Below, in pieces: positions 1 to 64,000 of a DNA stretch of 64,000 nt (within the stretch, counting starts at the first letter, position 1; each line of letters opens with the position of its first letter). The stretch lies in IMG/VR virus record IMGVR_UViG_3300050821_010673, positions 1 through 64,000 of that record; one strand, 5' to 3'. The DNA comes from a virus. The notes under the pieces are model-generated. The model ran no database searches and was not told the DNA's origin. It was given only the letters and a program-made list of their open reading frames with translations. The translations under genes and the position numbers were made by a program.

Positions 1-43
1 GAGGAGCCCGAGGAGTTCGCGTCGCGAGGACGAACGGACCATC
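1..43 (-). CDS. possible N-terminus of a gene running off the left edge
   Basis: An ATG at 43 on the minus strand opens a frame (MVRSSSRRELLGLL) that stays open to the window edge, with GGAG about 9 bases upstream. Only 14 codons are visible, so it may be chance in GC-rich DNA. It would be the next cistron after the zinc-ribbon gene ending at 95. Confidence 0.25.
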
Positions 44-94
44 GAAGGTCACTCCGCGTTGCGCGGCCTTCGGTCCGTCTACGTCCGGTGGACC

Positions 95-286
95 CTACGC
101 CTTGACTTTCTGTCGGGGAAGGATCCGGATCGCGGTCGATCCGTCCGGGAAGACCTCCACCAGGAAGTTCGCCCGGCAGTCGCGGTCGTTGCAGATCGTC
201 TCGATCTGCTTGAACTGCCCTTTCAGTGCGAATCGTCCGCACTTCGGGCAGATCACGACGACGGTCTCATTCCCCATCTCGGCCAT
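95..286 (-). CDS. small zinc-ribbon-like protein (63 aa)
   Basis: It carries CPKCGRFA near residue 14 and CNDRDC near residue 32, two Cys pairs that fit a treble-clef/zinc-ribbon metal site. The rest is short beta-type sequence ending in a basic tail. Function is unknown. The ATG at 286 abuts a T8 tract that follows a terminator hairpin, so it lacks a normal ribosome binding site; a second ATG three codons in is an alternative start. It is the last complete gene of the left minus-strand block. Confidence 0.7.
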   Translation of the reverse strand: MAEMGNETVVVICPKCGRFALKGQFKQIETICNDRDCRANFLVEVFPDGSTAIRILPRQKVKA

Positions 287-314
287 AAAAAAAAGCCGCG
301 ACTCGCGCCGCGGC
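287..314 (-). terminator. rho-independent terminator, minus strand
   Basis: On the minus strand a GCCGCG/CGCGGC stem with an 8-base loop is followed by eight T residues. It closes the transcript of the 395-3276 genes, and the following gene starts immediately after the T tract. Confidence 0.7.
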
Positions 315-394
315 CTATTTTGCTCCTACGAGCGTCTCTGCCGACCTACGAATTAGATTCTCCGCCATAGGCATCCGTATGTCAAGCGAATAAT

Positions 395-547
395 TCAGTA
401 CAGGATCTCCAGGATCTTGCGGCAACGCTTGCAGATCCGGCACCAGCGCGTCCGCCCCCAGAGCGCCGCGATGTTCTCGACGACCGGGACGTGTCCGTGC
501 CGGATCCAGCAGTACGTCTGACGGAACCATCGAAGGAACGTATACAC
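395..547 (-). CDS. small basic Cys-rich protein (50 aa)
   Basis: A GTG at 547 overlaps the region just downstream of the preceding gene's stop and opens a 50-codon frame with CRICKRC near the C-terminus and many Arg/Trp residues. The composition (W, R, C) looks like a real small nucleic-acid- or metal-binding protein rather than a shadow frame. The start has only a weak GGAAG upstream. Function unknown. Confidence 0.5.
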   Translation of the reverse strand: MYTFLRWFRQTYCWIRHGHVPVVENIAALWGRTRWCRICKRCRKILEILY

Positions 548-554
548 GTCGAGC

Positions 555-869
555 TCATCGCTTCCTGCCGGTCATGAGCGCCGTGAGCACGGTCTTCATG
601 CCGCCTGCGTGCGCGACGAGACGGATGTCCTCGCGGAGTCCGCGGACCTCGTCGATCAGCTCGTCGATGACGTCCCGCAGACCGTCCTTCGGCGCCATGA
701 CGGTGTCGGCCAGTCCGGCCGTGTTCTCGATCATGCTGTTCATGATCTCGATCTGCTTCTTCGAGATCGCCGCGAGGTTCGCCGTCGCGACGGAGATATC
801 CTGAAACGCCTTGATGAAGGCCGCCCGCTGCTGTCGGATCTGGACGTCGGCCTCGTTGCTCTCCACCAT
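555..869 (-). CDS. hypothetical helical protein (104 aa)
   Basis: The product is almost entirely alpha-helical with heptad-like spacing (residues about 10-75, IRQQRAAF, IEIMNSMIEN, VIDELIDEVRGL), so it probably self-associates as a coiled coil. There is no membrane segment and no catalytic motif. It lies 9 bases downstream of a similarly sized helical gene (879-1193), and the pair may form a complex. Function not recognised. Confidence 0.75.
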   Translation of the reverse strand: MVESNEADVQIRQQRAAFIKAFQDISVATANLAAISKKQIEIMNSMIENTAGLADTVMAPKDGLRDVIDELIDEVRGLREDIRLVAHAGGMKTVLTALMTGRKR

Positions 870-878
870 GTCGGTACG

Positions 879-1193
879 TTACGTCCGGGGAGCCGCGTTC
901 AGGGTCCGGACCTCGGTCATGACCTTCTCGATCGCCTCGTACATCCGGTCGATCTGGCTGCTGTTGGCCTGATCGGAAACCTGACCGAGCGTCGACATCT
1001 GGTTCCGGATCTCGAGCGCGACCGGGATGAGCGCCTCATGCGTCCGGTCCTTGACTTCCTCGGGACTCAAGCCCATCCTCCGGAAGGAATTCGACAGGAG
1101 ACGCTCCGACAGCACGATCGACTCCTCGTAGAGATCGAAGCACTGGTTGACCAGCATCGCCTGGACCGTCTTGTTCTCGGGGTGCTTGCTCAT
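879..1193 (-). CDS. hypothetical helical protein (104 aa)
   Basis: A soluble helical protein with conserved-looking acidic and amphipathic segments (YEESIVLSERLL, MYEAIEKVMTEV). An AGGAGAGA ribosome binding site precedes the ATG at 1193. It sits between the 689-residue gene and the other 104-residue protein, in the same orientation with short spacers, so they are probably co-transcribed. No family recognised. Confidence 0.75.
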   Translation of the reverse strand: MSKHPENKTVQAMLVNQCFDLYEESIVLSERLLSNSFRRMGLSPEEVKDRTHEALIPVALEIRNQMSTLGQVSDQANSSQIDRMYEAIEKVMTEVRTLNAAPRT

Positions 1194-1206
1194 GCTCTCT
1201 CCTATT

Positions 1207-3276
1207 CTACTTGCCCTTGCTCTTCTCGACGGCCCAGTGTTTCTGGATCGTCATGATCAGGCGACGGAGGTAGCTGGCGACGGACTCCTCCTCACCGGCC
1301 TTCTTGATCTCGGCAATCTGCGTCTGGTCGCCGCCGCACTCCGTCAGGAGCGCCTCCAGCTGCGGACCGTTGTCGATCGTCTCCAGCTTGTCCAGGAGCT
1401 GCTCGTCGAGGAACTCGATCGCATCGGAGGCGACGTAGCTCTCGATCTCCTGATTGTTCGCGGCTTTCTGCGGGAGCTGCTGGCGGATCTCCGAGCGGAT
1501 CCCGGACAGGATGAAATCGACGGCGTACTTCCGGTCGTACTTCATCTCGCCGGGCCGGATCGGGAACTTGATCTTGAGCGTCGCGCCGCCGTCGCCCAGC
1601 ATCGGGAACACTCCGTGCGTCACGTCTCCTCCTTTGCCGTCGGTCTCTTCCTGGGGTGCGGTCTGGGAAACCTTTTTCGTCGAGAGGTCGGTCGGCTCGA
1701 TCAGAACCTTCTTGACGACGCCCCCGGCGCCGCGGTGCTCAGAGACGACTTTCGTCCCGGCGTGACGCGGCGTGGCGGCGGGCTTCGGGGCGCCGGGCTT
1801 CTGGACCATCGCGATCAGCTTCCCGCCCGGACCGGCCTGGAGCGTGATCCCCTGCTCGTGCAGGCTCTCGGCGATCCTCGAGACGGCGAACTTCGCCGCT
1901 TCCTCGTGGATCTGCTTCTCCCGTTCGCTCGTGACCGTCTGACCGCCGGAGGTCTCCTGCTTCATCTTGTTCTCGACGAAGCTCTTCAGGATCGGGGCGA
2001 ACTCCTTGACGGCCAGCTTCGCGACGTCCTCGGTGTCCTCGACGCCGCCCTCACCGCCACCCTCGCCACCGCCGTTCAGGCGCTCCCAGGCGACGTCGAT
2101 CAGACGGCTCTCGATCTCCGACAGACGGCCTCCCTTGTTCTCACCGGCACCCGTGATCGCCTTCAGCTTCTCGGCGCGATTCAGGAACGTGTCGAGCTCG
2201 TCCCCGGCGGAACGGACCGGCGCGGACGGCTTCGTCGCCAGAGCGTTCATGAGGGTCGACATCTGCGTCGAGTCCGTCTCCATCTTCTTCATGATGAACT
2301 TCATCAGTTCGCTTTCGCCGGACTTCTCGACGGGCTTTACGGTCGTGAGGGCCGTGACGGCCTGGGTCAGCGTCGAGAGCGTCCCGCGGATCTGGTCGAA
2401 CTGGTCGTTGACCTTCTTCTCGGCGAGCTGACGGTCCTTCTCGGCGAGCTGCTCCCGGAGCTTCCTGACCTCGTCGGACTCGCCGACGGGGGCGGCCGGA
2501 GCCTGTCGACCGGAGCCCTCCAAGGTCTGCACCTGCTGCTCGAGCTCCTCGATCTCCTTCTTGACGCGGGCGCGCTCGAGACGGCGCTCGAGATCCTGCT
2601 TGAGCTTGATGAGCGGGTCCGTCTCGCGCAGCGTCGGGTCGCCGCCGGTCGGGACGCGGGACGACTCCTGGGGCTCCTCGAAGTCCGTCACGCCCTCGAT
2701 GTACGGATCGACGTTCTGGTCTGGGTGCTCGAAGGTGAAGTGCCCGAGGATCGTGTTCTCGCCGTTCGAGGTGTCCCGGTGGATCGTCGCCTTGTAGCGC
2801 TGGCCACCGTGCTCCTCGAAAACCTGCTCGGCGATGGCGTCGACCGTCGTCGGACAGGTGTACTTCCCGGGCAACCGGACGTTCGTGACGACCTTCTCGC
2901 CTGTCTGTGGATCCCGGATCGACCGGGGCGTCTGGCGGGTCACGATGACCATGTTCTTCCCGTCTGACAGGAGTTCGACGACGGGATCGTGGTCGGGCGG
3001 CTCGACGTCATTCGCCGGAGTCGCGACCGGAGGGGGCTTCGGCGTCTCGCCGCCAAAACGCTTCGCGGCGGCTCGGGCCGAGCGGTCCGAGCCCTTGATC
3101 GTCAGCTGGACCTGAGCAGGCTCTTCGACCGGGGCCTCCGGCGCGGCCCCCTCGATCGTCTCGGGCTCCGTGGCGAGAACGGGACCGGCTGTCTCTCGGT
3201 CCTGGCTCTCGGCCAGATCGTTGTAGTTATCGGACGGGTCGGACGCCGAGCGGGTCTTTGGCGACTTTTTTGACAT
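1207..3276 (-). CDS. large coiled-coil protein of unknown function (689 aa)
   Basis: The frame is open further upstream, but the ATG at 3276 has GGAGG seven bases before it and begins MSKKSPKTRS, so this start is chosen. The N-terminus (about 1-110) is acidic and disordered; residues about 115-215 look like a compact alpha/beta domain; about 225-330 is a long charged coiled coil; a Gly-rich linker (GGGEGGGEGG) lies near 430; the last 180 residues are helical, ending in a basic tail. No ATPase or nuclease motif is visible. It may be a scaffold or a virion/DNA-organising factor; this is inference only. Confidence 0.8.
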   Translation of the reverse strand: MSKKSPKTRSASDPSDNYNDLAESQDRETAGPVLATEPETIEGAAPEAPVEEPAQVQLTIKGSDRSARAAAKRFGGETPKPPPVATPANDVEPPDHDPVVELLSDGKNMVIVTRQTPRSIRDPQTGEKVVTNVRLPGKYTCPTTVDAIAEQVFEEHGGQRYKATIHRDTSNGENTILGHFTFEHPDQNVDPYIEGVTDFEEPQESSRVPTGGDPTLRETDPLIKLKQDLERRLERARVKKEIEELEQQVQTLEGSGRQAPAAPVGESDEVRKLREQLAEKDRQLAEKKVNDQFDQIRGTLSTLTQAVTALTTVKPVEKSGESELMKFIMKKMETDSTQMSTLMNALATKPSAPVRSAGDELDTFLNRAEKLKAITGAGENKGGRLSEIESRLIDVAWERLNGGGEGGGEGGVEDTEDVAKLAVKEFAPILKSFVENKMKQETSGGQTVTSEREKQIHEEAAKFAVSRIAESLHEQGITLQAGPGGKLIAMVQKPGAPKPAATPRHAGTKVVSEHRGAGGVVKKVLIEPTDLSTKKVSQTAPQEETDGKGGDVTHGVFPMLGDGGATLKIKFPIRPGEMKYDRKYAVDFILSGIRSEIRQQLPQKAANNQEIESYVASDAIEFLDEQLLDKLETIDNGPQLEALLTECGGDQTQIAEIKKAGEEESVASYLRRLIMTIQKHWAVEKSKGK

Positions 3277-3469
3277 TCCAGGCCTCCAGAATCGACGGTA
3301 GGGAAATGAACCCCTTGAATTGATGCAGGACGCAGTAGATATGGATCGATCCGTTCGCACAAAGCGTCGCGATGCAGTGGTGCATCTCGACCTGTTTCGA
3401 TCCGAACATCGCCGTGCTGAGAGGGCAAAGCGCCTTGACCTGCGGTAGAAGTATCCTCTCTCGACCCAT
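3227..3469 (-). CDS. small Cys/His-rich protein (80 aa), probably leaderless
   Basis: The frame has protein-like composition (HHCIATLCANG, YCVLHQFKGF). A minus-strand promoter (TTGACT at 3507-3502, 17-base spacer, TATATA at 3484-3479) would start transcription within a few bases of the ATG at 3469. It overlaps the start of the 689-residue gene by 50 bases. Function unknown; the three Cys and three His could bind a metal. Confidence 0.5.
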   Translation of the reverse strand: MGRERILLPQVKALCPLSTAMFGSKQVEMHHCIATLCANGSIHIYCVLHQFKGFISLPSILEAWNVKKVAKDPLGVRPVR

Positions 3470-3478
3470 CGACCCCTA

Positions 3479-3507
3479 TATATAGATAGCAGGCCTTTCT
3501 GAGTCAA
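3479..3507 (-). promoter_or_regulatory. minus-strand promoter of the left gene block
   Basis: TTGACT and TATATA are separated by 17 bases, close to the housekeeping-sigma consensus. It faces away from the plus-strand promoter at 3531-3558, so the two form a divergent control region of about 80 bases. Confidence 0.6.
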
Positions 3508-3530
3508 CAGAATCTTTTCACGAATTTTGC

Positions 3531-3558
3531 TTGACAGGGGCCCTGTGGGAGCTATACT
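3531..3558 (+). promoter_or_regulatory. strong promoter of the replication operon
   Basis: A perfect TTGACA is followed after 16 bases by TATACT. The expected start site (about 3565) coincides with the first base of a structured leader that precedes the helicase gene. Confidence 0.75.
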
Positions 3559-3564
3559 TCTGAC

Positions 3565-3769
3565 GTGGGCACCCGATACGGCGTAGAGTCTCTGAACCTT
3601 CGCGGCCGGGGTAAAAGTCTGTCCGTGGTTGTCTCCGGCACGGGTGCCCACACATCCAGCGCCGGTAGCGCGGATGGATCCAGGGCCGCGAGGGTTCAGC
3701 GGCTCTAGGCTGGCACGTTCGCTCGGGGCGGAGGAACCCCGGACGGACGGGAAGAAGAAGGAGGATCGA
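3565..3769 (+). ncRNA. structured 5' leader RNA with interleaved helices
   Basis: The 205-base leader contains an 11-bp perfect inverted repeat (GTGGGCACCCG 3565-3575 with 3641-3651) and a 16-bp one with a single G-U (3592-3607 with 3684-3699). Their arms alternate, so they can form a pseudoknot or two mutually exclusive folds. A third hairpin (CGGGG 3724-3728 with CCCCG 3737-3741) lies just before the AAGGAGG of the helicase gene. No good small ORF is obvious. A riboswitch, protein-binding leader or stable ncRNA are all possible. Confidence 0.5.
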
Positions 3770-5554
3770 GTGGTCACCAAGAGCGTCGCGCCCCCGACGA
3801 ATCGGGAAAATTTGCACCCCTGGACCTTCACCGCCGAACAGCTGCTCGCGCACTTCACGCCCGGCAAGACCCCTCGCCCCCAGCAGACGCACTTCCTGGA
3901 GCGGGCCGCCGCCGCCTTCGCCGCCGGGAAGCGGGTCGTCGTCGGTGAGCTGCCGACCGGCGCCGGGAAGACCGACGCCTGCAAGACCGTCGCGAACGCG
4001 CTCCGGTCGATCGGCAAGTCGACCTTCATGCTGACTTCTCAGAGGATTCTCCAAGATCAGTACGCCGACGATTATCCGGCGCCGGACATAGAGACCTTGA
4101 AGGGCCGGGCGAACTACGCCTGCACGCACCCCAGCGCCGAGGAGGGCCAGGACGCCGCCGACGGGGTCTGCCGCCGCCGGGCGAAGGGGATCCTGGGCGA
4201 GTGCCTGACCGACGACGCCCGGCCGATCGCCGAGGCCGCTCAGCTGACGCCGATGCAGGCCGCAGTCAGCCTGGAGCTCCCGTCCGGCTGCCACCTGTGT
4301 CCGTACTGGGCTCAGCTGCAGCGCTGCCACGACGCCGCGATCTCGCTCTTCAACTTCTCCAGCTTCCTGTTCCAGCAGCGGATCTCGCGCTTCCCGAAGC
4401 GCGCCCTCATGATCGTCGACGAGGCGCACAACTGCGAGTCCCAGCTGATGAGCTTCGTCACGCTGGAGCTCTCGGAGTGGGCGCTCTCGCTCGTGGGAGT
4501 CCGGATCGACCGGGAGATCCGGACGAAGGCGGAGTTCCTGGACTGGCTGGCGGAGACGGACCTCGTCGCGCTGATCCTTCGGCGCCTGAAGGCCGCCGAG
4601 AACGACGCCGAGGACTCGATGGACTCCGACGACGTGGACCTGTCGGCGGCCGAGGTCGATGCGCTGAAGGAACTGGACGGCAAGCTCGCGAACTTCATGG
4701 CCTTCCTGGAGAAGACCGAGTGGGTCCTGGAGGTCGTCCGGTACAACGACAAGCGGACCGGCGACGAGCGCCGGAAGATCGTCGCCCGGCCCCTCTACGC
4801 CAAGGACTTCGCGCAGGACCTCCTGTTCCGGCACGCCGAGCGCCTCGTCTTCATGTCGGCGACGATCCTGGACGTCCAGGTCTTGGCGAAGAACCTCGGT
4901 CTCTCGATGGACGAGATCGAGCTGGTCCGGACCCCCTGCGACTTTCCGATCGAGAACCGGCCGATCTACAAGGACTACTGCGGGAACTTCGGCTTCAAGT
5001 ACTTCACGGCCGAGCAGAACCCGAAGGACCCGACCAAGCCGAAGTTCGTCCGGAAAGTCACCGAGATCCTGGAGCGTCACCGCGGCCAGCGTGGCATCGT
5101 CCACTGCCACTCGTTCTCGCTCTCGAAGATCCTGTTCGACGAGGTCGACACGGATCGTTTCCTGTTCCAGGATCACTTCGACTCGAAGGAGGCCATGCTG
5201 GCCGAGCACGCCCGCCGGACCGACTCCGTGATCGTCGCTCCCGCGATGCACGAGGGTCTCGATCTGAAGGGCGACCTGTCTCGTTTTCAGGTGATCGCGA
5301 AGATGCCCTGGCCGAACATGCAGGACCGGATCATCAAGCGGCGCATGGACATGGACTCCCAGTGGTATGCGTGGCTGTGCGCCCTCAAGATCGTCCAGAG
5401 CTATGGCCGGTCGGTCCGCTCGCGCGAGGACTGGGCCGTCACGTACATCCTGGATGCGGGCTTCGAGTCCTTCCTCTGGAAGAACGCGAAGATGCTGCCA
5501 GACTGGTTCCACGAGGCGCTCCGGAAGGGCGTCCCGAAGGAGGTGCGCCGGTGA
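3770..5554 (+). CDS. DinG/XPD-type FeS superfamily 2 DNA helicase (594 aa)
   Basis: This is a 5'-3' DNA helicase for replication or repair. Walker A (GELPTGAGKT, residues 59-68) is followed by four or five Cys (118, 134, 174/177, 186) spaced as in the 4Fe-4S domain of Rad3/XPD/DinG proteins, a DEAH box (217-220), LVFMSATI as motif III and GRSVRSREDW as a late motif. The open frame extends 47 codons upstream, but GTG 3770 has AAGGAGG five bases before it and is the better start. It opens the replication operon and overlaps the next gene by four bases. Confidence 0.9.
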   Translation: MVTKSVAPPTNRENLHPWTFTAEQLLAHFTPGKTPRPQQTHFLERAAAAFAAGKRVVVGELPTGAGKTDACKTVANALRSIGKSTFMLTSQRILQDQYADDYPAPDIETLKGRANYACTHPSAEEGQDAADGVCRRRAKGILGECLTDDARPIAEAAQLTPMQAAVSLELPSGCHLCPYWAQLQRCHDAAISLFNFSSFLFQQRISRFPKRALMIVDEAHNCESQLMSFVTLELSEWALSLVGVRIDREIRTKAEFLDWLAETDLVALILRRLKAAENDAEDSMDSDDVDLSAAEVDALKELDGKLANFMAFLEKTEWVLEVVRYNDKRTGDERRKIVARPLYAKDFAQDLLFRHAERLVFMSATILDVQVLAKNLGLSMDEIELVRTPCDFPIENRPIYKDYCGNFGFKYFTAEQNPKDPTKPKFVRKVTEILERHRGQRGIVHCHSFSLSKILFDEVDTDRFLFQDHFDSKEAMLAEHARRTDSVIVAPAMHEGLDLKGDLSRFQVIAKMPWPNMQDRIIKRRMDMDSQWYAWLCALKIVQSYGRSVRSREDWAVTYILDAGFESFLWKNAKMLPDWFHEALRKGVPKEVRR

Positions 5555-5781
5555 ACGAGCTCGTCGTCACGATCGTCCTGTGCGGCTGGTGCCACAGCGC
5601 CCGGCCGATCCGGGTCGACGGCGCCGAGGGCGTCCCGCCGGGCCTGCACAATGCGAAGCTGCAGATCTCCCACAGCATGTGCACGACCTGTGAGGTCAAG
5701 TGGAGAAATGATGAAAGGAAAGGAGGTGTGACCCATTCCGACACACCAGTAAGGGACAATGCGACCGAGGAGACCGGGTAG
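5551..5781 (+). CDS. small zinc-ribbon protein (76 aa)
   Basis: CGWCH near residue 11 and CTTC near residue 47 form a CxxC...CxxC zinc ribbon; the C-terminal 25 residues are polar and probably unfolded. The GTG at 5551 overlaps the helicase stop (GTGA) and is served by GGAGG at 5539. Translational coupling suggests a partner or adaptor for the helicase, but this is inference. Confidence 0.75.
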   Translation: MNELVVTIVLCGWCHSARPIRVDGAEGVPPGLHNAKLQISHSMCTTCEVKWRNDERKGGVTHSDTPVRDNATEETG

Positions 5782-5817
5782 TTTTCGAGGCAAGGGGAAA
5801 GAAGAAGGAGGAACGTC

Positions 5818-7155
5818 GTGGCATCGCAAGACCCGTTCGAGGATCCCGTCGTCCACAAGCAGTACCTGAAAGTCGCGCTCTCCGGTGAGGGGGGCTCCGG
5901 GAAGACCCGGGCGCTCCTGTCCTTCCCGAAGCCCTGCGTGATCGACACCGAGAAGGGCACACTGCCGTACCGGGGCAAGTACGACTTCAAGGTGAAGGTC
6001 CTGAACCGCTGGCGCCAGCTAGACGGCGTGCTCAAGTGGCTCCGGGCGAACCCCGGCGTCTACGAGACGCTCGCCATCGACTCGGCGACGATCTTCTACC
6101 TGGACCTGATCCAGGACATCGTCGACTACATTCGCAACAAGCGCGGCAACGAGATCATGTCCCCCGGAGACTGGGGCATCGAGAAGCGCCGCTGGGCGGC
6201 CTTCCTTAATCAGCTGGTCGAGCTGCCGATGCATGTCGTCCTGTCGTTCCGCGAGAAGGCGGAGTACGAGGAGACGCTGAACAAGATGGGCGAGGAGGTC
6301 CGCAAGAAGAGCGGGAACTTCCTGGCGGAGGCCGACAAGCAGACTGAGTACATCTTCGACCTGGGCTACCGCTGCCACACCGAGCTGAACAAGAAGGACA
6401 AGACGACGAAGTTCCTGATGACCTGCACGAAGACCCGCTTCGACTGGTCACCGAAGTACGGGACCTGGGACGTGACCCAGAAGCGCGTCTACCAGGAGTT
6501 CTTCGCACCGCACGCCGAGAAGATGCTGGACGCCCCGGACGCCCCGATCGTCGAACCCAGCGAGCCGATCCTGATCGTCCCGGACCCGACACCCGTCGAG
6601 CGGACCGCCGCCGCGATCGAGACCGTCGCCAGCGCGGATCCAGAGACCATCAAGGCCGCCGCCGAGAGCCTGTCGTCGTCGAAGGAAGATCCGAACGATC
6701 CGGCCATGGACGGCCTGCCGGATCGCCTGCCACCGCCGTCGACCCCAGAGGAATCCATCGCCGAGCTGAACGCTTTCTTCGGAGTCGCGAAGCCGGATCC
6801 GGAGGATCCTCCAGCGACGCTCGAGGACATCAAGGTCCTCATGACGAAGGGGAACGAGATGCGCTGGCCGGACGACGACCACAAGTGCCGGAAGCAGAAC
6901 TGCTCGGCGAACGGGCACATCCACCCGCACTTCAAGGCCGCCGATGGGAAGTCCCTGCTCCGGGCCGCCTACGGCGTCGAGTCCTCGAAGGAGCTTCGTA
7001 AGCCTCAGATCGAATTCCTGCACGATCTGTTCGGCAAGGTACTCGCAGGAAAGGCCTACCTGACCAGGGACTCCGGCAACACGGTCTACGTCGCGAACCC
7101 CGCCGGGGAAACCGATGAGGAGGTGAAGAAGAAGGTCCTGGAATACGCGAAGTGA
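5818..7155 (+). CDS. Sak4-like RecA-fold ATPase, phage recombination (445 aa)
   Basis: Residues about 15-215 match the AAA_24/Sak4 type of phage RecA-like ATPase: Walker A SGEGGSGKTR (22-31), an AIDSATIF Walker B-like strand and a late FLMTCTKTRFDW strand. Such proteins act with a single-strand binding protein in annealing-type recombination. The C-terminal 120 residues contain a small domain with Cys and His residues and a helical tail. The GTG at 5818 follows an AAGGAGG. The neighbouring putative ssDNA-binding gene supports the call. Confidence 0.8.
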   Translation: MASQDPFEDPVVHKQYLKVALSGEGGSGKTRALLSFPKPCVIDTEKGTLPYRGKYDFKVKVLNRWRQLDGVLKWLRANPGVYETLAIDSATIFYLDLIQDIVDYIRNKRGNEIMSPGDWGIEKRRWAAFLNQLVELPMHVVLSFREKAEYEETLNKMGEEVRKKSGNFLAEADKQTEYIFDLGYRCHTELNKKDKTTKFLMTCTKTRFDWSPKYGTWDVTQKRVYQEFFAPHAEKMLDAPDAPIVEPSEPILIVPDPTPVERTAAAIETVASADPETIKAAAESLSSSKEDPNDPAMDGLPDRLPPPSTPEESIAELNAFFGVAKPDPEDPPATLEDIKVLMTKGNEMRWPDDDHKCRKQNCSANGHIHPHFKAADGKSLLRAAYGVESSKELRKPQIEFLHDLFGKVLAGKAYLTRDSGNTVYVANPAGETDEEVKKKVLEYAK

Positions 7156-7215
7156 GTTCCCTGGCTCTGGTGAGAGATCGATAGACGAGTTTTTATTGGA
7201 ACGAAGGAGAAGAAG

Positions 7216-7842
7216 ATGACACACGATCCGAGCAATCCGTTTGGAGACTTCGAGGACGACTTCCAGAAGACCGAGAAGGCCGCCGCGGCGGCGACGCCCG
7301 GCCGCGTCCCCGAGGAGACCTACAAGTTCGTCCTGACCGCGGTCGACCTGAAGGACGACGGCGTCCTGGTCGACAAGGAGGCCTTCGTCGCGAACTCCGG
7401 CTCGAAGGGCTTCAAGCTCTTCTGCGAGATCGTTGAGCCCGAGTCGGTCCCGAACCCGACGACCGGAGAGCCTCACATCACGAAGGGGGCAGTCCTGGAA
7501 CATGTTTTCTGGATTACAGAAAAGAATCTTCCGTACGCCAAGCGGGACCTCGCGACGATCCTCGAGAGGGACGACTTCAAGCTCTCGGAGCTGATGTCGA
7601 TCAACTGGGCCGGACGGACCTTCGAGGGCGTCGTCAAGGACGAGAAGCGGGACGGCTTCGTCCGAAGCCGGATCGCCTTCATCAACCCCTGGATCCCAGC
7701 GAAAGACAAGAAGGATCCGGCGAAGGGCGACGCGAAGCCCGCCGTGAAGCCCGAGCCGAAGAAGACAGAGCCCGTGAAGGGCGACGCGAAGCCGCCCGCC
7801 AAGACCGGGGCCAAGACGACCGGTCAGGCCAGCAGCTGGTAG
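7216..7842 (+). CDS. putative ssDNA-binding protein, DUF669-like (208 aa)
   Basis: An OB-like beta-rich core (about 25-155; YKFVLTAVDLKDDG, FKLFCEIVEP, FWITEKNLPYAKRDL, WAGRTFEGVVKDEK) resembles phage DUF669-type proteins usually encoded next to Sak4-like ATPases. The C-terminal 50 residues are a Lys/Pro/Ala-rich linker with two KGDAKP repeats and end in SSW, a tip reminiscent of SSB tails but not acidic. Good GGAGAAGAAG ribosome binding site. Confidence 0.7.
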   Translation: MTHDPSNPFGDFEDDFQKTEKAAAAATPGRVPEETYKFVLTAVDLKDDGVLVDKEAFVANSGSKGFKLFCEIVEPESVPNPTTGEPHITKGAVLEHVFWITEKNLPYAKRDLATILERDDFKLSELMSINWAGRTFEGVVKDEKRDGFVRSRIAFINPWIPAKDKKDPAKGDAKPAVKPEPKKTEPVKGDAKPPAKTGAKTTGQASSW

Positions 7843-7852
7843 CGTTCCTCCA

Positions 7853-7884
7853 AAGAGGGACGGCGTGACCACACCGTCCCTCTT
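7853..7884 (+). terminator. terminator after the recombination genes
   Basis: An 11-bp perfect stem (AAGAGGGACGG with CCGTCCCTCTT) with a 10-base loop runs into a TC-rich tract. It separates the Sak4/SSB genes from the primase gene. Confidence 0.8.
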
Positions 7885-7892
7885 CTTCCTCT

Positions 7893-7953
7893 GCTGTCCT
7901 GGGGCTCCGTAAGGCCCCCAGGGCAGCGATGGGAAGAACCCGTCGGGTGGGTT
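7893..7953 (+). promoter_or_regulatory. two further hairpins in the primase leader
   Basis: GCTGTCCTGGGG (7893-7904) pairs with 7916-7927 with one G-U, and AACCC (7937-7941) with GGGTT (7949-7953). Together with the preceding terminator the 140-base spacer is nearly all stem-loops, ending just before the primase start; attenuation or RNA processing is plausible. Confidence 0.4.
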
Positions 7954-7980
7954 TCGAGGCGCGCGAGAGAAGAGGGGTCC

Positions 7981-10386
7981 ATGGCGGACGCACCGTCGGA
8001 GAAGATTACTCCGACGCAGTTCATACGCGAGCTCTGGTCGATCGCACCGGCCGACTGGATCGTCGAGTTCAACCTGCTGCAGTACCGGCCAACGCAGGAG
8101 AACCCGAACGACCTTCGGATGCGGGCGATCTTCTACACGGTGAAGCAGGTCCTCGATGACTGGGGCCCCGTCGAGGAGAATCTCCGGCTCCATAACCGGA
8201 ATCAGGTCGAGAATATCCATCACGGGGTCAACCCTCGTTTCCGGAAACCCAAGAAGCACGGGACGAACGCCGACGTCTCCCACTACGTCGCCGCCTGGGT
8301 CGACGTCGACTTCCACGGCCACGAGGAGGCCGTCCGGAAGCAGTTCTTCGACATCGTCATGGACTTCCAGAAGCGGGCGCTCGACCCGTCCATCATCGTC
8401 GAGTCCGGCCGAGGCCTGCACGCCTACTGGCTCTTCGACAAGCCGTATCCGAAGGAGCTCGCCCGGCCCATCTGCGCCGGTATCCAGGACTACTTCAAGA
8501 TCTCCGACCCGGTCCACGATCCCCGACGGATCCTCCGGATGCCGGGCTTCCTGAACCTGAAGAACCCGAAGGACCCGAAGATCTGCAGCGTATTCGATGC
8601 GACCTGGACGCGCTATCCGATTGAACGATTCAAGGATTTCTCGATCACGGACTTCAAGAAGTCCGGAGAAGATCTTGAGATTGAAGAAGAAGAGAGGTCT
8701 GTTTCAAGTCTTACATCACTGAAATCACGGGATCCAAAACTTCAAGAGGCGCTCTCAAAAGGCGTCGATGAAAGCGGAGGTCCGCACGGAGGAAGACATC
8801 TTTCTGCAACTGCTGTCGTCGGTTATTTCTGTCGTTTTTCAAAGACCAAGAAAGTCGCTTCTGTCAATTCAGAAAACTGGAATAAGAAACTTTGCCGACC
8901 GCCGCTTCCAGACGAAGAAATCGAGCGGATGGTTGAGGACTTCTGGGCTAAAGAAGAAGTCCGTCGATCTGAAGTTAGAGAAGAGCGAAAGATCCTCAAG
9001 GAAAAGGAACGGGAGCTTAAAGGTCCAGATGACGGGCCGCCATGGTGGCGTGACGACGAATTCCTTCCCGAGGAGTTAGCTCGGTATATCTGCTCTCAGC
9101 ACAAGATCATGGCGACGCCAATCGGCGATGATTACAAGGGCGTCACGCTCTATGTCTACAAAGACGGCGCTTATCGCTCAAGACTTGGATCATCGATCGA
9201 GACAGAGGTCAGGGACGCACTTGCTCGAGACGCAAAACCAGACCGAATCAATCAGGTTCTAGACCTAATTCATCGGTCCCAGAAGATTGACTATGAGGAG
9301 ATCAATCCACGAGCCTGCGAACTCATCAATGTCCAAAATGGAATGCTTGATTGGAAGACTGGGGAACTGTCACCACACGATCCGAAGTATCTTTCGACGA
9401 TCCAAATCTCCGCGGAGTACCAGCCGGACGCAAAGTGCGAAGCGCTCGACAAGTTCTTTACCGACGTTTTTCCTCCAGACTGTGTTGCTTTAGCGGAAGA
9501 GTTCGTCGGTTATCTGTTGATCCCAGACACCAGACTTCAAAAGGCTTTTATCGCGGTTGGCGCTGGAGGTAACGGAAAGGGGACTTTCTTAAAAATTCTA
9601 ACCTCGCTCCTTGGGAAAGAGAACGTCTCGACCATGGACATTCACACCCTCGAGGACGACAAGTTCGCGACTGCTGCACTCGTTGGAAAGCTGGCGAATG
9701 TCCACCATGATCTAAGTCGTAAGCAGCTCGAATCGACTAGTCGTTTCAAAACGCTTGTCTCTGGCGACCCGATCTCTGGAGAGAAGAAGTTTAAGGACGG
9801 CTTCACCTTCCGACCGTTTGCCCGGCTCGTCTTCTCGGCCAACGAGTTTCCTCGTTCTGAGGATAAAACGAACGCCTACTTCCGACGATTGATCTTCGTC
9901 GAGTTCCCGAACAGCTTCTCTGGAGCCGCAAGTGAAATTCTCGACTACGATCGGGTTTTAGCAAAGACCCCAGGCTTCATGTCAGCGCTTCTAAATCGAG
10001 GGGTTTCTGGACTTCGCCGAGTCATCAACTCTGGCCGATTCTCGGTATCAGAAACGAGCACACGAACAATCGAGCAGTATAAGCGTGAGTGCAACTCCGC
10101 TTATGACTTTGTCCAGGAGTACTGTCATCTTGAGGAGTGGGGTTGGATCCCGCGCCAGAACATGTACCAGAAGTATCACGGTTGGTGCCAGGACAACGGA
10201 CTCAAGCCAATGAGTTCAAAGAATTTCGTAAACGGGATTAGAGACACGAAAGGAATTAAAGAGGTCAAGCGAGAAGGGGTTCGGGGTTGGCTTGGAATCT
10301 CCTGGACGAATGGAAATGGACCTAAAACTAGCGCCGAAGAGGTCCAGGCATTTGGCGATCAGAAGGCGGTTGGTAATGACTTTTAG
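7981..10386 (+). CDS. AEP primase - SF3 helicase fusion, replication initiator (801 aa)
   Basis: The N-terminal domain carries archaeo-eukaryotic primase signatures: DVD (108-110), SGRGLHAYW with His147 and an RILRMPGFLN segment. A PriCT-like helical linker follows (about 265-320). The C-terminal half has an SF3/D5 helicase with Walker A GAGGNGKGT (about 527-535), an ANVHHDLS motif and a LVFSANEFPR sensor. It would unwind and prime DNA at the origin. Codon use shifts sharply from GC-rich to AT-richer near position 8640 (residue about 220), inside the gene, suggesting recombinational replacement of the helicase part. Confidence 0.9.
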   Translation: MADAPSEKITPTQFIRELWSIAPADWIVEFNLLQYRPTQENPNDLRMRAIFYTVKQVLDDWGPVEENLRLHNRNQVENIHHGVNPRFRKPKKHGTNADVSHYVAAWVDVDFHGHEEAVRKQFFDIVMDFQKRALDPSIIVESGRGLHAYWLFDKPYPKELARPICAGIQDYFKISDPVHDPRRILRMPGFLNLKNPKDPKICSVFDATWTRYPIERFKDFSITDFKKSGEDLEIEEEERSVSSLTSLKSRDPKLQEALSKGVDESGGPHGGRHLSATAVVGYFCRFSKTKKVASVNSENWNKKLCRPPLPDEEIERMVEDFWAKEEVRRSEVREERKILKEKERELKGPDDGPPWWRDDEFLPEELARYICSQHKIMATPIGDDYKGVTLYVYKDGAYRSRLGSSIETEVRDALARDAKPDRINQVLDLIHRSQKIDYEEINPRACELINVQNGMLDWKTGELSPHDPKYLSTIQISAEYQPDAKCEALDKFFTDVFPPDCVALAEEFVGYLLIPDTRLQKAFIAVGAGGNGKGTFLKILTSLLGKENVSTMDIHTLEDDKFATAALVGKLANVHHDLSRKQLESTSRFKTLVSGDPISGEKKFKDGFTFRPFARLVFSANEFPRSEDKTNAYFRRLIFVEFPNSFSGAASEILDYDRVLAKTPGFMSALLNRGVSGLRRVINSGRFSVSETSTRTIEQYKRECNSAYDFVQEYCHLEEWGWIPRQNMYQKYHGWCQDNGLKPMSSKNFVNGIRDTKGIKEVKREGVRGWLGISWTNGNGPKTSAEEVQAFGDQKAVGNDF

Positions 10387-10398
10387 GGTTGTTTCCAG

Positions 10399-10653
10399 AC
10401 GGGGCACTTGGCGAGACAGCAACGTGCCCCGGATAGGCGTTTACATCATACTGAAAGATGGTTACTTACATATGGTAGATTCCACGGGGCACGACGGGGC
10501 ACGAGATCTTATTTATTACGCCACAGCTAGGATTGCTAACAAAACTTTTTGGTTTACCCATATAAGTGGGACATATGGGGAAAATAGAGGAAAAAGAGAG
10601 AATAGTAGGCTGTGGCATAACATAGAGGCTTCTTGTGCCCCGTCGTGCCCCGT
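10399..10653 (+). repeat. inverted GGGGCACG iterons around an AT-rich spacer; candidate origin
   Basis: ACGGGGCACGACGGGGCAC (10484-10502) is a perfect 19-bp inverted match of 10635-10653, enclosing 132 AT-rich bases. A second, smaller inverted pair (ACGGGGCAC 10399-10407, GTGCCCCG 10424-10431) lies just downstream of the primase stop, giving six copies of the unit in all. The spacer also holds CCCATAT-N9-ATATGGG. Repeated iterons plus an AT-rich stretch beside an initiator gene fit a replication origin; an HNH-associated or terminator role is the alternative. Confidence 0.5.
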
Positions 10654-10666
10654 TTGAGGTGATTCG

Positions 10667-11116
10667 ATGACTATCTTGATCGATGTTCCGAAGGATGTTC
10701 CTGTGCTTTTAGGTATCCCGTCAACGGATGATCCAAACTGCAAGACCTGGAAAGTGTGGTGTCCAAATTGTAGAGAGTGGCACACTCACGGCGCTATCGA
10801 AGGGTATAGAGCTGCCCACTGTCGAGGTTCAATTTCAAAAGCTTATTACATCATGGCGATGGATAAGACACTCGCCCATAGAGTTAAGTCAAAAGCAAAA
10901 TCGTATGGTCGCCGTCCAATGGGGAATGCTCTTAGGTTTTCTGTTTTTAAAAGAGATAACTTCACATGTCAGTACTGCGGGAATAAACCGTCTCAATCAG
11001 AGCTTATGGCGGACCATAAGATTTCAGTAAAGAACGGTGGGCAGACAACTCTTGAGAATCTCACAACGGCGTGCAGCGACTGTAATGCGGGAAAGGGGTC
11101 TAGCAATGTCGAGTAG
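10667..11116 (+). CDS. HNH endonuclease with N-terminal zinc-ribbon (149 aa)
   Basis: Residues about 95-145 are a classical HNH: FTCQYCG, ADHKIS, NLTTACSDCNAGKG, with two CxxC pairs and the catalytic DH. The N-terminal 60 residues form a separate Cys/His module (CPNCREWHTH...HC). The gene shares the AT-richer composition of the primase 3' part, and both differ from the flanking DNA, so they may have entered together. It is free-standing; no interrupted gene is evident. Confidence 0.85.
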   Translation: MTILIDVPKDVPVLLGIPSTDDPNCKTWKVWCPNCREWHTHGAIEGYRAAHCRGSISKAYYIMAMDKTLAHRVKSKAKSYGRRPMGNALRFSVFKRDNFTCQYCGNKPSQSELMADHKISVKNGGQTTLENLTTACSDCNAGKGSSNVE

Positions 11117-11564
11117 CATCCAAGACGTCATCGCCGCCAAGCAGAAAGCTATGATTCCTCAGCGACTCTCGACCGGCGCCGCAGTCCTCGGCCGCCTCTG
11201 GCGGGATGGCGTTCGCTGCCGGTCGGAGTGGTCCGGCGTCTGCCCGTGTGCCGAGCCGAACGACTTCTGCGCCTCGAAGGCGAAGTGGCTCGGCCTGCTC
11301 CGGGAGTACCACGGGGGGCTGCCGTACGGACTGTCCGGCGCCGAGGGCTACCTAGTCCTGGAGGCGATGACGACGGGGATGTTCGAGGCGACCGGCCTGA
11401 CGCTCCTGGTCGCCCGGCCCGGCGACCGCGTGCCGCTCCGGATCGGCCCGAAGGGGACGGACTTCCAGACCCTGATCGACCTCGCGGCGATCGACGACGA
11501 CGCGGTCCAGGCCGTCGCGCTCGACGCCGTCGTGAAACTCCAGGAGGTATTCCGTGCCGGATAG
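11106..11564 (+). CDS. hypothetical protein (152 aa)
   Basis: The ATG at 11106 overlaps the HNH stop; composition returns to the GC-rich norm from this point. The product has a helical N-terminus (DVIAAKQKAMIPQRL) and a CGRSEWSGVCPC-like Cys pair near residue 40, then an alpha/beta region ending in a helix. No family recognised. It overlaps the following gene by 11 bases. Confidence 0.7.
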   Translation: MSSSIQDVIAAKQKAMIPQRLSTGAAVLGRLWRDGVRCRSEWSGVCPCAEPNDFCASKAKWLGLLREYHGGLPYGLSGAEGYLVLEAMTTGMFEATGLTLLVARPGDRVPLRIGPKGTDFQTLIDLAAIDDDAVQAVALDAVVKLQEVFRAG

Positions 11565-11790
11565 TAATCCCTTCGAGGACGTCGAGCGCGCGGTCTCGGA
11601 GATCATCGCGAAGCAGCTCGAGATGGTCCGCGAGCTCGACTCGATGGAGGTCGACGTGACCTCCTGGGAGGCCGACTTCCTGAGCGACGTGATCGACCGT
11701 CTCGAGAAGAAGAAGATCCCCCTGACGCAGGGACAGATCGACATCATCCATAAGATGTGCGACCGGTACGACCTGGAGTTCGACTTATAG
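11554..11790 (+). CDS. hypothetical helical protein (78 aa)
   Basis: GTG start at 11554 with CAGGAGG upstream, overlapping the previous stop. Highly acidic, two predicted helices with a central SWEADFLSDVIDRLEKKK segment, like small phage proteins that bind enzymes. No recognised domain. Confidence 0.7.
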   Translation: MPDSNPFEDVERAVSEIIAKQLEMVRELDSMEVDVTSWEADFLSDVIDRLEKKKIPLTQGQIDIIHKMCDRYDLEFDL

Positions 11791-11798
11791 GAGGCTCT

Positions 11799-12017
11799 AT
11801 GGCGAAGCAGCCGGATCTCTTCGGGCATCCTGAGCGGACGCCACGAGGCTGGACCGAGCTGGACCGGGTCCGCACCCGGTACTCCCGGCTCGTCCGTAAA
11901 GTCGCCGAAGGCGAGGCGACCGAGCGAGAACTGGAGGAGGCGCGTCGCCTCCAGGATCTGATCGTCGAACGCGAGAAGGAGGCGAGCAGGAAATGGGCGA
12001 AGTCCTTCGGAACCTAG
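11799..12017 (+). CDS. small charged helical protein (72 aa)
   Basis: ATG at 11799 follows AGGAGG. The last 45 residues are one long charged helix (EGEATERELEEARRLQDLIVEREKE trimmed region), suggesting a coiled coil. Overlaps the next start by 25 bases. Function unknown. Confidence 0.65.
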   Translation: MAKQPDLFGHPERTPRGWTELDRVRTRYSRLVRKVAEGEATERELEEARRLQDLIVEREKEASRKWAKSFGT

Positions 12018-12283
12018 CGCGCTCGGCGGCGCTCCTGGAGCTGGTCCGCGGTAGATCAGAGCCATGCTTTCTTTGCAAGTGGATCAGCCAGGATCTCGAC
12101 ACGAACGAGCAGATAACCGGATGGCCGCTCGACTGGAACAAGACGCCGGTCTTCCCGATCGAGGGGAAACTCGTCCACATCCTGCTAGAACTGGACGCGC
12201 CGCTGCCCGCCGACCCGGAGTCCGTCGAGGACCTCGCGTCCGTCGTCGCGCACGAACTGGAGGTCCGATGCCAGAGGAACTGA
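11993..12283 (+). CDS. hypothetical protein with a CxxC pair (96 aa)
   Basis: A CFLCKW pair near residue 25 is the only metal-site candidate; the rest is mixed alpha/beta with an acidic C-terminal helix. It overlaps both neighbours, so it belongs to the same operon as the preceding small genes. Not recognised. Confidence 0.65.
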   Translation: MGEVLRNLARSAALLELVRGRSEPCFLCKWISQDLDTNEQITGWPLDWNKTPVFPIEGKLVHILLELDAPLPADPESVEDLASVVAHELEVRCQRN

Positions 12284-12597
12284 AGAAGGTCTGCGGGGAG
12301 TGCCAGCAGCCCGCGATCTCGATGTGTCCGTACTGCCGGATGTTCGTCCATCATGACTTCGGCTACAACGGTCTCGCCTGCAGCCAGAAGCACGAGGCTC
12401 GCTGCAGCGGCGCCCGCTGGTCCAGGGAGCCAGAAAAGAAGCCGCTGAAAGGCGTGATAGACGAGAGGGTCACCCCCGTCGTGATGACCTACGGGGCGAT
12501 CGAGATCAGGGTCGGTGAGATTCAGGCTGAGACTCGAACGAACGGCAACGGCAAGCACGCCAAGCCCGTCCAGCGTAGAAAGAATGGACGCCGATGA
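12268..12597 (+). CDS. zinc-finger protein (109 aa)
   Basis: CGECQQP, CPYCRMFVHHDF and CSQKHEARC supply enough Cys/His for two zinc sites, like a B-box or MYND-type finger in the first 50 residues; the C-terminus is basic. The stop overlaps the glycosyltransferase start (ATGA). It may be an adaptor; function unknown. Confidence 0.7.
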   Translation: MPEELKKVCGECQQPAISMCPYCRMFVHHDFGYNGLACSQKHEARCSGARWSREPEKKPLKGVIDERVTPVVMTYGAIEIRVGEIQAETRTNGNGKHAKPVQRRKNGRR

Positions 12598-14330
12598 TCC
12601 TCCTGACGCACCGTCTCCGGTCCGGCGGGTCTCCGCCGGTCGTCGTCCGTGGCAAGCCGGACGCCCGGCGGAACCTGTCGATCCTGACCGACATCGTCCG
12701 GTCCGGCGCCTTCCAGATCGCCCGTCGGATCGCCGAGACGTACGAGTCGCACCTGAACGTCGACCGGTTCCTGTACGTCTCGCCGGGAGCGATCGTTCAC
12801 CCGCCGTTTCGGGAGCTCGAGACAGACGACTGGGATGTCGCCGCGGTCGTCTCGTCGATCGCGACCCGGCCGCTCGTCCCGATCGTCTTCTCCGGGATCG
12901 GCCGGATCGGGCTCGACGCCATAGCGTTCCGTCGGACGATCACGACGGACCGGATCGTCACCCGCTGGGTCGACCGGATCGAGTCCGGCACGACGCCGGA
13001 CCCGGCTGTTGCGCTCGTCTGCGCGATCCGGGAGTGCGGCGGGGTCCTCCTGCACCTACCGGAGACCTACGACGGGACGCGCGGACGTCCATCCAGCAGG
13101 CTGTACGCCCCGGTCGTCGAGGTGCTTCGCCAGAGCGACGAACAACCAGCACTGGTCGTCGAACGGCCGGTCGAGAAGCCAGCGGAGGATCACGGACACG
13201 TTGGACGCCGTCCCGAGTGTCTCTGGGTTGGGCATCTGTTCCAGTACACGGGCTACGGAAAGGCGAACCGGGAGATCCTCTTCCGGGTCGCCAATACGGT
13301 GACGGTCCGGATCCACGACGAGCACAAGGAACCCGTCTACGTCTCGAAGGACCTCGAGCTCCGGCTGGCGGCCCACAAGAACATCCTGGTCGGGCCCCGG
13401 GCGCCGCTCCTGCGACTTATGGGTCCCGACTACATCTCCGAGAAGGAACGCCATAGGATTGTCTGGACGATGCAGGAGTCCTCTCGTCGTGTACACGCCG
13501 ACATGGTGAAGCGGGCGAACGAGAACTTCGACGAGCTCTGGACGCCGTCCCAGTGGAACCTCGAGGTCTTCCGGGACTCCGGCGTCCGGATCCCGATGCA
13601 GGTCATGCGGCTCGGGGTCGACCCGCTGACGTACTTCCGGAGGCCGCCCGAGCCGCTGCCGGAGTGCCGCCTGATCTCGACCTCGAGGCGTGGTCTCCGC
13701 GGCGTCCCCGACGGCTTCACGTTCCTGACGATTGGGCTTCCAGGGTTCCGGAAAGGCTGGGACGTCCTGGCGGACGCCATGGAGCTGGCTTTCGGTGGCA
13801 GCCGGAAGGTCGCCCTCGTCATCGGCCTGACGCACGCCCCGGGCGCCTGGAAGGAGAAAGTCTACAAGCAGTTCGCCCGGTACAAGGTCCCGATCTGGAC
13901 GCTAGAAGGCTCCTTCGACGAGCATCAGCTGGCGAAGATCTACTCGTCGGTCGGGGCCTACGTCTCCGCGTCCCTCGGAGAGGGTTTCAACCTTCCGGCC
14001 ATCGAGGCGGGATCCTGCGGGACGCCGGTCGTCGTCCCGTCGAACACCTGCCATCCGGAGCTCTTCCGGGAGTGCCTGATGTTTCCAACGGACGGAGAGA
14101 AAGTCTACCCGGAGGGCGACTGGATCTCGGACTGGTACAAGGGGATGCTCTTCTCGAGGTTCGGGAAGAAGTCGATCCGGATCCTGTCGGGGATACTCGA
14201 GACTGTTCGTGAGGGAGGATCGACCGTCACGGCGGCCCAGAGAGCGCTCACGAGGAGGATCCGGACGACTCTGACCTGGGATGAGGCCGCGGCGGCGGCG
14301 ACGACGAGACTCCTGGAGGTCCAGCCATGA
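12594..14330 (+). CDS. two-domain glycosyltransferase, C-terminal GT4 type (578 aa)
   Basis: The C-terminal half is a GT-B glycosyltransferase of the GT4 kind: FTFLTIGLPGFRKGWDVLADA, then SLGEGFNLPAIEAGSCGTPVV, the sugar-nucleotide binding EX7E region. The N-terminal 190 residues form a second alpha/beta domain that may be a GT-A-like or regulatory module. It opens a run of eight overlapping genes for glycan synthesis, likely modifying virion or host surface sugars. Confidence 0.85.
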   Translation: MILLTHRLRSGGSPPVVVRGKPDARRNLSILTDIVRSGAFQIARRIAETYESHLNVDRFLYVSPGAIVHPPFRELETDDWDVAAVVSSIATRPLVPIVFSGIGRIGLDAIAFRRTITTDRIVTRWVDRIESGTTPDPAVALVCAIRECGGVLLHLPETYDGTRGRPSSRLYAPVVEVLRQSDEQPALVVERPVEKPAEDHGHVGRRPECLWVGHLFQYTGYGKANREILFRVANTVTVRIHDEHKEPVYVSKDLELRLAAHKNILVGPRAPLLRLMGPDYISEKERHRIVWTMQESSRRVHADMVKRANENFDELWTPSQWNLEVFRDSGVRIPMQVMRLGVDPLTYFRRPPEPLPECRLISTSRRGLRGVPDGFTFLTIGLPGFRKGWDVLADAMELAFGGSRKVALVIGLTHAPGAWKEKVYKQFARYKVPIWTLEGSFDEHQLAKIYSSVGAYVSASLGEGFNLPAIEAGSCGTPVVVPSNTCHPELFRECLMFPTDGEKVYPEGDWISDWYKGMLFSRFGKKSIRILSGILETVREGGSTVTAAQRALTRRIRTTLTWDEAAAAATTRLLEVQP

Positions 14331-15151
14331 TCGAGATCGAGGCGACCGGCGGACTTGGGGACATCTTCCGGGTCCTGCACGAGACGACGGCCTACGAGGA
14401 CATTGAGCGACTCGGACCCGGCGAGACCGCTCGGGTTGTCCTGATCTCGCACAATCCGTTCTGCGACGAGATCTTCCGCTGGCACCCGAAGCACAGTCAG
14501 ATCGAGGTCATCTCGTCTCGGTATTTTTTCCACGAGTACAAGGACGCCGCCCGTAGACGGGACGCCGGGGTTCCAGAACGGGCCCCGGAGCCGCGCCCCC
14601 GGCGTGAACGCGCGCCGATCCGCTTCTACCCGTCCAGCGAAGACATGAAGGCGATCGAGGCTCGACTGCCGAACATCGACTTCCTGGCCGTCGCGCCGAC
14701 TGCCTCCGGCATGGAGATCGAGAACAGGAGCATCCCGCAGGGGATCCTGGAGCGGATCGCGTCGATTGCGAAGATCCGTGGCGTGCCGGTCGTCTTCCTC
14801 GGGCGGACCTACCCCGGTCCCCACGCGCCTAAGGTCGACCCTCAGCGTCCCGTGAACTGGACCACGGTCGACCTGACGGACCGCCTGAGCGTCCCGGGGA
14901 CAGCCGAGGTTCTTAAACGTGCCCGGGCGACCGTCTGCGCGCACTCGGCGCTCCTCCTGCTGTCCTGGTACGAGCGGAAGCCGAACTTCGTCACGTACCC
15001 TCCGAAGTACAAGACCCACGACTTCGACAACGACATCTCCCCGTTCGGATTCGGGAAGAACTACCCGGAGACCGTCCGGATGCTCTTCAGCGAGTTCACG
15101 CCGTCCCGGTTCGACGACTTCCTGACGAAGAACTTCCCGAGGTCCATATGA
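14327..15151 (+). CDS. GT9-like (heptosyltransferase-type) glycosyltransferase (274 aa)
   Basis: Begins MIEIEATGGLGDIFRVLHE, the Gly-rich loop of GT9/ADP-heptose transferase-like proteins, and has a second nucleotide-binding half (VPVVFLGRTYPG, then ARATVCAHSALLLLSWY). Somewhat short for the family. ATGA overlaps on both sides tie it to the glycan operon. Confidence 0.7.
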   Translation: MIEIEATGGLGDIFRVLHETTAYEDIERLGPGETARVVLISHNPFCDEIFRWHPKHSQIEVISSRYFFHEYKDAARRRDAGVPERAPEPRPRRERAPIRFYPSSEDMKAIEARLPNIDFLAVAPTASGMEIENRSIPQGILERIASIAKIRGVPVVFLGRTYPGPHAPKVDPQRPVNWTTVDLTDRLSVPGTAEVLKRARATVCAHSALLLLSWYERKPNFVTYPPKYKTHDFDNDISPFGFGKNYPETVRMLFSEFTPSRFDDFLTKNFPRSI

Positions 15152-15789
15152 AGGCGTTCGTGGCGATCCCGACTCTGTCCCGGGCGGACCTGCTCGTCCG
15201 GAACCGGCCCTTCCTGGAGTCTGTCAAGTCGCCGGACCTCGCCATCGTCATCGACAACGGCAACCAGAAGATCGACATCGACGTCCCGGTCTACCGGCCG
15301 AACGGCTGCATGAGCGTCTCGGGGTCCTGGAACTACGCCCTCCGGAGGGCCTTCGTCGAGGGCCGCTTCGATCTGCTGGTCCTCCTGAACGACGACATCA
15401 TCTGGGACTCCGGACGCCTGAAGGCCGCGAAGCATCTGGTCGCCGAACGCGGGGACGTCGATCTCTTCCTCTCCTTCCTGCAGTTCTCCGTCCAGGTCCA
15501 CCGGCCGTCGAATCTCCGGTCGATCGGCTACTACGACAACGACTTTCCGGCCTACTGCAACGACGACGACTACGCGATCCGGCTCGTCAAGTCCGACCGG
15601 ACGTACGAGCGTTTCCAGGAGCTGGATCCGCTGCCCGGCAGCATCTCCGAGGGCACCCCAAAGGCCATCCCCTGGAAGGAGGCCAACCGAAAGCTCTTCG
15701 AGAAGTGGGGCGCGGAGGCTTTCGGGATCAACATCCCATACGCCCCGTACTACCGGACGAATCGTGGAGTGAGGAAATTTTCCGTTTGA
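15148..15789 (+). CDS. GT2-like glycosyltransferase (213 aa)
   Basis: GT-A fold hints: FVAIPTLSRADLL at the N-terminus, a WNYALRRAF segment, LLVLLNDDIIW as the DxD-like metal site (about residues 75-85) and YCNDDDYAIRL as a second acidic motif. Small for the family but complete. Ends just where the next promoter begins. Confidence 0.75.
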   Translation: MKAFVAIPTLSRADLLVRNRPFLESVKSPDLAIVIDNGNQKIDIDVPVYRPNGCMSVSGSWNYALRRAFVEGRFDLLVLLNDDIIWDSGRLKAAKHLVAERGDVDLFLSFLQFSVQVHRPSNLRSIGYYDNDFPAYCNDDDYAIRLVKSDRTYERFQELDPLPGSISEGTPKAIPWKEANRKLFEKWGAEAFGINIPYAPYYRTNRGVRKFSV

Positions 15790-15813
15790 CATTCAGATGT
15801 ACAATGCTATCAT
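15786..15813 (+). promoter_or_regulatory. promoter giving a leaderless transcript
   Basis: TTGACA (15786-15791), a 16-base spacer and TATCAT (15808-15813) place the start site at or within one base of the ATG at 15820. Confidence 0.65.
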
Positions 15814-15819
15814 CATAGT

Positions 15820-15948
15820 ATGAAGACAGTTCAGCTGCCAATATGGAAGTGCCGGAGGCCGAAATGCGGCCATCAGTGGATTGGAAGGAAGCCCGGGCGT
15901 CCGGTCGAGTGCCCGAAGTGCAAGCGTCGTGACTGGGACAAAAAGTAG
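15820..15948 (+). CDS. rubredoxin-like zinc ribbon (42 aa)
   Basis: A tiny protein with CRRPKCGHQW and CPKCKRRDW, the two knuckles of a zinc ribbon, otherwise basic. The ATG coincides with the predicted transcription start, so the mRNA is probably leaderless. First gene of a new transcript reading into the secreted-protein and glycosyltransferase genes. Confidence 0.75.
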   Translation: MKTVQLPIWKCRRPKCGHQWIGRKPGRPVECPKCKRRDWDKK

Positions 15949-15958
15949 GAGGTTTCCG

Positions 15959-16753
15959 ATGAGAACCCTGATCGCCGTGCTCTTTCTCGCGCTGCCTGTG
16001 CTCGCTGATGAGGTCGTCTGCAAGGACGGCCGGAAGATCGAATTCCACTCGGTCGAGGACACCGGGGAGACCTACACGATCGTCACCCCGGAGGGCGGCC
16101 GGATCGTCGTCAAGCGCGCCGAGGTCGAGGGTTTCGCGAAGACCGAGCCTGCGGTCGTCCTGACCGGCGCCGCGGTGTCCTTCGACAAGAAGTCGAAGCT
16201 CGACGTCGTCGACCTCCTGAAGAAGGTCTCCCTGGACCGGGACGCCCTCGACGGCTCCTGGAAGTTCGTCGGCGGAACTCTAGTCGGCTCGGCGGGCCCG
16301 GAGGGGGCTGCGCGTCTGCAGATCGTCGCGCCGACCGGCGCCGACGAGTACAACCTGTCCCTGACGATCGAGCGGACCGAGGGCGACGACAATGTCGGGA
16401 TCGGCTTCCTGACGCCCGCCGGTCAGGCGATGGTCCATCTCGACACGGACCGGGGCGCCTATACGGGCCTCCTGTCCCCGGAGGGGACCGGCCACCGGAA
16501 GGTCGCCTCGGCGCCCGGCAAGCAGCTGACGCCCGGGAAGGTCCGGACGGTCGTCCTCCTGGTCCGCCGGTCCGGTCTCGTCGTCCAGGTCGACGGCCGG
16601 GACATCCTGACGGCGAAGGTCGACTGGTCCCGCGTCGCGATCCTGCCGCAGTGCGCGCCGAACCAGAAGGACGCCTTCACGCTCTTCGCCCTGAAGTCCG
16701 GGATCCGGATCTCCCGGGCGACGGTCTCGACGGTCTCGGCGGGTGGGAAATGA
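15959..16753 (+). CDS. secreted protein with LamG-like domain, planctomycete-type (264 aa)
   Basis: A clear signal peptide (MRTLIAVLFLALPVLA, cleavage before DEVVC). Residues 18-60 resemble small beta repeats (KDGRKIEFHSVEDTG, ITPEGG-type), and about 100-255 look like a concanavalin/LamG-like beta sandwich (GSWKFVGGTLVGS, LQIVAP, LTIERTEGDDNVGIGF). That layout is common in Planctomycetes proteins as I recall them. AGGAGG precedes ATG 15959. It could be a virion, adhesion or host-derived periplasmic protein. Confidence 0.7.
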   Translation: MRTLIAVLFLALPVLADEVVCKDGRKIEFHSVEDTGETYTIVTPEGGRIVVKRAEVEGFAKTEPAVVLTGAAVSFDKKSKLDVVDLLKKVSLDRDALDGSWKFVGGTLVGSAGPEGAARLQIVAPTGADEYNLSLTIERTEGDDNVGIGFLTPAGQAMVHLDTDRGAYTGLLSPEGTGHRKVASAPGKQLTPGKVRTVVLLVRRSGLVVQVDGRDILTAKVDWSRVAILPQCAPNQKDAFTLFALKSGIRISRATVSTVSAGGK

Positions 16754-17433
16754 CCAGGGGCAACGTCATCGTCACGGCGATCTTCGGGGACGCCTACTGG
16801 CGCCTAGCCGACGTCTCGCTCCCGACGATCCGGGCCTACGCGAATCGACTGAAAGTCGACCTCGTCGTTCTGGAGAAGCGCCGCTTCCCGGACCGGCACC
16901 CGTACTGGGAGAAGTTCGCCTCGGCGGACCTTCTGACCGTCTACGAGCGCGTCTGCTGGATCGACGTCGACGCGATCGTGAACCCGTCGGCGCCGTCGAT
17001 CTTCGAGGCCGCCCCGGCGGACGCCTTCTCGGCCTTCGACGAGGGAAAGGTTTTCGTCGACCGCCAGGAGCAGCTCCTGAAGGACGCGGAATTCTACGGG
17101 GCCGACGAGAGTAAGATCTCCTCCTGGGCGCACCGGTACTTCAACATCGGCGTCATGGTCTTCGGCAGGTCCCACGCGGACCTCTTCCGGCAGCCTTCGG
17201 TCGCGAAAAAGAGCTCGATCATGCCCGAGCAGACGTACCTGAACCTCGGGCTGGTGATGAAGAGGACTCGCTGTCACGACCTGACCTCGATCTGGAACGG
17301 CCTCCACTCGATCCACGACGAGCACGACCGGAAACACCTGAACGTCGTCCACTACGCGGGCTGGCCTCGGACGACCCTCTGGGTCGAGACGATGACGGAA
17401 CAGATGAAGGCGGACCTGGAGAACTGGTCATGA
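16750..17433 (+). CDS. glycosyltransferase with DxD (227 aa)
   Basis: GT-A like: VTAIFGDAYWRLADVSLPTI at the N-terminus, CWIDVDAIV as the DxD (about residues 78-84), YFNIGVMVF and EQTYLNLGLV as acceptor-side motifs, similar to GT8/GT34-like enzymes. ATGA overlaps with the secreted-protein gene and the next gene. Confidence 0.75.
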   Translation: MTRGNVIVTAIFGDAYWRLADVSLPTIRAYANRLKVDLVVLEKRRFPDRHPYWEKFASADLLTVYERVCWIDVDAIVNPSAPSIFEAAPADAFSAFDEGKVFVDRQEQLLKDAEFYGADESKISSWAHRYFNIGVMVFGRSHADLFRQPSVAKKSSIMPEQTYLNLGLVMKRTRCHDLTSIWNGLHSIHDEHDRKHLNVVHYAGWPRTTLWVETMTEQMKADLENWS

Positions 17434-18155
17434 CGCTCCGGAACCTCCTCTTCCACTGCTACCCGGTCCGTGAGACGCTCTGGCCCTGGCACGTCGAGCG
17501 CCTGCTCGCGTACCGGCCAATCTGGAACGGGCGCCGGATCGTCGTCCTGGCCCTCGACGAGAAGACCGCGCCGGAGGACGAGCTGCGGGCCGCCTTCGCG
17601 CCGATGGACGCGGAGATCCTGGTCCGACGGAACATCCCGGCGCTCGCCGAGACGGCTCACTTCGTCGAGGCGCTCGGTCGTCTGGCGTCCCTCAGATCCG
17701 ACGAGACGACCTTCTACGCGCACGCGAAGGGCGTCACGAAGACCGAGAAGTTCCGCGAGCCGGTCCGGCGCTGGACGGACCTGCTGTACCGGGCGACCCT
17801 GTCGTTCCCGGACCTGATCGACCGTCGGCTGGAGCTGTACGGGACCGTCGGTTGTCTTCGCTGGACGCACCTGAAAGTCAAGCCGCTCCGGACGGGCTGG
17901 TGCTGGGCCGGGACCTTCTTCTGGGTCCGGCACGACCTGCTGTTCGCCCGGGACTGGCGCCGGATCGCCCAGGAGGTCTACGGCGTCGAGGACTACCCGA
18001 GCTGGCAGTTCTCGCGCGACGAGAGCTCCTGCCTGACCCGCGAGGAGATCACCCCGGAGGAGCTCTACGGCGGGATCGTTGACAAGCGGTTTATCGACGA
18101 GACGATGATTCCACTGGAACTCGAGAACCGGAATCTCCGGGCTGGTGTGAGATGA
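17430..18155 (+). CDS. glycosyltransferase-like protein (241 aa)
   Basis: Contains TTFYAHAKGVTK and GWCWAGTFFWVRHDLLF, motifs that I associate with rhamnan-synthesis/GT-A-like proteins that lack a classical DxD. Sits inside the glycan operon with four-base overlaps at both ends. Exact family uncertain. Confidence 0.65.
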   Translation: MTLRNLLFHCYPVRETLWPWHVERLLAYRPIWNGRRIVVLALDEKTAPEDELRAAFAPMDAEILVRRNIPALAETAHFVEALGRLASLRSDETTFYAHAKGVTKTEKFREPVRRWTDLLYRATLSFPDLIDRRLELYGTVGCLRWTHLKVKPLRTGWCWAGTFFWVRHDLLFARDWRRIAQEVYGVEDYPSWQFSRDESSCLTREEITPEELYGGIVDKRFIDETMIPLELENRNLRAGVR

Positions 18156-19336
18156 GCGAGGACGAGGCGGTCACCAGGATGGAGGCTGTTAAGGGCTGGC
18201 TCTCGGGGCCGGAGGCCCGAGCGCTCTACCGATCCGCCGTCGTCGCTTTGGCCCGGTACACGCCCGGAACGATCGTCGAGATCGGAAGTTACCACGGACG
18301 CTCGACGGTCGTCCTGGCGTCGGCGGCCAAGGACGTCGGTCACGGCGCTCGCGTCTTCGCAATCGATCCTCACGATGGAGTCCTGACCGGACTTCAGGTC
18401 GACCCTAGCTGGGAATCGTTCCTGGAGAACATCGATCAGTCCGGGCTCTCCGAGTTCGTCGTTCCGCTGCGAAAGCCTTCATTCGAGGTGGAACTGTCGT
18501 CGTCGGACCGGATCGCCCTGCTTCTGATCGATGGCCTGCACGACGCCGCCTCGGTCGCGGCGGATTACTCGCACTTCGGCTCGCAGGTTCCAGTCGGAGG
18601 CCTCGTCGCTTTCCACGACTACTGGAATCCGGACTACCCGGGCGTCCGGCACGTCGTCGATGCTCGGATCGCCGACGGGTCGCTCCGTCTTTTCGCCGCG
18701 CCGCCGAAGCCCTCCCAGGCCAACAGCCTGATCGTCACGCAGAAGATGCCACGGCTCTCGATCATCGTGCCGACCTGCGGACGTCCTTGTCTCCAGACGG
18801 CGCTCGAGAGCCTCGTCGCGGCCGGGGCTCTCCCGACCGACGAGGTGATCGTCGTCGGCGACGGCCCGCAGCCTGCGGCCCGTGCGATCGTCGAGGCGTT
18901 CCCGTCGAAGAGCCTCTGGATCCGCTACCTCGAGCACGGACCGACTCACGTCAATGGCATCGCCCAGCGGAACTACGCGATGCCAATGGCATCCGGGACG
19001 CACCTGATGTTCCTCGACGACGACGACCGGTCCGCCGAGGGAGGGGTTCGTGCTATCCGTCAGGAGATCGTCGAGAGTCCGGACCGGCCGCTGATCTTCA
19101 AGGAGGAGTCCCGGACGCCACGACACCCATGGGGAGTCGTCTGGAAGGACAAGGAGATCCGCTCCGGCAATGTTGGCACGCAGGGCATCGTCGTCCCGAA
19201 CGTCCCGGAGCGCCTCGGCCGCTGGGGCAATTCCTACGAGGGAGACTACGACTTCGTCCGGACGACGGTCGACTTGTACCCGAACCGAGACAAAGACGTC
19301 GTCTGGGTCGACAAAATCGTCGCGTACCTGCACTGA
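18152..19336 (+). CDS. methyltransferase - GT2 glycosyltransferase fusion (394 aa)
   Basis: Residues 1-195 are a class I SAM methyltransferase of the Methyltransf_24 kind: IVEIGSYHGRSTVVLA, FAIDPHDG, LLLIDGLHD and GLVAFHDYW. From about residue 198 a GT2 domain starts (RLSIIVPTCGRPCLQTALESL) with FLDDDDRSAEGG as its metal-binding motif. A single polypeptide could thus add and cap or methylate a sugar. Last gene of the glycan operon. Confidence 0.8.
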   Translation: MSEDEAVTRMEAVKGWLSGPEARALYRSAVVALARYTPGTIVEIGSYHGRSTVVLASAAKDVGHGARVFAIDPHDGVLTGLQVDPSWESFLENIDQSGLSEFVVPLRKPSFEVELSSSDRIALLLIDGLHDAASVAADYSHFGSQVPVGGLVAFHDYWNPDYPGVRHVVDARIADGSLRLFAAPPKPSQANSLIVTQKMPRLSIIVPTCGRPCLQTALESLVAAGALPTDEVIVVGDGPQPAARAIVEAFPSKSLWIRYLEHGPTHVNGIAQRNYAMPMASGTHLMFLDDDDRSAEGGVRAIRQEIVESPDRPLIFKEESRTPRHPWGVVWKDKEIRSGNVGTQGIVVPNVPERLGRWGNSYEGDYDFVRTTVDLYPNRDKDVVWVDKIVAYLH

Positions 19337-19344
19337 GTGAACGA

Positions 19345-19719
19345 ATGATGAACTACGTCTGGATCCCTGCACTCGCGATTGTCGTCGTCATCACGGTGAT
19401 GGTCATCTTGAACTTGGTCCGGGCAAATCCGTGTGCCTTCGGCCTCCACAAGAAGCGCTACGTCGCGATCGTCGATCTCGAGCACTGTGTCCATAGAACG
19501 AGCTGGGGGATCTACTGCAGAAAACAGTCATCGGAGTGCCCCTACGCACACCGGTACCATGCCCAGGCCGCCCGGTGGGTGTGTAGCGGGAACGAGTGTG
19601 CCACCACGGGGTCGGAATGCGTCGACAAGCCGGGGCTCTGGCTAATCGAACACGGCGCCCTGGTCCCCGACGAGAAGCGTCTGATCGCGTGGCAGGACAA
19701 ACTGAATTTACATTACTGA
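19345..19719 (+). CDS. membrane-anchored Cys-rich protein (124 aa)
   Basis: One N-terminal membrane helix (WIPALAIVVVITVMVILNLV) followed by a Cys/His-rich domain (CAFGLHKKRY, CVHRTSWGIYC, CPYAHRYH, CSGNEC). Two adjacent ATGs at 19345 and 19348 serve as possible starts. Function unknown; perhaps a zinc-binding envelope protein. Confidence 0.65.
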   Translation: MMNYVWIPALAIVVVITVMVILNLVRANPCAFGLHKKRYVAIVDLEHCVHRTSWGIYCRKQSSECPYAHRYHAQAARWVCSGNECATTGSECVDKPGLWLIEHGALVPDEKRLIAWQDKLNLHY

Positions 19720-19741
19720 TCGGAAAGAAGAGAGGGCAACT

Positions 19742-20398
19742 ATGGATCCGCTCGCGCTGACCCCGGAGTCCGTCGCCGATGAACTAGCCGAGAGTCGTGC
19801 CACGCTCAGGCGCTTCGAGGAACGCATCATTGAACTCGCCAAGGACAGTGCCAGTCTCAAGGCCCTCGTCTCCGAGAAGAACACCCAGATCGTCCGTCTC
19901 GAGGCCGAGAATGTCCGCCTGAAGATGACGCGGACCGACGCCGAGCTCGGGAAGCAGGTCGACGGCCTCCGAATCGAGGTCGGCAAGAAGGACCGCGAGC
20001 TGGTCGACCTTCGTCGGGCCGTCGAGAAGTACCAGGGGAACGAGAAGATACTCCTGGGTCGCGCGCTGCTGGCCGAGCAGAAGACCCTGGCGTTCCAGAA
20101 CACGCTCATCACGGCCCAGGTCGCCCGGGACGCCGCCCAGGCCCGCGAGCAGGAGGCGAAGGACTCCGCCGACGAGCGCGTCGAGGAGCAGAACCAGCTG
20201 CGCCTGGAGGCCGTCCGCGGCATGGTCTCCGCCGTCGACCGGTCCGGGAAGCTCGACCAGAAGGTCCTGGACCTTCTGAAGGTCGTCCAGGCCGCTGCGA
20301 AGGTCGTCCCGCTCCTGCCGCCCGGACTCGTCAAGTCCAGCAAGGACGTCCAGGTCTTTGTCTCGAGCCTGAAGAAACTCGATCCGAAGGCGACGTGA
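19742..20398 (+). CDS. coiled-coil protein (218 aa)
   Basis: Residues about 10-175 form an almost uninterrupted charged coiled coil (ERIIELAKDSASLKALV, EAENVRLKM, KKDRELVDLRRAVEKY). The tail is hydrophobic-helical (VVPLLPPGLV). No catalytic motif. The stop overlaps the next gene's GTG. Confidence 0.7.
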   Translation: MDPLALTPESVADELAESRATLRRFEERIIELAKDSASLKALVSEKNTQIVRLEAENVRLKMTRTDAELGKQVDGLRIEVGKKDRELVDLRRAVEKYQGNEKILLGRALLAEQKTLAFQNTLITAQVARDAAQAREQEAKDSADERVEEQNQLRLEAVRGMVSAVDRSGKLDQKVLDLLKVVQAAAKVVPLLPPGLVKSSKDVQVFVSSLKKLDPKAT

Positions 20399-20640
20399 AG
20401 AAGTTCGAGTTCCTCCGGCGCTGGGCGAAGAAGGCGACCGCCGGTGGCTCCGTCGAGGCCTTCGAGCGCGACACCGAGACACTGATGCGGACGACGATCC
20501 GAATGACAGTCTCGGCAATTACGAACGGAATGTTGGAGGCTGCTAAGGATCTCAGTGGGAACGAGCGGAAGATGATCGACGGAATTGCCCGTCGGATCCC
20601 GGAGTCCGTCGAGAACGCACTCAAGCAGCTGTACGAGTAG
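20395..20640 (+). CDS. hypothetical helical protein (81 aa)
   Basis: GTG start overlapping the coiled-coil gene's stop. Basic N-terminus (KKFEFLRRWAKKA) and amphipathic helices; probably a partner of the coiled-coil protein. Unknown function. Confidence 0.65.
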   Translation: MKKFEFLRRWAKKATAGGSVEAFERDTETLMRTTIRMTVSAITNGMLEAAKDLSGNERKMIDGIARRIPESVENALKQLYE

Positions 20641-20658
20641 AAGAAGAAGGAGAGGTTA

Positions 20659-21435
20659 ATGCATAGGGTAAGTCCGAAGGTTTGGCTTATCGGCGAGACG
20701 AAACTCGACTACGAGACAATCGAGACGTATCTGGCGTCAGTCGGTGCAGAAGGATGGGATTCCGACGGCTGGAGCGACTCAGACGTTCTGTCCGAGCTCA
20801 TGGGTCGGCTTTGCTATCGTTCCTGGAAGCCCGGCCTGAACGCCAATGTCACGAAGGTCCGCGAGGGGAATTCTCCGTACCTGAAAAACATCATCGCTTC
20901 CGGACACGGCTCAGTTCTCGAGCACGGATCGTCGAACTGGCTCATCCAGGACGTCTCGCGCGTCTTTACGCACGAGCTCGTCCGTCATCGCGCCGGGACA
21001 GCCTTCAGTCAGGAGTCGATGCGCTACGTCCGGCTGGACGATCTCGGCCTCTGGATGCCTCCGGAGGCCGAGGAGATTCCAGGTCTCGTCGAGATGTGCG
21101 AGGCGAAGGTTCGGTCCGACGAGGCGTTCCTGAAGCAGCTGTCCGTGACGCTGGACCTTGACGGACCCGGCCGGAGCTTCGAATACAAGAAGAAGTGGAC
21201 GTCCTTCATGCGACGCTTCGCTCCGGACGGAATGGCGACTGCGATCGGCTTCACGATCAATCACCGTGCGCTCCGGCATGTCCTGGAACTTCGGACCTCG
21301 AAGGGTGCCGAGGTCGAGATCAGAGAGGTATTCGACAATATCGCATTCATCGCAACATGTCAGTGGCCCGCACTATTTCAGGACTTTAGTCGCAACGACG
21401 ATGGGGAGTGGATTTCCGGAGCGAAGAAGATATGA
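20659..21435 (+). CDS. thyX: flavin-dependent thymidylate synthase ThyX (258 aa)
   Basis: Makes dTMP from dUMP using methylene-tetrahydrofolate, FAD and NADPH. The ThyX signature RHRAGTAFSQESMR spans residues 109-122, HGSVLEHG (83-90) precedes it and the C-terminal HRALRHVLELRTS matches the family. Length is typical. GGAGAGG upstream of the ATG. It supplies thymidine for viral DNA synthesis. Confidence 0.92.
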   Translation: MHRVSPKVWLIGETKLDYETIETYLASVGAEGWDSDGWSDSDVLSELMGRLCYRSWKPGLNANVTKVREGNSPYLKNIIASGHGSVLEHGSSNWLIQDVSRVFTHELVRHRAGTAFSQESMRYVRLDDLGLWMPPEAEEIPGLVEMCEAKVRSDEAFLKQLSVTLDLDGPGRSFEYKKKWTSFMRRFAPDGMATAIGFTINHRALRHVLELRTSKGAEVEIREVFDNIAFIATCQWPALFQDFSRNDDGEWISGAKKI

Positions 21436-21668
21436 GCACCGAGAAGATCAACCATCCCGCCCATTACGGAGGTGACACGACGTACGAAGCGATCAAGGTG
21501 ATCGAGGCTTGGGAGCTCGGATTCTGCCTCGGAAATACCGTGAAGTACATATCGCGCGCTGGGAAGAAGGATCCGGCGGCGACCATCGACGATCTGAAGA
21601 AGGCTCGCTGGTATCTCGACCGTCAGATCCAAAACCTTGAGAAGGGAAATACAAATGCCAAAACCTGA
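21432..21668 (+). CDS. DUF3310 protein (78 aa)
   Basis: NHPAHYGG, YEAIKVIEAW, LGNTVKYISRAGKK and DLKKARWYLDRQIQ are the diagnostic DUF3310 segments, a phage family sometimes described as nucleotide-kinase-like. ATGA overlap with thyX supports a nucleotide-metabolism unit. Confidence 0.85.
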   Translation: MSTEKINHPAHYGGDTTYEAIKVIEAWELGFCLGNTVKYISRAGKKDPAATIDDLKKARWYLDRQIQNLEKGNTNAKT

Positions 21669-21849
21669 CAAGATGGTCGCGGAGATCGGAGCGTTCACGA
21701 TCTTTCGTAAGTCCGACTCGCAGGAGTACGAGATCGTCGGTCCGGCAGTTCAGAACTCTCCTCTTGCCTATACGATGGTTCGGACGACACCGGATCGTCT
21801 AGCCAAGATCCTTAGCATTGTCCGTCTTGACGCTCGGAACTCGAAGTGA
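21655..21849 (+). CDS. hypothetical protein (64 aa)
   Basis: ATG 21655 overlaps the DUF3310 stop. The short beta-type sequence (FTIFRKSDSQEYEIVGPA) shows no motif. Ends directly before a GTGTACAC element and a junction hairpin. Confidence 0.6.
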   Translation: MPKPDKMVAEIGAFTIFRKSDSQEYEIVGPAVQNSPLAYTMVRTTPDRLAKILSIVRLDARNSK

Positions 21850-21850
21850 C

Positions 21851-21891
21851 CGTGTACACCGTGACTTGGCACAGAAGAATAGAAGAGTGCC
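21851..21891 (+). promoter_or_regulatory. GTGTACAC motif plus junction hairpin
   Basis: CGTGTACACCGTGACTT (21851-21867) is one of several copies of a palindromic element. It runs into TTGGCAC, the left arm of a GGCAC-N14-GTGCC hairpin (right arm 21887-21891) of the family repeated through 21-43 kb. Confidence 0.55.
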
Positions 21892-21933
21892 GTAGAAACT
21901 CGAATTGCAGAACTTAGCGTCGAGGGAAGACAA

Positions 21934-22422
21934 ATGAGTCTCGAAGAGCATGTCAAGGCCGTCCAGCGGTATATGGTGGCAGAAGAGAAAGTGCGACAGC
22001 TAGAACTTCAGATTAGTGAAGTCTGGGAGCTACTGGACTCCATGCCCAGCGGTCCCGGTGAGGGGGCGGTGTCTTGTGAGTCTGAAGTTCGGGACCAGAT
22101 TGCATGGTCAGACAAGTATCGAGCCCTGAAACTTAAGCACGGTATTACCGAACATCCAAGGTGTCATTGGGACGGAGGAACGGTCCCATGTGACTACCAG
22201 AAGCCATGCCCGGATCATAGCTGCGCCTGCTGTAGGGCGGTGGCGAAGCGCGGAGACAAATGCCTGAAGTGCGGTGGTTTCGCGGAAAAGCCAAAGAATG
22301 AGATGGGGCAGTACGAGGGCCTTACAAGCAAACTCGCCCCAGAGCATCCGTTCACGGCGACCGAGTTGAAGGCGCTTCAGGACTCGCCGCACAAGGTCGC
22401 CGAAAAGCGGAAGGAGGACTGA
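21934..22422 (+). CDS. helical protein with Cys cluster (162 aa)
   Basis: An N-terminal coiled coil (residues 1-40) precedes a Cys-rich stretch (CHWDGGTVPCDYQKPCPDH, then CACC and CLKCGG) that could bind two zinc ions; the C-terminus is charged. A ribosome binding site GAGGGAAG precedes ATG 21934. Unknown function. Confidence 0.65.
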   Translation: MSLEEHVKAVQRYMVAEEKVRQLELQISEVWELLDSMPSGPGEGAVSCESEVRDQIAWSDKYRALKLKHGITEHPRCHWDGGTVPCDYQKPCPDHSCACCRAVAKRGDKCLKCGGFAEKPKNEMGQYEGLTSKLAPEHPFTATELKALQDSPHKVAEKRKED

Positions 22423-22425
22423 CAA

Positions 22426-22512
22426 ATGCAATGGTGCCATAAGTGCAACGAGCCGCACGACTATGTTTACTACCACGTCGCGCTGATCCCTTGGGGCTTG
22501 GACGAAGACTAG
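22426..22512 (+). CDS. mini zinc-knuckle protein (28 aa)
   Basis: MQWCHKCNEPHDY followed by a YYHVALIPWG strand. Starts four bases after the previous stop with AAGGAGG upstream, so translation is likely in spite of its size. Unknown function. Confidence 0.5.
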   Translation: MQWCHKCNEPHDYVYYHVALIPWGLDED

Positions 22513-22525
22513 ACGGAAGAACGCT

Positions 22526-22687
22526 ATGGCGAAGACGGAAACCGAAAAGGAAGCTGAACGACTTCGTCAGCTTCAGGACCGGAAGCAGCGGGATCGGGTC
22601 TGCCACGAATCAGGCTGCGACCACCACGGCCACCAGAAGAGGGCCGGATGGTGGTACTGCATTCGGCATCTTGGCGGGATTTCCTGA
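22526..22687 (+). CDS. small Cys/His protein (53 aa)
   Basis: A charged helix (residues 3-25) followed by CHESGCDHHGH and WWYCIRH, a compact zinc-finger arrangement. No good ribosome binding site is visible. Unknown function. Confidence 0.5.
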   Translation: MAKTETEKEAERLRQLQDRKQRDRVCHESGCDHHGHQKRAGWWYCIRHLGGIS

Positions 22688-22701
22688 GTACCGAGGAACG
22701 T

Positions 22702-22881
22702 ATGGCGAGACTAAAACTCCGGTGCTATGTCTGCGGGAAGCTGCTCTCGAAGCTGGGAGACTTCGCGCTCGTCTCTCCGAGTCCAAGCGCGGTTGATCGG
22801 GCCTTTGTGGTGCATGGCGGGGATTGCTTGAAGCGGGTTCGAGAGGACCATCCCCACGTTGAAGTTCGACTGCACGGATGA
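22702..22881 (+). CDS. small zinc-ribbon protein (59 aa)
   Basis: CYVCGKLLS near residue 8 and HGGDCLKRV near residue 40 suggest a zinc knuckle. AGGAA precedes the ATG. Part of a row of six tiny Cys-bearing genes between 21.9 and 23.4 kb. Confidence 0.55.
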   Translation: MARLKLRCYVCGKLLSKLGDFALVSPSPSAVDRAFVVHGGDCLKRVREDHPHVEVRLHG

Positions 22882-22900
22882 GCTATAGAGGGATTGACAT

Positions 22901-23059
22901 ATGGAACCTGTGAGCCCGATTTGCACCTGCGGCCATCCGATGCACCAGCATTGCGGCGATGGGTGCTACGTCATCGTGAACAGGGAGAGCGGCCTAAAGG
23001 AAGTGTTCTGCGCCTGCAAAGTGTCGGGCGGCCAGTACGATCCGGATCGTGATTCATGA
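22901..23059 (+). CDS. small Cys/His protein (52 aa)
   Basis: CTCGHPMHQHCGDGC and FCACK supply six Cys and three His in 52 residues, typical of a small metal-binding fold. GAGGG lies upstream of the ATG. The stop overlaps the next start. Confidence 0.6.
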   Translation: MEPVSPICTCGHPMHQHCGDGCYVIVNRESGLKEVFCACKVSGGQYDPDRDS

Positions 23060-23232
23060 CATTGGACGTTCTCCCTTGCCGCCGTAAGCACCGATACCCG
23101 AGGACTTGGATGTACTCCATTGGAAGGTCGTTCCGTACTCGCTTCTGCAAACGCTGCCTTGAACAGGATTGGCAGGAACTTCGCGGCGGTCGTTATCTGA
23201 ATCCCATTACCCAAGAAGGACGTAAGCCGTGA
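23056..23232 (+). CDS. small basic Cys protein (58 aa)
   Basis: ATG overlaps the previous TGA (ATGA). Arg-rich with one CKRC pair and an isolated Cys. Unknown function; overlaps the next gene's GTG. Confidence 0.5.
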   Translation: MTLDVLPCRRKHRYPRTWMYSIGRSFRTRFCKRCLEQDWQELRGGRYLNPITQEGRKP

Positions 23233-23423
23233 CCTATAGGACAAAGCAGAAGTGGCGGCTCTGGTGCCTCCATCTCCCGGCCTTCATCGTGTGCTGTATT
23301 CCGGTTGGCCTGTGGTGGGCATGGGCGGCGTTCCTTGAACACTGGGACGAGGCTCTCCTATGGGCCGATGGCGTCGACGACTGGAACGCCAAGCATCCGG
23401 AGGATCAGTACCGTGGTTCGTAA
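23229..23423 (+). CDS. small membrane protein (64 aa)
   Basis: GTG start overlapping the previous stop. One strong membrane helix (LPAFIVCCIPVGLWWAWAAF) with a basic N-terminus and acidic C-terminus. Unknown function. Confidence 0.6.
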   Translation: MTYRTKQKWRLWCLHLPAFIVCCIPVGLWWAWAAFLEHWDEALLWADGVDDWNAKHPEDQYRGS

Positions 23424-23449
23424 TTCCAGCGATAGGAAGGCATAGAATC

Positions 23450-24373
23450 ATGGTAGAGTGCCAGCTCCGCCTCCACCCGACGGCCGGGCGGCACTACGTC
23501 CACGTCTTTCCGAGCGATCAGTTCCTCTGGGAGATCCGGGACTGCTACCTGTCGGCCGCGCGTCGGATCCCGTGGATGTCTGTCGACAACCTGCCGTACT
23601 GGAATGTCCACAGGCCGGAGTGGGACGAGCCGGAGCGGATCGTGATCTTCTGGGGCTGCATCCCGGAGTACATCCCGAGCCACCGGAAGGCCGCCGCGGT
23701 CCTTCGGTACACGGAGTCGGTCGGCATCCCGGAGGGGCTGAATTCCGTCCAGAACTCGATCGTCGAGAGATTCTCTTACTGTCCGGACCGGTTTGACCTG
23801 CTGCTCGGTGGAACATCGACGGTCGCAAACTTCTGGGCTGGGAAGTACCGGGAGACGGCCTTCGCGCCGATCGGCTACGAACCTGCGATCCTGGGGCGTC
23901 CGCATTGGCCGACCAAGACCACCGACATCGCCTTTCGTGGGAACGCCATAGGACGGAGGAACTGGATCCTTGGAAAGCTGAGAAAGTCGTTCCCGAAGCT
24001 TCTCTGGATCCACTCATTCGGTCTTGCGCGGAAAGTCGAGCTCGACCGATCCAAGATCGATCTGTATGTGGGTCATTCCGACGAGCCGAGCTTCCCCGGG
24101 ATGCGCCTCTGGCAGGGGATTGCCTCGTCGGCGGCGCTGGTCACGGAGCCTCGGGACGCATTTCCAGCAGTAGCTGGGCGCCACTACCTGGAGATCCCGT
24201 CGGCCGATCCGGACATGTTCGGCTACTTTGTCGAGAGCATCCGGGACATCCTTAAGGACGAGAAGACTCTTGAGCGGATCGCCAAGACCGCTCATATCGA
24301 GCTTTCGGCATATACGATCGACCGGTGCATGGAAGAGTTCGTTGTCCCGGCTACGAGGGGGTTGCACGGATGA
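23450..24373 (+). CDS. CgeB-like glycosyltransferase (307 aa)
   Basis: The frame is open further upstream but ATG 23450 has AGGAAGG and a sensible N-terminus. The C-terminal half (DLYVGHSDEPSFPGMRLWQGIASSAALVTEP, ...HYLEIPS) matches the CgeB/Glyco_trans_1_2 GT-B type. Overlaps the BKACE gene's start. It likely transfers a sugar in a glycan carrying the acyl groups made by its two downstream neighbours. Confidence 0.7.
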   Translation: MVECQLRLHPTAGRHYVHVFPSDQFLWEIRDCYLSAARRIPWMSVDNLPYWNVHRPEWDEPERIVIFWGCIPEYIPSHRKAAAVLRYTESVGIPEGLNSVQNSIVERFSYCPDRFDLLLGGTSTVANFWAGKYRETAFAPIGYEPAILGRPHWPTKTTDIAFRGNAIGRRNWILGKLRKSFPKLLWIHSFGLARKVELDRSKIDLYVGHSDEPSFPGMRLWQGIASSAALVTEPRDAFPAVAGRHYLEIPSADPDMFGYFVESIRDILKDEKTLERIAKTAHIELSAYTIDRCMEEFVVPATRGLHG

Positions 24374-25212
24374 TGCCAATGATCGTGAACCTGACGCCGA
24401 CCGGGATGGTCCCGACGAAGGCGATGACGCCGTACGTGCCGATCTCGGTAGGCGAGATCGTCGAGGAGGTCCTCTGGTGCCACGGCAGCTTTGGTATCAC
24501 GTCGGTCCATCTACACGCCCGTGACGAGAATGGCCAGCCGACGTACAAGAAGGAAGTCTACGGCGCCATCATCGAGGGGATCCGCCGGAAAGCTCCGGAG
24601 CTTGTCATCTGCGTCTCGCTCTCCGGCCGAAACGTCCAGGACCTCACGAAGCGTGCGGATCCTCTTAAGCTAGAAGGCGCGCTCCGGCCGGACATGGGAT
24701 CGCTGACGCTCTCGTCGCTGAACTTCTCGTCCCAGGCGTCTGTCAACGATCCGTCGGTCATCCAAGCACTGGCGAATCTGATGGAGAGTTACGGGGTCGT
24801 CCCGGAGCTCGAGATCTTCGACCTCGGGATGGTCAACTACGCGAGGTACCTCCTCGCGAAGGGGCACATCCGTGCTCCACTCTACGCGAACATCTTCCTC
24901 GGGAACATCGCCGGTGCGCAGTTCGATCTCCTGCACGCTGGACTGCTCGTCCGGGATCTCCCTAGGGAGACCATCTGGTCCTTCGGCGGAATCGGCGACG
25001 CGCAGTTCCAGGCGAACATGCTGGCGGCGGTCTCCGGCGGTGGAGTTCGAGTAGGCCTAGAAGACTCAATCTACCTGGACCACGAGCGCCAGACTCTGGC
25101 GACGAACATGCGGATGGTCGAGCGTGCCCACCACCTCGCGAAGATGGTCGGTCGCCGGGTCATGACCCCGAACGAGTTCCGGACCAAAATGCACATGGGA
25201 GGACAGCGATGA
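24370..25212 (+). CDS. beta-keto acid cleavage enzyme, DUF849/BKACE (280 aa)
   Basis: The TIM-barrel family condenses a beta-keto acid with acetyl-CoA to give acetoacetate and a new CoA ester, using a zinc ion. VHLHARD (His47, His49) is the zinc motif, GSLTLSSLNF, ELEIFDLGMV, WSFGGIG and VRVGLEDSIYLD are the later conserved segments. Length matches. Such a gene is very unusual in a virus-like element. It overlaps both neighbours by four bases. Confidence 0.85.
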   Translation: MMPMIVNLTPTGMVPTKAMTPYVPISVGEIVEEVLWCHGSFGITSVHLHARDENGQPTYKKEVYGAIIEGIRRKAPELVICVSLSGRNVQDLTKRADPLKLEGALRPDMGSLTLSSLNFSSQASVNDPSVIQALANLMESYGVVPELEIFDLGMVNYARYLLAKGHIRAPLYANIFLGNIAGAQFDLLHAGLLVRDLPRETIWSFGGIGDAQFQANMLAAVSGGGVRVGLEDSIYLDHERQTLATNMRMVERAHHLAKMVGRRVMTPNEFRTKMHMGGQR

Positions 25213-25892
25213 GCAGACCGTTCGTCATGTTCGGGTACTCGCACCTGTTCGGGGACATCGTCGACTGCATCGAGTCGGTCGGTGGACAGCTCGAGCTGGT
25301 CGTCCTGAACGTTCCGGAAGATCCGCGTCCTGGGCGCGCCACTCTCGCCGAGCGGGTCGGCCGACTGAACTCCGACGTCGCGATCATTCGGAACTTCAGC
25401 AACTTCGCGAATAGCAATCTCCGTGAAAAATTCGGGAATCGCTGCGTCCTGGGGTTCTCCCGGAAGCAGGCGGTCCCTCTACTTGAGACTCTCGAGCACA
25501 GTCTGGCGATCCTCGGGAATCCGATCGTTCACGCGACGGCGATCCAGCAGAAGGGCTCCAGGGTCGACTCCTGGTCGATCGTCAACGTCGGGGCGATCCT
25601 GGGGTCCTGGTCGTACGTCGGCCGACACGTCATCGTGAACCGCGGCGCCTCGATTGGGCACGACGCGGTGATCCGGGACCACTGCGTCATCTCGCCGGGG
25701 GCCGTCCTGTGCAGCCACGTCCGGCTCGACGACGACGTTCTGGTCGGGGCGAACGCGACGATCCTGCCGGACGTCCAGGTCGGCGCCGGAGCGACGATCG
25801 CCGCTGGCGCTGTCGTCCGGGAGGACGTCCCGGCGAACACGATGGTCGCCGGAGTCCCGGCCGTCGTCAAGAAGGGGCCGATAGAATTCTAG
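25209..25892 (+). CDS. NeuD/PglD-like hexapeptide acyltransferase (227 aa)
   Basis: An N-terminal Rossmann-like half (VMFGYSHLFGDIVDCIE) and a C-terminal left-handed beta helix of hexapeptide repeats (VNVGAILGSWSYV, GASIGHDAVI, GAVLCSHVRL, VGAGATIAAG) ending in DVPANTMVAGVPA. Such enzymes O- or N-acylate sugars. Last gene before a terminator. Confidence 0.85.
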   Translation: MSRPFVMFGYSHLFGDIVDCIESVGGQLELVVLNVPEDPRPGRATLAERVGRLNSDVAIIRNFSNFANSNLREKFGNRCVLGFSRKQAVPLLETLEHSLAILGNPIVHATAIQQKGSRVDSWSIVNVGAILGSWSYVGRHVIVNRGASIGHDAVIRDHCVISPGAVLCSHVRLDDDVLVGANATILPDVQVGAGATIAAGAVVREDVPANTMVAGVPAVVKKGPIEF

Positions 25893-25896
25893 GGTA

Positions 25897-25934
25897 GGGA
25901 GGGCCCTGGCGGAACACCCGCTTCGGACCCTCCC
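25897..25934 (+). terminator. terminator after the glycan-acylation genes
   Basis: GGGAGGG (25897-25903) pairs with CCCTCCC (25928-25934), with partial pairing inside the loop. It follows the acyltransferase stop by four bases; no T tract, so termination may be partial. Confidence 0.5.
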
Positions 25935-25938
25935 CAGG

Positions 25939-25966
25939 TTGGGGCGTAGTCTGACTGGATTATACA
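25939..25966 (+). promoter_or_regulatory. promoter of 25979 gene
   Basis: TTGGGG, 16-base spacer, TATACA, then AGGAG and the ATG. Directly behind the terminator hairpin. Confidence 0.45.
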
Positions 25967-25978
25967 AGGAGATCGAAG

Positions 25979-26173
25979 ATGCTAGTGGACCTCGTCCGGA
26001 AGATCGATGCGTTCGTCGCGAAGTACGGCGGCCAGAACCAGGAGAAGTTCAAAGCCGACCTCATGGAGGTCGTCGAGGAGGCCGTCGGCCACGGCGAAGG
26101 GAAGGACCAGGGGAAGATCGTCGGAATCGCTTCGAAGCTCATCAAGGGCTTCTTCGGCAAGAAGGAAGACTGA
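25979..26173 (+). CDS. small helical protein (64 aa)
   Basis: Amphipathic helices with a Gly/Lys-rich end (FFGKKED); AAGGAGA upstream. First gene after the promoter; no family recognised. Confidence 0.65.
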   Translation: MLVDLVRKIDAFVAKYGGQNQEKFKADLMEVVEEAVGHGEGKDQGKIVGIASKLIKGFFGKKED

Positions 26174-26175
26174 CC

Positions 26176-26421
26176 GTGAGGAAGACGAACGAGAAGACGA
26201 AAAGGACCATCTATAACTGCGACCGCTGCGGAAAGAAGTTCGCCGAGAGCTACCCTGGAGAGGCGACGGATCCGGCGGACACCAGCGTCAGACGTGGATC
26301 CCGCCTCTCGATGCCGGTCGTCGTCCGGAACAAGATTCACTTCGAGCTGGCCGACCTCTGCGGTCCGTGTACACTGTCACTTTCGAAGTGGTACACCCCG
26401 AAGAAGTCGGTGGCACAGTAA
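26176..26421 (+). CDS. zinc-finger protein (81 aa)
   Basis: YNCDRCGKKF and LCGPC form a CxxC...CxxC ribbon. GTG start three bases after the previous stop. Its 3' end carries a GTGTACAC motif and the stop lies in the loop of a junction hairpin. Confidence 0.65.
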   Translation: MRKTNEKTKRTIYNCDRCGKKFAESYPGEATDPADTSVRRGSRLSMPVVVRNKIHFELADLCGPCTLSLSKWYTPKKSVAQ

Positions 26422-26437
26422 ATATCTTCTGTGCCAC
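26410..26437 (+). terminator. junction hairpin (GTGGCACAG/CTGTGCCAC)
   Basis: A perfect 9-bp stem with a 10-base loop that holds the upstream stop codon, followed by an AT-rich run. It is the strongest member of the GGCAC/GTGCC family and probably terminates transcription. Confidence 0.6.
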
Positions 26438-26444
26438 ATTCTAT

Positions 26445-26474
26445 TTGACATAGTAATGTGCCATGTCATATTAA
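26445..26474 (+). promoter_or_regulatory. promoter giving a leaderless transcript
   Basis: TTGACA (26445-26450), 18 bases, TATTAA (26469-26474). The expected start falls on or one base before the ATG at 26482. Confidence 0.6.
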
Positions 26475-26481
26475 ACTCGAT

Positions 26482-26682
26482 ATGCTTACAAAGAAAAACG
26501 GTTGGTGCAGGATCTCCTGCGGGGTCAATCTCCGTTCAAACGAGCGGACGATTGAAATTGAGGTTGGCGGTGACATCGGGTCAAGGCCGTTCATAATCGT
26601 AAAGATGACTCCGAAGGACTTCTCGGAAGCCCTTGTAAGTCACGTTGACCGACAGTGTCAGGTCGAAGATTTACGCGATTGA
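26482..26682 (+). CDS. hypothetical protein (66 aa)
   Basis: Starts at the predicted transcription start, without a ribosome binding site. Beta-rich (RTIEIEVGGDIGSRPFIIVKM) with three Cys. A GTG eight codons upstream would lie inside the promoter and is rejected. Unknown. Confidence 0.55.
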   Translation: MLTKKNGWCRISCGVNLRSNERTIEIEVGGDIGSRPFIIVKMTPKDFSEALVSHVDRQCQVEDLRD

Positions 26683-26726
26683 ACTAAGTTTGGCGCGGAG
26701 AGCTCCTGGAGAAGAAGGAGGTGAGC

Positions 26727-27074
26727 ATGTTCAAGAAGAGCATCGAGGCGATTATCGCCCAGGGTGTCAAGGATCTCGAGGCCGTCGTCAAGCAGACTCG
26801 TCAGGCGGCCGATGACGCGAAGATCCGGGTCTCACAGTGTCAGTCCGAGATCCAGACGCTGGTCAATCTCGCGAATCAGGTCCCGGAGAAGGTATTCGAT
26901 CGGTACTCGAACGTGCTCGTTGGAACAATCGATCAGCAGGCAAGCTCTTCAATGGGCCTTTACGCACGCCTTCGTCTCAATACAGGAGAAACAGACCTAC
27001 GTGGCTTCATGGGGCCAGAAGACGTGAAGTCAGGAAAGTACCGCGTCATTGTCCTCCTGGAACCGATCTCATGA
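26727..27074 (+). CDS. hypothetical protein (115 aa)
   Basis: N-terminal helical half (residues 1-55) and C-terminal beta half (YARLRLNTGETDLRGF, KYRVIVLLEP). AAGGAGG fits ATG 26727 better than GTG 26721. Overlaps the next gene's ATG. Confidence 0.65.
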   Translation: MFKKSIEAIIAQGVKDLEAVVKQTRQAADDAKIRVSQCQSEIQTLVNLANQVPEKVFDRYSNVLVGTIDQQASSSMGLYARLRLNTGETDLRGFMGPEDVKSGKYRVIVLLEPIS

Positions 27075-27475
27075 GATTCAAGCTCGGTGACTTCATCGTC
27101 GAGACCGACGGCACCTACGCCATGGTAGAGTGCTCCGGAAAGAACCACACCTGGAATCCGTCCGATACGTTCCTCTGTCCATGGTGTGAGGAGGCCGCTG
27201 GGCGAGTCGCCGAGCACGTCCCGCAGAGGATGGATCATTGCCTGCCGTGCAGGAAGAATTTCGAGAGAGGTGAACGTCACTACTTCAAGCAGGGCGTTCC
27301 GGGATCCTCGATGTGCCTGGAGTGCGTAAAGAGGCATGGTCTCGATAAGTACAAGCACTGGCTCGTTACGGAGTGTCGCTTGTTCCACTACTGGACGGAC
27401 GCCGAGGTCTCCCGTGGAAAACCGATTGGCGAGTTCTCGCCGCCGGATTGCAAGAAGCTCTGTTGCAATTTATGA
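27071..27475 (+). CDS. multi-zinc-finger protein (134 aa)
   Basis: Cys pairs FLCPWC, HCLPCRKNF, SMCLEC and CKKLCC, a set that could fill two or three zinc sites, including one like a NinF/recombination-type ribbon. ATGA-type overlap at both ends. Function unknown. Confidence 0.65.
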   Translation: MRFKLGDFIVETDGTYAMVECSGKNHTWNPSDTFLCPWCEEAAGRVAEHVPQRMDHCLPCRKNFERGERHYFKQGVPGSSMCLECVKRHGLDKYKHWLVTECRLFHYWTDAEVSRGKPIGEFSPPDCKKLCCNL

Positions 27476-27603
27476 AGATGAACGAAAATCAGAAGACGGC
27501 TGTCGGATGCTCTATGAGCCTGATCGGCTGCTTTACCATCATTATTCTATTCGCGGCGGTCGCTGGGATCTCCGTGAAGCTGTTTCATATGATCGCTCAC
27601 TAA
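27472..27603 (+). CDS. single-span membrane protein (43 aa)
   Basis: Polar N-terminus then one membrane helix (SLIGCFTIIILFAAVAGISV). Overlaps the zinc-finger gene's stop. A small lysis-inhibitor or envelope factor is possible but not shown. Confidence 0.55.
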   Translation: MKMNENQKTAVGCSMSLIGCFTIIILFAAVAGISVKLFHMIAH

Positions 27604-27612
27604 GGAGGCTTT

Positions 27613-27837
27613 ATGTTCTGGTGGCTCTGGCGATTCCTGTGGTGGCCACGTTGGACGTATGAGATCGCTGTCGGCACCTCGCACGCAAGCGCCGAGGAGG
27701 CGAAACAAAACGCGCTGATCCAGGCCGGAAAGATCGGCGGCGAGATCGTCGGGATCGCGGCCGACGCCATGTGCTGCGGTGGCGAGCAGGGCGGTGCGGG
27801 CGCCGAGTGGGACGTCTACCTGCTCATCCGGAAGTAG
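27613..27837 (+). CDS. hypothetical protein (74 aa)
   Basis: A Trp-rich N-terminal segment (MFWWLWRFLWWPRW) that may dip into a membrane, then a soluble region resembling double-stranded RNA-binding-like EIAVGTSHASAEEAKQNALI. AAGGAGG upstream. Uncertain. Confidence 0.6.
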   Translation: MFWWLWRFLWWPRWTYEIAVGTSHASAEEAKQNALIQAGKIGGEIVGIAADAMCCGGEQGGAGAEWDVYLLIRK

Positions 27838-27838
27838 C

Positions 27839-28114
27839 ATGGTCGGCGGCTACATCCAGTGGACTGGTCTCAGCTTCCATGAGGTTAGGATCGACGAAGA
27901 GTCGCTTCATGGGAAGGAGATCACCCAGGACATGCTCTACCACATGTTCGCCTCCGGGCTGTTCGACTACGTGAGAGTTAAGTTCAAGTGGAGCGACGAC
28001 GTCACGGCGTACGGCCGGGACAGGATGATGAAGTTCGTCCAGGAGCTGGACCGGCTGGAGATCCGGCGACTGCGGGCGGAGCTGGCCGAGCTGAAGGAAC
28101 GGAAGAAGGACTGA
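27839..28114 (+). CDS. hypothetical protein (91 aa)
   Basis: A mixed N-terminal part and a C-terminal charged helix (LDRLEIRRLRAELAELKERK). ATG overlaps the previous stop's vicinity by one base after TAG. Not recognised. Confidence 0.6.
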   Translation: MVGGYIQWTGLSFHEVRIDEESLHGKEITQDMLYHMFASGLFDYVRVKFKWSDDVTAYGRDRMMKFVQELDRLEIRRLRAELAELKERKKD

Positions 28115-28120
28115 AGAGAA

Positions 28121-28327
28121 ATGGACAAACCGGAAGACGGCGGCGCGGCATTCCCGTACGACAATCCCGACGACGGCGAGCGCGGAATGTCGCTCCGGGA
28201 CTACTTCGCCGGTCAGGTGATTGGTCTGTACCTCACTCAAGATTCTCCGAAAATCGCGGCACGTCTAGCCTACAAGCTCGCGGATGACATGATCGAGGCA
28301 CGTAACCTGTCGAAGGAGCAGCCATGA
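28121..28327 (+). CDS. phage small protein of the MSLRDYFAG type (68 aa)
   Basis: GMSLRDYFAGQVIG and a C-terminal AYKLADDMIEARN are shared with a widespread small phage protein family of unknown role. The gene at 29101 carries a second copy (GLTLRDHFAG). Overlaps the next ATG. Confidence 0.7.
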   Translation: MDKPEDGGAAFPYDNPDDGERGMSLRDYFAGQVIGLYLTQDSPKIAARLAYKLADDMIEARNLSKEQP

Positions 28328-28602
28328 ACCGGATCACGCTGAATGGAAAGAAGTCGTCGAAGCTAGAGCCGGTTGAACTCGTTCCTCCTGGATTCTCACT
28401 GAAGATCTCCGCCGATTCGTCGAACTCCGGGAGAGTCTACATCTGGTCAAGCAAGAGAACCTGATACGAGAAAGAGAAGTACGTCGTCCTCGAGCCGGGA
28501 GCCTGGATCACCCTGGCCGTTGGATCGTCCGGAACGGTCTTCGCGCGCGGTAGTAAAGACGGACAGGTGATCTCGTTCACGACGGTTGAGGGGATTAGGT
28601 AG
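28324..28602 (+). pseudogene. gene interrupted by an in-frame TGA
   Basis: From ATG 28324 the frame encodes 46 residues, meets TGA at 28462-28464 and then continues in the same frame for 45 codons to TAG 28600-28602. Both halves look coding and beta-rich (FSLKISADSSNSGRVYIW; YVVLEPGAWITLAVG). Restoring the TGA to a sense codon such as TGG gives a single 92-residue protein. Nonsense mutation, readthrough or sequencing error are all possible. Confidence 0.6.
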
Positions 28603-28630
28603 ATACTTTAGAGCTGAACGGAGAAGAGGA

Positions 28631-29074
28631 ATGAAGGTCTACATCGCTGCCAGCTGGAAGCACCAGCACGCTGTCGAGATGCTGACGTCCATGCTTCGGG
28701 ACCGAGGTCACGAGGTCCTGTCGTTCGTCGAGAACAATCATGGCGAGCAGAAAGGTCATGAGGCGACGAAGGACGGGAAGTCGATGCCGTTCGACGACTG
28801 GGTCTGGTCGCAGCGTGGGAAGGACTCGTTCGACTACGACACGAACAGCGCCATGAACTCTGACTGTGTTCTGTATATCGGTCCGTCTGGGAAGGATGCC
28901 TCGGCTGAGCTCGGAATGGCTTTTGCGCGCGGTGTAAAAATCATCGGCCTATACGCCAAGGGCGAAGACTTTGGCTTGATGCGCCGGATGGTAGAGTGGG
29001 TTCATAGCTACCAGCAGATGCTTGGTCTGGTCGAGCTCCACGACACTGTAATATCAGCTAGGCGGCACAATTGA
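28631..29074 (+). CDS. nucleoside 2-deoxyribosyltransferase-like protein (147 aa)
   Basis: KVYIAASWKHQHAVEMLTS, a SDCVLYIGPSGKDASAELGMA segment and VKIIGLYA are typical of the NDT-like Rossmann family found in phages. The Glu in SAELGMA sits where the catalytic Glu is expected. It may salvage or modify nucleosides. ATG 28631 with AGAGGA upstream. Confidence 0.7.
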   Translation: MKVYIAASWKHQHAVEMLTSMLRDRGHEVLSFVENNHGEQKGHEATKDGKSMPFDDWVWSQRGKDSFDYDTNSAMNSDCVLYIGPSGKDASAELGMAFARGVKIIGLYAKGEDFGLMRRMVEWVHSYQQMLGLVELHDTVISARRHN

Positions 29075-29087
29075 CCTATTGAGTGCC
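29064..29087 (+). repeat. junction hairpin GGCAC-N14-GTGCC
   Basis: Arms at 29064-29068 and 29083-29087 around a 14-base loop that contains the upstream stop codon. Confidence 0.55.
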
Positions 29088-29100
29088 AAGGGAGGACACG

Positions 29101-29334
29101 ATGATTCCGCCGGAAGCATGGAACAAACTACAGGCCGCCCTGGAGAAGGAAGCTCCATTTGCAATCCCGTTCGGGCTCACTCTTAGGGACCACTTCGCTG
29201 GGATTGCCCTCCAGGGGATGCTCGCGTCAGGAAGCTATAGTCCAAAGCAAGACCTTAGCGAGATTGCCTACGATCAGGCCGACAAGATGCTCGCGCGTAG
29301 GAAGGCTACACTGACGGCACAGAAGCCGAATTGA
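29101..29334 (+). CDS. phage small protein of the LRDHFAG type (77 aa)
   Basis: GLTLRDHFAGIALQGML and IAYDQADKMLARRKA parallel the 28121 gene, suggesting an old duplication. GGGAGG precedes the ATG; the upstream in-frame GTG lies inside the junction hairpin and is less likely. Confidence 0.7.
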   Translation: MIPPEAWNKLQAALEKEAPFAIPFGLTLRDHFAGIALQGMLASGSYSPKQDLSEIAYDQADKMLARRKATLTAQKPN

Positions 29335-29339
29335 GTGCC
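29316..29339 (+). repeat. junction hairpin GGCAC-N14-GTGCC
   Basis: Arms 29316-29320 and 29335-29339; the TGA of the preceding gene is in the loop. Confidence 0.55.
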
Positions 29340-29351
29340 AAAGGAGAAGCC

Positions 29352-29570
29352 ATGGATGATGCCGGGCTGAAGGAGATCCAGGATAAGCTCAAGGAGTTTA
29401 TCGGCCAAAAAGGGGTCTACGTCCTGATGGTATTTGACGGCCAGGATACCCGATGCTGGGCCGATGGTGACAGTCGACTGAAGATGCGCGGTCTCTTGGA
29501 ATGCGGATACGATCTTCTCCGGGACGGGCTGACACCGCCAGCTAAACCATTACCTACGGATCAAAACTAG
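29352..29570 (+). CDS. hypothetical protein (72 aa)
   Basis: Amphipathic N-terminal helix and a short strand (GVYVLMVFDGQDTRCW). AAGGAGAAG precedes ATG 29352. No family recognised. Confidence 0.6.
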   Translation: MDDAGLKEIQDKLKEFIGQKGVYVLMVFDGQDTRCWADGDSRLKMRGLLECGYDLLRDGLTPPAKPLPTDQN

Positions 29571-29572
29571 TA

Positions 29573-29596
29573 GGCACAGAAGGCAGATTGAGTGCC
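29573..29596 (+). repeat. junction hairpin GGCAC-N14-GTGCC
   Basis: Arms 29573-29577 and 29592-29596, immediately after the previous TAG. Confidence 0.55.
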
Positions 29597-29616
29597 ACTG
29601 GAAGAAGGAGGTATCT

Positions 29617-29901
29617 ATGGGAATGGGAATGCCGATCAGCAATCTCCATCGAGTTATTCGTACTCTGGAGAAGACGTGGCAGGCGTGGTGGGAGGAAACG
29701 AATCCGAAGCGGAAAAGGAAGCTAGAGGATAACTTCGAGTACCTCTTAGCGGAAGCGCACACATTTCTTGGATATGTCGACGAGGAGTGGCGCGAAGCTT
29801 TCCAAAAGCCGTCGAAAACGCCCGAATATGACCAGAAGCTCCAGCACGATCTTGTGAACAACTTCGTGCCAGAGTACGACAGGAAGAAGAAGGCTCTGTA
29901 G
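29617..29901 (+). CDS. hypothetical helical protein (94 aa)
   Basis: Mostly helical and charged with Trp/Tyr residues (TWQAWWEETNPKRKRKLEDN); AAGAAGGAGG upstream. Not recognised. Confidence 0.6.
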   Translation: MGMGMPISNLHRVIRTLEKTWQAWWEETNPKRKRKLEDNFEYLLAEAHTFLGYVDEEWREAFQKPSKTPEYDQKLQHDLVNNFVPEYDRKKKAL

Positions 29902-29909
29902 GAGGATCT

Positions 29910-30080
29910 ATGATTGCGACCTGTACTGTCTGCGGCGCCCTATACGAAGCTGGCAGCGAGGAGCAGGCTTACGAACCCGTTCGCTACTGTGGCGGAACTA
30001 AATGCGTGAAGGCTGGAGAACGGAAGACTGAGTCACTCCGTGAATACCTGGACCGGAAAAACATAAAGACGGCTGACTGA
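29910..30080 (+). CDS. small zinc-ribbon protein (56 aa)
   Basis: CTVCGALY and YCGGTKCVKAG give a four-Cys ribbon with a charged C-terminal helix. GGAGG eight bases upstream of ATG 29910. Confidence 0.65.
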   Translation: MIATCTVCGALYEAGSEEQAYEPVRYCGGTKCVKAGERKTESLREYLDRKNIKTAD

Positions 30081-30088
30081 GGTAAAGA

Positions 30089-30328
30089 ATGCCAAATCAA
30101 ACGTTCCACTTAGACGAGGAGATGTCTCTGATGCTTGAGATGTGCGTCAAGCTGAAGATCATCCATCAGATCGTGATCTTCAAGGACGACTCCGACCGGG
30201 CGTACGAGAAGTCCATCCAGATCTCGGATCCGTCGAGAGATCCTAATTGGATCAGAATTAATTCCATAGCGACGCTCGTCGATGTCGTGTCCGAGCGGAA
30301 GTTGGGCACCTTGGCACAGAAGAGGTAA
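30089..30328 (+). CDS. hypothetical protein (79 aa)
   Basis: Alpha/beta sequence without motif (LKIIHQIVIFKDDSDRAYEK). Weak AGGTAAAG upstream. Its last codons form the left arm of a junction hairpin. Confidence 0.6.
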   Translation: MPNQTFHLDEEMSLMLEMCVKLKIIHQIVIFKDDSDRAYEKSIQISDPSRDPNWIRINSIATLVDVVSERKLGTLAQKR

Positions 30329-30336
30329 AGAGTGCA
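30313..30336 (+). repeat. junction hairpin GGCAC-N14-GTGCA
   Basis: Arms 30313-30317 and 30332-30336 (last base differs); the stop codon TAA sits in the 14-base loop. Confidence 0.5.
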
Positions 30337-30338
30337 CG

Positions 30339-30608
30339 ATGGATCAAATACAGCGCGATAGCAAGAACCTGATCGACGACCTCATGGTTCAGCTCGCGAG
30401 TAAGGGGTACTTCGCGGTTGGGGTCATCGTGTACAACGAGAACGCCACCTCAGACCATGAGGCAGTCAAGGTCGGCTGCGCCATAGATTTCTACTCGCAC
30501 CCAAAGATGAGACCGATCGTCATTCGGATGCTTCGGAACGTGGCGACCATCCTTGAGGCTGGCGCTGGGAAAGCAAAGGTCGATGTGATCGAGATTCCGG
30601 AACCGTAG
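30339..30608 (+). CDS. hypothetical protein (89 aa)
   Basis: ATG three bases after the hairpin. Mixed alpha/beta (FAVGVIVYNENATSDHEAV) ending in VDVIEIPEP. No motif recognised. Confidence 0.6.
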   Translation: MDQIQRDSKNLIDDLMVQLASKGYFAVGVIVYNENATSDHEAVKVGCAIDFYSHPKMRPIVIRMLRNVATILEAGAGKAKVDVIEIPEP

Positions 30609-30610
30609 GT

Positions 30611-30634
30611 TGGCACAGAAAAGGTGAAGAGTGC
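30611..30634 (+). repeat. junction hairpin GGCAC-N14-GTGCC
   Basis: Arms 30611-30615 and 30630-30634; the GTG of the right arm is also a possible start codon for the next gene. Confidence 0.55.
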
Positions 30635-30642
30635 CCAAAGAG

Positions 30643-31125
30643 ATGAAGGTTCCCTGCCTGATGATCATCTCCGGAGGTCAGACCGGCGTCGACCGCGCGG
30701 CCCTGGACTTCGCGATCGACAGCGGCCTGCCGTACGGAGGATGGATTCCGAAAGGACGACGGACAGAGGACGGCAGGCTTCCCGACAAATATGTGGGAAT
30801 GAAGGAATGCCCTGTCACTAGCTATCCGGCAAGGACCAGGGCGAACGTCTCCGAAGCGCACGCGACCGTCGTCTTCACGTCGGGGCCGATCAACGATGAG
30901 CCCGGCTGCCTTTTGACGGTGAAGCTATGCAAGGAGCTCCAGAAGCCGTTCTACGTCATCAACCTCGAAGGGAGTGACGTTCGGGCGGCGGCCGACTTCC
31001 TGTGGGTGTGGCTCCTCGAGCACCGGCCCAGCGTCCTCAACGTGGCCGGTACACGGGGGAGCATGAAGCCGGACGTCGAGAAGGTGAAGGCCATCCTGAA
31101 GGCCGCGTTGACACAGAAAGGCTGA
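30643..31125 (+). CDS. YpsA/molybdenum-carrier-like protein (160 aa)
   Basis: MIISGGQTGVDRAALDFA is the hallmark of the putative molybdenum carrier/SLOG-type Rossmann family; GGWIPKGRRTEDG and NVSEAHATVVFTSG follow as expected. SLOG proteins bind nucleotides, often in phage or defence contexts. GTG 30631 is an alternative start four codons earlier. Confidence 0.75.
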   Translation: MKVPCLMIISGGQTGVDRAALDFAIDSGLPYGGWIPKGRRTEDGRLPDKYVGMKECPVTSYPARTRANVSEAHATVVFTSGPINDEPGCLLTVKLCKELQKPFYVINLEGSDVRAAADFLWVWLLEHRPSVLNVAGTRGSMKPDVEKVKAILKAALTQKG

Positions 31126-31128
31126 AGA

Positions 31129-31365
31129 GTGCTCCTAAGGACACCACTGTGGGCGCGTCCGATCTGCCCGTACTACCTGCGTCTCGGGTTGTGTGGCGTC
31201 GATCTCGTGACGACGTGGCATCACGTTCCAGTCTTCGGAATCTACCTGACTAGAAATGATATTGGGTTCTTGATTATGGGAGCGAAACTCTTCAATCTCT
31301 GGAGCGGCTGGAAACTTGGATTATTGTGGCGGGCTATAAAGGTCGGAGTACGGTATCCGATCTGA
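31129..31365 (+). CDS. hypothetical, partly hydrophobic protein (78 aa)
   Basis: GTG start in a degenerate junction hairpin (31108-31135). Hydrophobic stretches (YYLRLGLCGVDLVTTW, FLIMGAKLFNLW) could be membrane-associated. Unknown. Confidence 0.45.
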   Translation: MLLRTPLWARPICPYYLRLGLCGVDLVTTWHHVPVFGIYLTRNDIGFLIMGAKLFNLWSGWKLGLLWRAIKVGVRYPI

Positions 31366-31378
31366 AGAGGATTGAGCA

Positions 31379-31630
31379 GTGGGAACCAAAAAAGCCTATC
31401 TGACATTCGGCTACTACGTGATCGACAGCAGCCGTCGAAGAGAGGCCGCCCATCTCCGTCGCTGGCGGACAGCGAACAAACACGGCCTGCTGATTTGCGT
31501 CGACTGTGGATACTCTTGGCTGAAAGTAAATGGCGCGAAGATCAGCCTGGACGGCGAGGTCGAGTGTCGCGACAAGGGCGACTGTTTCCGACGTCGGATG
31601 ATGCGGATGAGGGTCAAGGGAAAGAACTAG
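31379..31630 (+). CDS. zinc-binding basic protein (83 aa)
   Basis: CVDCGYSW and CRDKGDC form a zinc ribbon flanked by Arg-rich ends. AGAGGATT precedes the GTG at 31379. Nucleic-acid binding is plausible. Confidence 0.6.
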   Translation: MGTKKAYLTFGYYVIDSSRRREAAHLRRWRTANKHGLLICVDCGYSWLKVNGAKISLDGEVECRDKGDCFRRRMMRMRVKGKN

Positions 31631-31632
31631 GG

Positions 31633-31649
31633 CGTGTACACGATGACTT
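31633..31649 (+). promoter_or_regulatory. GTGTACAC element
   Basis: CGTGTACACGATGACTT sits three bases after a stop codon and overlaps the start of the next gene. Confidence 0.45.
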
Positions 31650-31969
31650 CTAGGCCCTGGAAGTTCTCGCCGCACGCCATGGCACGGCTCGCCAAGCGGA
31701 TCGGCCTACTGATGGATATGGCAGCCGAGGCCGAGATCTCGAAGGCCTTGAACTCGAGTCAGGCGAAGCTCATCAAACTTCATTACGGACGGCTCATATA
31801 CGAGATCCAGGTCTTTGGGGTCAGGTTGATCGCGGTCTGCAGTCCGGAGGATCACGTCGTCGTCACTTTCCTCGACATGAAACGATGGAGCCGTAAAAGG
31901 AACTGCCGTCGGAAGCGTCACAAGAACTTCAGTCCGAAGGAAGCGACAGTGGAAGGAGAAGAGGAGTGA
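31634..31969 (+). CDS. RelE/DUF4258-like small protein (111 aa)
   Basis: FSPHAMARLAKRIG at the N-terminus, then RLIYEIQVFGVRLIAVCSPEDHVVVTFL, the strand pattern of small toxin-fold DUF4258/RelE-like proteins. Starts at GTG 31634 or ATG 31643. Basic C-terminal extension. No partner antitoxin is obvious, so a toxin role is uncertain. Confidence 0.5.
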   Translation: MYTMTSRPWKFSPHAMARLAKRIGLLMDMAAEAEISKALNSSQAKLIKLHYGRLIYEIQVFGVRLIAVCSPEDHVVVTFLDMKRWSRKRNCRRKRHKNFSPKEATVEGEEE

Positions 31970-32175
31970 GTAAGAGACCGCCGATGGAGTGTCCGAAGTG
32001 CGGGAAGACCGTCCTCCTGATCACTCGGAACTGGGGAACGAAGCGTCGATGGACGACCGTCGAGATCCACCACCACGAGGACGCACGTCGTTACGAAGTT
32101 GGGGCGCCTCCGAGAATCTGCGTGGTCCGGATGTCGTTCGTCCAAAGCCAGAAGCTCATAGACAAGCTGGCGTGA
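31966..32175 (+). CDS. small zinc-binding protein (69 aa)
   Basis: ECPKCGKTVLL provides a single knuckle with an IHHHED cluster as possible second half. GTGA overlap with the previous gene, GGAGAAGAGGAG upstream. Confidence 0.6.
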   Translation: MSKRPPMECPKCGKTVLLITRNWGTKRRWTTVEIHHHEDARRYEVGAPPRICVVRMSFVQSQKLIDKLA

Positions 32176-32236
32176 ACATCTAGACCTACCCAAAGAAATC
32201 TGGCACACTAGGAGATCGAACAGGGGAGGCGGATCC

Positions 32237-33370
32237 GTGAGAGAGAACCCCGGCGACGTCATTGACGCGACCTTCGCTAACCGGGACATCGGCATCAGCA
32301 AGCTCGAGTCCGTCGAGCTCGAGATGCACCCGTTTCCGAAACGTGGCGAAGTCATCATCCAGGCCCGGCAAAAAGGCAAGATGGTCGAGGTCGACGCCTT
32401 CGACCAGTGGGACGGCGACCCCTTCATCCTGTTCTCAGAGCCGATCGAGGTGCCGGTCGGCGGGAAGATCTGCCTGACGAATGGCGCGCCGTTCTTCACG
32501 GCGAACCGGAAGATGGCGTCGATCTCGTTCGGGATCCCGGCCGGTCCGGTCGAGCACGTAAGCGGTGCCTGTCCGTCCTCGGCGCTTCCGGACACCTACC
32601 GGAAGCACTACGCGCTCGGCGACGTCGACCCGCGTCCGATGGACTACGACGAGCAGATCTGCCGGAAGTGCTACGCGAACAAGGGCAACTTCATGTACGA
32701 GCTGCAGCAGATGTACCAGACGGCTCGTTTCCGGTGGATCAAGGAGTCCCTGAGGGACGACCCGTCCGGCGTCCAGCTCGCCGAGGACCTCGGCGCCGCC
32801 GTCGAGACCGCCTCCCGGAACACGAAGAAGCGTGGCAGGGAGGGCGAGAGTCCGGACTTCGTCCGGATCCACGACTCCGGCGACCTCTTCGACATGCGCT
32901 ACTGGCGGGCCTGGAAGACCGTCGTCGAGTCCCTGCCGCACCTGAAGTTCTGGTGTCCGACTCGCATGTGGATGCTGCCGGTCTACACGGCAGAGTTCCA
33001 GAAAGGCGTCCCGGAGAATCTGGCGCTCCGGCCGTCGGCCTACCACTTCAACGAGCGGGCGCCCATGATCCCAGGCCTCGCCGCGGGATCGACGGCGAAC
33101 TACTGGGAGACGAAGAAGGGCGGCCTGCAGGTCGATCCGCTCAAGTCCGGGATCGCCGACTGGTCCTGCCCTGCGTACGTCGACGGCTGGAAGTCCTGCT
33201 CCGGCGCGCTCGAGCGCGTCGGGAAGATCTGGACCGGCCAGAACCGAGAGGCCCTGGACCGGCTCCTCGAGACGATGACCCCCGCCGAGCGGAAGGCGAC
33301 GGACAACTGCAAGGACTGCCGGGTCTGCTGGCTACGGAATGACATGAGGGTGAGCTACACGGCTCACTGA
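32237..33370 (+). CDS. Gp88-like phage protein (377 aa)
   Basis: Matches by eye the actinophage gene product 88 family: CYANKGNF, VRIHDSGDLFDMRYWRAWK, KFWCPTRMW and a C-terminal cluster SCPAY...SCSG and CKDCRVCW. Four to six conserved Cys suggest a metal or FeS site; the biochemical function is unknown to me. GTG 32237 preceded by GGGGAGG. Confidence 0.75.
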   Translation: MRENPGDVIDATFANRDIGISKLESVELEMHPFPKRGEVIIQARQKGKMVEVDAFDQWDGDPFILFSEPIEVPVGGKICLTNGAPFFTANRKMASISFGIPAGPVEHVSGACPSSALPDTYRKHYALGDVDPRPMDYDEQICRKCYANKGNFMYELQQMYQTARFRWIKESLRDDPSGVQLAEDLGAAVETASRNTKKRGREGESPDFVRIHDSGDLFDMRYWRAWKTVVESLPHLKFWCPTRMWMLPVYTAEFQKGVPENLALRPSAYHFNERAPMIPGLAAGSTANYWETKKGGLQVDPLKSGIADWSCPAYVDGWKSCSGALERVGKIWTGQNREALDRLLETMTPAERKATDNCKDCRVCWLRNDMRVSYTAH

Positions 33371-33373
33371 ACG

Positions 33374-33865
33374 ATGAACCTGATCGCCGAATTCGAGCGG
33401 TTCCAGGCGACCCACCCGCAGGCGAACCCCGTCCGCGAGTCCGAGACGACCGCCTTCATCCAGCACCTCTCCGAGGTGGGCACGCTCGGGGACTTCACGG
33501 ACGTCGACTGGCTGAGGCTCGCCGAGAAGCTCGGCCTGACCGACGACCAGTACGCCGCGATGTTCGAGGGAACGGCGTCCTGGATCATCCAGGAGCCGAT
33601 CCCCGTCCAGGACCAGGAATACGCCGACTGGCCGGACGAACTGCCTCACGGAACGTCGAGTTCCGCACCGGTAACCAGGGGTAATCCGCCGAAATCCGCC
33701 GTCCGAGGATCCCGTGAGTTCGGGATCCTCCTGCGGGAGCTGATGGACGAGTGGGAGCTGTCCCGGAGGACCGTCGACCGGATCGACGAGATCCGGAAGG
33801 TCGGGCGCGACTTCGAGATCCGCATGGCGGGCTCGCGCACCTGGGAGCAGCTGGTCGAGGAATGA
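33374..33865 (+). CDS. hypothetical protein (163 aa)
   Basis: Helical N-terminal half, then a linker encoding PVTRGN (residues 99-104) from a 19-base sequence repeated at 41682, and a C-terminal helical half with a WELSRRTVDRIDEIRKVG segment. The linker may mark an insertion or fusion point. ATGA overlap with the next gene. Confidence 0.65.
   Translation: MNLIAEFERFQATHPQANPVRESETTAFIQHLSEVGTLGDFTDVDWLRLAEKLGLTDDQYAAMFEGTASWIIQEPIPVQDQEYADWPDELPHGTSSSAPVTRGNPPKSAVRGSREFGILLRELMDEWELSRRTVDRIDEIRKVGRDFEIRMAGSRTWEQLVEE
33661..33686 (+). repeat. dispersed repeat, copy 1
   Basis: CCGGTAACCAGGGGTAATC (33668-33686) is identical to 41682-41700, and TTCCG lies seven bases upstream in both copies. 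Both are read in the same frame (PVTRGN). Confidence 0.6.
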
Positions 33866-33999
33866 GCCTCATCGTCGACGAGTACCCGCACACGCACCCC
33901 TGGTGGTCCTGTCTGGGCTGCTGGAAGCTCATCGCGCTCGCCGCGATCCTGGTCGCCCTGATGGGGTTGATGCTTCGGGAAATGCTCATGGCACATTAA
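33862..33999 (+). CDS. small membrane protein (45 aa)
   Basis: A WWSCLGCW segment followed by one membrane helix (LIALAAILVALMGLML). The stop codon lies in the loop of the following hairpin. Confidence 0.6.
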   Translation: MSLIVDEYPHTHPWWSCLGCWKLIALAAILVALMGLMLREMLMAH

Positions 34000-34014
34000 T
34001 TCCCTAGTGTGCCA
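33989..34014 (+). terminator. junction hairpin TGGCACA/TGTGCCA
   Basis: Perfect 7-bp stem, 12-base AT-rich loop with the upstream TAA. A TATAGT (34028-34033) follows, so it separates two transcripts. Confidence 0.5.
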
Positions 34015-34044
34015 CCATCAGGAATGCTATAGTTAGGAAACCAT

Positions 34045-34593
34045 ATGCATCAATCCGTCATCGACTTTCTACGGCAGGAAATCAAAGGAAGCGAGATCCT
34101 GTCCAAGACCGTCCTCGAGGTCGGCAGCTACAACGTCAACGGGACGCCTCGGGAGGTCATCGGATCGCTTGGCGCGAGCTGCTATGTCGGCGTCGACTCG
34201 CAGCCAGGACCCTGCGTTGATCGGGTTGTCTCGGCGAACGAACTGATCAAGACTTTCGGCGAAGAGTCGTTCGACGTCGTCATCTCGACAGAGATGCTCG
34301 AGCACGTCCGGGACTGGCGGATGGTCGTCACGCAGATGAAGGGTGTCACGAAGGTCGGCGGTCTGCTGGTCATCACGACTCGCTCTCCTGGATTTCCGTA
34401 TCATGCGTACCCGGAGGATCACTGGCGCTTCACGATCAGTGATTTCCAGTCGATCTTCCAGGACATGGCGATCATGACTCTCAAGCCGGACGCCCCTGGC
34501 TTTCCGGGCGTCCTCCTGAAGGCGCGTCGCAAGGCCTGTGCGCTTCTGACGATCGAAGAGCTCTCTACAGTGACCCCTGCTGGCCCACACTAG
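34045..34593 (+). CDS. class I SAM-dependent methyltransferase (182 aa)
   Basis: TVLEVGSYNVNGTPREVI (motif I), CYVGVDSQPGPCVD, FDVVISTEMLEHVRDW and GGLLVITTRS are methyltransf_11 motifs. Substrate unknown. A TATAGT lies 12 bases upstream of the ATG; there is no clear ribosome binding site, so the mRNA may be nearly leaderless. Confidence 0.8.
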   Translation: MHQSVIDFLRQEIKGSEILSKTVLEVGSYNVNGTPREVIGSLGASCYVGVDSQPGPCVDRVVSANELIKTFGEESFDVVISTEMLEHVRDWRMVVTQMKGVTKVGGLLVITTRSPGFPYHAYPEDHWRFTISDFQSIFQDMAIMTLKPDAPGFPGVLLKARRKACALLTIEELSTVTPAGPH

Positions 34594-34600
34594 GAGGCCC

Positions 34601-35383
34601 ATGGCGAAGAAGAAGGAATACCGGATCCAGGCGACCTGCTACGTCTGCTCGAAGGACTTCCTGGCGCGCTACAACATGGTCGCTCGCGCGAAGGTCTGCA
34701 CGCCGCCGTCCCACGTCTGCAAGCGCAAGACGCTCAAGGTCCCGGGGCGCCGGGACAAGCTGATCTCCTGCGTCGACGGCTGCTGCAAGTCGAAGTACTA
34801 CCGCGGCGCGACGCTCTCCGCGACGAACGCATCGATCGACTCCAGGAAGTTCCTCGACAACAGAGAATTCCACAAGGTCACGACGGCGTCCCGGAAGCTC
34901 GAGGATCCGGCCGGGATCACGATCCGGTTCATCCTCGAGACCGGCTGCCGGTGCAGCGAGGCCCTGCTCGTCCGAAAGCAGTACATCGAATGGAAGGACG
35001 GACCGCTCTCGGTGATCCGGATGCCGACTCTGAAGAAGGCTGGTCACCCGCTCCTGCCGGTCCACCTCGACAACAACGGGGACTTCTCGAAGGAGCTCCG
35101 GGCCTGGGTCAAGAAGCTGAAGCCGGACGAACTCCTATTCCCGATTGCGAAGCGGACGCTCCAGCGGAACTTCGAGAGGATCCTAGACCGGATCAAGCCG
35201 GACAGGTCCAGCCTGATCCATATCCTCCGGCACACGCGCGCCAGCCGCCTGATCGCCGCCGGGTTCGACCTGAACTACGTCCGGACGCAGCTCCGATGGT
35301 CGTCGATCGAGCTGGCGAAGATCTACGTCCACACCGAGGAGGATACGGTCGCCAGCACGTTCGACAAGATGAGGGAGAGGTAA
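34601..35383 (+). CDS. tyrosine recombinase with N-terminal Cys cluster (260 aa)
   Basis: Site-specific recombinase or integrase. Arg117 (ETGCRCSEAL), HILR (207-210), Trp233 in the usual His/Trp position and Tyr242 (KIYVHTEE) make up the catalytic set. Instead of a standard core-binding domain, residues 1-70 hold seven Cys (CYVC, C33, C40, SCVDGCC), probably zinc fingers. AGGAGG precedes ATG. No attachment site was found nearby. Confidence 0.8.
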   Translation: MAKKKEYRIQATCYVCSKDFLARYNMVARAKVCTPPSHVCKRKTLKVPGRRDKLISCVDGCCKSKYYRGATLSATNASIDSRKFLDNREFHKVTTASRKLEDPAGITIRFILETGCRCSEALLVRKQYIEWKDGPLSVIRMPTLKKAGHPLLPVHLDNNGDFSKELRAWVKKLKPDELLFPIAKRTLQRNFERILDRIKPDRSSLIHILRHTRASRLIAAGFDLNYVRTQLRWSSIELAKIYVHTEEDTVASTFDKMRER

Positions 35384-35385
35384 CG

Positions 35386-35583
35386 ATGACGTTCACGACC
35401 TCGATGCTCTTCACGATCATCGGCATCCTGGTCGTCTCGGTTGCCATCGTTCTCTACTACGACTTCAACTGCGATCCGATCGGCTGCGTCTCCGTCGCGG
35501 TCTATGGGCTGGTCATCTTGTTCGGTGGATTCTGCGGCCTCCTGAAGACCAGAAGGCGCCTTCGGAATCGAGCTGGCACTTAA
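35386..35583 (+). CDS. two-span membrane protein (65 aa)
   Basis: Two membrane helices (MLFTIIGILVVSVAIVLYY and CVSVAVYGLVILFGGFCGLL) and a basic end. Small enough for a holin-like or envelope protein, but nothing else supports that. Confidence 0.6.
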   Translation: MTFTTSMLFTIIGILVVSVAIVLYYDFNCDPIGCVSVAVYGLVILFGGFCGLLKTRRRLRNRAGT

Positions 35584-35593
35584 TTAAAGAAGA

Positions 35594-35622
35594 GTGACAA
35601 TCCCAAAGGCTTAGGGTAGTAT
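35594..35622 (+). promoter_or_regulatory. possible promoter
   Basis: GTGACA, 17-base spacer, TAGTAT, 24 bases before ATG 35647. The -35 overlaps a degenerate junction hairpin (35575-35598). Confidence 0.4.
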
Positions 35623-35646
35623 ACGGCGGAAGAAGAAGGGGTATAG

Positions 35647-35994
35647 ATGGAGACCATGACCAGGAAACCGAAGATCTCCGAGGAGTTCTGCTACTCCTGC
35701 GAAAAGCTCCTCTTGACAGAGGACGAGAAGCTCGGGCCGGTCTGCGGCGACTGCTTCAAGAAGACGAAGCGCAAGGATGCGCTCATGAAGGCCGCGATCC
35801 ACAAGAAGCTCGTCGCGGTCGTGCCGATGGTCTGTCCGCATGACGGACGCGGGCACTACTGTCGAACCCGCTTCAATGTGCTTGTCCTCGACAAGAAGCT
35901 CGATCCCATCGAGATCACGGGACCGTACTCGATGCGAGAGGCTGAGAAGAGGGCTGACAGGCTCCGCCGCCGGATCAACAAGGAGAAGTCATGA
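35647..35994 (+). CDS. zinc-ribbon protein (115 aa)
   Basis: CYSCEKLLL and CGDCFKK form a ribbon; then CPHDGRGHYC; C-terminal helix is basic. ATG 35647 or 35656. Overlaps the next ATG. Confidence 0.65.
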   Translation: METMTRKPKISEEFCYSCEKLLLTEDEKLGPVCGDCFKKTKRKDALMKAAIHKKLVAVVPMVCPHDGRGHYCRTRFNVLVLDKKLDPIEITGPYSMREAEKRADRLRRRINKEKS

Positions 35995-36488
35995 GCGAAT
36001 TCGGACGCGGAAGCTTCGGCGAGCGGATGATCATGGTCTGTCAGGTCTGTAATAACAACCACCATGAGTCCGGCAAGGAGGTGTTCGTTCCAGACCCCAG
36101 GACCGGCGTCGTCAAGCGTATGAAGTGTCCGCTCTGCTGCTGCCTGGACTGTGTCCAGACGTCTGACGATCCGATCCGTCGGCAGATCCGGCCGCTCATG
36201 ATGGGCCAGACGCTCAGCTCGAAGTACAACCTGAACGTCGACGAATTTAAGCCCGGTCAACAGCCGACCAAGAGGAACATCTCCATCAACGCGCCCGGTC
36301 CGCTCAACATGAAGGACGCCATGGCCCAGATCCAGGGGATGCTAGGGCTCCAGGCGGCGGAGCCGAGGCGTCACGGCATCGGGCAGGCCGTCGGCTGCGG
36401 TTGCTGGAAGAACGCGGTCTCGAAGTGCATCGGCTGCGAGGCGCCGCTCTGTATGAAGTGCCTGAAGTCCCACGACTGTGATCAATAG
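35991..36488 (+). CDS. double zinc-finger protein with B-box-like C-terminus (165 aa)
   Basis: N-terminal CQVCNNNHH plus CPLCCCLDC cluster, a polar middle, and a C-terminal CGCWKNAVSKCIGCEAPLC-type finger resembling a B-box. Likely protein- or nucleic-acid-binding adaptor. Confidence 0.65.
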   Translation: MSEFGRGSFGERMIMVCQVCNNNHHESGKEVFVPDPRTGVVKRMKCPLCCCLDCVQTSDDPIRRQIRPLMMGQTLSSKYNLNVDEFKPGQQPTKRNISINAPGPLNMKDAMAQIQGMLGLQAAEPRRHGIGQAVGCGCWKNAVSKCIGCEAPLCMKCLKSHDCDQ

Positions 36489-36505
36489 AATTAGGAGAGC
36501 CTATA

Positions 36506-36928
36506 CTGTCTGATGACATCGCTCATGGAGTCGGTAGATACCTGACACGGTCCAACGCAGGGCCTACGGTGGTCGTCCAGATCTCAAAGGTCGACAACGG
36601 CTACACGCTGAATCTCCAGGAGCAGCTGCCGCGTGAACCTGTCGTGCCGGACTTCCAGAATCCGTTCGAGGGGATGGATCCGGACGAGATCGTCGACAAG
36701 ATGATCAACGGCATGGGCGCCGTGATCCGGACGATCAACGACAAGGGCGCCGGGGAGTCCTGGAAGGACGACGAAGACCGGCAGGCGGTGCGCGAGGCCT
36801 TCAAGGTCATGTTCCCAGGTCTAGCCCGGAGCATTCGGCCGCCGCGGATGCCGAAGGTCCCGAGGTACGAGGACCGGGTCTTCGAGTCGAAGGAGACGCT
36901 GCTGAAGTACCTGACGGAGAATCTCTAG
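36506..36928 (+). CDS. hypothetical protein, probable CTG start (140 aa)
   Basis: The conventional GTG at 36569 lacks a ribosome binding site, while the frame stays open upstream through a plausible SDDIAHGVGRYLTRSN segment to CTG 36506, which follows AGGAGAG by about 8 bases. The product is alpha/beta with a basic end. No family recognised. Confidence 0.55.
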   Translation: MSDDIAHGVGRYLTRSNAGPTVVVQISKVDNGYTLNLQEQLPREPVVPDFQNPFEGMDPDEIVDKMINGMGAVIRTINDKGAGESWKDDEDRQAVREAFKVMFPGLARSIRPPRMPKVPRYEDRVFESKETLLKYLTENL

Positions 36929-36953
36929 GCGTCGTGTGACTGACAGTAGGGAT

Positions 36954-36981
36954 GGGGCGCCGAGCGTTGTCTCGGCGCCCC
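36954..36981 (+). terminator. strong hairpin terminator
   Basis: GGGGCGCCGAG and CTCGGCGCCCC form a perfect 11-bp stem with a 6-base loop. There is no T tract, so it may act as an RNA stabiliser instead. Confidence 0.6.
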
Positions 36982-37051
36982 GTCGAGAGAGGGATGGAAA
37001 GGAATATTTAATGTACTTCGAAGGAAAATCAACTGCAAGGAGGATCTGGCG

Positions 37052-37390
37052 ATGAGCAGCGGCATTCAGGTTCTGATGGCCCCGCTCCCGGGGCAGCGGA
37101 TCGTCAACGCGAAGGATCCGGAGGACGGCTACGAGGACGGCTCGGTCCTGGCCTACCGGAAGGATGGTGACGAGGTTCTGTTCGCCTCCTGGGACGTCGA
37201 GGAGCCCAAAGGCATGGTCTGGATCCCCGTGGTGGAGTTCACGCCGGATCCCGAGGCAATCCAGCCGCCGGACCTCGCCGACGTCGAGCAGCCCGTCGAG
37301 GAGTCGACCGACGGCACCGGCACGTCCGAGAAGCCCCAGAGCAGCCCGTTCGGCCGCGGAGGCCTCCGGCGCCGTCCGGGGGTGGAGTAG
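37052..37390 (+). CDS. hypothetical acidic protein (112 aa)
   Basis: Beta-rich first 60 residues (SVLAYRKDGDEVLFASWDV) and a disordered Pro/Glu tail. AAGGAGG upstream. First gene after the terminator. Confidence 0.65.
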   Translation: MSSGIQVLMAPLPGQRIVNAKDPEDGYEDGSVLAYRKDGDEVLFASWDVEEPKGMVWIPVVEFTPDPEAIQPPDLADVEQPVEESTDGTGTSEKPQSSPFGRGGLRRRPGVE

Positions 37391-37393
37391 GCC

Positions 37394-37750
37394 ATGGGAA
37401 AAAAGAGCAAGCCGGACGAGCCCGAGCAGTATGAGATCTGGATCCTGACCGAGGTGAAGGGCTGGTTCCAGGTCCAGGAGGACGGAAATCCGATCTTCAC
37501 CAACAAGAACCGGGCCCTCCTGCTGGCCTTCCAGAAGTCTGGAGGGACCGGCGTCGTCGAGACTGTCGTCTTCGCCCGCCGCGCGATCGCCACGTTCAAC
37601 GGCGAGGCCGTCGGCGCGAAGCATCGTTTGAAGGTCATGGAGAAGAAGGAGGTTCCAGATGCCCCGGTTCACAGCGGTGGTGAAAAAGAAGTCGACGTTC
37701 CGGACACCGGTCCTGCAGACCAACCTGAAGCCGGTCCTGGTGGGGCCTGA
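37394..37750 (+). CDS. hypothetical protein, overlapping its neighbour (118 aa)
   Basis: A compact WILTEVKGWFQVQEDG / VVFARRAIATFNG domain and a Pro/Gly-rich tail from about residue 89, which is encoded out of frame by the start of the next gene (92-base overlap). Confidence 0.6.
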   Translation: MGKKSKPDEPEQYEIWILTEVKGWFQVQEDGNPIFTNKNRALLLAFQKSGGTGVVETVVFARRAIATFNGEAVGAKHRLKVMEKKEVPDAPVHSGGEKEVDVPDTGPADQPEAGPGGA

Positions 37751-38018
37751 CGGAAAGGAGCTTCCGAAGGACGCCGACGGCGCCTACATCGGCACCGGCG
37801 TGCCGAAGTTCGAGCTCACGAAGACCGACTCGGTCGACGATCCCCTGACGGACGAGACCGGCAACCCGGTCACGGCCGGAAGCCCCGAGGCGCTCCTCCG
37901 GAAGGTCAAGGAGCACTTCGCCGCCGACGAGTTCGAGAACGTCGAGATCCTGGAGGTCGCGATCCAGGAGACCCTGACCATGCGGAAAGTGACCGGCGAG
38001 GAGCTGAAGAAGCTGTGA
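37659..38018 (+). CDS. hypothetical protein (119 aa)
   Basis: GAAGGAGG precedes ATG 37659. Basic N-terminus then alpha/beta sequence. Starts 92 bases inside the previous ORF; the ribosome binding site and codon use support this frame. Confidence 0.65.
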   Translation: MPRFTAVVKKKSTFRTPVLQTNLKPVLVGPDGKELPKDADGAYIGTGVPKFELTKTDSVDDPLTDETGNPVTAGSPEALLRKVKEHFAADEFENVEILEVAIQETLTMRKVTGEELKKL

Positions 38019-38317
38019 CGATCGAGGGGGACATCCCGGTCGCCTGCGTCGAGTCCGGAGCGGTCTACCTGCTCCGGAAGGTGGCCGGGGAGGACCCAAA
38101 GCACCTCGCCACCGCCATCCAGGGCCTGGAGCGGGACGGGGTCAACATGCGCTTCGTCGGGGTCCCCTGCTCGGACTGCCGGTTCACGGTATCGACCGAC
38201 CGGGACATGGCGAAGAGCTCGACCTGCGAGTACCGGCCCCTCTGCGGGCCTCTGTACGTTCCACGAAAGCCCGGAGCCCTGCCTTCCCAGGATAGGGGCT
38301 CCCATACCCCTCCCTGA
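38015..38317 (+). CDS. hypothetical protein (100 aa)
   Basis: GTG overlapping the previous stop. CSDCRF and CEYRPLC give a possible zinc site near the middle; low-complexity tail. Confidence 0.6.
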   Translation: MTIEGDIPVACVESGAVYLLRKVAGEDPKHLATAIQGLERDGVNMRFVGVPCSDCRFTVSTDRDMAKSSTCEYRPLCGPLYVPRKPGALPSQDRGSHTPP

Positions 38318-38322
38318 ACGCT

Positions 38323-38355
38323 GGAGGGGCCCGGACACCTTACCCGGGCCCCTCC
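38323..38355 (+). terminator. hairpin terminator
   Basis: GGAGGGGCCCGG pairs perfectly with CCGGGCCCCTCC over a 9-base loop, right after the stop of the 38015 gene. Confidence 0.65.
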
Positions 38356-38413
38356 GGGGGCATGGAACCCCGGGTCTGGAGGCCGGAAAGGTACTTCCGT
38401 GAGGTTGTAGACG

Positions 38414-38860
38414 ATGGAAATCAAGCTTGGAAAGAGCGGGCTCGTCGCACTAGTTGACGAGGAGGACTTCGAGCGTGTCTCGAAGTACCGCTGGTATCCG
38501 GATATCAGGAAGAACGGACAGCGGTACGCAAAAGGAAAGATTGATGGTCGCTGGACAAGAATGCATCGGTTTATTTTCAACCTTCCTCCAGGTGTAGGTG
38601 AAGTCGACCACGAAGATGGAGACGGTTTTAACAACCGAAGAGGAAACCTGATTCAAAGCACTAGGGCTGAGAATGCCAGGAACGGCAGGAAGCACAGAGA
38701 CGGTAAGTCTCGCCATCGTGGAGTTCAGCCCTTCAGAGATCACTGGACGGCAGTCCTTTGGTTAGGACACTTCGAGACCGAGGAAGCTGCCGCTGCGGCC
38801 TACGTCAAAGCATACCAAGGGTACTTTGGGCATCCTCCCAGGCACCCATCTAAGCCGTAA
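38414..38860 (+). CDS. HNH-AP2 homing endonuclease (148 aa)
   Basis: HNH_3-type core (MHRFIFNLPPG, EVDHEDGDGFNNRRGNLI; His51, His66, Asn73, Asn78) followed by an AP2-like DNA-binding half (RGVQPFRDHWTAVLWLGHF, ETEEAAAAAYVKAYQ). AT-richer than its neighbours, as expected for a mobile intruder between a terminator and a promoter. Confidence 0.85.
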   Translation: MEIKLGKSGLVALVDEEDFERVSKYRWYPDIRKNGQRYAKGKIDGRWTRMHRFIFNLPPGVGEVDHEDGDGFNNRRGNLIQSTRAENARNGRKHRDGKSRHRGVQPFRDHWTAVLWLGHFETEEAAAAAYVKAYQGYFGHPPRHPSKP

Positions 38861-38916
38861 ATCCCTCCTAGGGATGGCATAAAAGGATCATTTCATGCCA
38901 AATCGCATATTTTTCG

Positions 38917-38944
38917 TTTGACTACTGTACAGTAGTCGTATAGA
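38917..38944 (+). promoter_or_regulatory. promoter with embedded 18-bp palindromic operator
   Basis: GACTACTGTACAGTAGTC (38920-38937) is a perfect palindrome lying between TTGACT/TTTGAC and TATAGA (38939-38944). This arrangement is typical of a repressor operator and controls the SprT-like gene region. Confidence 0.65.
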
Positions 38945-38973
38945 ATCATGTCATGAGGAAAGGAGGTCCCCAG

Positions 38974-39558
38974 GTGAAGAAGGACACGGTCAACCGGGAG
39001 ACGTGGCTGCGGGCGGCGTACGCCCTCCTGCGGCGTAAGCTCCTGAAGGAGGCGCCGGAGCGCGTCGCGATCTCCTGGTCGTTCCCGGCCAAGGGCGGGA
39101 CGTCGGCGAACCGGCGTCGGATCGGCGAGTGCCACTACAAGGGCGGCTCGGCCGACGGCAAGATCGAGGGGGACCGGGTCCTCCTGATCTCCCCGACGCT
39201 CCGGACGCCGTACGAGCTGGTCGAGGTCCTGCTCCACGAAATGGTCCACGCGACCCTGCCGATGGGCTGCGGACACCGGGCGCAGTTCTCCCGGCTCGCG
39301 GCCAGGGTCGGCCTCGTGAAGCCCTGGACGGCCACGAAGGCCTCTCCGGAGCTCGCCAAGCGGATCCAGGGGGAGTTCCTGAAGGCCCTGCCGGTCTGGC
39401 CCGGCGGCTTCCTGACGATCCAGACGACCCAGAAGAACCGCCAGCTGAAGGCGGTCTGCCAGTGCGACGAGCCCAGGATCATCCGTGGCTCGGCGAAGCT
39501 CTTCGAGCAGGGCCCGATCGTCTGCGGCCTGTGCGACGAGCCGTTCAACCTGGACTAG
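38974..39558 (+). CDS. SprT-like zinc metallopeptidase (194 aa)
   Basis: HEMVH (88-92) with a further His101 form the HExxH...H site of SprT/Spartan-type peptidases, and two C-terminal CxxC-type pairs (CQCDEP, CGLCDEP) bind zinc. Spartan-like enzymes cleave DNA-bound proteins. GTG 38974 has AAAGGAGG seven bases upstream; an in-frame ATG at 38953 lies at the transcription start and is an alternative. Confidence 0.8.
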   Translation: MKKDTVNRETWLRAAYALLRRKLLKEAPERVAISWSFPAKGGTSANRRRIGECHYKGGSADGKIEGDRVLLISPTLRTPYELVEVLLHEMVHATLPMGCGHRAQFSRLAARVGLVKPWTATKASPELAKRIQGEFLKALPVWPGGFLTIQTTQKNRQLKAVCQCDEPRIIRGSAKLFEQGPIVCGLCDEPFNLD

Positions 39559-39560
39559 CG

Positions 39561-39577
39561 CGTGTACACGACGACTT
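39561..39577 (+). promoter_or_regulatory. GTGTACAC element
   Basis: CGTGTACACGACGACTT begins three bases after the SprT-like stop and precedes the next ribosome binding site. Confidence 0.45.
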
Positions 39578-39594
39578 TCAAGAAGGAGGATATC

Positions 39595-40035
39595 ATGATG
39601 TCCACGATGGAACCGAAGGCCGCGCGCCCGGCCTGCAAGCTCTTCAACGGGCGCTACACGGTCGAGTCGAAGGCGACCGGCGAGTACCGGACCTTCTGGG
39701 TCCGGACGCACGCCGCGGACGCCGAGTTCGCGCCCGGAAAGCGCGTCCTGTCTCTCCTGACCGGCTCCCAGAACGACGATCCGGACCACTACACCGGCTT
39801 CGCCTTCGTCGACGACTCCGGGATCCACGTCTGGCACTCGAAGGCCGACAAGAGCCCGCTCTGGCGCCAGTACGCCGACATGCTATGGACGCTGGCCCTG
39901 GACGGTGCCTTCTCGACCTGGGCCGCTAAGGGCTACCGGATCCACCAGGAGGGCAGCTGCATGAGGTGCAACCGGCCCCTGACGACGCCCCGGTCGATCC
40001 AGATGGGCATCGGACCAATCTGCGAGAACCTGTAG
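39595..40035 (+). CDS. DUF6011-like protein (146 aa)
   Basis: C-terminal CMRCNRPLTTPRSIQMGIGP-type motif with a last Cys (ICENL) is characteristic of DUF6011 phage proteins, a one-zinc site. The N-terminal 100 residues form a beta-rich domain. GGAGG precedes ATG 39595; the earlier GTG lies in the palindromic element. Confidence 0.7.
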   Translation: MMSTMEPKAARPACKLFNGRYTVESKATGEYRTFWVRTHAADAEFAPGKRVLSLLTGSQNDDPDHYTGFAFVDDSGIHVWHSKADKSPLWRQYADMLWTLALDGAFSTWAAKGYRIHQEGSCMRCNRPLTTPRSIQMGIGPICENL

Positions 40036-40046
40036 AAGGAGGACTC

Positions 40047-40268
40047 ATGTTCTGTGCCACTTGCATCAGCTACCCGGACCACGTCAGCTTCGCGGTCTAG
40101 GTGATCGCCGACGACTCCGGCAAGTTCTGCGGCAATAGCCTGCGCTTCGGCTCGCCGGACGAGGCTAAGACGTACGCCAAGGATCTGTACTCCCGCTGGA
40201 CCGCGGTCCGGGAGTACCGTGTCGTTCCGTCGACGGATCCCGTGAATCAGAAGGTCATGGTCCGCTGA
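40047..40268 (+). pseudogene. phage gene interrupted by an in-frame TAG
   Basis: ATG 40047 has a perfect AAGGAGG, but TAG occurs at codon 18 (40098-40100) and the same frame then runs 55 codons to TGA 40266-40268. The downstream part (VIADDSGKFCGNSLRF, AKTYAKDLYSRWTAVREYRV) resembles a common small phage protein. Either a nonsense mutation, readthrough or initiation at the GTG directly after the TAG, which lacks a ribosome binding site. Confidence 0.6.
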
Positions 40269-40282
40269 AGAGGAGGTGTTCA

Positions 40283-40510
40283 TTGAATTCAGAGAAGCTA
40301 CCTGAGACCGATCTCCACGCGGTCACGAGAGTCGGCATCTTTGACGTCCAGGTCTGCTCACTCGCTAGCGAGGAGGATGCGCTGGCCTGGGTCCGCAGCG
40401 CTTTCCCGTCCGGGACGAAGGCTAACTGGATGAAGTCCGACGACGACCGTCACAAGCCGATCGCCTGCGCCAACTGGGGCGGTCGGACGCACTACGTATT
40501 TGTTTCCTAG
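40283..40510 (+). CDS. hypothetical protein, TTG start (75 aa)
   Basis: TTG 40283 follows AGGAGG by five bases. Alpha/beta sequence without motif (TRVGIFDVQVCSLASEEDALAW). Unknown. Confidence 0.55.
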   Translation: MNSEKLPETDLHAVTRVGIFDVQVCSLASEEDALAWVRSAFPSGTKANWMKSDDDRHKPIACANWGGRTHYVFVS

Positions 40511-40526
40511 AGGAAGGAGGAGCGCG

Positions 40527-40844
40527 ATGCGATCGAAGGACGTCAATCCCGAGAAGTTCCCGCACCTGTACGCAGCCCTGCGGCGCGCCGAGGTGCGGTA
40601 CATCGACAACGGCTGGGCCAGGGTCGCCGAGCTGCGCCGATCGGGCCAGGACGACTCGGCCGGTCGGCTCGCCCGGAAGCTCCTGGGCGTCCAGGGTCCG
40701 CCGATGTCCGAGGAGACCAAGGAGAAGCTGCGCCGGTACAACGAGGATCACAAGGAGGAGATCCGGGAGCGCAAGCAGCAGGAGCGCGAGGTCCGGCAGC
40801 GGACGCTGGCGATCCTGACGACGGGAAGGAGGATCCGCCGGTGA
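40527..40844 (+). CDS. basic helical protein (105 aa)
   Basis: Long charged C-terminal helix (KEEIRERKQQEREVRQRTL) after a helical N-terminus; probably a coiled coil or nucleic-acid binder. AAGGAGG upstream. Confidence 0.65.
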   Translation: MRSKDVNPEKFPHLYAALRRAEVRYIDNGWARVAELRRSGQDDSAGRLARKLLGVQGPPMSEETKEKLRRYNEDHKEEIRERKQQEREVRQRTLAILTTGRRIRR

Positions 40845-40981
40845 TCGAGACGAAGTACAAGTGGACGGTCTACCTTGCTGGAGATCTCCTGGACATCATG
40901 ACGGACAAGGAGGTGGAGTATCTCGTCTGCACCTGGAAAATTCATCGTATCGATACGGAGCGCGGTGTCATCGAGTTTTGA
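40841..40981 (+). CDS. hypothetical protein (46 aa)
   Basis: GTGA overlap with the preceding gene and AGGAGG upstream. Beta-type sequence (YKWTVYLAGDLLDIM). Unknown. Confidence 0.55.
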   Translation: MIETKYKWTVYLAGDLLDIMTDKEVEYLVCTWKIHRIDTERGVIEF

Positions 40982-40995
40982 GGAAGGAGGAACCC

Positions 40996-41091
40996 ATGCA
41001 TCACTTTCACGGTAACGCGGGACTGTTTCTGCTCGGCGTCCTTGTTCTGGTCGTCGCGGTCCTGCTCTCGATGAGAAGGGAGGAGATGTAG
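40996..41091 (+). CDS. tiny membrane protein (31 aa)
   Basis: MHHFHGNAGLFLLGVLVLVV plus a basic end: one membrane span. AAGGAGG nine bases upstream makes translation likely. Confidence 0.5.
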   Translation: MHHFHGNAGLFLLGVLVLVVAVLLSMRREEM

Positions 41092-41093
41092 GC

Positions 41094-41417
41094 ATGGTCA
41101 CTCAGGTAAGGATCGCGGCCGAGCTCGGGCTGGACGTCTCGACCGTCAACAAGATCATCAATAGAGTCGAAGGCCCGGTCTTCCTGGATAAGACCATCAA
41201 GGCGGTCTTCCAGAAGGCCCGGGAGCTCGGCTATCAGCCCAGCAGCGCCTCGAAGGGTATTATGAGGCGGACTCTGGAGGAGCTATTTCCGAGAGAGGAC
41301 GACAACGTCACCCTGGCGATCATTCGTGGGGTCGACCACCACGAGGTCGTCCGCATCAAGAAGATGGTCTACAAGGACTATTCTCCTAAGGAGGGGAGGC
41401 CCCTTCCGAAGGCGTAA
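41094..41417 (+). CDS. LacI-type HTH DNA-binding protein lacking a ligand domain (107 aa)
   Basis: VRIAAELGLDVSTVNKIINR then FQKARELGYQPSS is the LacI family headpiece (HTH plus hinge helix). The remaining 55 residues are too short for a sugar-binding domain. It is a plausible viral repressor acting at one of the palindromic elements in the window. Confidence 0.75.
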   Translation: MVTQVRIAAELGLDVSTVNKIINRVEGPVFLDKTIKAVFQKARELGYQPSSASKGIMRRTLEELFPREDDNVTLAIIRGVDHHEVVRIKKMVYKDYSPKEGRPLPKA

Positions 41418-41429
41418 CCCCTCTCTATC

Positions 41430-41486
41430 TGGGCCGGAGCACTTGTGCTCCGGCCCATCTTGCGGGCGCTCCTGTGTGGAGCGTCC
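41430..41486 (+). terminator. tandem terminator hairpins
   Basis: A 13-bp perfect stem with a 2-base loop (41430-41457) is followed by GGGCGCTCC/GGAGCGTCC (41464-41486). They end the LacI-like gene's transcript. Confidence 0.7.
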
Positions 41487-41491
41487 ACAAG

Positions 41492-41698
41492 ATGGTAACT
41501 TGTCGCGTCTGCCGTCAGCGTCCGGACTTCGTCGCGATCCGCCAGACCAGGATCCGCGCCCGGATCTACGGGATCGTCCCGTACGGGCTATGCTTCTGTG
41601 GAATGGAAGTCCTGCCTGAGCGGAACGACCGGAACTACCGGAAACGCTGGAAACGGACCTTATGGAGGCTCGTATTCCGTGCCGGTAACCAGGGGTAA
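41492..41698 (+). CDS. small zinc-binding protein (68 aa)
   Basis: CRVCRQRPDF and LCFCGMEV form the zinc knuckles of a basic protein. Its C-terminus reads through the 19-base dispersed repeat in a different frame. Confidence 0.5.
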   Translation: MVTCRVCRQRPDFVAIRQTRIRARIYGIVPYGLCFCGMEVLPERNDRNYRKRWKRTLWRLVFRAGNQG

Positions 41699-41700
41699 TC
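41675..41700 (+). repeat. dispersed repeat, copy 2
   Basis: CCGGTAACCAGGGGTAATC (41682-41700) again, just upstream of an HNH gene. Confidence 0.6.
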
Positions 41701-41711
41701 TTGAGGTTTTC

Positions 41712-42206
41712 ATGCCCGAAAAGACCCGGTTAGGCCTGTTCCTAGACAAGATCTGGATCGGTCCGCTGACCGGCTGCTGGTACTGGACCGGCGCGATCCG
41801 TCGCTGGTCGAAGGAGCCGTGGGACGGCGGCTACGGGGCGTTCTGGGACGGAGAGCGGGTCGTCCGGGCGCACGTCTGGTTCTACCGGCAGCTGATCGGT
41901 GAGATTCCGCCAGGGAACGTACTGCTCCACGAGTGCGACAACAGGAGATGTGTCAACGTCGTCAAGCACATCCGCCCCGGGACGCAGCTCCAAAACGTCC
42001 GGGACATGATCGCCAAGGGAAGATCGATTCAGCAGCGTCGAAAGGCTACAATTCTACAGGGAGGATCCATTGCCGAATCCACGACTCCGGAAGGGTCATC
42101 CAAATCCGTACGGTCCGACGGGCTTGTCCAGGTCGGTCCTCCTGCAGCTCGAGAATGGGCCAGTCACGATCAACCAGATCCTGGAGACGCTCGGCCCTCG
42201 GTCTGA
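41712..42206 (+). CDS. HNH_3 homing endonuclease (164 aa)
   Basis: GCWYWTGAIR, GYGAFWDGERVVRAHVWFYR, VLLHECDNRRCVNVVKHI and GTQLQNVRDM are typical of HNH_3 enzymes (His54, His73, Asn77). TTGAGG precedes ATG 41712. The last 45 residues are encoded within the next gene, so the functional domain ends near residue 110. Confidence 0.8.
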   Translation: MPEKTRLGLFLDKIWIGPLTGCWYWTGAIRRWSKEPWDGGYGAFWDGERVVRAHVWFYRQLIGEIPPGNVLLHECDNRRCVNVVKHIRPGTQLQNVRDMIAKGRSIQQRRKATILQGGSIAESTTPEGSSKSVRSDGLVQVGPPAAREWASHDQPDPGDARPSV

Positions 42207-42423
42207 CGGCGTCAATCGAGGGACGGTCTATACGATCCTGGCCCGGGCCGCCCAGAACGGTCTCGTCGCCTGCAACAAGACCGATGCCAACGCGAAGAGG
42301 CCGTACTTCTTCGAGCTGACGGACGGCGGTCGGCGCCGGGTGAAGTGGATCCGCGGGCGCGCCCGGAAGAAGGTCCACGAGGAACGCCGGGCTGTTGCGA
42401 ACCCGAAGGCCGAGGAGGAGTGA
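42070..42423 (+). CDS. PadR-like winged-helix regulator (117 aa)
   Basis: ILETLGPRSDGVNRGTVYTILARAAQNGLV followed by FFELTDGGRRRVKWI fits a winged-helix PadR/MarR-like DNA-binding domain. TTG 42070 follows GGGAGG; the overlap with the HNH ORF is 137 bases. Basic C-terminus. Confidence 0.65.
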   Translation: MPNPRLRKGHPNPYGPTGLSRSVLLQLENGPVTINQILETLGPRSDGVNRGTVYTILARAAQNGLVACNKTDANAKRPYFFELTDGGRRRVKWIRGRARKKVHEERRAVANPKAEEE

Positions 42424-43571
42424 TGGGTAAGCTCGACGTCTCCATGAAGAAGTGGGAGAAGAATCCCGCCATGCTCCGGATCATCCGGATGCTCGAGGAC
42501 GCCTTCAACTCGATCGGCGAGAAGATCCGCACGGACCTCCTGAAGGCCTACCGTGCGCACGCGAAGGAGTCGTACGACGAGTTCGTGAAGGCCATGAAAA
42601 CCAGCGTCGGAGAGATTACTCCAAGAGGTGAGCGCTTCCCGAAATTCAAGAACTGGCACGACTATGTTGCGATCGACACGAAGAGGGCCCAGCAGGCCGG
42701 TATCTACACCAGCTACGTCTCCACCTGGATGCAGGTGAAACAGCTGTATGCCTTCGTCTCCGTGGACTACAGTAAGGCCGAGGAGCAGGCGAACTACTCG
42801 TACGAGCGCGCCCGGGACTCCTTCGTCTACAAGAACATCGGCAAGCTGGCGAACGTCCTCGGTGCCCGTCAGGACCTGAAGAACGCCGTCATCAGGTTCG
42901 ACTGGAGAGGAAACTACTTCAAGGGGAACATCCAGGTCTACCTGGAAGGCGCCTACTTCCGAGGCGACGTCGACATCAAGTACGTGATCCGCCGGATCCC
43001 GAACGTCACGCCGTACTTCCAGTACCCTCTCGTATTCGTCGAGGCGGACGTCAACGGCACGCACTACCCTCGTCCGTCCGAGGAAGAGCTCCGGATCCTC
43101 CTCGGCGCCACGAAGAGCGCCGCCGAGGAGAAGCGGGAGCTCGCCGCTGCGGCCGGGATCTGCCCGATGAGCGGACAGTCCGTCCCGGATTCGCTCCTGA
43201 AGGGACTGTACAACAGGATGGCTGTCTACGTCCGGTGTCCCGGCTGCGGAGCCGTCGCCAGTGTCGTCAAGGACACCTGGAAGTTCCGGAGCCACAAGAC
43301 GCCGGGCGCCGAACGGGCCGGAGCTGCAGCGAAGCTCGAGACGGCGGGCTACTGCCCGAAGAGCCGCGAGAAGGTGTCTCCGGCGACGATCGCTACGATC
43401 GGTCCAGTTTCAGGATACAGCGATCCGAAGGTCGTCTGCGAGGGCTGCGGGCAGATGACCCGGCTCGACGCCAAGAGGGAATGGATCTTTGAAGGCGTCA
43501 AGGAAGGTGAGCACGCGACGAAAGCTCGCGTGACGTCGGCCGTGTATTACAAGCATAAGCTGGCACACTAG
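42423..43571 (+). CDS. large hypothetical protein with two zinc-knuckle modules (382 aa)
   Basis: Residues 1-240 are alpha/beta with a long charged N-terminal helix; the C-terminal third holds a duplicated module, CPMSGQSVPDSLLKG...CPGCGAVAS and CPKSREKVSPATI...CEGCGQMTR. The duplicated motif suggests two zinc-binding repeats. ATGA overlap with the regulator gene. Function unknown. Confidence 0.75.
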   Translation: MGKLDVSMKKWEKNPAMLRIIRMLEDAFNSIGEKIRTDLLKAYRAHAKESYDEFVKAMKTSVGEITPRGERFPKFKNWHDYVAIDTKRAQQAGIYTSYVSTWMQVKQLYAFVSVDYSKAEEQANYSYERARDSFVYKNIGKLANVLGARQDLKNAVIRFDWRGNYFKGNIQVYLEGAYFRGDVDIKYVIRRIPNVTPYFQYPLVFVEADVNGTHYPRPSEEELRILLGATKSAAEEKRELAAAAGICPMSGQSVPDSLLKGLYNRMAVYVRCPGCGAVASVVKDTWKFRSHKTPGAERAGAAAKLETAGYCPKSREKVSPATIATIGPVSGYSDPKVVCEGCGQMTRLDAKREWIFEGVKEGEHATKARVTSAVYYKHKLAH

Positions 43572-43585
43572 CTAAATAGAGTGCC
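43562..43585 (+). repeat. junction hairpin GGCAC-N14-GTGCC, last copy
   Basis: Arms 43562-43566 and 43581-43585; the TAG of the previous gene is in the loop. Confidence 0.55.
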
Positions 43586-43592
43586 GTAGGCG

Positions 43593-43618
43593 TATAATCG
43601 TACAACGGGAAGATTATA
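43593..43618 (+). repeat. junction hairpin TATAATC-N12-GATTATA
   Basis: A perfect 7-bp inverted repeat with a 12-base loop; its left arm also reads as a TATAAT -10 element. It is the first of the second hairpin family. Confidence 0.55.
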
Positions 43619-43637
43619 GAGCGACATCGGAGGTAAT

Positions 43638-44096
43638 ATGGATCCATTGTTAGTCGGTGGAGGGGCGCTACTGGCGTACCTCTTTCTCTCCAAGAAGAGT
43701 GATCCTGTAGCCAGCCTCACCGATCAAGCGATGGCAATTGCTCAGCAAAACATCGACAGTGGAGTTCCAGTCTCTCAGGCGATCAATCATGCGGCAGCCT
43801 CTGTTGTAGCTGTATCCCAGAATCAACCCCCACCCCCATCCCCACTGCAATACTCATCTATTTCCACTCCAACGGCCCCAAGTGGCCCGATCATCAGCCT
43901 CAACGACCCGCGCATCAGCGCGGCGATAGCGAATAAAGACGCTATGTTTGGGGCGGAGATCAGCGCGGTCGGAATGCCAATCGACGTCCGGAACGCGCTC
44001 GTCTCTCAAGGCTGGACGTGGACCGGCTCTGTCTTTAATCCAGGCGGCCTGTACCCCCCTGGTACGGACCCATCGAAGATAATTATCGCTGCCTAG
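43638..44096 (+). CDS. membrane-anchored, probable virion protein (152 aa)
   Basis: N-terminal membrane segment (LLVGGGALLAYLFLSKK), then a short helical GVPVSQAINHAAASVV module also seen in late virion proteins, a Pro-rich linker and a small globular C-terminus (VRNALVSQGWTWTGSVFNP). GGAGG before ATG. AT-richer than average. Confidence 0.6.
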   Translation: MDPLLVGGGALLAYLFLSKKSDPVASLTDQAMAIAQQNIDSGVPVSQAINHAAASVVAVSQNQPPPPSPLQYSSISTPTAPSGPIISLNDPRISAAIANKDAMFGAEISAVGMPIDVRNALVSQGWTWTGSVFNPGGLYPPGTDPSKIIIAA

Positions 44097-44123
44097 GTAA
44101 TCGAAGATAAATTGGTGATCACG

Positions 44124-44360
44124 ATGAATCTACTGACAAGTAGTGGGCGGATCCCAAAGAAGAAGTGGTTTGTCATGCGGCGCTCCGACTGGAGGGTTAT
44201 CTCTCGCCATCAGTTTAAAAGCGCGGCCTTAGATAAGGCTCTCCTGGTAGCGTCGAAAACCGGACAGAAGTATGCACTTTGCGTGATCGCAATGCATGGT
44301 GGAGAGCCGGTCCTGGTTGAGACCGATTTTATTGGTCCAGAAAACTTTTCTCGTAGGTAA
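44124..44360 (+). CDS. hypothetical basic protein (78 aa)
   Basis: Lys/Arg-rich first half, beta-type second half (KYALCVIAMHGGEPVLVETD). ATG 44124 chosen; TTG 44112 is another candidate. Its TAA lies in the left arm of the next hairpin. Confidence 0.55.
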   Translation: MNLLTSSGRIPKKKWFVMRRSDWRVISRHQFKSAALDKALLVASKTGQKYALCVIAMHGGEPVLVETDFIGPENFSRR

Positions 44361-44379
44361 TCTTAGTGGAAGAAGATTA
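44358..44379 (+). repeat. junction hairpin TAATC-N12-GATTA
   Basis: Arms 44358-44362 and 44375-44379, stop codon in the left arm, next ATG four bases after the right arm. Confidence 0.5.
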
Positions 44380-44382
44380 TAA

Positions 44383-44520
44383 ATGCCTTGTAGAGCTTGC
44401 GGAAAGAGTTCAGAGGTCGGCCGTTGCCGGTATCAGTGGGAGGGGATCGGCCGATTCGCTGCATACCTATTCTTGGAGTGGGGACCTCCCGCGTGGCCGT
44501 GGCGTTGGTGGATGAACTGA
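44383..44520 (+). CDS. small Trp/Cys-rich protein (45 aa)
   Basis: MPCRACGKSSEVGRC then a Trp-rich end (PPAWPWRWWMN). Starts directly after a junction hairpin. Unknown. Confidence 0.5.
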   Translation: MPCRACGKSSEVGRCRYQWEGIGRFAAYLFLEWGPPAWPWRWWMN

Positions 44521-44522
44521 CC

Positions 44523-44858
44523 ATGGAAATCACTGTGGATGCCCAGATCTATGCGGATTCGTTCCGTCATCTGATGAGACTCAGAGATAAGACGGCGAAG
44601 GGAGCGTGGAAGGTCCGTGGCATTCGCGATCCACATGGAGAGAGGTTTCGTAGGGCGGCAGAGAAAATATACGGTGACATGGTCGGTGAGGATCCGTGGA
44701 GATTCTTCGAGGAGATGACGGAAAGCCTTGCCTACAAGTTCTCGAATGCCTCTGGACTTGATTACGAACACGCCGCTCGCGCCCTGGTAAACTACAGCAG
44801 CGATCCTCGCCCTGGTCTTACCCCGCTTCTACGGGCAATCGAAAGAGAGGCAGAATGA
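44523..44858 (+). CDS. hypothetical helical protein (111 aa)
   Basis: ATG 44523 two bases after the previous stop. Helical with a conserved-looking FFEEMTESLAYKF segment. ATGA overlap with the next gene. Unknown. Confidence 0.6.
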   Translation: MEITVDAQIYADSFRHLMRLRDKTAKGAWKVRGIRDPHGERFRRAAEKIYGDMVGEDPWRFFEEMTESLAYKFSNASGLDYEHAARALVNYSSDPRPGLTPLLRAIEREAE

Positions 44859-45259
44859 ACGTCGCAGACCTAAAACCAGGGATGTACAAGGTCACTAAGG
44901 ATGTCGTCAATCCGAAGTCAGACCGCCGGAGGTCCAGCAGGAACTTCTCAATGTTGCCTAAGTGGGAGAAGGGTCTCAGGGTTTGCGTTCAAATTGAGGA
45001 GTCAGAAAACAGGCTCCATCCGAACCGCGCAACCATCTTTCGCGCTAGCGGCTATTCATTCTACGGAGTGACCGGCCGCGAAAATGGTGAACTTAACCAC
45101 TCCGGCTTCGATGCCCTAGTCGCTGCGCTTCAACCTGTCGAGTGGACCGATGAGGAGTGGGTCCATGTTCACGTCAGCAACGGAGACCATGTCCTCGTGA
45201 GACTTTTGGAGTCCGGAAAAATCACCAGGGAGGACATCAAGAGGACGCTCCATAGGTAA
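44855..45259 (+). CDS. hypothetical protein (134 aa)
   Basis: Beta-rich N-terminal region (MYKVTKDVVNPKSDRR), then EWVHVHVSNGDHVLVRLLE and a DIKRTLHR end. No family recognised. Confidence 0.6.
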   Translation: MNVADLKPGMYKVTKDVVNPKSDRRRSSRNFSMLPKWEKGLRVCVQIEESENRLHPNRATIFRASGYSFYGVTGRENGELNHSGFDALVAALQPVEWTDEEWVHVHVSNGDHVLVRLLESGKITREDIKRTLHR

Positions 45260-45278
45260 TCTTCTCGGCATACGATTA
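45257..45278 (+). repeat. junction hairpin TAATC-N12-GATTA
   Basis: Arms 45257-45261 and 45274-45278; the TAA of the upstream gene is the first three bases of the left arm. Confidence 0.5.
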
Positions 45279-45282
45279 TAAA

Positions 45283-45633
45283 ATGAAAAACTGCTGTGCC
45301 TGTGGACGGAAGATCCAGGATACACCAATCGACACCTGGGGTCAGTGGTGCGTTCCATGTCAAACGCGGATCAAGCTGGAGACGCCATGGTATTCTCCGG
45401 GAATGAGACAGGCCGAGCAGATGAAGGCCGAGGCTGACTGGAAATTAAAGCATGGTCCTAAACCTATAATCGGAGTTGCTAAGTGCCCGTTCTGCGGAGG
45501 AGACGCAAAGCTCGCGACCGCAGAGCTTGGTCCATATCTGATCGAGTGTCGATGTGGCGCCACTGGAGCCCGGTCTAATACTCCAGAGGGAGCTGCGCTG
45601 ATGTGGAATGGTAGAGTCGGCTCACCTACGTAA
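45283..45633 (+). CDS. Lar-like zinc protein (116 aa)
   Basis: N-terminal CCACGRKIQ / CVPCQTR pair and a C-terminal CPFCGGDAKLATAE...CRCGATGARSNTPEGAALMW domain typical of Lar/restriction-alleviation-like phage proteins. Role as anti-restriction factor is a family association, not shown here. Confidence 0.7.
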   Translation: MKNCCACGRKIQDTPIDTWGQWCVPCQTRIKLETPWYSPGMRQAEQMKAEADWKLKHGPKPIIGVAKCPFCGGDAKLATAELGPYLIECRCGATGARSNTPEGAALMWNGRVGSPT

Positions 45634-45650
45634 TCTTCTTGGTGGAAGAT
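45631..45650 (+). repeat. junction hairpin ATCTTC/GAAGAT
   Basis: ATCTTC (45633-45638) and GAAGAT (45645-45650) are a perfect 6-bp stem; a shortened version of the same family, again with the stop codon TAA in the left flank. Confidence 0.5.
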
Positions 45651-45652
45651 AA

Positions 45653-45730
45653 ATGACCGACTTCGTTCACTCTCGGGACTGTAAGAACTTGCTGTGCCGC
45701 CTGATCTGGTGGCTCTGCGGTCGTAGTTAG
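45653..45730 (+). CDS. mini-protein (25 aa)
   Basis: ATG follows the hairpin; CKNLLCRLIWWLCGRS is amphipathic and Cys-bearing. No Shine-Dalgarno. Weak evidence for translation. Confidence 0.35.
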   Translation: MTDFVHSRDCKNLLCRLIWWLCGRS

Positions 45731-45740
45731 AGGAGGCTTT

Positions 45741-46028
45741 ATGGATGGCGTGACTCCGGTAACCGTGGTATTCACCCCGGAAGGCGTGACGGTCATCTCA
45801 ATCAAGGGCAGCACGACCTATAATAGGTTGATCCCATGGAAGGAGATGTACAAGCTCGGCCTCCGCGGCGAGAAGTTCACGGGCCCGGCCTTTACGAAGC
45901 AACTCGCGAAGAAGGTCGACGAGCTGGTCGCCTCCAACGTCAAGAACATGGACTCCAACAAGGAGTTTCTGAAGAGGATGCGTCGGACGAAGGTTCTGCT
46001 GCCGCCTCGCCCGGCGGCGGCTCCATAA
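45741..46028 (+). CDS. hypothetical protein (95 aa)
   Basis: Beta N-terminus (VTVVFTPEGVTVISIKG) and a helical, basic C-terminus. GAGGAGG upstream. Unknown function. Confidence 0.6.
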   Translation: MDGVTPVTVVFTPEGVTVISIKGSTTYNRLIPWKEMYKLGLRGEKFTGPAFTKQLAKKVDELVASNVKNMDSNKEFLKRMRRTKVLLPPRPAAAP

Positions 46029-46078
46029 GGGAAGTTACGCCGCTGGCCGGGCTGAGCTCCGGGTCGGTGCGTTTGTGT

Positions 46079-46106
46079 GGGGGATCGGGTTCCGAGCCCG
46101 TCCCCC
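46079..46106 (+). terminator. hairpin terminator
   Basis: GGGGGA-T-CGGG pairs with CCCG-TCCCCC around TTCCGAG. It could be mistaken for a tRNA arm but lacks the rest of a tRNA. Confidence 0.6.
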
Positions 46107-46136
46107 TGTAATCTTATTGGTGGAAAATAAATAAGC

Positions 46137-46751
46137 ATGACGAAGCCAACTGCCAACCGTCTTTATCCTTGGCAAAGAGAGGGCTACCTTAAACCTAAGG
46201 CCCAGCCTCTTTTCGACACGATCATCCTCCCGGCAAAGCAACCGCTTGGTAGGTATTATGCGTTTCGGAATCAAATGAAATTCGACGACGGGGTCTACAA
46301 GACGCCTGCGGATACGAACATGAGCCTCTGCGGACAGCTTGGAACTCCTCTCGAGTACGACTTCCGCTGGATGGAACTGCACTTCGAGCGGTACGAGAGG
46401 TCTGCAGCGAAGTTTGCGATGAGGTTCATTCGAGTTAGTTTTATATTTGGACACCAGACCGTGTGGCAAAGGATGTGCGGAGCTGCATGGCGCCCACTGA
46501 TCGACTGTCCGAAGAATCCGATCACCAACGAATCAGCCCAGGTCCAAGCGAAAGCTGTCGCTGATGAATTCCAGAAGAGAGGCGAGTTCTGGCCTCACTA
46601 CTGGACTCCGGTTGGAGATGTGTACTCCCCCAGAAGGATCGACTCGGTCGAAGCGTTCCAGGTAGAGGTCGACTTCTCTGAGCCTGTTCTTCTGAATGAC
46701 CCAATCCATCTGAAGGTCGTAATGCAGGACGTGATGTACAGTCCCCACTAG
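46137..46751 (+). CDS. beta-rich protein, possibly structural (204 aa)
   Basis: Beta-rich (TPLEYDFRWMELHFERY, FIRVSFIFGHQTVW, FQVEVDFSEPVLL) with a last strand pair like those of the two capsid-like proteins at 62-63.9 kb. Its stop adjoins the next junction hairpin. A capsid or vertex function is speculative. Confidence 0.5.
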   Translation: MTKPTANRLYPWQREGYLKPKAQPLFDTIILPAKQPLGRYYAFRNQMKFDDGVYKTPADTNMSLCGQLGTPLEYDFRWMELHFERYERSAAKFAMRFIRVSFIFGHQTVWQRMCGAAWRPLIDCPKNPITNESAQVQAKAVADEFQKRGEFWPHYWTPVGDVYSPRRIDSVEAFQVEVDFSEPVLLNDPIHLKVVMQDVMYSPH

Positions 46752-46752
46752 A

Positions 46753-46774
46753 TAATCTTCTCTGCGTACGATTA
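46753..46774 (+). repeat. junction hairpin TAATC-N12-GATTA
   Basis: Arms 46753-46757 and 46770-46774, two bases after a stop codon. Confidence 0.5.
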
Positions 46775-46815
46775 TAGTGGCACATAATCCACATTAGATG
46801 CATCTGGGAGGAGAC

Positions 46816-47415
46816 ATGCGCGTCGCTCTGGTCGTCCTGATGGCGCTCGCCTGCGCCGTTCCGTCCTGCCAGCGCCGGTCTCCGGTCCATGCTCCTCCAC
46901 CAATCACGGGGACGTCGACCGTGATCGGCGGTCCTCTCTTCGTCGGAGGGGCAACCGTCGACGACATGTACCCGAACGGGGATCTGATCTACGCGAAAAG
47001 GAGCCTGCCGGACCAGCTCCTCGTGACCATAAACAATCCGTACAGCGGGCCGATGCCGTCCGGAAGCGGCTTTGTCTGCGTGGCGGACACGAAGAACACG
47101 GGAGGCCTCTGTGTTCAGAACTCGAACTGGCCTCCTGGCGTCGATGGGACATGGCCGAACGAATGCACTCTGATCGGCTTCGGGATGCCGGTCGCGATCC
47201 TGACGCAGGGCGACAGGGACATCTACGTCCGGCCGAACGAGATCGAGATCGCCCACTTCCAGTACACCGGTGGGGTCCGGAAGATGTCCTTCAACGGGAA
47301 CACGACGGTTCCCAGACCGGTAGTGACCGGGTCCCGATCGACCGGGGCGGCCCTGGCGTCCCTGCTCTCGGCGCTTGACCAGCTCGGGCTGATCACGGAC
47401 AATAGCACGCCGTAG
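46816..47415 (+). CDS. lipoprotein with fibre-like C-terminus (199 aa)
   Basis: MRVALVVLMALACAVPSC carries a lipobox (AVPSC), so it is probably an anchored lipoprotein. The rest is beta-rich; the last 25 residues (TGSRSTGAALASLLSALDQ...) look like the ends of small phage structural proteins as I recall them. GGGAGGAG favours ATG 46816 over ATG 46798. Confidence 0.65.
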   Translation: MRVALVVLMALACAVPSCQRRSPVHAPPPITGTSTVIGGPLFVGGATVDDMYPNGDLIYAKRSLPDQLLVTINNPYSGPMPSGSGFVCVADTKNTGGLCVQNSNWPPGVDGTWPNECTLIGFGMPVAILTQGDRDIYVRPNEIEIAHFQYTGGVRKMSFNGNTTVPRPVVTGSRSTGAALASLLSALDQLGLITDNSTP

Positions 47416-47441
47416 AGCAGGAGGGAATCAATGGTCGACCG

Positions 47442-47657
47442 ATGGTAAACATTCTGAGTCACCATCCGACGGCGCTCGGGCTGTCGATCGCGACCCTCCT
47501 CGCGACCGTCACAGTCGCCGTCGTCCGCCTCCGTAATTCGACCGGAAGCGAGCCCAAGTCAGGCTGCAAGAAGTGCGTCGTCTGCGGCGTCGAGATCTAC
47601 GGGCTCTGTTCCCACTACAGTAACATCCACGACTGGTGCCGCTGCATTTGGCGATAG
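47442..47657 (+). CDS. membrane-anchored zinc protein (71 aa)
   Basis: One membrane helix near the N-terminus (ALGLSIATLLATVTVAVV) followed by a CKKCVVCGVEIYGLC...HDWCRC cluster. Unknown function. Confidence 0.55.
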   Translation: MVNILSHHPTALGLSIATLLATVTVAVVRLRNSTGSEPKSGCKKCVVCGVEIYGLCSHYSNIHDWCRCIWR

Positions 47658-47705
47658 GCCGTATAATCCGTAGAATATAGACGCGACCGGGTGGGGGATT
47701 AGCGT

Positions 47706-47918
47706 CTGAAGGTCTACGAGATCAAAGGATCGAACTGCCCGCTCCGGATCCAGGTCTCCGACGATGAGGTCGTCGCTTGCCTGCAGTTCCGGGACGAGCG
47801 TGGGGATCCGTTCTACTGGAAGCTCGTGTCGCCCGACACGGCGAAGAGGCTGATCTCCGAGTTCCAGATGGGTGTCGCCTTCACGCTGCCGGACACGGTC
47901 CGGGACACTATCCTCTGA
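47706..47918 (+). CDS. hypothetical protein, probable CTG start (70 aa)
   Basis: The frame (LKVYEIKGSNCPLRIQV...) has no ATG, GTG or TTG near its beginning; a stop lies two codons upstream of CTG 47706, and GGGGG precedes it. A TATAATC element is at 47662. Its 3' end overlaps the converging metallopeptidase gene by 11 bases. Confidence 0.45.
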   Translation: MKVYEIKGSNCPLRIQVSDDEVVACLQFRDERGDPFYWKLVSPDTAKRLISEFQMGVAFTLPDTVRDTIL

Positions 47919-48309
47919 GCTCCTGGAGCGTCCGCCGGTTGTACCGGAGACCGCGGAAGCCTAGGACCTCGATCGCGATCCGGTCGGCCTCGTCCTGGAC
48001 GACCCTAGGCGTCCCCTTCGACCTTGGGTGGGACTTCGTGTGCTCGGGGTACCTCAGGCGCTTCCCGACGACGTGCCCGAGCTCGTGCGCAGACATCCCG
48101 AGGACCTCCTCGTCCGTTAGTTCCGTCTCGGAGGCCTTCGCGAAACAGACCGTGTACACGCGATGATTCGTGTGGGCGAACTGGCGCCACTTCTCGGCGT
48201 GGTGTCGGTCGGCGACCGAGCAGAAGGCGAACTTCACCTTGGCGAGCCACGGGAACTTCATCGCAGCGTGCGCCCGGACGAGAGTGAAGAGGATCTCGAC
48301 CCGTCCCAC
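47908..48309 (-). CDS. zinc metallopeptidase (133 aa)
   Basis: SAHELGHVVG supplies HExxH (75-79) with a following acidic residue (DEADRIA) as a possible third ligand. Could be a peptidoglycan or envelope peptidase or a virion protease. Last gene of the late block. Confidence 0.7.
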   Translation of the reverse strand: MGRVEILFTLVRAHAAMKFPWLAKVKFAFCSVADRHHAEKWRQFAHTNHRVYTVCFAKASETELTDEEVLGMSAHELGHVVGKRLRYPEHTKSHPRSKGTPRVVQDEADRIAIEVLGFRGLRYNRRTLQELRG

Positions 48310-48310
48310 G

Positions 48311-48820
48311 TCAGTCCTCCACGACCGGCCGTCGTCCGGTCGGAAGCGGGTTGGTGTCCTTCTTGACGCGGTCGGCGATCGTCTTCAGGTGCCCCTCGAT
48401 CTTCTCGAGGAATCCGTCCTGTGTCTGGTTCTTGATCACCTCGACGATTGGCCGGGCCTCCTCGAGGAAAGCCTTGATCGAGTCGGTCGTCTGCTGGTTC
48501 GTGCAGAGGCCGGTGTAGGCCATCCGGACCGTCGCCGAGACCCTTCGAATGCTGGTCAGGGTCGCCGGGATGACGAAGGCGAGACCGAAGGTCATGAGCA
48601 CGATCGCCGTGATCGGATAGGCGACCAGTCCGACGGTCTTCAGGTCCGTGACGCCGAGGACCAGGAGTCCGGCGACGACGCACGCCAGAAGCGGCACCAG
48701 GGTCGACGCGAAGATGCAGATCTTCCAGACCCGACGGATCTCCAGATCGAGTTCCTCCGGCGAGAGGATCTCCGGAAAGACGACGGGCGGGAGCTTTTGT
48801 GGTCTGTTCAGGTCGTCCAT
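48311..48820 (-). CDS. two-span membrane protein (169 aa)
   Basis: Membrane helices at about residues 34-58 and 67-90, then a C-terminal helical domain (EEARPIVEVIKNQTQDGFLEKIE). Just upstream of the metallopeptidase. Confidence 0.7.
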   Translation of the reverse strand: MDDLNRPQKLPPVVFPEILSPEELDLEIRRVWKICIFASTLVPLLACVVAGLLVLGVTDLKTVGLVAYPITAIVLMTFGLAFVIPATLTSIRRVSATVRMAYTGLCTNQQTTDSIKAFLEEARPIVEVIKNQTQDGFLEKIEGHLKTIADRVKKDTNPLPTGRRPVVED

Positions 48821-48822
48821 GG

Positions 48823-49137
48823 TTAGGCCCGCGTGCTCCGCTGGTCGTGGTAGACGTGGTACTGATCCTCGAAGCCCGGCTCCATGAGCGGCGTGGACCG
48901 GCCGGGCGGCTGGTACGGATTCTCCCGGGTCTTGAACGGCAAGGACAGCTGGACGCCTGGAACGCTCGGATCGGTGAAGATGATCCGGAGCCAGCTGCCG
49001 TCGACCTCCTGGACACGGACCACCTGGACGACCGTGCCGGTCTCCTTGTGCTGCCAGAATCGGGCGATCCGGATCGACTTATTGTGCGCTCCGACTCCCG
49101 GACGATTCTTGATGATGATGTACGGCGCGTCTCCCAT
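48823..49137 (-). CDS. hypothetical beta-rich protein (104 aa)
   Basis: YIIIKNRPGVG, VVQVVRVQEVDGSWLRIIF and VPGVQLSLPF suggest an OB- or jelly-roll-like small domain. Late block member of unknown function. Confidence 0.65.
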   Translation of the reverse strand: MGDAPYIIIKNRPGVGAHNKSIRIARFWQHKETGTVVQVVRVQEVDGSWLRIIFTDPSVPGVQLSLPFKTRENPYQPPGRSTPLMEPGFEDQYHVYHDQRSTRA

Positions 49138-49138
49138 G

Positions 49139-49360
49139 TCAGTTCTCCTTCTTCTTCGTGGCCTCGAGCTTCGGGAACTGCAGGTAACCCGAGGCCCCCG
49201 GGAACCCGAACATCCCACCCATCCCGACAACCGGGAGCATCCTCATGATGACCTCCAGGCAGATCACGCAGTAATCCAGTCCCATGTACGTCACAGTCCC
49301 ATTCCCGGCGCAGCGGTAACATGGCTTCTTTCTCTGCAGGAACTTGAAGAGGTTGATCAC
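49139..49360 (-). CDS. small zinc-ribbon protein (73 aa)
   Basis: CYRCAGNGT and CVICLEV form a zinc ribbon; the C-terminal part is Gly/Phe-rich (MGGMFGFPGASGY). GTGA overlap with the gene upstream. Confidence 0.6.
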   Translation of the reverse strand: MINLFKFLQRKKPCYRCAGNGTVTYMGLDYCVICLEVIMRMLPVVGMGGMFGFPGASGYLQFPKLEATKKKEN

Positions 49361-49776
49361 CGACGCCTCAGGCTCTTGCTGGCCGCGTACGCCGGATCGG
49401 TCTTGGCGGCGTGCCACGCCGTGACCTTGGACTTCGCCGACATCAGCAGGCCACCGACCGGAATCAGCCAGGACCACTTCCCCACGATGTCCCGGACCGC
49501 CGCGACGGTCGGATTGTCCCCGGCCGTGTCGATCGTGGAGATCAGCTGAGGCGTCCCTGCAGTGATTGCCGAAGGTGTCGCGATCGGAGGAGCGGTCGCA
49601 CCGAGTCCCTTGCTGCAGCAGCAGCAGTTCGTGCAGTCCCCGCAGCCACCCGCACAGACGGAGGCGCGTCCGACCGCCCGACGGACCAGCACCGCGGCGC
49701 GGGACCGGTCGACGCCCTGCGCGACGAGACTCGCCTGGACGGCAGCGGCGGCGTTGCTCTGTTCTGCGGTCAGCAT
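49357..49776 (-). CDS. late protein with Cys cluster and membrane segment (139 aa)
   Basis: LVAQGVDRSRAAVLVRRAV is a helical module repeated in other late proteins; CAGGCGDCTNCCCC is a seven-Cys cluster; a hydrophobic WSWLIPVGGLLM segment follows. Probably virion- or membrane-associated. Confidence 0.65.
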   Translation of the reverse strand: MLTAEQSNAAAAVQASLVAQGVDRSRAAVLVRRAVGRASVCAGGCGDCTNCCCCSKGLGATAPPIATPSAITAGTPQLISTIDTAGDNPTVAAVRDIVGKWSWLIPVGGLLMSAKSKVTAWHAAKTDPAYAASKSLRRR

Positions 49777-49778
49777 GT

Positions 49779-50246
49779 CTATTCTCCGGCTTCCTCTACA
49801 TTTTCCTCGGAGTCCGAGGTCTCCTCCTCGTCCTCCTCATCCTCGTCGTCTCCTTCTTCTTCCTCCTCCTCATCCTCGTCGGCCTTCGTCGCTGAATCCT
49901 CGTCTTCCCCGTCCTTCTCCCACTCCTCCATGAAATCTCCCCACGAGCCGATCGAGAACTCCTCGTTCTCGGTGTCGTAGAGGATCGTCGTATCGTACGT
50001 GTCTCCGAGGTTCACATAGACGAGGACCGTGTCGCGCCAGTAGTTGTCGATGTGGGTGCCGTCGCCCTGGATCGCCTCGACGCCGTGTCCGCCGAGCGCC
50101 TCGTTCGCAAACTCCAGCGCCTTGTCGATGGCGTCGTCGTCCTCGGATCCAAGAGCTTCTTTAAGCTTATCGGACAGTTCCTCCGCCTTCCCGTAATCGA
50201 GATTCGGGAACGCTCTCGTGAGGTTCTTATCGCTTGGAGACGACAT
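49779..50246 (-). CDS. highly acidic late protein (155 aa)
   Basis: Folded first 110 residues (FANEALGGHGVEA, YDTTILYDTENE) and an Asp/Glu tail of about 40 residues. A DNA-mimic, chaperone-like or scaffold role is possible. Confidence 0.65.
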   Translation of the reverse strand: MSSPSDKNLTRAFPNLDYGKAEELSDKLKEALGSEDDDAIDKALEFANEALGGHGVEAIQGDGTHIDNYWRDTVLVYVNLGDTYDTTILYDTENEEFSIGSWGDFMEEWEKDGEDEDSATKADEDEEEEEEGDDEDEEDEEETSDSEENVEEAGE

Positions 50247-50256
50247 ATCTGTATCC

Positions 50257-50514
50257 TCAGCCGAACAGAGTCTTGAGCCAACCGATCGCCGAGAGCGTCG
50301 ATCCGACCGCCGCGAGCGCCGCACCGGACCAGCCGAGCGCGGACTCCGGCTGCGCCCGGGGCGTGACGAACCTCGACGGATTCGCACGGGCCGCCCGGAC
50401 GACCGCCGAGACGCCGATCGCGATGGCTTTGTCCTGGGGAACGCCGTCCACGCTGTAGAGGTGGTAGGCGTACTCCGTTGCCACGTCGATCGCCGTGTCG
50501 AGTCTCGCCATCAT
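50257..50514 (-). CDS. late membrane protein with GVPQDKA module (85 aa)
   Basis: YSVDGVPQDKAIAIGVSAVV matches the recurrent helical module; the C-terminus is one membrane helix (AALAAVGSTLSAIGWL). Probable virion membrane protein. Confidence 0.65.
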   Translation of the reverse strand: MMARLDTAIDVATEYAYHLYSVDGVPQDKAIAIGVSAVVRAARANPSRFVTPRAQPESALGWSGAALAAVGSTLSAIGWLKTLFG

Positions 50515-51839
50515 TTCACCAGCTTCAGTTCCGTCTTCGGCGTCTTCGGAACGAGGTTACAGACGACGTCGGCCCACTGAGAAGCCCTCGTCTTGCCCAT
50601 GCATCGGTTCTCGCAGACCCAGTGGAGCGCGGCTCGTCCGAGCACATCTCTCTCGGCGCGCGTCAGGTCGACCATGCGCCGGAGGGCGTCCGGCCAGCCG
50701 TCGTCCGGGACCAGCTCGATCGGGAATCCTGCCTGGACCATCGACGGGTACTCCGCGACCGGGGAACACAGAAGCGGGTAGCCCGCCGCGGCGTACTCGA
50801 GACCCTTCAAGCCGGACTTGCCGGTGTTGAACTCGTTGTCCTCGAGCGGGACGATCCCGAAGTCTGCGGCGATGTCAGCGAGCTCGTCGTGGTAGCTATC
50901 GAAGTCGACCGGCTTCTTGAGGTCGACCCACTCGTAGCAGTCCGCCAGGACCTCCGGCAGACGCTCGCCGAAGAGCGTGAAGCGGACCTTCCCTGCGCGT
51001 TCCCGCAGGAGCTCCCGGATCGCCGGGGCGACGATCGCGAGGTCCATCTTGTGGGTCGCCGATCCGGCCCAGAGGATTCGGACGAAGGCCGGGTTCGGCG
51101 GCTGCCGCTTCGGGAGGACGTTCGCCGTCAGCATGTTCGGCAGGACGCGGACGGGCTTTCCGGGATACCTCTCGGCGAAGTGCCGGGCGAGCGGCTCCGT
51201 CGTGACAGTCACGAGATCCGCAACACGGATCATGGCGTCGATCTCGGCCTGCTTCTCGGGAGTTCCGTAGACAGTCTTCGCTTGATTCCCGTCCGGGATC
51301 GCGTCGAGACGATCGTCGATGTCGTAGACGATCTTCACGCCCTGGTTCTGCGCCTGACGGGCGATCTCGGTCAGGATGTCCGCCGTGATCAGCTGGATCC
51401 AGAGGACGTTGTACCGGAGCGCCTTCGAGACATCCGGACGGGCCGTCCAGTGCGAGATCACCCGGCCGCCCTCATTGAGCAGGTCCGCGGGGATCATCGC
51501 ACGGTAGTAGCCGGAAGCCGTCTCGCCCGCCGGAACGAAGAGCACGTTTGGGATGTTGTCCTTCTGGAAGAGATGCTCGAGGAAGGCGTCCTCGGCCGCG
51601 TGCCGGAGGTCCAGGACGTCCTGGATGGTCCGGAGCATCCGACCACCCCAGCGGATTGCCAGGACCTTGTAGACCTTGTCGGCCTCCTGGTAGATGTCCG
51701 GATGGAAGACCGGCGCCCGATCCTCGAACTTGATCCTCACGCCGTCGTCGCTCGGGCAGGGGATCCCGCCAGCCCAGAGTCGTACGGCGACCTCCGGGAC
51801 CGTCCGGATCATGTCGATCAGCTGCGGCTTCGACGGCAT
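50511..51839 (-). CDS. glycosyltransferase in the late block (442 aa)
   Basis: GT-B fold: YDIDDRLDAIPD, LPNMLTANVLP, ILWAGSATHKMDLAIVAPAI and SGLKGLEYAAAGYPLL. AAGGAGAG precedes ATG 51839. A sugar-transferring enzyme between virion genes suggests virion or host-surface glycosylation late in infection. Confidence 0.75.
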   Translation of the reverse strand: MPSKPQLIDMIRTVPEVAVRLWAGGIPCPSDDGVRIKFEDRAPVFHPDIYQEADKVYKVLAIRWGGRMLRTIQDVLDLRHAAEDAFLEHLFQKDNIPNVLFVPAGETASGYYRAMIPADLLNEGGRVISHWTARPDVSKALRYNVLWIQLITADILTEIARQAQNQGVKIVYDIDDRLDAIPDGNQAKTVYGTPEKQAEIDAMIRVADLVTVTTEPLARHFAERYPGKPVRVLPNMLTANVLPKRQPPNPAFVRILWAGSATHKMDLAIVAPAIRELLRERAGKVRFTLFGERLPEVLADCYEWVDLKKPVDFDSYHDELADIAADFGIVPLEDNEFNTGKSGLKGLEYAAAGYPLLCSPVAEYPSMVQAGFPIELVPDDGWPDALRRMVDLTRAERDVLGRAALHWVCENRCMGKTRASQWADVVCNLVPKTPKTELKLVK

Positions 51840-51914
51840 ACCTCTCTCCTTCTTCTTCTCCCCGCTAGGCACTCTACAGGACTCCCTTATTCTACGTCCC
51901 GAAGAGCGCGTTGT

Positions 51915-52796
51915 CTACTTGAGCATGTGCTTGAGCGCCAGGAGACCGGCACCGGCGCCTCCGGCCCAGACGTACCATGGAACGTCCGACAGTTTCGGCA
52001 GAGGTGGAAGGGCGCTCGGCCCCTGGGCCTGTGAGGAAACGACGATCTGCTTCTGGAGAGCGGTCTGAGCCTTTCCGGCGTCGATCAGAGCATTCGTATT
52101 GGCGATGTCGTTTCGGACAGCGATCAGGACCGCGGCGGTCGGATCGGTGTTGTCCCACTGGTACGGCGCCGCTCCTCCCTCGACGCCGACGGCGTACTGG
52201 GTCCAGTCGTTGTAGAGCGCGTCCAGCTGGTTCCGGATGTCCTGCCGGTCAGCGTCGGAGGACGCGGTGCCGTACGCATCGAGCAGAGCCCGGTGCTGGC
52301 TCTGCGTGTCCTGGGCCTTCGAGAGAACGGCGGCGTCGACCGTCGCTCCGTCGCCGAGGCCGCTCAGGCGGTGGTATCGGGCCGAGGCCCGGTAGACCAG
52401 GATCCGGGCACGCTCGGACGGGACTCCCTTGGCGAGGAGCTCCTGGAAGACCGAGTCCATGACGGCGGTCTTGTCGATGACCTGATCCGCGCCGAGCCCA
52501 GACCTTGACTGCCGGACCATTTTGGCCGCGGCGTGGACGGTGGACCGGGCCTTCTCCGGAGGTATGCCGTTCACGATCAGCTTGTTGATGACCGGCTCGG
52601 TCGCGAACGACGTGTGATCGTGGACGGAGTAGGCGTGCATTCCATCCGGGATCATCGTCGCGGTCCGCCATCCCTCGTGGTGATAGCCGTCGTCGATCCC
52701 GTGCATCCCGTCCGGAATCATCGTCGCCGTGTTGACGTAGACGATCGGGTCCTGACGGACGACGCGGACTCCGGGGCGCCTGCTGATCGTTCTCAT
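51915..52796 (-). CDS. virion membrane-anchored protein with duplicated modules (293 aa)
   Basis: TMIPDGMH repeats at about 25-32 and 47-54; the helical modules IVNGIPPEKARSTVHAAAKM and LLAKGVPSERARILVYRASA each end near SGLG; the last 22 residues (VPWYVWAGGAGAGLLALKH...) are a membrane anchor with a Lys end. No catalytic motif. Confidence 0.7.
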   Translation of the reverse strand: MRTISRRPGVRVVRQDPIVYVNTATMIPDGMHGIDDGYHHEGWRTATMIPDGMHAYSVHDHTSFATEPVINKLIVNGIPPEKARSTVHAAAKMVRQSRSGLGADQVIDKTAVMDSVFQELLAKGVPSERARILVYRASARYHRLSGLGDGATVDAAVLSKAQDTQSQHRALLDAYGTASSDADRQDIRNQLDALYNDWTQYAVGVEGGAAPYQWDNTDPTAAVLIAVRNDIANTNALIDAGKAQTALQKQIVVSSQAQGPSALPPLPKLSDVPWYVWAGGAGAGLLALKHMLK

Positions 52797-52800
52797 GGTC

Positions 52801-53409
52801 TCATCCTTTCGAGGCGTAGTACGCGCCAATGATGGTCGCCAGGGCCGCAGTGCCGATCGCGATGGTGGGGAGTCCACCGATCGAGGAGATCGCATCCGGA
52901 AGCGAGAGCGGCGTGACCGGAGCCGCCAGGGCTCCGGACGGCGTCGCCAGGAGGCCGTTCGCCGTGGCATTCTGGATCAGGGCGGACTTCGCCGCCAGCG
53001 ACTGGGAGTTCTGGGTGATCTGCGCCTCCTGGAGCTGGATCTGCGCGAGGTTCTTCTGGGCGTCCGTGTTGATCTTCGCGCTCCAGATGGCGCCGACCGC
53101 GCCTGCGATGGCACCGACCAGCCCGGAGGCTCCGCCGATATCCGACGAGGTGGCGTCGGAGAGTCCGGAAGCCTGGGACGTCTTGATCGCGTCGATGTCG
53201 ACGGCCTGCCGCGCGAAGGCCCGGACGGCCGGGAAGAGCGCCGGACCGGGCACGCCAGTCAGGCCCCGGACGACGTCCCTGTAGACGATCGACGTGAACT
53301 GGTCCCTCGTCAGACCGCCCTTCTGGATCGCCGCCGCGACCGACGGCTGGTCGATGTCCGACGCGAAGGCGGCCGAGAGGGCCCGGGCGTAGGCGGTCTT
53401 CGGGTCCAT
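52801..53409 (-). CDS. late membrane protein (202 aa)
   Basis: AIQKGGLTRDQFTSIVYRDV module near residue 30, a Gly/Ala-rich membrane helix (GGASGLVGAIAGAVGAIW), a helical coiled region and a C-terminal anchor (LPTIAIGTAALATIIGAYY). Confidence 0.65.
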   Translation of the reverse strand: MDPKTAYARALSAAFASDIDQPSVAAAIQKGGLTRDQFTSIVYRDVVRGLTGVPGPALFPAVRAFARQAVDIDAIKTSQASGLSDATSSDIGGASGLVGAIAGAVGAIWSAKINTDAQKNLAQIQLQEAQITQNSQSLAAKSALIQNATANGLLATPSGALAAPVTPLSLPDAISSIGGLPTIAIGTAALATIIGAYYASKG

Positions 53410-53411
53410 GA

Positions 53412-54707
53412 CTACTTCTTCCCCTGCGCCATTGCGAGCGCGGCGACACCTCCAGCGCCGAGCAGGAGGAGCATACCGCTGGACGGACCAGGAGACGGAA
53501 CGGTCGCTCCGGTCGCCGCCTGCGCGGAGGCGGACTGAACGGCCTGACTGGCCGCCTGGGCGGTCTGCTGGATGACGGCGAGCGCGGCCGGTGTCGGTTG
53601 GAGCTGCCCGGCGGCGGCCTGCTGGATCAGGGCGGTCTTCTGGTCGAGCGTCAGGCCAGCCCAGACGGTCGGCGTGTACCCGGCCGCCAGGAAGGCCGTC
53701 TGGTTCTGCTGGTAGACGGCATCGGCCTGCTGGTTGACCTGGGTCGTCTGGTAGTCGACCTGGGCCTGCAGGACGGCAGCGTTGTGCTGTCCCTGGGCTT
53801 TCGCGGCGGCAGCAGCGGCCTTCTTCTGCTCGAGAGCAATCGTCGTGTCGAGGATTGCAGCAACGGCCTCGGAGGCCCCTAACGTGAACGGCGACAAGAC
53901 CGTCCCGACGATCGAGATCACGAGCGGGCCGATCTTGCCCATCTTCGTGAAGATGTTCTCCTTCGACTTGATGTGCTGAGTCAGGTAGGCCTTCTGCTGG
54001 CCGGTCTGCGGGTGCGTGTAGATAATCCAGTACCACTGGTTCCCGGCGACGCCGACCTGCTTCTGGATCCCGTCCAGCGTGTCGTCGGAGGCGAAGACCG
54101 CCGTGCCGCCGTCCTCAGGAGCGAGGAATCCGTCCGGCAGGACCGTGTAGCCGGACCAGTCGACCGGGTCGTAGTAGACCCACTTCGAATCCGGGCTTTT
54201 CTCCGTCGCTGCATCGAGAGCAATCGCGTAGTCCAAGGTCACTTTGTCGTTGATCGTCTCGGTTGGGATTCTCTTGACTGTCCCGTCGATCCCGGGAGGT
54301 AACGGAGCGTAGATCGGTGACTCAGTCGCTTTGGCAGTGACTCGTTTTGTGTATTCCTGAATCCCGTCGTGCGTCACATTCCAGCCGATAACGGTCCCCG
54401 AAAGTCCACCGGCCGCGGTCGACATCCAGACCATCTCGATTCCGTCGAGGTACCTCTTCAGGCCGTTGAAGGGCTTCGACATGTCGATGTTTGTCCAGGC
54501 GCTGGGAGACCTTGGGTCGTTGCAGACTCCCGTCGTTGGGCCGCCGGGGAGACGTGGCGGCACCTCGGAGGTCTGCGCCGTGCCGTCCGCGAGGTACCGG
54601 ATTGGACACGGATAGAACTGAACCGAGATCGGTCCGCCGCCCGGCAGACCGGCGGTCGGATCGACGCTGACTCCGAATCCGAGACCGGGACGTCGGACGA
54701 ACCTCAC
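53412..54707 (-). CDS. large late protein with C-terminal anchor (431 aa)
   Basis: Beta-rich N-terminal half (about 1-245), a hydrophobic segment (about 258-280), Ala/Gln-rich coiled region and a Pro-Gly linker leading to SSGMLLLLGAGGVAALAM and a Lys end. The anchor is nearly the same as in the next upstream gene, so they are related. Confidence 0.7.
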   Translation of the reverse strand: MRFVRRPGLGFGVSVDPTAGLPGGGPISVQFYPCPIRYLADGTAQTSEVPPRLPGGPTTGVCNDPRSPSAWTNIDMSKPFNGLKRYLDGIEMVWMSTAAGGLSGTVIGWNVTHDGIQEYTKRVTAKATESPIYAPLPPGIDGTVKRIPTETINDKVTLDYAIALDAATEKSPDSKWVYYDPVDWSGYTVLPDGFLAPEDGGTAVFASDDTLDGIQKQVGVAGNQWYWIIYTHPQTGQQKAYLTQHIKSKENIFTKMGKIGPLVISIVGTVLSPFTLGASEAVAAILDTTIALEQKKAAAAAAKAQGQHNAAVLQAQVDYQTTQVNQQADAVYQQNQTAFLAAGYTPTVWAGLTLDQKTALIQQAAAGQLQPTPAALAVIQQTAQAASQAVQSASAQAATGATVPSPGPSSGMLLLLGAGGVAALAMAQGKK

Positions 54708-55780
54708 CGTCGCTTACCGCCCATCGACATCGCCGCAACGGCGGCGGCACCACCGGCCCCGAGCAGCCAGAGCATTCCGCTGCCACCGCTGCTGGGAGGC
54801 GGAACGGGAGTAGGTCCGGACGGCCCACCGGCCGCGGCGACGTTCGAGGCGGCCTGGGTCAGGAGCGCGAGGACCTGACCGCGCGGCATCACCGTCACCT
54901 GGGCCCGCAGCGAGTCCGGGATCGAGATAAATCCGGAGGTCGTCCGGACGCGGAGCCCGGTCCCGACTCCGTCGGCCGAGATCTCGAAGCGGTCTCCGGG
55001 CTGCGTGCCGGACTGGACGAGCGACGAGATCTGCGTGATGTCGACCGGGTAGTTCGTGATCGTCTGACCCTCGACGGTCAGCGTGTAGCCGGACGCCGAC
55101 GGCAGTCCGGCCATCTCGTCGGTCCCGGTCGTGAACGGCGTGGTGGAAGCAGGAGCGACGGGCGCCGGAGCGGCCGGGACAGGCGCCGGAGCGGCGGTCG
55201 ATTGGTCTTGAGTTGGAGCCGACGCGGACGGGTCCGGCGGCGGCTGCTCCTGGACGTAGTTGACCGGTCCCTGCGTCTGCATCTGGTAGGACGGATCCGA
55301 ACTCGGAACCGGAGCGGGCATCGGGACAGGCGTCGGCGCCGGAGCGAAGGAGGATGAGCCAGGGTCCGGAGCGGGGGCGGGAGTAGGGGCTGGAGTCGGC
55401 TTATTCAGGATCGGCGCCCCGGAGTGGTCCCGGCGTTTCTTCTTCGTGAGCGCGTGCAGACCGGGATCGATCTTCTTGTGGATCCGAACGATCGAATGCA
55501 GGATCCGGCTGTGCAGTTTCGCCAGCCTCTTGAAGAAGCTCTTGCCGAGTCCATCGCCGAGGCCCGTCGCGGTGCCCGAGGCCTGCCGAATGTTCTCCGT
55601 GATCGCATCGGCCAGGGCGCGTTCCGGGTCCGGCTGCCGAAGGATCCAGTGGACCGCTTCATGGGAGTCCGGATGCTGGAGCTCTTCGGCGATGATCGAA
55701 CGGGACTTCGGCGAGAGGCGCCGGAAGTTCTGATCCTCGGGCGTCCCCAGGCCATACCCCGGCGCCGCGTAGACTCGCAT
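54704..55780 (-). CDS. proline-rich late protein with C-terminal anchor (358 aa)
   Basis: N-terminal helical domain with a basic amphipathic helix (SFFKRLAKLHSRILHSIVRI), a 100-residue Pro/Ala-rich linker, a beta domain (YTLTVEGQTITNYPVDITQ) and a C-terminal SGMLWLLGAGGAAAVAAM anchor. GTGA overlap with the following gene. Confidence 0.7.
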   Translation of the reverse strand: MRVYAAPGYGLGTPEDQNFRRLSPKSRSIIAEELQHPDSHEAVHWILRQPDPERALADAITENIRQASGTATGLGDGLGKSFFKRLAKLHSRILHSIVRIHKKIDPGLHALTKKKRRDHSGAPILNKPTPAPTPAPAPDPGSSSFAPAPTPVPMPAPVPSSDPSYQMQTQGPVNYVQEQPPPDPSASAPTQDQSTAAPAPVPAAPAPVAPASTTPFTTGTDEMAGLPSASGYTLTVEGQTITNYPVDITQISSLVQSGTQPGDRFEISADGVGTGLRVRTTSGFISIPDSLRAQVTVMPRGQVLALLTQAASNVAAAGGPSGPTPVPPPSSGGSGMLWLLGAGGAAAVAAMSMGGKRR

Positions 55781-55794
55781 CGGATCCTCCGTCC

Positions 55795-56193
55795 TTAGAT
55801 TGGAATCGCTTTCAGGACGACCGGGACAAGACCGATGGCGATCCTCCCGATGTCCTCGATAATGACCATGAAGGTCGACGGAGCCGCGTCGACGATGTCC
55901 TTCACGATCGCGTCGGCCTCCTCCTTGATTCCCTGACGCCAGAGGTCGACCTGGAGCTTCAGGTCGGCCTTCGCGTCGGGATCCGACGTGATCGCATAGA
56001 GGACGAGGGACTTCGCCGCCTCGATGCTCGCATCCTCGAGGAAGGCGAGCGCATTCGGGTGCGCGGTGAAGAATCCGGTGGCCGCCGCACCGAGGGCGGC
56101 CTTCGCGTCGGCCAGGATCGAGGCACCTATGGCCGACCAGTCGAGTCCGGACGGCGCCGGAGCGGGGACGGGTGCGGGAGTCGTTGGACCCAT
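55795..56193 (-). CDS. hydrophobic late protein (132 aa)
   Basis: Ala/Pro-rich start, then helices with a hydrophobic last stretch (FMVIIEDIGRIAIGLVPVVLKAIPI). Possibly membrane-attached. Confidence 0.6.
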   Translation of the reverse strand: MGPTTPAPVPAPAPSGLDWSAIGASILADAKAALGAAATGFFTAHPNALAFLEDASIEAAKSLVLYAITSDPDAKADLKLQVDLWRQGIKEEADAIVKDIVDAAPSTFMVIIEDIGRIAIGLVPVVLKAIPI

Positions 56194-56219
56194 GGAATTT
56201 CTCCTTCGTTCTTCAGGGA

Positions 56220-56828
56220 CTACCGATGGACCGACGTGAACAGGGTCAGGTGCCCGCTGACCTCTCCGTTCCAGGCCCGGATCGTCCCGGCGGACAGCTT
56301 CGGGTCGCTGGCGACGTAGGCCTGGAACTGCGCCATCATAGCCTGCTCCTCCGCGGGGTCCACGGAGCGAGGGTCGGCCTTGATCTTCGCGGCGTGGGCG
56401 TCGATGGCGGCCTGACCGATGACGGGGGTCTTCCCGGCCGCCACGTCGGCTGCGACGTACTTCGCCATATCCTTCAGGATCAGCGCCTCGCCCGTCTGGA
56501 AGTCCGCCAGCGTCTTTGCGTCGATCGCGGAGCATCCGATCGCCAGGGCCAAGGCTCCGACGAGAAGGATCTGGGCCGACGTCTTGATGATGGTTCGGGA
56601 GACCGTGTGGCCCGTCGCTCCCAGGAGCATCGCGGCCACGCCCAGGATCTGCGTGATCTTGTCGTTCGGGTTCGGGTGGATGAGCGAGTTGATCGTCATC
56701 GCGGCGCCCACGACGACCGTGAACGTGTTGAGCCAGAACTCCGTGGTCTTCCAGGCGACCTTCACGGGAGTTGGAACCGGGCCGTTTCCGGGATTGCCCG
56801 TCTGACCGCCCACTGCTTCGTCCACCAT
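56220..56828 (-). CDS. holin-like three-span membrane protein (202 aa)
   Basis: Membrane spans FWLNTFTVVVGAAMTINSLI, ITQILGVAAMLLGATG and ILLVGALALAIGCSA in the first 115 residues, then a soluble tail. The pattern fits a holin but also a virion membrane protein. GAGGAGAA precedes ATG 56828. Confidence 0.6.
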   Translation of the reverse strand: MVDEAVGGQTGNPGNGPVPTPVKVAWKTTEFWLNTFTVVVGAAMTINSLIHPNPNDKITQILGVAAMLLGATGHTVSRTIIKTSAQILLVGALALAIGCSAIDAKTLADFQTGEALILKDMAKYVAADVAAGKTPVIGQAAIDAHAAKIKADPRSVDPAEEQAMMAQFQAYVASDPKLSAGTIRAWNGEVSGHLTLFTSVHR

Positions 56829-56898
56829 ACTGTTCTCCTCTATCAATTTTCCCGCCCGCCCCGGGCTTTCCGCCAGTACTCACCGATCGCCGGATCAG

Positions 56899-56924
56899 AA
56901 CCGCCCGGCTAGGGACGGGCGGTT
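56899..56924 (-). promoter_or_regulatory. hairpin between a TATAAT element and the holin-like gene
   Basis: AACCGCCCG pairs with CGGGCGGTT over an 8-base loop; a minus-strand TATAAT is at 56935-56930 just upstream. Looks like a promoter with a leader hairpin or a terminator. Confidence 0.4.
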
Positions 56925-56935
56925 GTCCAATTATA

Positions 56936-57160
56936 CTAGTCCGGCTCGCCGGACTGAAGCCGTTTCCTCGTCTCGACCTTCTTCTCGAGCCGGTCGATCA
57001 GGAGGTCCAGGTTCCGCAGCGCCTCGGCCTTCTGGGCGTCCGGGATAGACGGATCTTCGGCGAGCTCGACCAGCTTCTGGGCCTCCTCGCCGAGCTCCCG
57101 ACGGGAAATCGCCGATTTGATACAGAGCATTCTCGCCGTCCTCTTTGTCAGGATGCTCAT
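56936..57160 (-). CDS. small coiled-coil protein (74 aa)
   Basis: Helical throughout (LGEEAQKLVELAEDPSI, NLDLLIDRLEKKVETRKR). GTG/ATG overlap with the next gene. Unknown. Confidence 0.6.
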   Translation of the reverse strand: MSILTKRTARMLCIKSAISRRELGEEAQKLVELAEDPSIPDAQKAEALRNLDLLIDRLEKKVETRKRLQSGEPD

Positions 57161-57432
57161 ACGACTTTACCTCCTCGGTCCCGGTCCCGGTGCCGTTCCA
57201 TCTGACTCCGGGCGACCCGGAGCATCGCCAGGATCTCCTCGGCCTCGTTGTGCTTTGCGGCGTTGCAGGCCTTCAAGTCCTCGTACAACTTCGACAGCCA
57301 CTTCGTGGCGAATCCGGAGACCGCCATGAGCGCCGTCCCAAGGGCGACGATGATCGTCCAGGAGACCGGGCTGATGGCTCCGGACGGAGGATCGACCCTG
57401 GACATCGCGAGCACCGACAACAGAAGGTTCAC
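57157..57432 (-). CDS. single-span membrane protein, spanin- or holin-like (91 aa)
   Basis: One membrane helix (WTIIVALGTALMAVSGFAT) followed by a basic amphipathic helix, in the area of the holin-like gene. GAGGAGG precedes the GTG at 57432. Confidence 0.55.
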   Translation of the reverse strand: MNLLLSVLAMSRVDPPSGAISPVSWTIIVALGTALMAVSGFATKWLSKLYEDLKACNAAKHNEAEEILAMLRVARSQMERHRDRDRGGKVV

Positions 57433-57470
57433 CCAGCCTCCTCACCCCGGTCTCCATTAGTCTACACCGA

Positions 57471-58199
57471 TCACATCATGAAAGCAGCATTCCTGGTCGT
57501 TACGGGTGGAGGCGGCAACGGCGGCGGACTGCCGACCGTGTGGATGGCCGGAGACGTCCCCGCCAGGACCCCGGCCCAGCCGTTGCCCGAGGTGTCGTCG
57601 TAGACGACGATCCAGCCGTCCCCACCGTTTCCGGAACTGGTGCCAGGGCCACCAGTCCCCCCGCCGCCCCCACCGCCGCCTCCGGACTGTCCGTTCACGC
57701 CGTTCGCGTTGATCGCCCCGCCATCCCCGCCGGACGGGCCGTTGCCGTCGCCGTCGGTTCCTCCCGTCGGAACCGCTCCCGCCTGACCGGCCGCCTCCCG
57801 GCCGCCGCCGCCGCCGCCGCCTCCGCCCGGAGCGAGCGCGAAGGTCGTCGTCGCTCCGGTCCCTCCGTCGAACGTCGTGTCCCCGACGGAGTTCGACGCG
57901 AGACCCGGAGCGCCGCCGGTCGGCTCGAAGGGGGCCGCGTGGCCTCCTTCGGCGCGAACGGTGGCGCCATTGATGAAAAAGGACTCGTCCCCGTCCCCGT
58001 TGACCCCGAGGCCCTGGCGGATCAGGTACGGATTCCCGATGATCGTCACGATCCCGGCCTTGCGGGCGTAGGCTCCGGCGCCGCCTCCGCCTCCAGCCGC
58101 CGGGAAATTCTGTCCGATTCGGCCCTGTCCGCCCGAGGCGCGGCACTCGACGAGGACCTTCGCCACCGTCGCGGTCCAGGACGTATCGGAGTGGGCCAT
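57471..58199 (-). CDS. glycine-rich fibre or spike protein (242 aa)
   Basis: Long Gly runs (AGGGGGAGAYARKAG, GGGGGGGGG) and a beta-type frame characteristic of glycine-rich receptor-binding or tail-tip proteins. ATG 58199. Low-complexity DNA here makes assembly errors possible. Confidence 0.65.
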   Translation of the reverse strand: MAHSDTSWTATVAKVLVECRASGGQGRIGQNFPAAGGGGGAGAYARKAGIVTIIGNPYLIRQGLGVNGDGDESFFINGATVRAEGGHAAPFEPTGGAPGLASNSVGDTTFDGGTGATTTFALAPGGGGGGGGGREAAGQAGAVPTGGTDGDGNGPSGGDGGAINANGVNGQSGGGGGGGGGTGGPGTSSGNGGDGWIVVYDDTSGNGWAGVLAGTSPAIHTVGSPPPLPPPPVTTRNAAFMM

Positions 58200-58209
58200 T
58201 TCTTACAGT

Positions 58210-58605
58210 CTAAAAGAAGACCTGGACGGTCAGATCCGCCCCAGCCGTCCCGCTGCCGACGTTCGTGATGACCGCCGCCAGCGCCTGGGTGTCCAGGATC
58301 TGGGTGAGCGACAACGAGACGGTTCCCTCGAGATTTCCGTCGGGAATCGTCACGGTTCCGAGCGTGGAGACGACGGCACCGGTCGACCTCGTGATCAGCT
58401 GGATGTCGACGGTGATGTTGGCGCCGACCGGGGCGACCTTGACCTGAGCGGTGGCCTGACTCACGTAGGTGTTGCGTCCCGGCACCCACAAGATCTTGTC
58501 GTTGTCGGTCGTCGTCAGGTTGCCGGGGACCGTGAAGACGGCGGTCGGAGAGGAGTCGAGGAACTGCGACGACCGGCCCGTATTGAACCTCTGAACCGTC
58601 GGCAT
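58210..58605 (-). CDS. beta-sandwich virion protein (131 aa)
   Basis: Alternating beta sequence (FTVPGNLTTTDNDKILWV, ITVDIQLITRSTGAVV, EGTVSLSLTQILD) ending in LTVQVFF, as in small phage adhesin or decoration proteins. Overlaps the upstream gene by one base. Confidence 0.65.
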   Translation of the reverse strand: MPTVQRFNTGRSSQFLDSSPTAVFTVPGNLTTTDNDKILWVPGRNTYVSQATAQVKVAPVGANITVDIQLITRSTGAVVSTLGTVTIPDGNLEGTVSLSLTQILDTQALAAVITNVGSGTAGADLTVQVFF

Positions 58606-59324
58606 TACGGCACCACCTTGTAGAGAGCCCAGTTCAGCGTACAGGAGGGAGTTCCGGCGTTCGACCGAGCCTGAAGGACGGTGTTTCCGCCGCTGAAGAC
58701 CAGATCGTAGTAGACGGCGCCCATTGGGGGCGCCGCGAGCGTGCTCCCCTGGGAGAGCGCCAGGGGCGCCCCTCCGGGCGCATCGAACGTGACGAAGGGG
58801 ACGTAGACGAACGGTGAGCCACCCGGCAGCGGGACCGAAGCGAGGTTGACCGTCGCTCCGGAGACGATTGGTGTCTGTCCGCTCGCGACGAGAGTCCAGG
58901 CTCCCGGCGGGCCGCCTCCGGCCCCCGGACCGGTGCCGACCCCGATGTCGACGTAGTGGAGCTCGTAGGTCGAATGGCTCCCCGCGAAGCTGTCGCGCAC
59001 CTCGACCTTGTACTCGATGAAGGGCGGACGGGACTGGGAGCCGGGAGTCCAGAAGTATGTCTGCGGGTCGAGGACGTAGTCCCAGCCCGCCGGGATCACA
59101 TGCTCGACCGCATTGACCACACCGTACTTGTCGGTGACGGTCTCCCGGACGACCATGTCGTTCACGCCGCCCGTGTTGACGATCGTCCCGATCCCGATCA
59201 GACCGGTCGACTGGACGGCGTCCAGAACCACGGCGTTGACGGCTGTGGTCGTGCCGATCTTGTCGACGACGTCTCCGACCGGGGCGATCTCCCGGGGGCC
59301 GCTGGGACCTCCACCTGACGCCAT
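58605..59324 (-). CDS. beta-rich virion protein (239 aa)
   Basis: Sequences such as KIGTTTAVNAVVLDAVQS, WDYVLDPQTYFWTPG and VVYYDLVFSGG are typical of phage fibre or baseplate-like proteins. No catalytic motif. Confidence 0.65.
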   Translation of the reverse strand: MASGGGPSGPREIAPVGDVVDKIGTTTAVNAVVLDAVQSTGLIGIGTIVNTGGVNDMVVRETVTDKYGVVNAVEHVIPAGWDYVLDPQTYFWTPGSQSRPPFIEYKVEVRDSFAGSHSTYELHYVDIGVGTGPGAGGGPPGAWTLVASGQTPIVSGATVNLASVPLPGGSPFVYVPFVTFDAPGGAPLALSQGSTLAAPPMGAVYYDLVFSGGNTVLQARSNAGTPSCTLNWALYKVVP

Positions 59325-59327
59325 AGT

Positions 59328-59627
59328 CTACATCTCCAGCTGCAGTCCGGCCTCGGATGCCACGACCTTCGCCTGCTCGAGGGCCTTCGCGTGGATCTTG
59401 TCGTCCAGCTCCTTCAGGACCAGCAGGAGCGCGGCCTTTCCCTCCGGACTGAAGTCGGTGTCCTCGAACTTCATGTCCGACTCCTTCATCTGGAGCGGGA
59501 GACGATGTTTCGCGCCCAGGTGCAGTCTCGGCTGGGACGAGACCGTGACGACAATCGCGGGCTCACCGCCGTCGTGGACGCCCCTCGCGATCGTGATCGG
59601 ACCCTTCGGGATCTTGAGTGTCGCCAT
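59328..59627 (-). CDS. hypothetical late protein (99 aa)
   Basis: Beta N-terminal half and a helical C-terminus (LLLVLKELDDKIHAKALEQ). ATG 59627 is preferred over an upstream ATG. Unknown. Confidence 0.6.
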   Translation of the reverse strand: MATLKIPKGPITIARGVHDGGEPAIVVTVSSQPRLHLGAKHRLPLQMKESDMKFEDTDFSPEGKAALLLVLKELDDKIHAKALEQAKVVASEAGLQLEM

Positions 59628-59637
59628 CGTCCCTCCG

Positions 59638-60876
59638 TCAGGCCGCCTGCAGCGGCAGTATGTATTTCTTCCCGACCACACGGTCGATCACGTAGAGCTT
59701 CCGTGGGTCCTCGGTGTCGTCGTCGGGCTTCGCCTCGCGGATCGTCCACTTCGCGCTCGCGTCGCTGTTCTCGAGCTCGAGGTCGCCGGAGGTGATCGTA
59801 ACGCCCCGAATCAGGCTCCAGCGGCGTGCGTTCGTACCGACCGAGCCGGTCGCGTCGGCCGTCGGGACGAACTCGCCGGTCGACAGGAACTGCGCACGCT
59901 CGACGGCGTCCGTCACGAAGCGGATAGGGTCCGTCGAGACCGTCCCGACGTAGAGCGGGACGAAGTTCCCCTGGACGAAGGCCTCTGAGGCGGCGACGTT
60001 CCCGAAGCCGGACGTCGGCGTGAAGTCGGACGACGTCTGGCCGACCCGACACTGGCCGGGCGCCCCGGCGGCGACGAAGTACGCGAGCGCCGCCGCCAGC
60101 GTTCCGTTCGTCGCGTTCTGGATCTGGATGAGCGACTGGCTGTTCACGTCCCGTCGGAAGATCGCCGTCTCGACGCCGGATCCGGCCACCGCACCGATCA
60201 AGAATGAGCCGTCCGCGGCGAAGCGGCCCCACTCGACGTTGGCGACGTTGAACCGGACGGGCTTCGCCGTCTGAGTCCCCAGGACGACACTCGTCCCGAA
60301 TCCCAGGAAGGCCGTCTCGTCGGACAGGACGCCGTCCGTCCCGGACGGCCAGCCGCTGCCGAGGATGTTCTCCCCGCCGGTGTGACCCAGGTCGTTGATG
60401 CAGACGATCGACGCCCCGGCGGCCCCGGCGTTCGGGTTCTGGAGCGTGATCGTCAGCTGGTCGTCGAGGTCCTTGTTGAAGTGCGCGATGTCGGCGTTCG
60501 GGTAGAACGGCGTCGTCGCACCGACCAGGAGACGCGGTCCGGTCCAGTGGATGTTCGGGCCGTTGTCGACGATCCGGCCATACTCCTGGTTGTTCGCGAA
60601 GAGCCGGACCGCGAAGTCGTCGAGGCTCCCCAGGATCTTGTCGGCGCCGATGACGTCGCCCGTCTTGTGCCACGCCGAGGCGTCGGTGCCGGTCGCCATG
60701 ATCGTGATCGCCCCGCCGGGCCCTCCGTCGATCAGGGAGATCCCGGTCCCGGCCGTCAGGCTTCGGGCGTTCGGAAGGAAGGCAGTCGGAGCGATGAGGA
60801 TGTACGTCGCATCGGCCGGAGCTCCGCTACCCCCGCCGCCGGGACCACCGCCAGGACCTGACCCACCAGAGGCCAT
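59638..60876 (-). CDS. fibre-like protein (412 aa)
   Basis: Ser/Gly-rich beginning, a GISLIDGGPGGAITIMATG segment, repeating beta units and a C-terminal RRWSLIRGVTITSGDLELEN section, as in trimeric fibre shafts that end with a chaperone-type tip. No enzymatic motif. Confidence 0.7.
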   Translation of the reverse strand: MASGGSGPGGGPGGGGSGAPADATYILIAPTAFLPNARSLTAGTGISLIDGGPGGAITIMATGTDASAWHKTGDVIGADKILGSLDDFAVRLFANNQEYGRIVDNGPNIHWTGPRLLVGATTPFYPNADIAHFNKDLDDQLTITLQNPNAGAAGASIVCINDLGHTGGENILGSGWPSGTDGVLSDETAFLGFGTSVVLGTQTAKPVRFNVANVEWGRFAADGSFLIGAVAGSGVETAIFRRDVNSQSLIQIQNATNGTLAAALAYFVAAGAPGQCRVGQTSSDFTPTSGFGNVAASEAFVQGNFVPLYVGTVSTDPIRFVTDAVERAQFLSTGEFVPTADATGSVGTNARRWSLIRGVTITSGDLELENSDASAKWTIREAKPDDDTEDPRKLYVIDRVVGKKYILPLQAA

Positions 60877-60885
60877 TCGTTCACA

Positions 60886-61779
60886 TCAAACCCAAACGAG
60901 AGCTTCGATGATCGTCACGAAAGGATGAGTCGGATTTCCGGCCTTGACGATCGTCGTGAAGACCGGGCTGGGCGCGCCGGTCACGACGAAGACCATATCG
61001 AGCGTGTGGTAGCCCTCGGCGAGAGTCGGATCGTACGGAGGCGTCGTCACCGGCCAGACTCCGCTGCCGTTGAAATTGTTGTTCGTCTGGACCGGAGAGG
61101 TCGTCGTCGAGTCGACGCCGATCCCGAGCGACATGTCTCCGACGCCGACCCCCTGTGGCTCGACGATGGCCGAACAGCGGATCCTGGCCGCGCTGATCCC
61201 GTCCGAGATGAAGGAGATCCGGCTGGGGCCGCTGGCCGCCGCCGCCCAGACAGCCGCTGCAGGCTGGCTGAACGAGCCGAAGTCGACGCCGTCGTTGTAT
61301 CCGGGGGTCGCGAAGATCGACTGCTGCCGCTGATTGTACTGGTTGACGATAAGGGCGTTCAGCTGGGAGCTCTCGAACTGCGGCGTCCCGTTCAGGCGGA
61401 CCCAGCCGACGAAGCGCCAGTTGAGAGCGTTCCCGGCGTTTCCGAGATACTTGACGCCGTTCACAAGCGTCGGCGGCGTCGCCGAGAGTCGGATCGTCCC
61501 AGGCGCGAAGGTTGCCTTCTTATTCGAGAGGTAGACGTAGTAGAGCGTGCTGGCGACCCCGGCCGCGCCGGAGTCCGCTCCGGCCGCCGTGATCAGGTGA
61601 TCGGTCACGAGCGTCGTAAGACCAAGGGTCGGGATCGTGACCGTCTGACCAGAGACGACAACCTTGTTTCCGTTGCACTGACCAAGGGTCAGGGTATTCG
61701 AGACCCCCGCCAGATCCGTCTTGAGACGGGCCTGGAAGATCGTCGCAGGAGACTGGTTTCCGATTCCTCCGTCAGCCAT
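60886..61779 (-). CDS. fibre or receptor-binding-like protein (297 aa)
   Basis: Begins MADGGIGNQSPATIFQARL, with beta segments (TIPTLGLTTLVTDHLITA, YYVYLSNKKATFAPG) and a LGNAGNALNWRFVGWVRL stretch common in phage adhesins. The gene starts one base after the previous stop. Confidence 0.65.
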   Translation of the reverse strand: MADGGIGNQSPATIFQARLKTDLAGVSNTLTLGQCNGNKVVVSGQTVTIPTLGLTTLVTDHLITAAGADSGAAGVASTLYYVYLSNKKATFAPGTIRLSATPPTLVNGVKYLGNAGNALNWRFVGWVRLNGTPQFESSQLNALIVNQYNQRQQSIFATPGYNDGVDFGSFSQPAAAVWAAAASGPSRISFISDGISAARIRCSAIVEPQGVGVGDMSLGIGVDSTTTSPVQTNNNFNGSGVWPVTTPPYDPTLAEGYHTLDMVFVVTGAPSPVFTTIVKAGNPTHPFVTIIEALVWV

Positions 61780-62193
61780 TTACGCGATCTCCACGATCCA
61801 GGAGACGCCGTCGTTCGCATCGTCCGCGTCGATCCAGATCGCCGAGACCCCCGTCAGGGCGAGCTCGACGAAGGCCCCCGGCTCGAGAGGGGTCGCCTTT
61901 GCGTGGTTCTGGGCGTCGGCGGCGGACGGTCCGACGTAGATCGTACCATTGTTTGTGATCAGAGCCCGAACAAAGATCTGGAATCCGTTCGGGACGGCCT
62001 GGGCCTGGAGCTGTGCGGCGGTCCCCGGGACGGCGACGGTCTGCTGGTTGGCCGCAAAAGTCGGCTGGTTCGGCGGAGCTCCGCCGCCCCCGCCTCCGCC
62101 GGTCACCGGCAGCGGATTCAGGGGGCCGATCGGAATGCCGTCCTCGTCGTGCAGGACCGACGGCCAGAGGTTTGGATTAAGTGGCGCGGGCAT
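61780..62193 (-). CDS. hypothetical virion protein with poly-Gly linker (137 aa)
   Basis: Short N-terminal part, a Gly9 linker (VTGGGGGGG), then a beta domain (QIFVRALITNNGTIYVGP). ATG 62193 follows GGAGAG. Possibly a fibre collar. Confidence 0.6.
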   Translation of the reverse strand: MPAPLNPNLWPSVLHDEDGIPIGPLNPLPVTGGGGGGGAPPNQPTFAANQQTVAVPGTAAQLQAQAVPNGFQIFVRALITNNGTIYVGPSAADAQNHAKATPLEPGAFVELALTGVSAIWIDADDANDGVSWIVEIA

Positions 62194-62206
62194 CGTCTCT
62201 CCTTCT

Positions 62207-62932
62207 CTAGGCCTCGAAGTCCCCGGTCTCAAACTCCGAAGCTCCGCCCTTGGCGCTGGCCCAGTAGTAGTAGAATCCGAAGACGCCGCGGACCGTGATA
62301 TCGACGCCGGAGCGGTTCTCGATCAGACCCTGGAACTGACAGCGCCCCCGCAGGCCGAACTGGAGGCCTGCCTCGTAGAAGTTCAGGGGAGTCCCGACGC
62401 CCGGCCAGACCGTCGTCCGTCCGGCCTGGATCGCATGGGAGGTCCCGTAGGACGACGGGTTCTGGTCGTCCCAGACCGGGATGATGTTGCTCGACGGACG
62501 GGCGTCGTTCTTCTTGCCGAGCTGGAACCAGAACTCGAGCTGGGAGTTCAGGAGCGGCGCGATCGGCGCGACGTCGAGACCCAGGAACGACGAGACGGCG
62601 CGCTGACGGTCGGCAATCTCGCGGTCGAAGACGAGCCCGATCGAGCCAGCCGGAATCACGAGCGACGATCGGACCTTGATCAGCGGCTTCGAGAACCAGG
62701 GCGGCTGATTGAAGGCCGGGAACTTAACGAAGCAGACCCGAGGCTTCGCGCAGGGATCCGGCTGAGGCGGACAGGACGGGTCGAAGACGACGTCCTGCGG
62801 ACGAGGCTCGCCCTGACCGGCGTCGCGCCAGCCCTCGTTGTGGTACTCCTCGTGGTCCGGACCGCCCATGCCGCCTCCTCTGGGAGGTCTCGGCGGCCCT
62901 GGCGGGCGTCCGGGCGGTTTTCTAGCTGACAT
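62207..62932 (-). CDS. beta-sandwich capsid-like protein (241 aa)
   Basis: Pro/Gly-rich first 40 residues, then a beta sandwich with KVRSSLVIPAGSIGLVFDRE, LNSQLEFWFQLGKKNDA and a last pair CQFQGLIENRSGVDI / VFGFYYYWA, similar in layout to the repeats in its upstream neighbour. Single jelly-roll-like fold inferred from pattern only. ATG overlaps the neighbour by 11 bases. Confidence 0.55.
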   Translation of the reverse strand: MSARKPPGRPPGPPRPPRGGGMGGPDHEEYHNEGWRDAGQGEPRPQDVVFDPSCPPQPDPCAKPRVCFVKFPAFNQPPWFSKPLIKVRSSLVIPAGSIGLVFDREIADRQRAVSSFLGLDVAPIAPLLNSQLEFWFQLGKKNDARPSSNIIPVWDDQNPSSYGTSHAIQAGRTTVWPGVGTPLNFYEAGLQFGLRGRCQFQGLIENRSGVDITVRGVFGFYYYWASAKGGASEFETGDFEA

Positions 62933-63878
62933 ACGAGATCTTTCTCCCTGCGAAGACCGGCTTGATCGTGTTGTCCACCGCGGTGAGATTCGTGAGGTCC
63001 AGCTGGACTTTCGTCGAGCGCCGGATCAGCCAGGAGCTCGCCCAGCGGGCGGGCCACGAGCCGACCGAGCCGATGAAGCCCGCTCCGGCGCCGACGCCGC
63101 TCGAGACCATCTGACTGCCGGTTCCGAACAGCAGCGACCAGTGGATCCGGTCGCCGGTCAGGGCCCGGTCGTTCTGGCCGTCCCGGATCAGGCACCGGAA
63201 GTCGCCGGTCGCCTGCGCGGACAACTTGAAGGACTCGAAGTCCGAGTTGTCCGGGATCGTCATGAAGAAGAAGTTCTCCTGGTTCGCCGTCAGGATCGCG
63301 ACCTCGTCGGTCGTCTGGAAGTAGGCGTACGTCCGCTCGCGGCGGTCGACGTACTTCCAGACCTCGTCCTTGATCTCCCCGGCGGGCGCCTGATTCGGGT
63401 AGAACTTGATGCCGCCCAGGACGAACTCGACGAACCGGGCGTTGACGAGGTCGTTGTTGAAGAGCGTCAGGTTCAGCGACTGGACCGGCGGGATGAAGAT
63501 CGTCTCCGGCAGGACGTACGGCTGGCCGCCGTTCCCGGAGAGCGCGATCAGCGGGACGACGCGGTTCGAGAACTGGATCCGCTTCCCGGGATGCTCGAGC
63601 AGGAAGTCGATGTCGTAGGTCTGCAGGAGCGCGCCCGGCTGGGTCGGATCGTCGGCCGGGGCGTAGACGTTGCACTTGACGTAGAAGCACTCGATCGGGC
63701 CGTCGTACTGGGCCGTCAGCGGGAAGGGGCCCGCTCGGCCACCGGCCGGGATCTGGATGATCTGGTTCGGCTTCGAGACCGTCAGTTCGAACGGCTGAAC
63801 CCAGTCCTTGGCCGGGTTCATGTAGATCTTGCCGGTGTCCTTGTCGCGGAGGAATGTCGGTACCTGACCCCAGCTCAT
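62922..63878 (-). CDS. putative major capsid-like protein with duplicated beta domain (318 aa)
   Basis: First gene of the late block, with GGAAGGAG before ATG 63878. Two units share an order of strands: residues about 56-160 (FYVKCNVYAP ... QSLNLTLFNN ... FVLGGIKFY) and about 205-316 (FKLSAQATGD ... KVQLDLTNLT ... VFAGRKISY). A tandem beta-sandwich such as a double jelly roll is inferred, not shown; a baseplate or fibre base is the alternative. Confidence 0.55.
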   Translation of the reverse strand: MSWGQVPTFLRDKDTGKIYMNPAKDWVQPFELTVSKPNQIIQIPAGGRAGPFPLTAQYDGPIECFYVKCNVYAPADDPTQPGALLQTYDIDFLLEHPGKRIQFSNRVVPLIALSGNGGQPYVLPETIFIPPVQSLNLTLFNNDLVNARFVEFVLGGIKFYPNQAPAGEIKDEVWKYVDRRERTYAYFQTTDEVAILTANQENFFFMTIPDNSDFESFKLSAQATGDFRCLIRDGQNDRALTGDRIHWSLLFGTGSQMVSSGVGAGAGFIGSVGSWPARWASSWLIRRSTKVQLDLTNLTAVDNTIKPVFAGRKISYVS

Positions 63879-63962
63879 CGTCGTCTCCTTCCGAGCTAAC
63901 TCAGCAGGGAAGCGGACCGCTCACAGTGCGGAGCGCCTTGCTAGTTCTTCGAGTCCATCAAG

Positions 63963-63988
63963 GGGTGGCCTTCCGAAGAAGGCCACCC
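63963..63988 (-). terminator. symmetric hairpin terminator bounding the late block
   Basis: GGGTGGCCTTC and GAAGGCCACCC form a perfect 11-bp stem with a CGAA tetraloop; it lies about 85 bases before the first late gene and would stop transcripts coming from beyond the window. Confidence 0.6.
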
Positions 63989-64000
63989 GAAGTTGCACAC

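Follow-up and report, generated by a model that had tools for sequence, protein, structure and literature searches.

Late genes at the end of the window

The window analysed here comprises the first 64,000 bases (1-64000) of an IMG/VR record of 67,324 bp, the other 3.3 kb of which was read separately (L002). Close to its far end lie two adjacent genes that encode proteins of 318 and 241 residues (Table 1), with the positions and lengths given in the preliminary description. Intact orthologous reading frames are present in seven further IMG/VR contigs, with identities of 68-84% for the 318-aa protein and 67-91% for the 241-aa protein, and hence both are real genes. The window contig and these seven contigs are referred to as the window clade. 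The order 217 aa, 318 aa, 241 aa is fixed and the trio is found in all eight clade contigs, in which the three genes are among the best conserved of the genome; in pattern scans it was seen nowhere outside the eight. The pair had been described as heading the late block, which proved incorrect. Several late genes are located upstream of it beyond the window end, among them those for the 217-aa protein, a 372-aa basic protein rich in Arg and Asn-Pro, and a long protein rich in NP, and in relatives this upstream part continues with the genes of one small hydrophobic, one transglutaminase-like, and one coiled-coil protein. Very basic proteins with Arg and Asn-Pro motifs recur, both here (L002:4819-5934) and in the distant viruses G008-G012 described below, and perhaps they have a role in DNA or membrane tethering.

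When the 318-, 217-, and 241-aa proteins were used directly as queries, nothing useful was returned from Pfam, PHROGs, PDB sequences, or INPHARED phages. The 241-aa protein had been said to end in the same kind of strand pair as its neighbor, and the likeness is apparent by eye but has no statistical support (E of at least 0.3). No link emerged to the other families or to the 210-aa protein that occupies its place in G008, and no relative of it was detectable outside the clade. The 150-aa protein that follows has the same position as gp48 of phage SSIP-1, with no significant sequence match to it.

The starts of the 67-73 kb clade contigs fall at differing points along one common map, and the gene at the window start continues an operon that leaves the far end of the window, the two ends being joined in relatives. 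Hence the genome, of ∼70 kb, has either a circular or a circularly permuted map. When GTDB genomes were scanned by pattern, no provirus was recovered. Several glycosyltransferases and methyltransferases are encoded at approximately 12594-25892 and at 50511-51872, a sugar-modifying content that is unusually rich for a phage, and a hexapeptide transferase and a protein resembling beta-keto acid cleavage enzymes are also encoded in the window. The gene for a DinG/XPD-like helicase (3629-5554, plus strand) overlaps long antisense reading frames and is missed by simple gene calling.

Table 1. Features of the window and of the adjoining end of the contig.
Feature	Position	Strand	Remarks
Coiled-coil late protein	1207..4029	-	Conserved in clade; true start lies downstream of the called one
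204-aa diverged second copy of the 217-aa family	46137..46751	+	Distant-only family profile, E 3.6e-10
150-aa late protein, after 241-aa gene	61780..62232	-	Conserved across clade
241-aa companion of 318-aa protein	62207..62932	-	Conserved adjoining gene; putative vertex or accessory capsid role
318-aa capsid-type protein	62922..63878	-	ORF; tandem duplication of one predicted beta-sandwich domain; SSIP-1 gp47 homologue
Unit 2 of 318-aa protein, ∼residues 181-316	62931..63338	-	Profile match 253-315
Unit 1 of 318-aa protein, ∼residues 40-165	63384..63761	-	Profile match 114-165
217-aa capsid candidate	contig 64014-64664	-	Just beyond window end (L002)
Basic NP-rich 372-aa protein	contig 64819-65934	-	Just beyond window end (L002)

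Distant relatives and the 217-residue family

Five more distant IMG/VR viruses, of 57 kb (G008), 55.5 kb (G009) and 36-42 kb (G010-G012), were located through a motif common to the 217-aa family and its diverged copy at 46137-46751. Like the clade, they have the 217-aa family, the 318-type domain, the transglutaminase-like protein and basic NP-rich proteins, and the order basic NP protein, 217-like, 318-like is retained in G008, G010, and G012, with intervening genes in G012. The block in G008 consists of coiled-coil, transglutaminase-like, hydrophobic, NP-rich, and basic genes, a tandem pair of 217-like genes, and the genes for a 318-like protein of 261 aa and a protein of 210 aa. Unlike the clade, G008-G011 have a 318-type protein with a single domain, while G012 differs in having several 318-type domain genes, one of them with two copies. 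The latter is a separate 271-aa protein (G012 21595-22410; L069:2595-3410), encoded beside two single-copy genes.

Homology within the 217-aa family extends over the full length (P=9.7e-7 over 169 columns), and its members are recovered by a distant-only profile with E values of 1e-9 to 1e-12. The family is present in every distant record, often with 2-3 copies per genome. The 204-aa copy, which aligns to the family with an hhalign P of 1e-4, stands alone, well away from the late block; comparable isolated copies are present in two other clade genomes (G001 and G003) and were not seen in G002 and G004. Searches for this paralogue in phages, plasmids, and viral contigs returned nothing.

Domain duplication in the 318-residue protein

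The preliminary description recognized two units in the 318-aa protein, and the decisive evidence on this point comes from a domain profile built from nine domains taken solely from the distant viruses G008-G012. This profile matches the 318-aa protein in all six of the clade contigs searched (full-protein E 2.4e-10 to 1.5e-5) and gives two matches per orthologue, located at residues 114-165 and 253-315 in the window copy (E 5.2e-6) and at residues 97-170 and 199-315 in the best copy. The controls are clean, in that the next match after the 318-aa proteins among 2558 ORFs is at E=0.41, and the best E values with shuffled and reversed sets are 0.64 and 0.8, respectively. Unit 1 is related to the single-domain 261- and 256-aa proteins of G008 and G009 (P=7.8e-5) and unit 2 to the single-domain 172-aa protein of G010 (P=3.8e-5, a value that is non-independent as the G010 protein was chosen as a match). 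By direct comparison, the two halves are not significantly similar (hhalign P=0.098), and Smith-Waterman alignment against shuffles had a mixed outcome. As judged from profiles, the 318-aa protein thus is two copies of one predicted beta-rich domain, a relationship seen through intermediates only. In a tree of the domain copies the divergence is too great to date the duplication.

Predicted structures

The 318-aa protein was modeled with AlphaFold2 on an eight-sequence alignment. The model is all-beta with two units, and the same order of strands is seen in both, as previously noted from the sequence, although its confidence is low (mean pLDDT 49.6, pTM 0.38). With Foldseek against the PDB, the chains of PRD1 P3, PM2 P2, and the PBCV-1 capsid come first, with STIV and FLiP later among other folds; the matches listed have E values of 9e-5 to 4e-3 and TM-scores of 0.24-0.38. 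In the BFVD library of viral structures, giant-virus proteins are mixed with uncharacterized tailed-phage proteins. Hence the comparison with AlphaFold and Foldseek proposed in the preliminary description puts double-jelly-roll capsids at the top of the PDB matches, but with a low-confidence model and a mixed set of viral matches, and given the pLDDT and the low TM-scores of these top matches (0.3-0.38) it suggests a double jelly roll for the 318-aa protein and no more. The model of the 217-aa family (pLDDT 55, pTM 0.53) matches mostly single-jelly-roll capsids, including the FLiP penton, with none significant. A jelly-roll fold for the 318-aa protein and for the 217-aa family is therefore suggestive only. 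A profile search with the 318-aa protein found no double-jelly-roll capsid by sequence.

A virion module in common with SSIP-1

SSIP-1 is a phage described in 2012. It remains an unclassified singleton (NCBI taxonomy), is described as membrane-containing and icosahedral (T=49) with a circular dsDNA genome of 44 kbp and two major capsid protein types, and has been loosely placed with the P23-77-type viruses (PMC6260650, PMC4958249, PMC6356626, PMC5332951). Its late genes (NC_017983.1) encode in order gp33 with a coiled coil, gp34 of the transglutaminase-like type, small proteins, the NP-type proteins gp41 and gp44 (gp44 being NP/hydrophobic), gp45/gp46 (210/211 aa), and gp47 (256 aa), such that gp44-gp47 correspond by position to the order basic NP protein, 217-like, 318-like. 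The coiled-coil gene of the window is in the same place as gp33 and the corresponding G008 ORF. Among 343 ORFs, an extended 318-domain profile has gp47 as its top match (E 2.7e-4, the next being at 2.2), and the distant-only profile also places gp47 first (E 0.014). The clade transglutaminase-like profile matches gp34 (E 4.3e-8; hhalign P 1.7e-8 over 144 columns), and gp46 is the top match of the 217-family profile, at a non-significant E of 0.46. The annotation of NC_017983.1 lists gp34, gp45, gp46, and gp47 as structural proteins and none as the major capsid protein.

The transglutaminase-like gene lies in the gap of the window contig and is present in relatives. Cys, His, and Asp residues of the encoded protein are conserved in G001-G005 and G008-G012 (for example, L004:2203-3843), and the window clade has a hydrophobic stretch followed by a C-terminus rich in Arg. 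The protein is perhaps a virion enzyme that acts on the cell wall or in cross-linking.

No clade ORF matches the structural ATPase gp40 of SSIP-1 at E≤1, and the clade AAA_24 profile misses gp40; we therefore describe the clade as sharing a module with SSIP-1 rather than as forming one family with it. This module, the domain duplication, and the homology to gp34 and gp47 are shown here, as is the failure to detect any head gene of tailed phages.

Tailed-phage head genes and the packaging motor

In the five near-complete genomes G000-G004, the large terminase (PF03237, phrog_2), portal (PF04860), and HK97 capsid (PF05065) gave no match above cut-off, nor did phrog_2, PF04860, and PF05065 in G008 and G009, while control genomes gave matches in the terminase, portal, HK97, and FtsK searches. 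That no such head genes are visible, as noted before for the window, thus extends to near-complete genomes. FtsK (PF01580), representing the packaging ATPase type of double-jelly-roll viruses (Bamfordvirae), was likewise not found above cut-off in G000-G004, G008, and G009. The proposal to look past 64 kb for the genes of one virion type or the other yielded a third jelly-roll-like capsid candidate and no tailed-phage head genes, and no FtsK/HerA packaging ATPase was found either.

The only conserved P-loop proteins seen in the clade are the DinG/XPD-like helicase, a Sak4-like AAA_24 ATPase, and a D5-type primase, with no other Walker A motor candidate. The AAA_24 ATPase, which is Sak4-like by PHROGs, was rejected as a packaging motor as it sits among replication genes and has no match to gp40. 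Either the motor is too diverged to detect, or its gene falls within the part that is missing from some contigs, or the packaging mechanism is different; FLiP and some Odin-group viruses also have no FtsK/HerA ATPase, and a different packaging has been proposed for them (PMC5894146). G011 encodes a P-loop protein (19494-21890, minus strand; L067:494-2890) that by eye looks like HerA/FtsK, with GQTQLSGKTT followed by VRVIVPEAQDF and no Pfam match, and it is possible that this is the packaging ATPase of the G011 branch.

The pair as probable shell proteins of a proposed tailless phage

We propose that the phage is large, uncultured, and tailless, a distant relative of SSIP-1, and that the pair most likely encodes proteins of its shell. 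Its dsDNA genome is circular or permuted and of ∼70 kb, and its virion is probably tailless and icosahedral with an internal membrane, built on the module in common with SSIP-1 and with the 217- and 318-aa proteins as its shell; we infer both the membrane and the precise part played by each of the shell proteins. The shell would be formed by the 217-aa protein, with one jelly-roll-type domain, and the 318-aa protein, with two tandem beta-sandwich domains, most likely acting together, the former as the small capsid protein and the latter as the large one with two domains, in the manner of the two-protein P23-77-type shells. The 241-aa protein would have an accessory role or be located at the vertices. 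Inside the shell would be a membrane that carries the small hydrophobic proteins, and the Arg/Asn-Pro-rich basic proteins would condense or tether the DNA and, with the hydrophobic proteins, link shell, membrane, and DNA, while the transglutaminase-like protein would be carried in the virion. The preliminary reading of a capsid of the membrane-containing type was thus largely right in kind, as low-confidence models point to jelly-roll capsids and the virion module, with its kinship to gp34 and gp47, is of the tailless membrane type; the double jelly roll that it also named is only suggested.

A possible, if unlikely, alternative is that the 217-aa protein and its diverged copies make the shell on their own, the 318-aa protein being a vertex spike, turret, or penton-associated protein. 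The presence of the 217-aa family in every distant record, often in multiple copies, would fit such an arrangement, as would a 318-type domain that comes in one or two copies and in several separate genes in G012, yet within the clade the 318-aa protein is conserved and linked as strictly as the 217-aa protein, its Foldseek matches are shell proteins, and two major capsid protein types have been reported for SSIP-1. That the 318-aa protein is a true double-jelly-roll capsid protein appears doubtful. Most of its PDB matches with E<1e-3 are to PRD1 P3, PM2 P2, or the PBCV-1 capsid protein, with STIV and FLiP next, its length is near those of the STIV and FLiP capsid chains (323 and 310), and it has two tandem units. 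Against this are the poor model scores, the mixed viral-library matches, and the failure of the sequence profile search to find such a capsid; moreover, prokaryotic viruses of that type have genomes of <20 kbp (PMC8812541), and SSIP-1, the relative by sequence, is grouped with two-protein, single-barrel viruses. It is very improbable that this is a tailed phage (Caudoviricetes) and that the proteins are beta sandwiches of a tail, baseplate, or head decoration. Such folds are common in tailed phages and several BFVD matches are to their uncharacterized proteins, but the head genes are not above cut-off in five near-complete genomes, the control genomes being positive, and the virion module is shared with the tailless SSIP-1.

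The clade and G008-G012 provide the orphan SSIP-1 with relatives that have genomes of 36-73 kb. Among the prokaryotic viruses listed in 2018 as having its capsid architecture, SSIP-1 is the largest (PMC6260650), and the upper end of this range exceeds it. In addition, a 70-kb phage in which neither a terminase nor an FtsK/HerA motor is apparent poses a question as to its mode of DNA packaging. Whether fusion of single jelly rolls gave rise to double-jelly-roll shells is still debated (PMC8812541), and a tandem duplication beside single-domain homologues bears directly on this. As a speculative and rather improbable extension, a single-domain capsid protein may have been duplicated in tandem within one tailless lineage to give a working double-jelly-roll-like shell protein, with both versions still coexisting in relatives. 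If true, the double arrangement would have arisen independently of PRD1-type viruses, in ∼70 kb phages.

Comparison with known viruses

The double-jelly-roll viruses PRD1, PM2, FLiP, and STIV provide the best structural matches of the 318-aa protein, on a low-confidence model, and differ from the clade in having no sequence match, genomes of <20 kbp, and another gene module. The P23-77-type viruses (Helvetiavirae) have a membrane-containing virion with a small one-barrel and a large two-barrel capsid protein (PMC4958249), to which the single-domain 217-aa and two-domain 318-aa candidates would correspond; the clade proteins have no sequence match to the P23-77-type capsid proteins in the PDB, and the clade differs in its larger genome and in that an FtsK/HerA ATPase was not found. 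SSIP-1, at 44 kb versus ∼70 kb for the clade, has two tandem ∼210-aa genes where the clade late block has one 217-aa gene, and the 241-aa protein of the clade is unmatched in it, while the two are alike in having circular dsDNA and an integrase gene.
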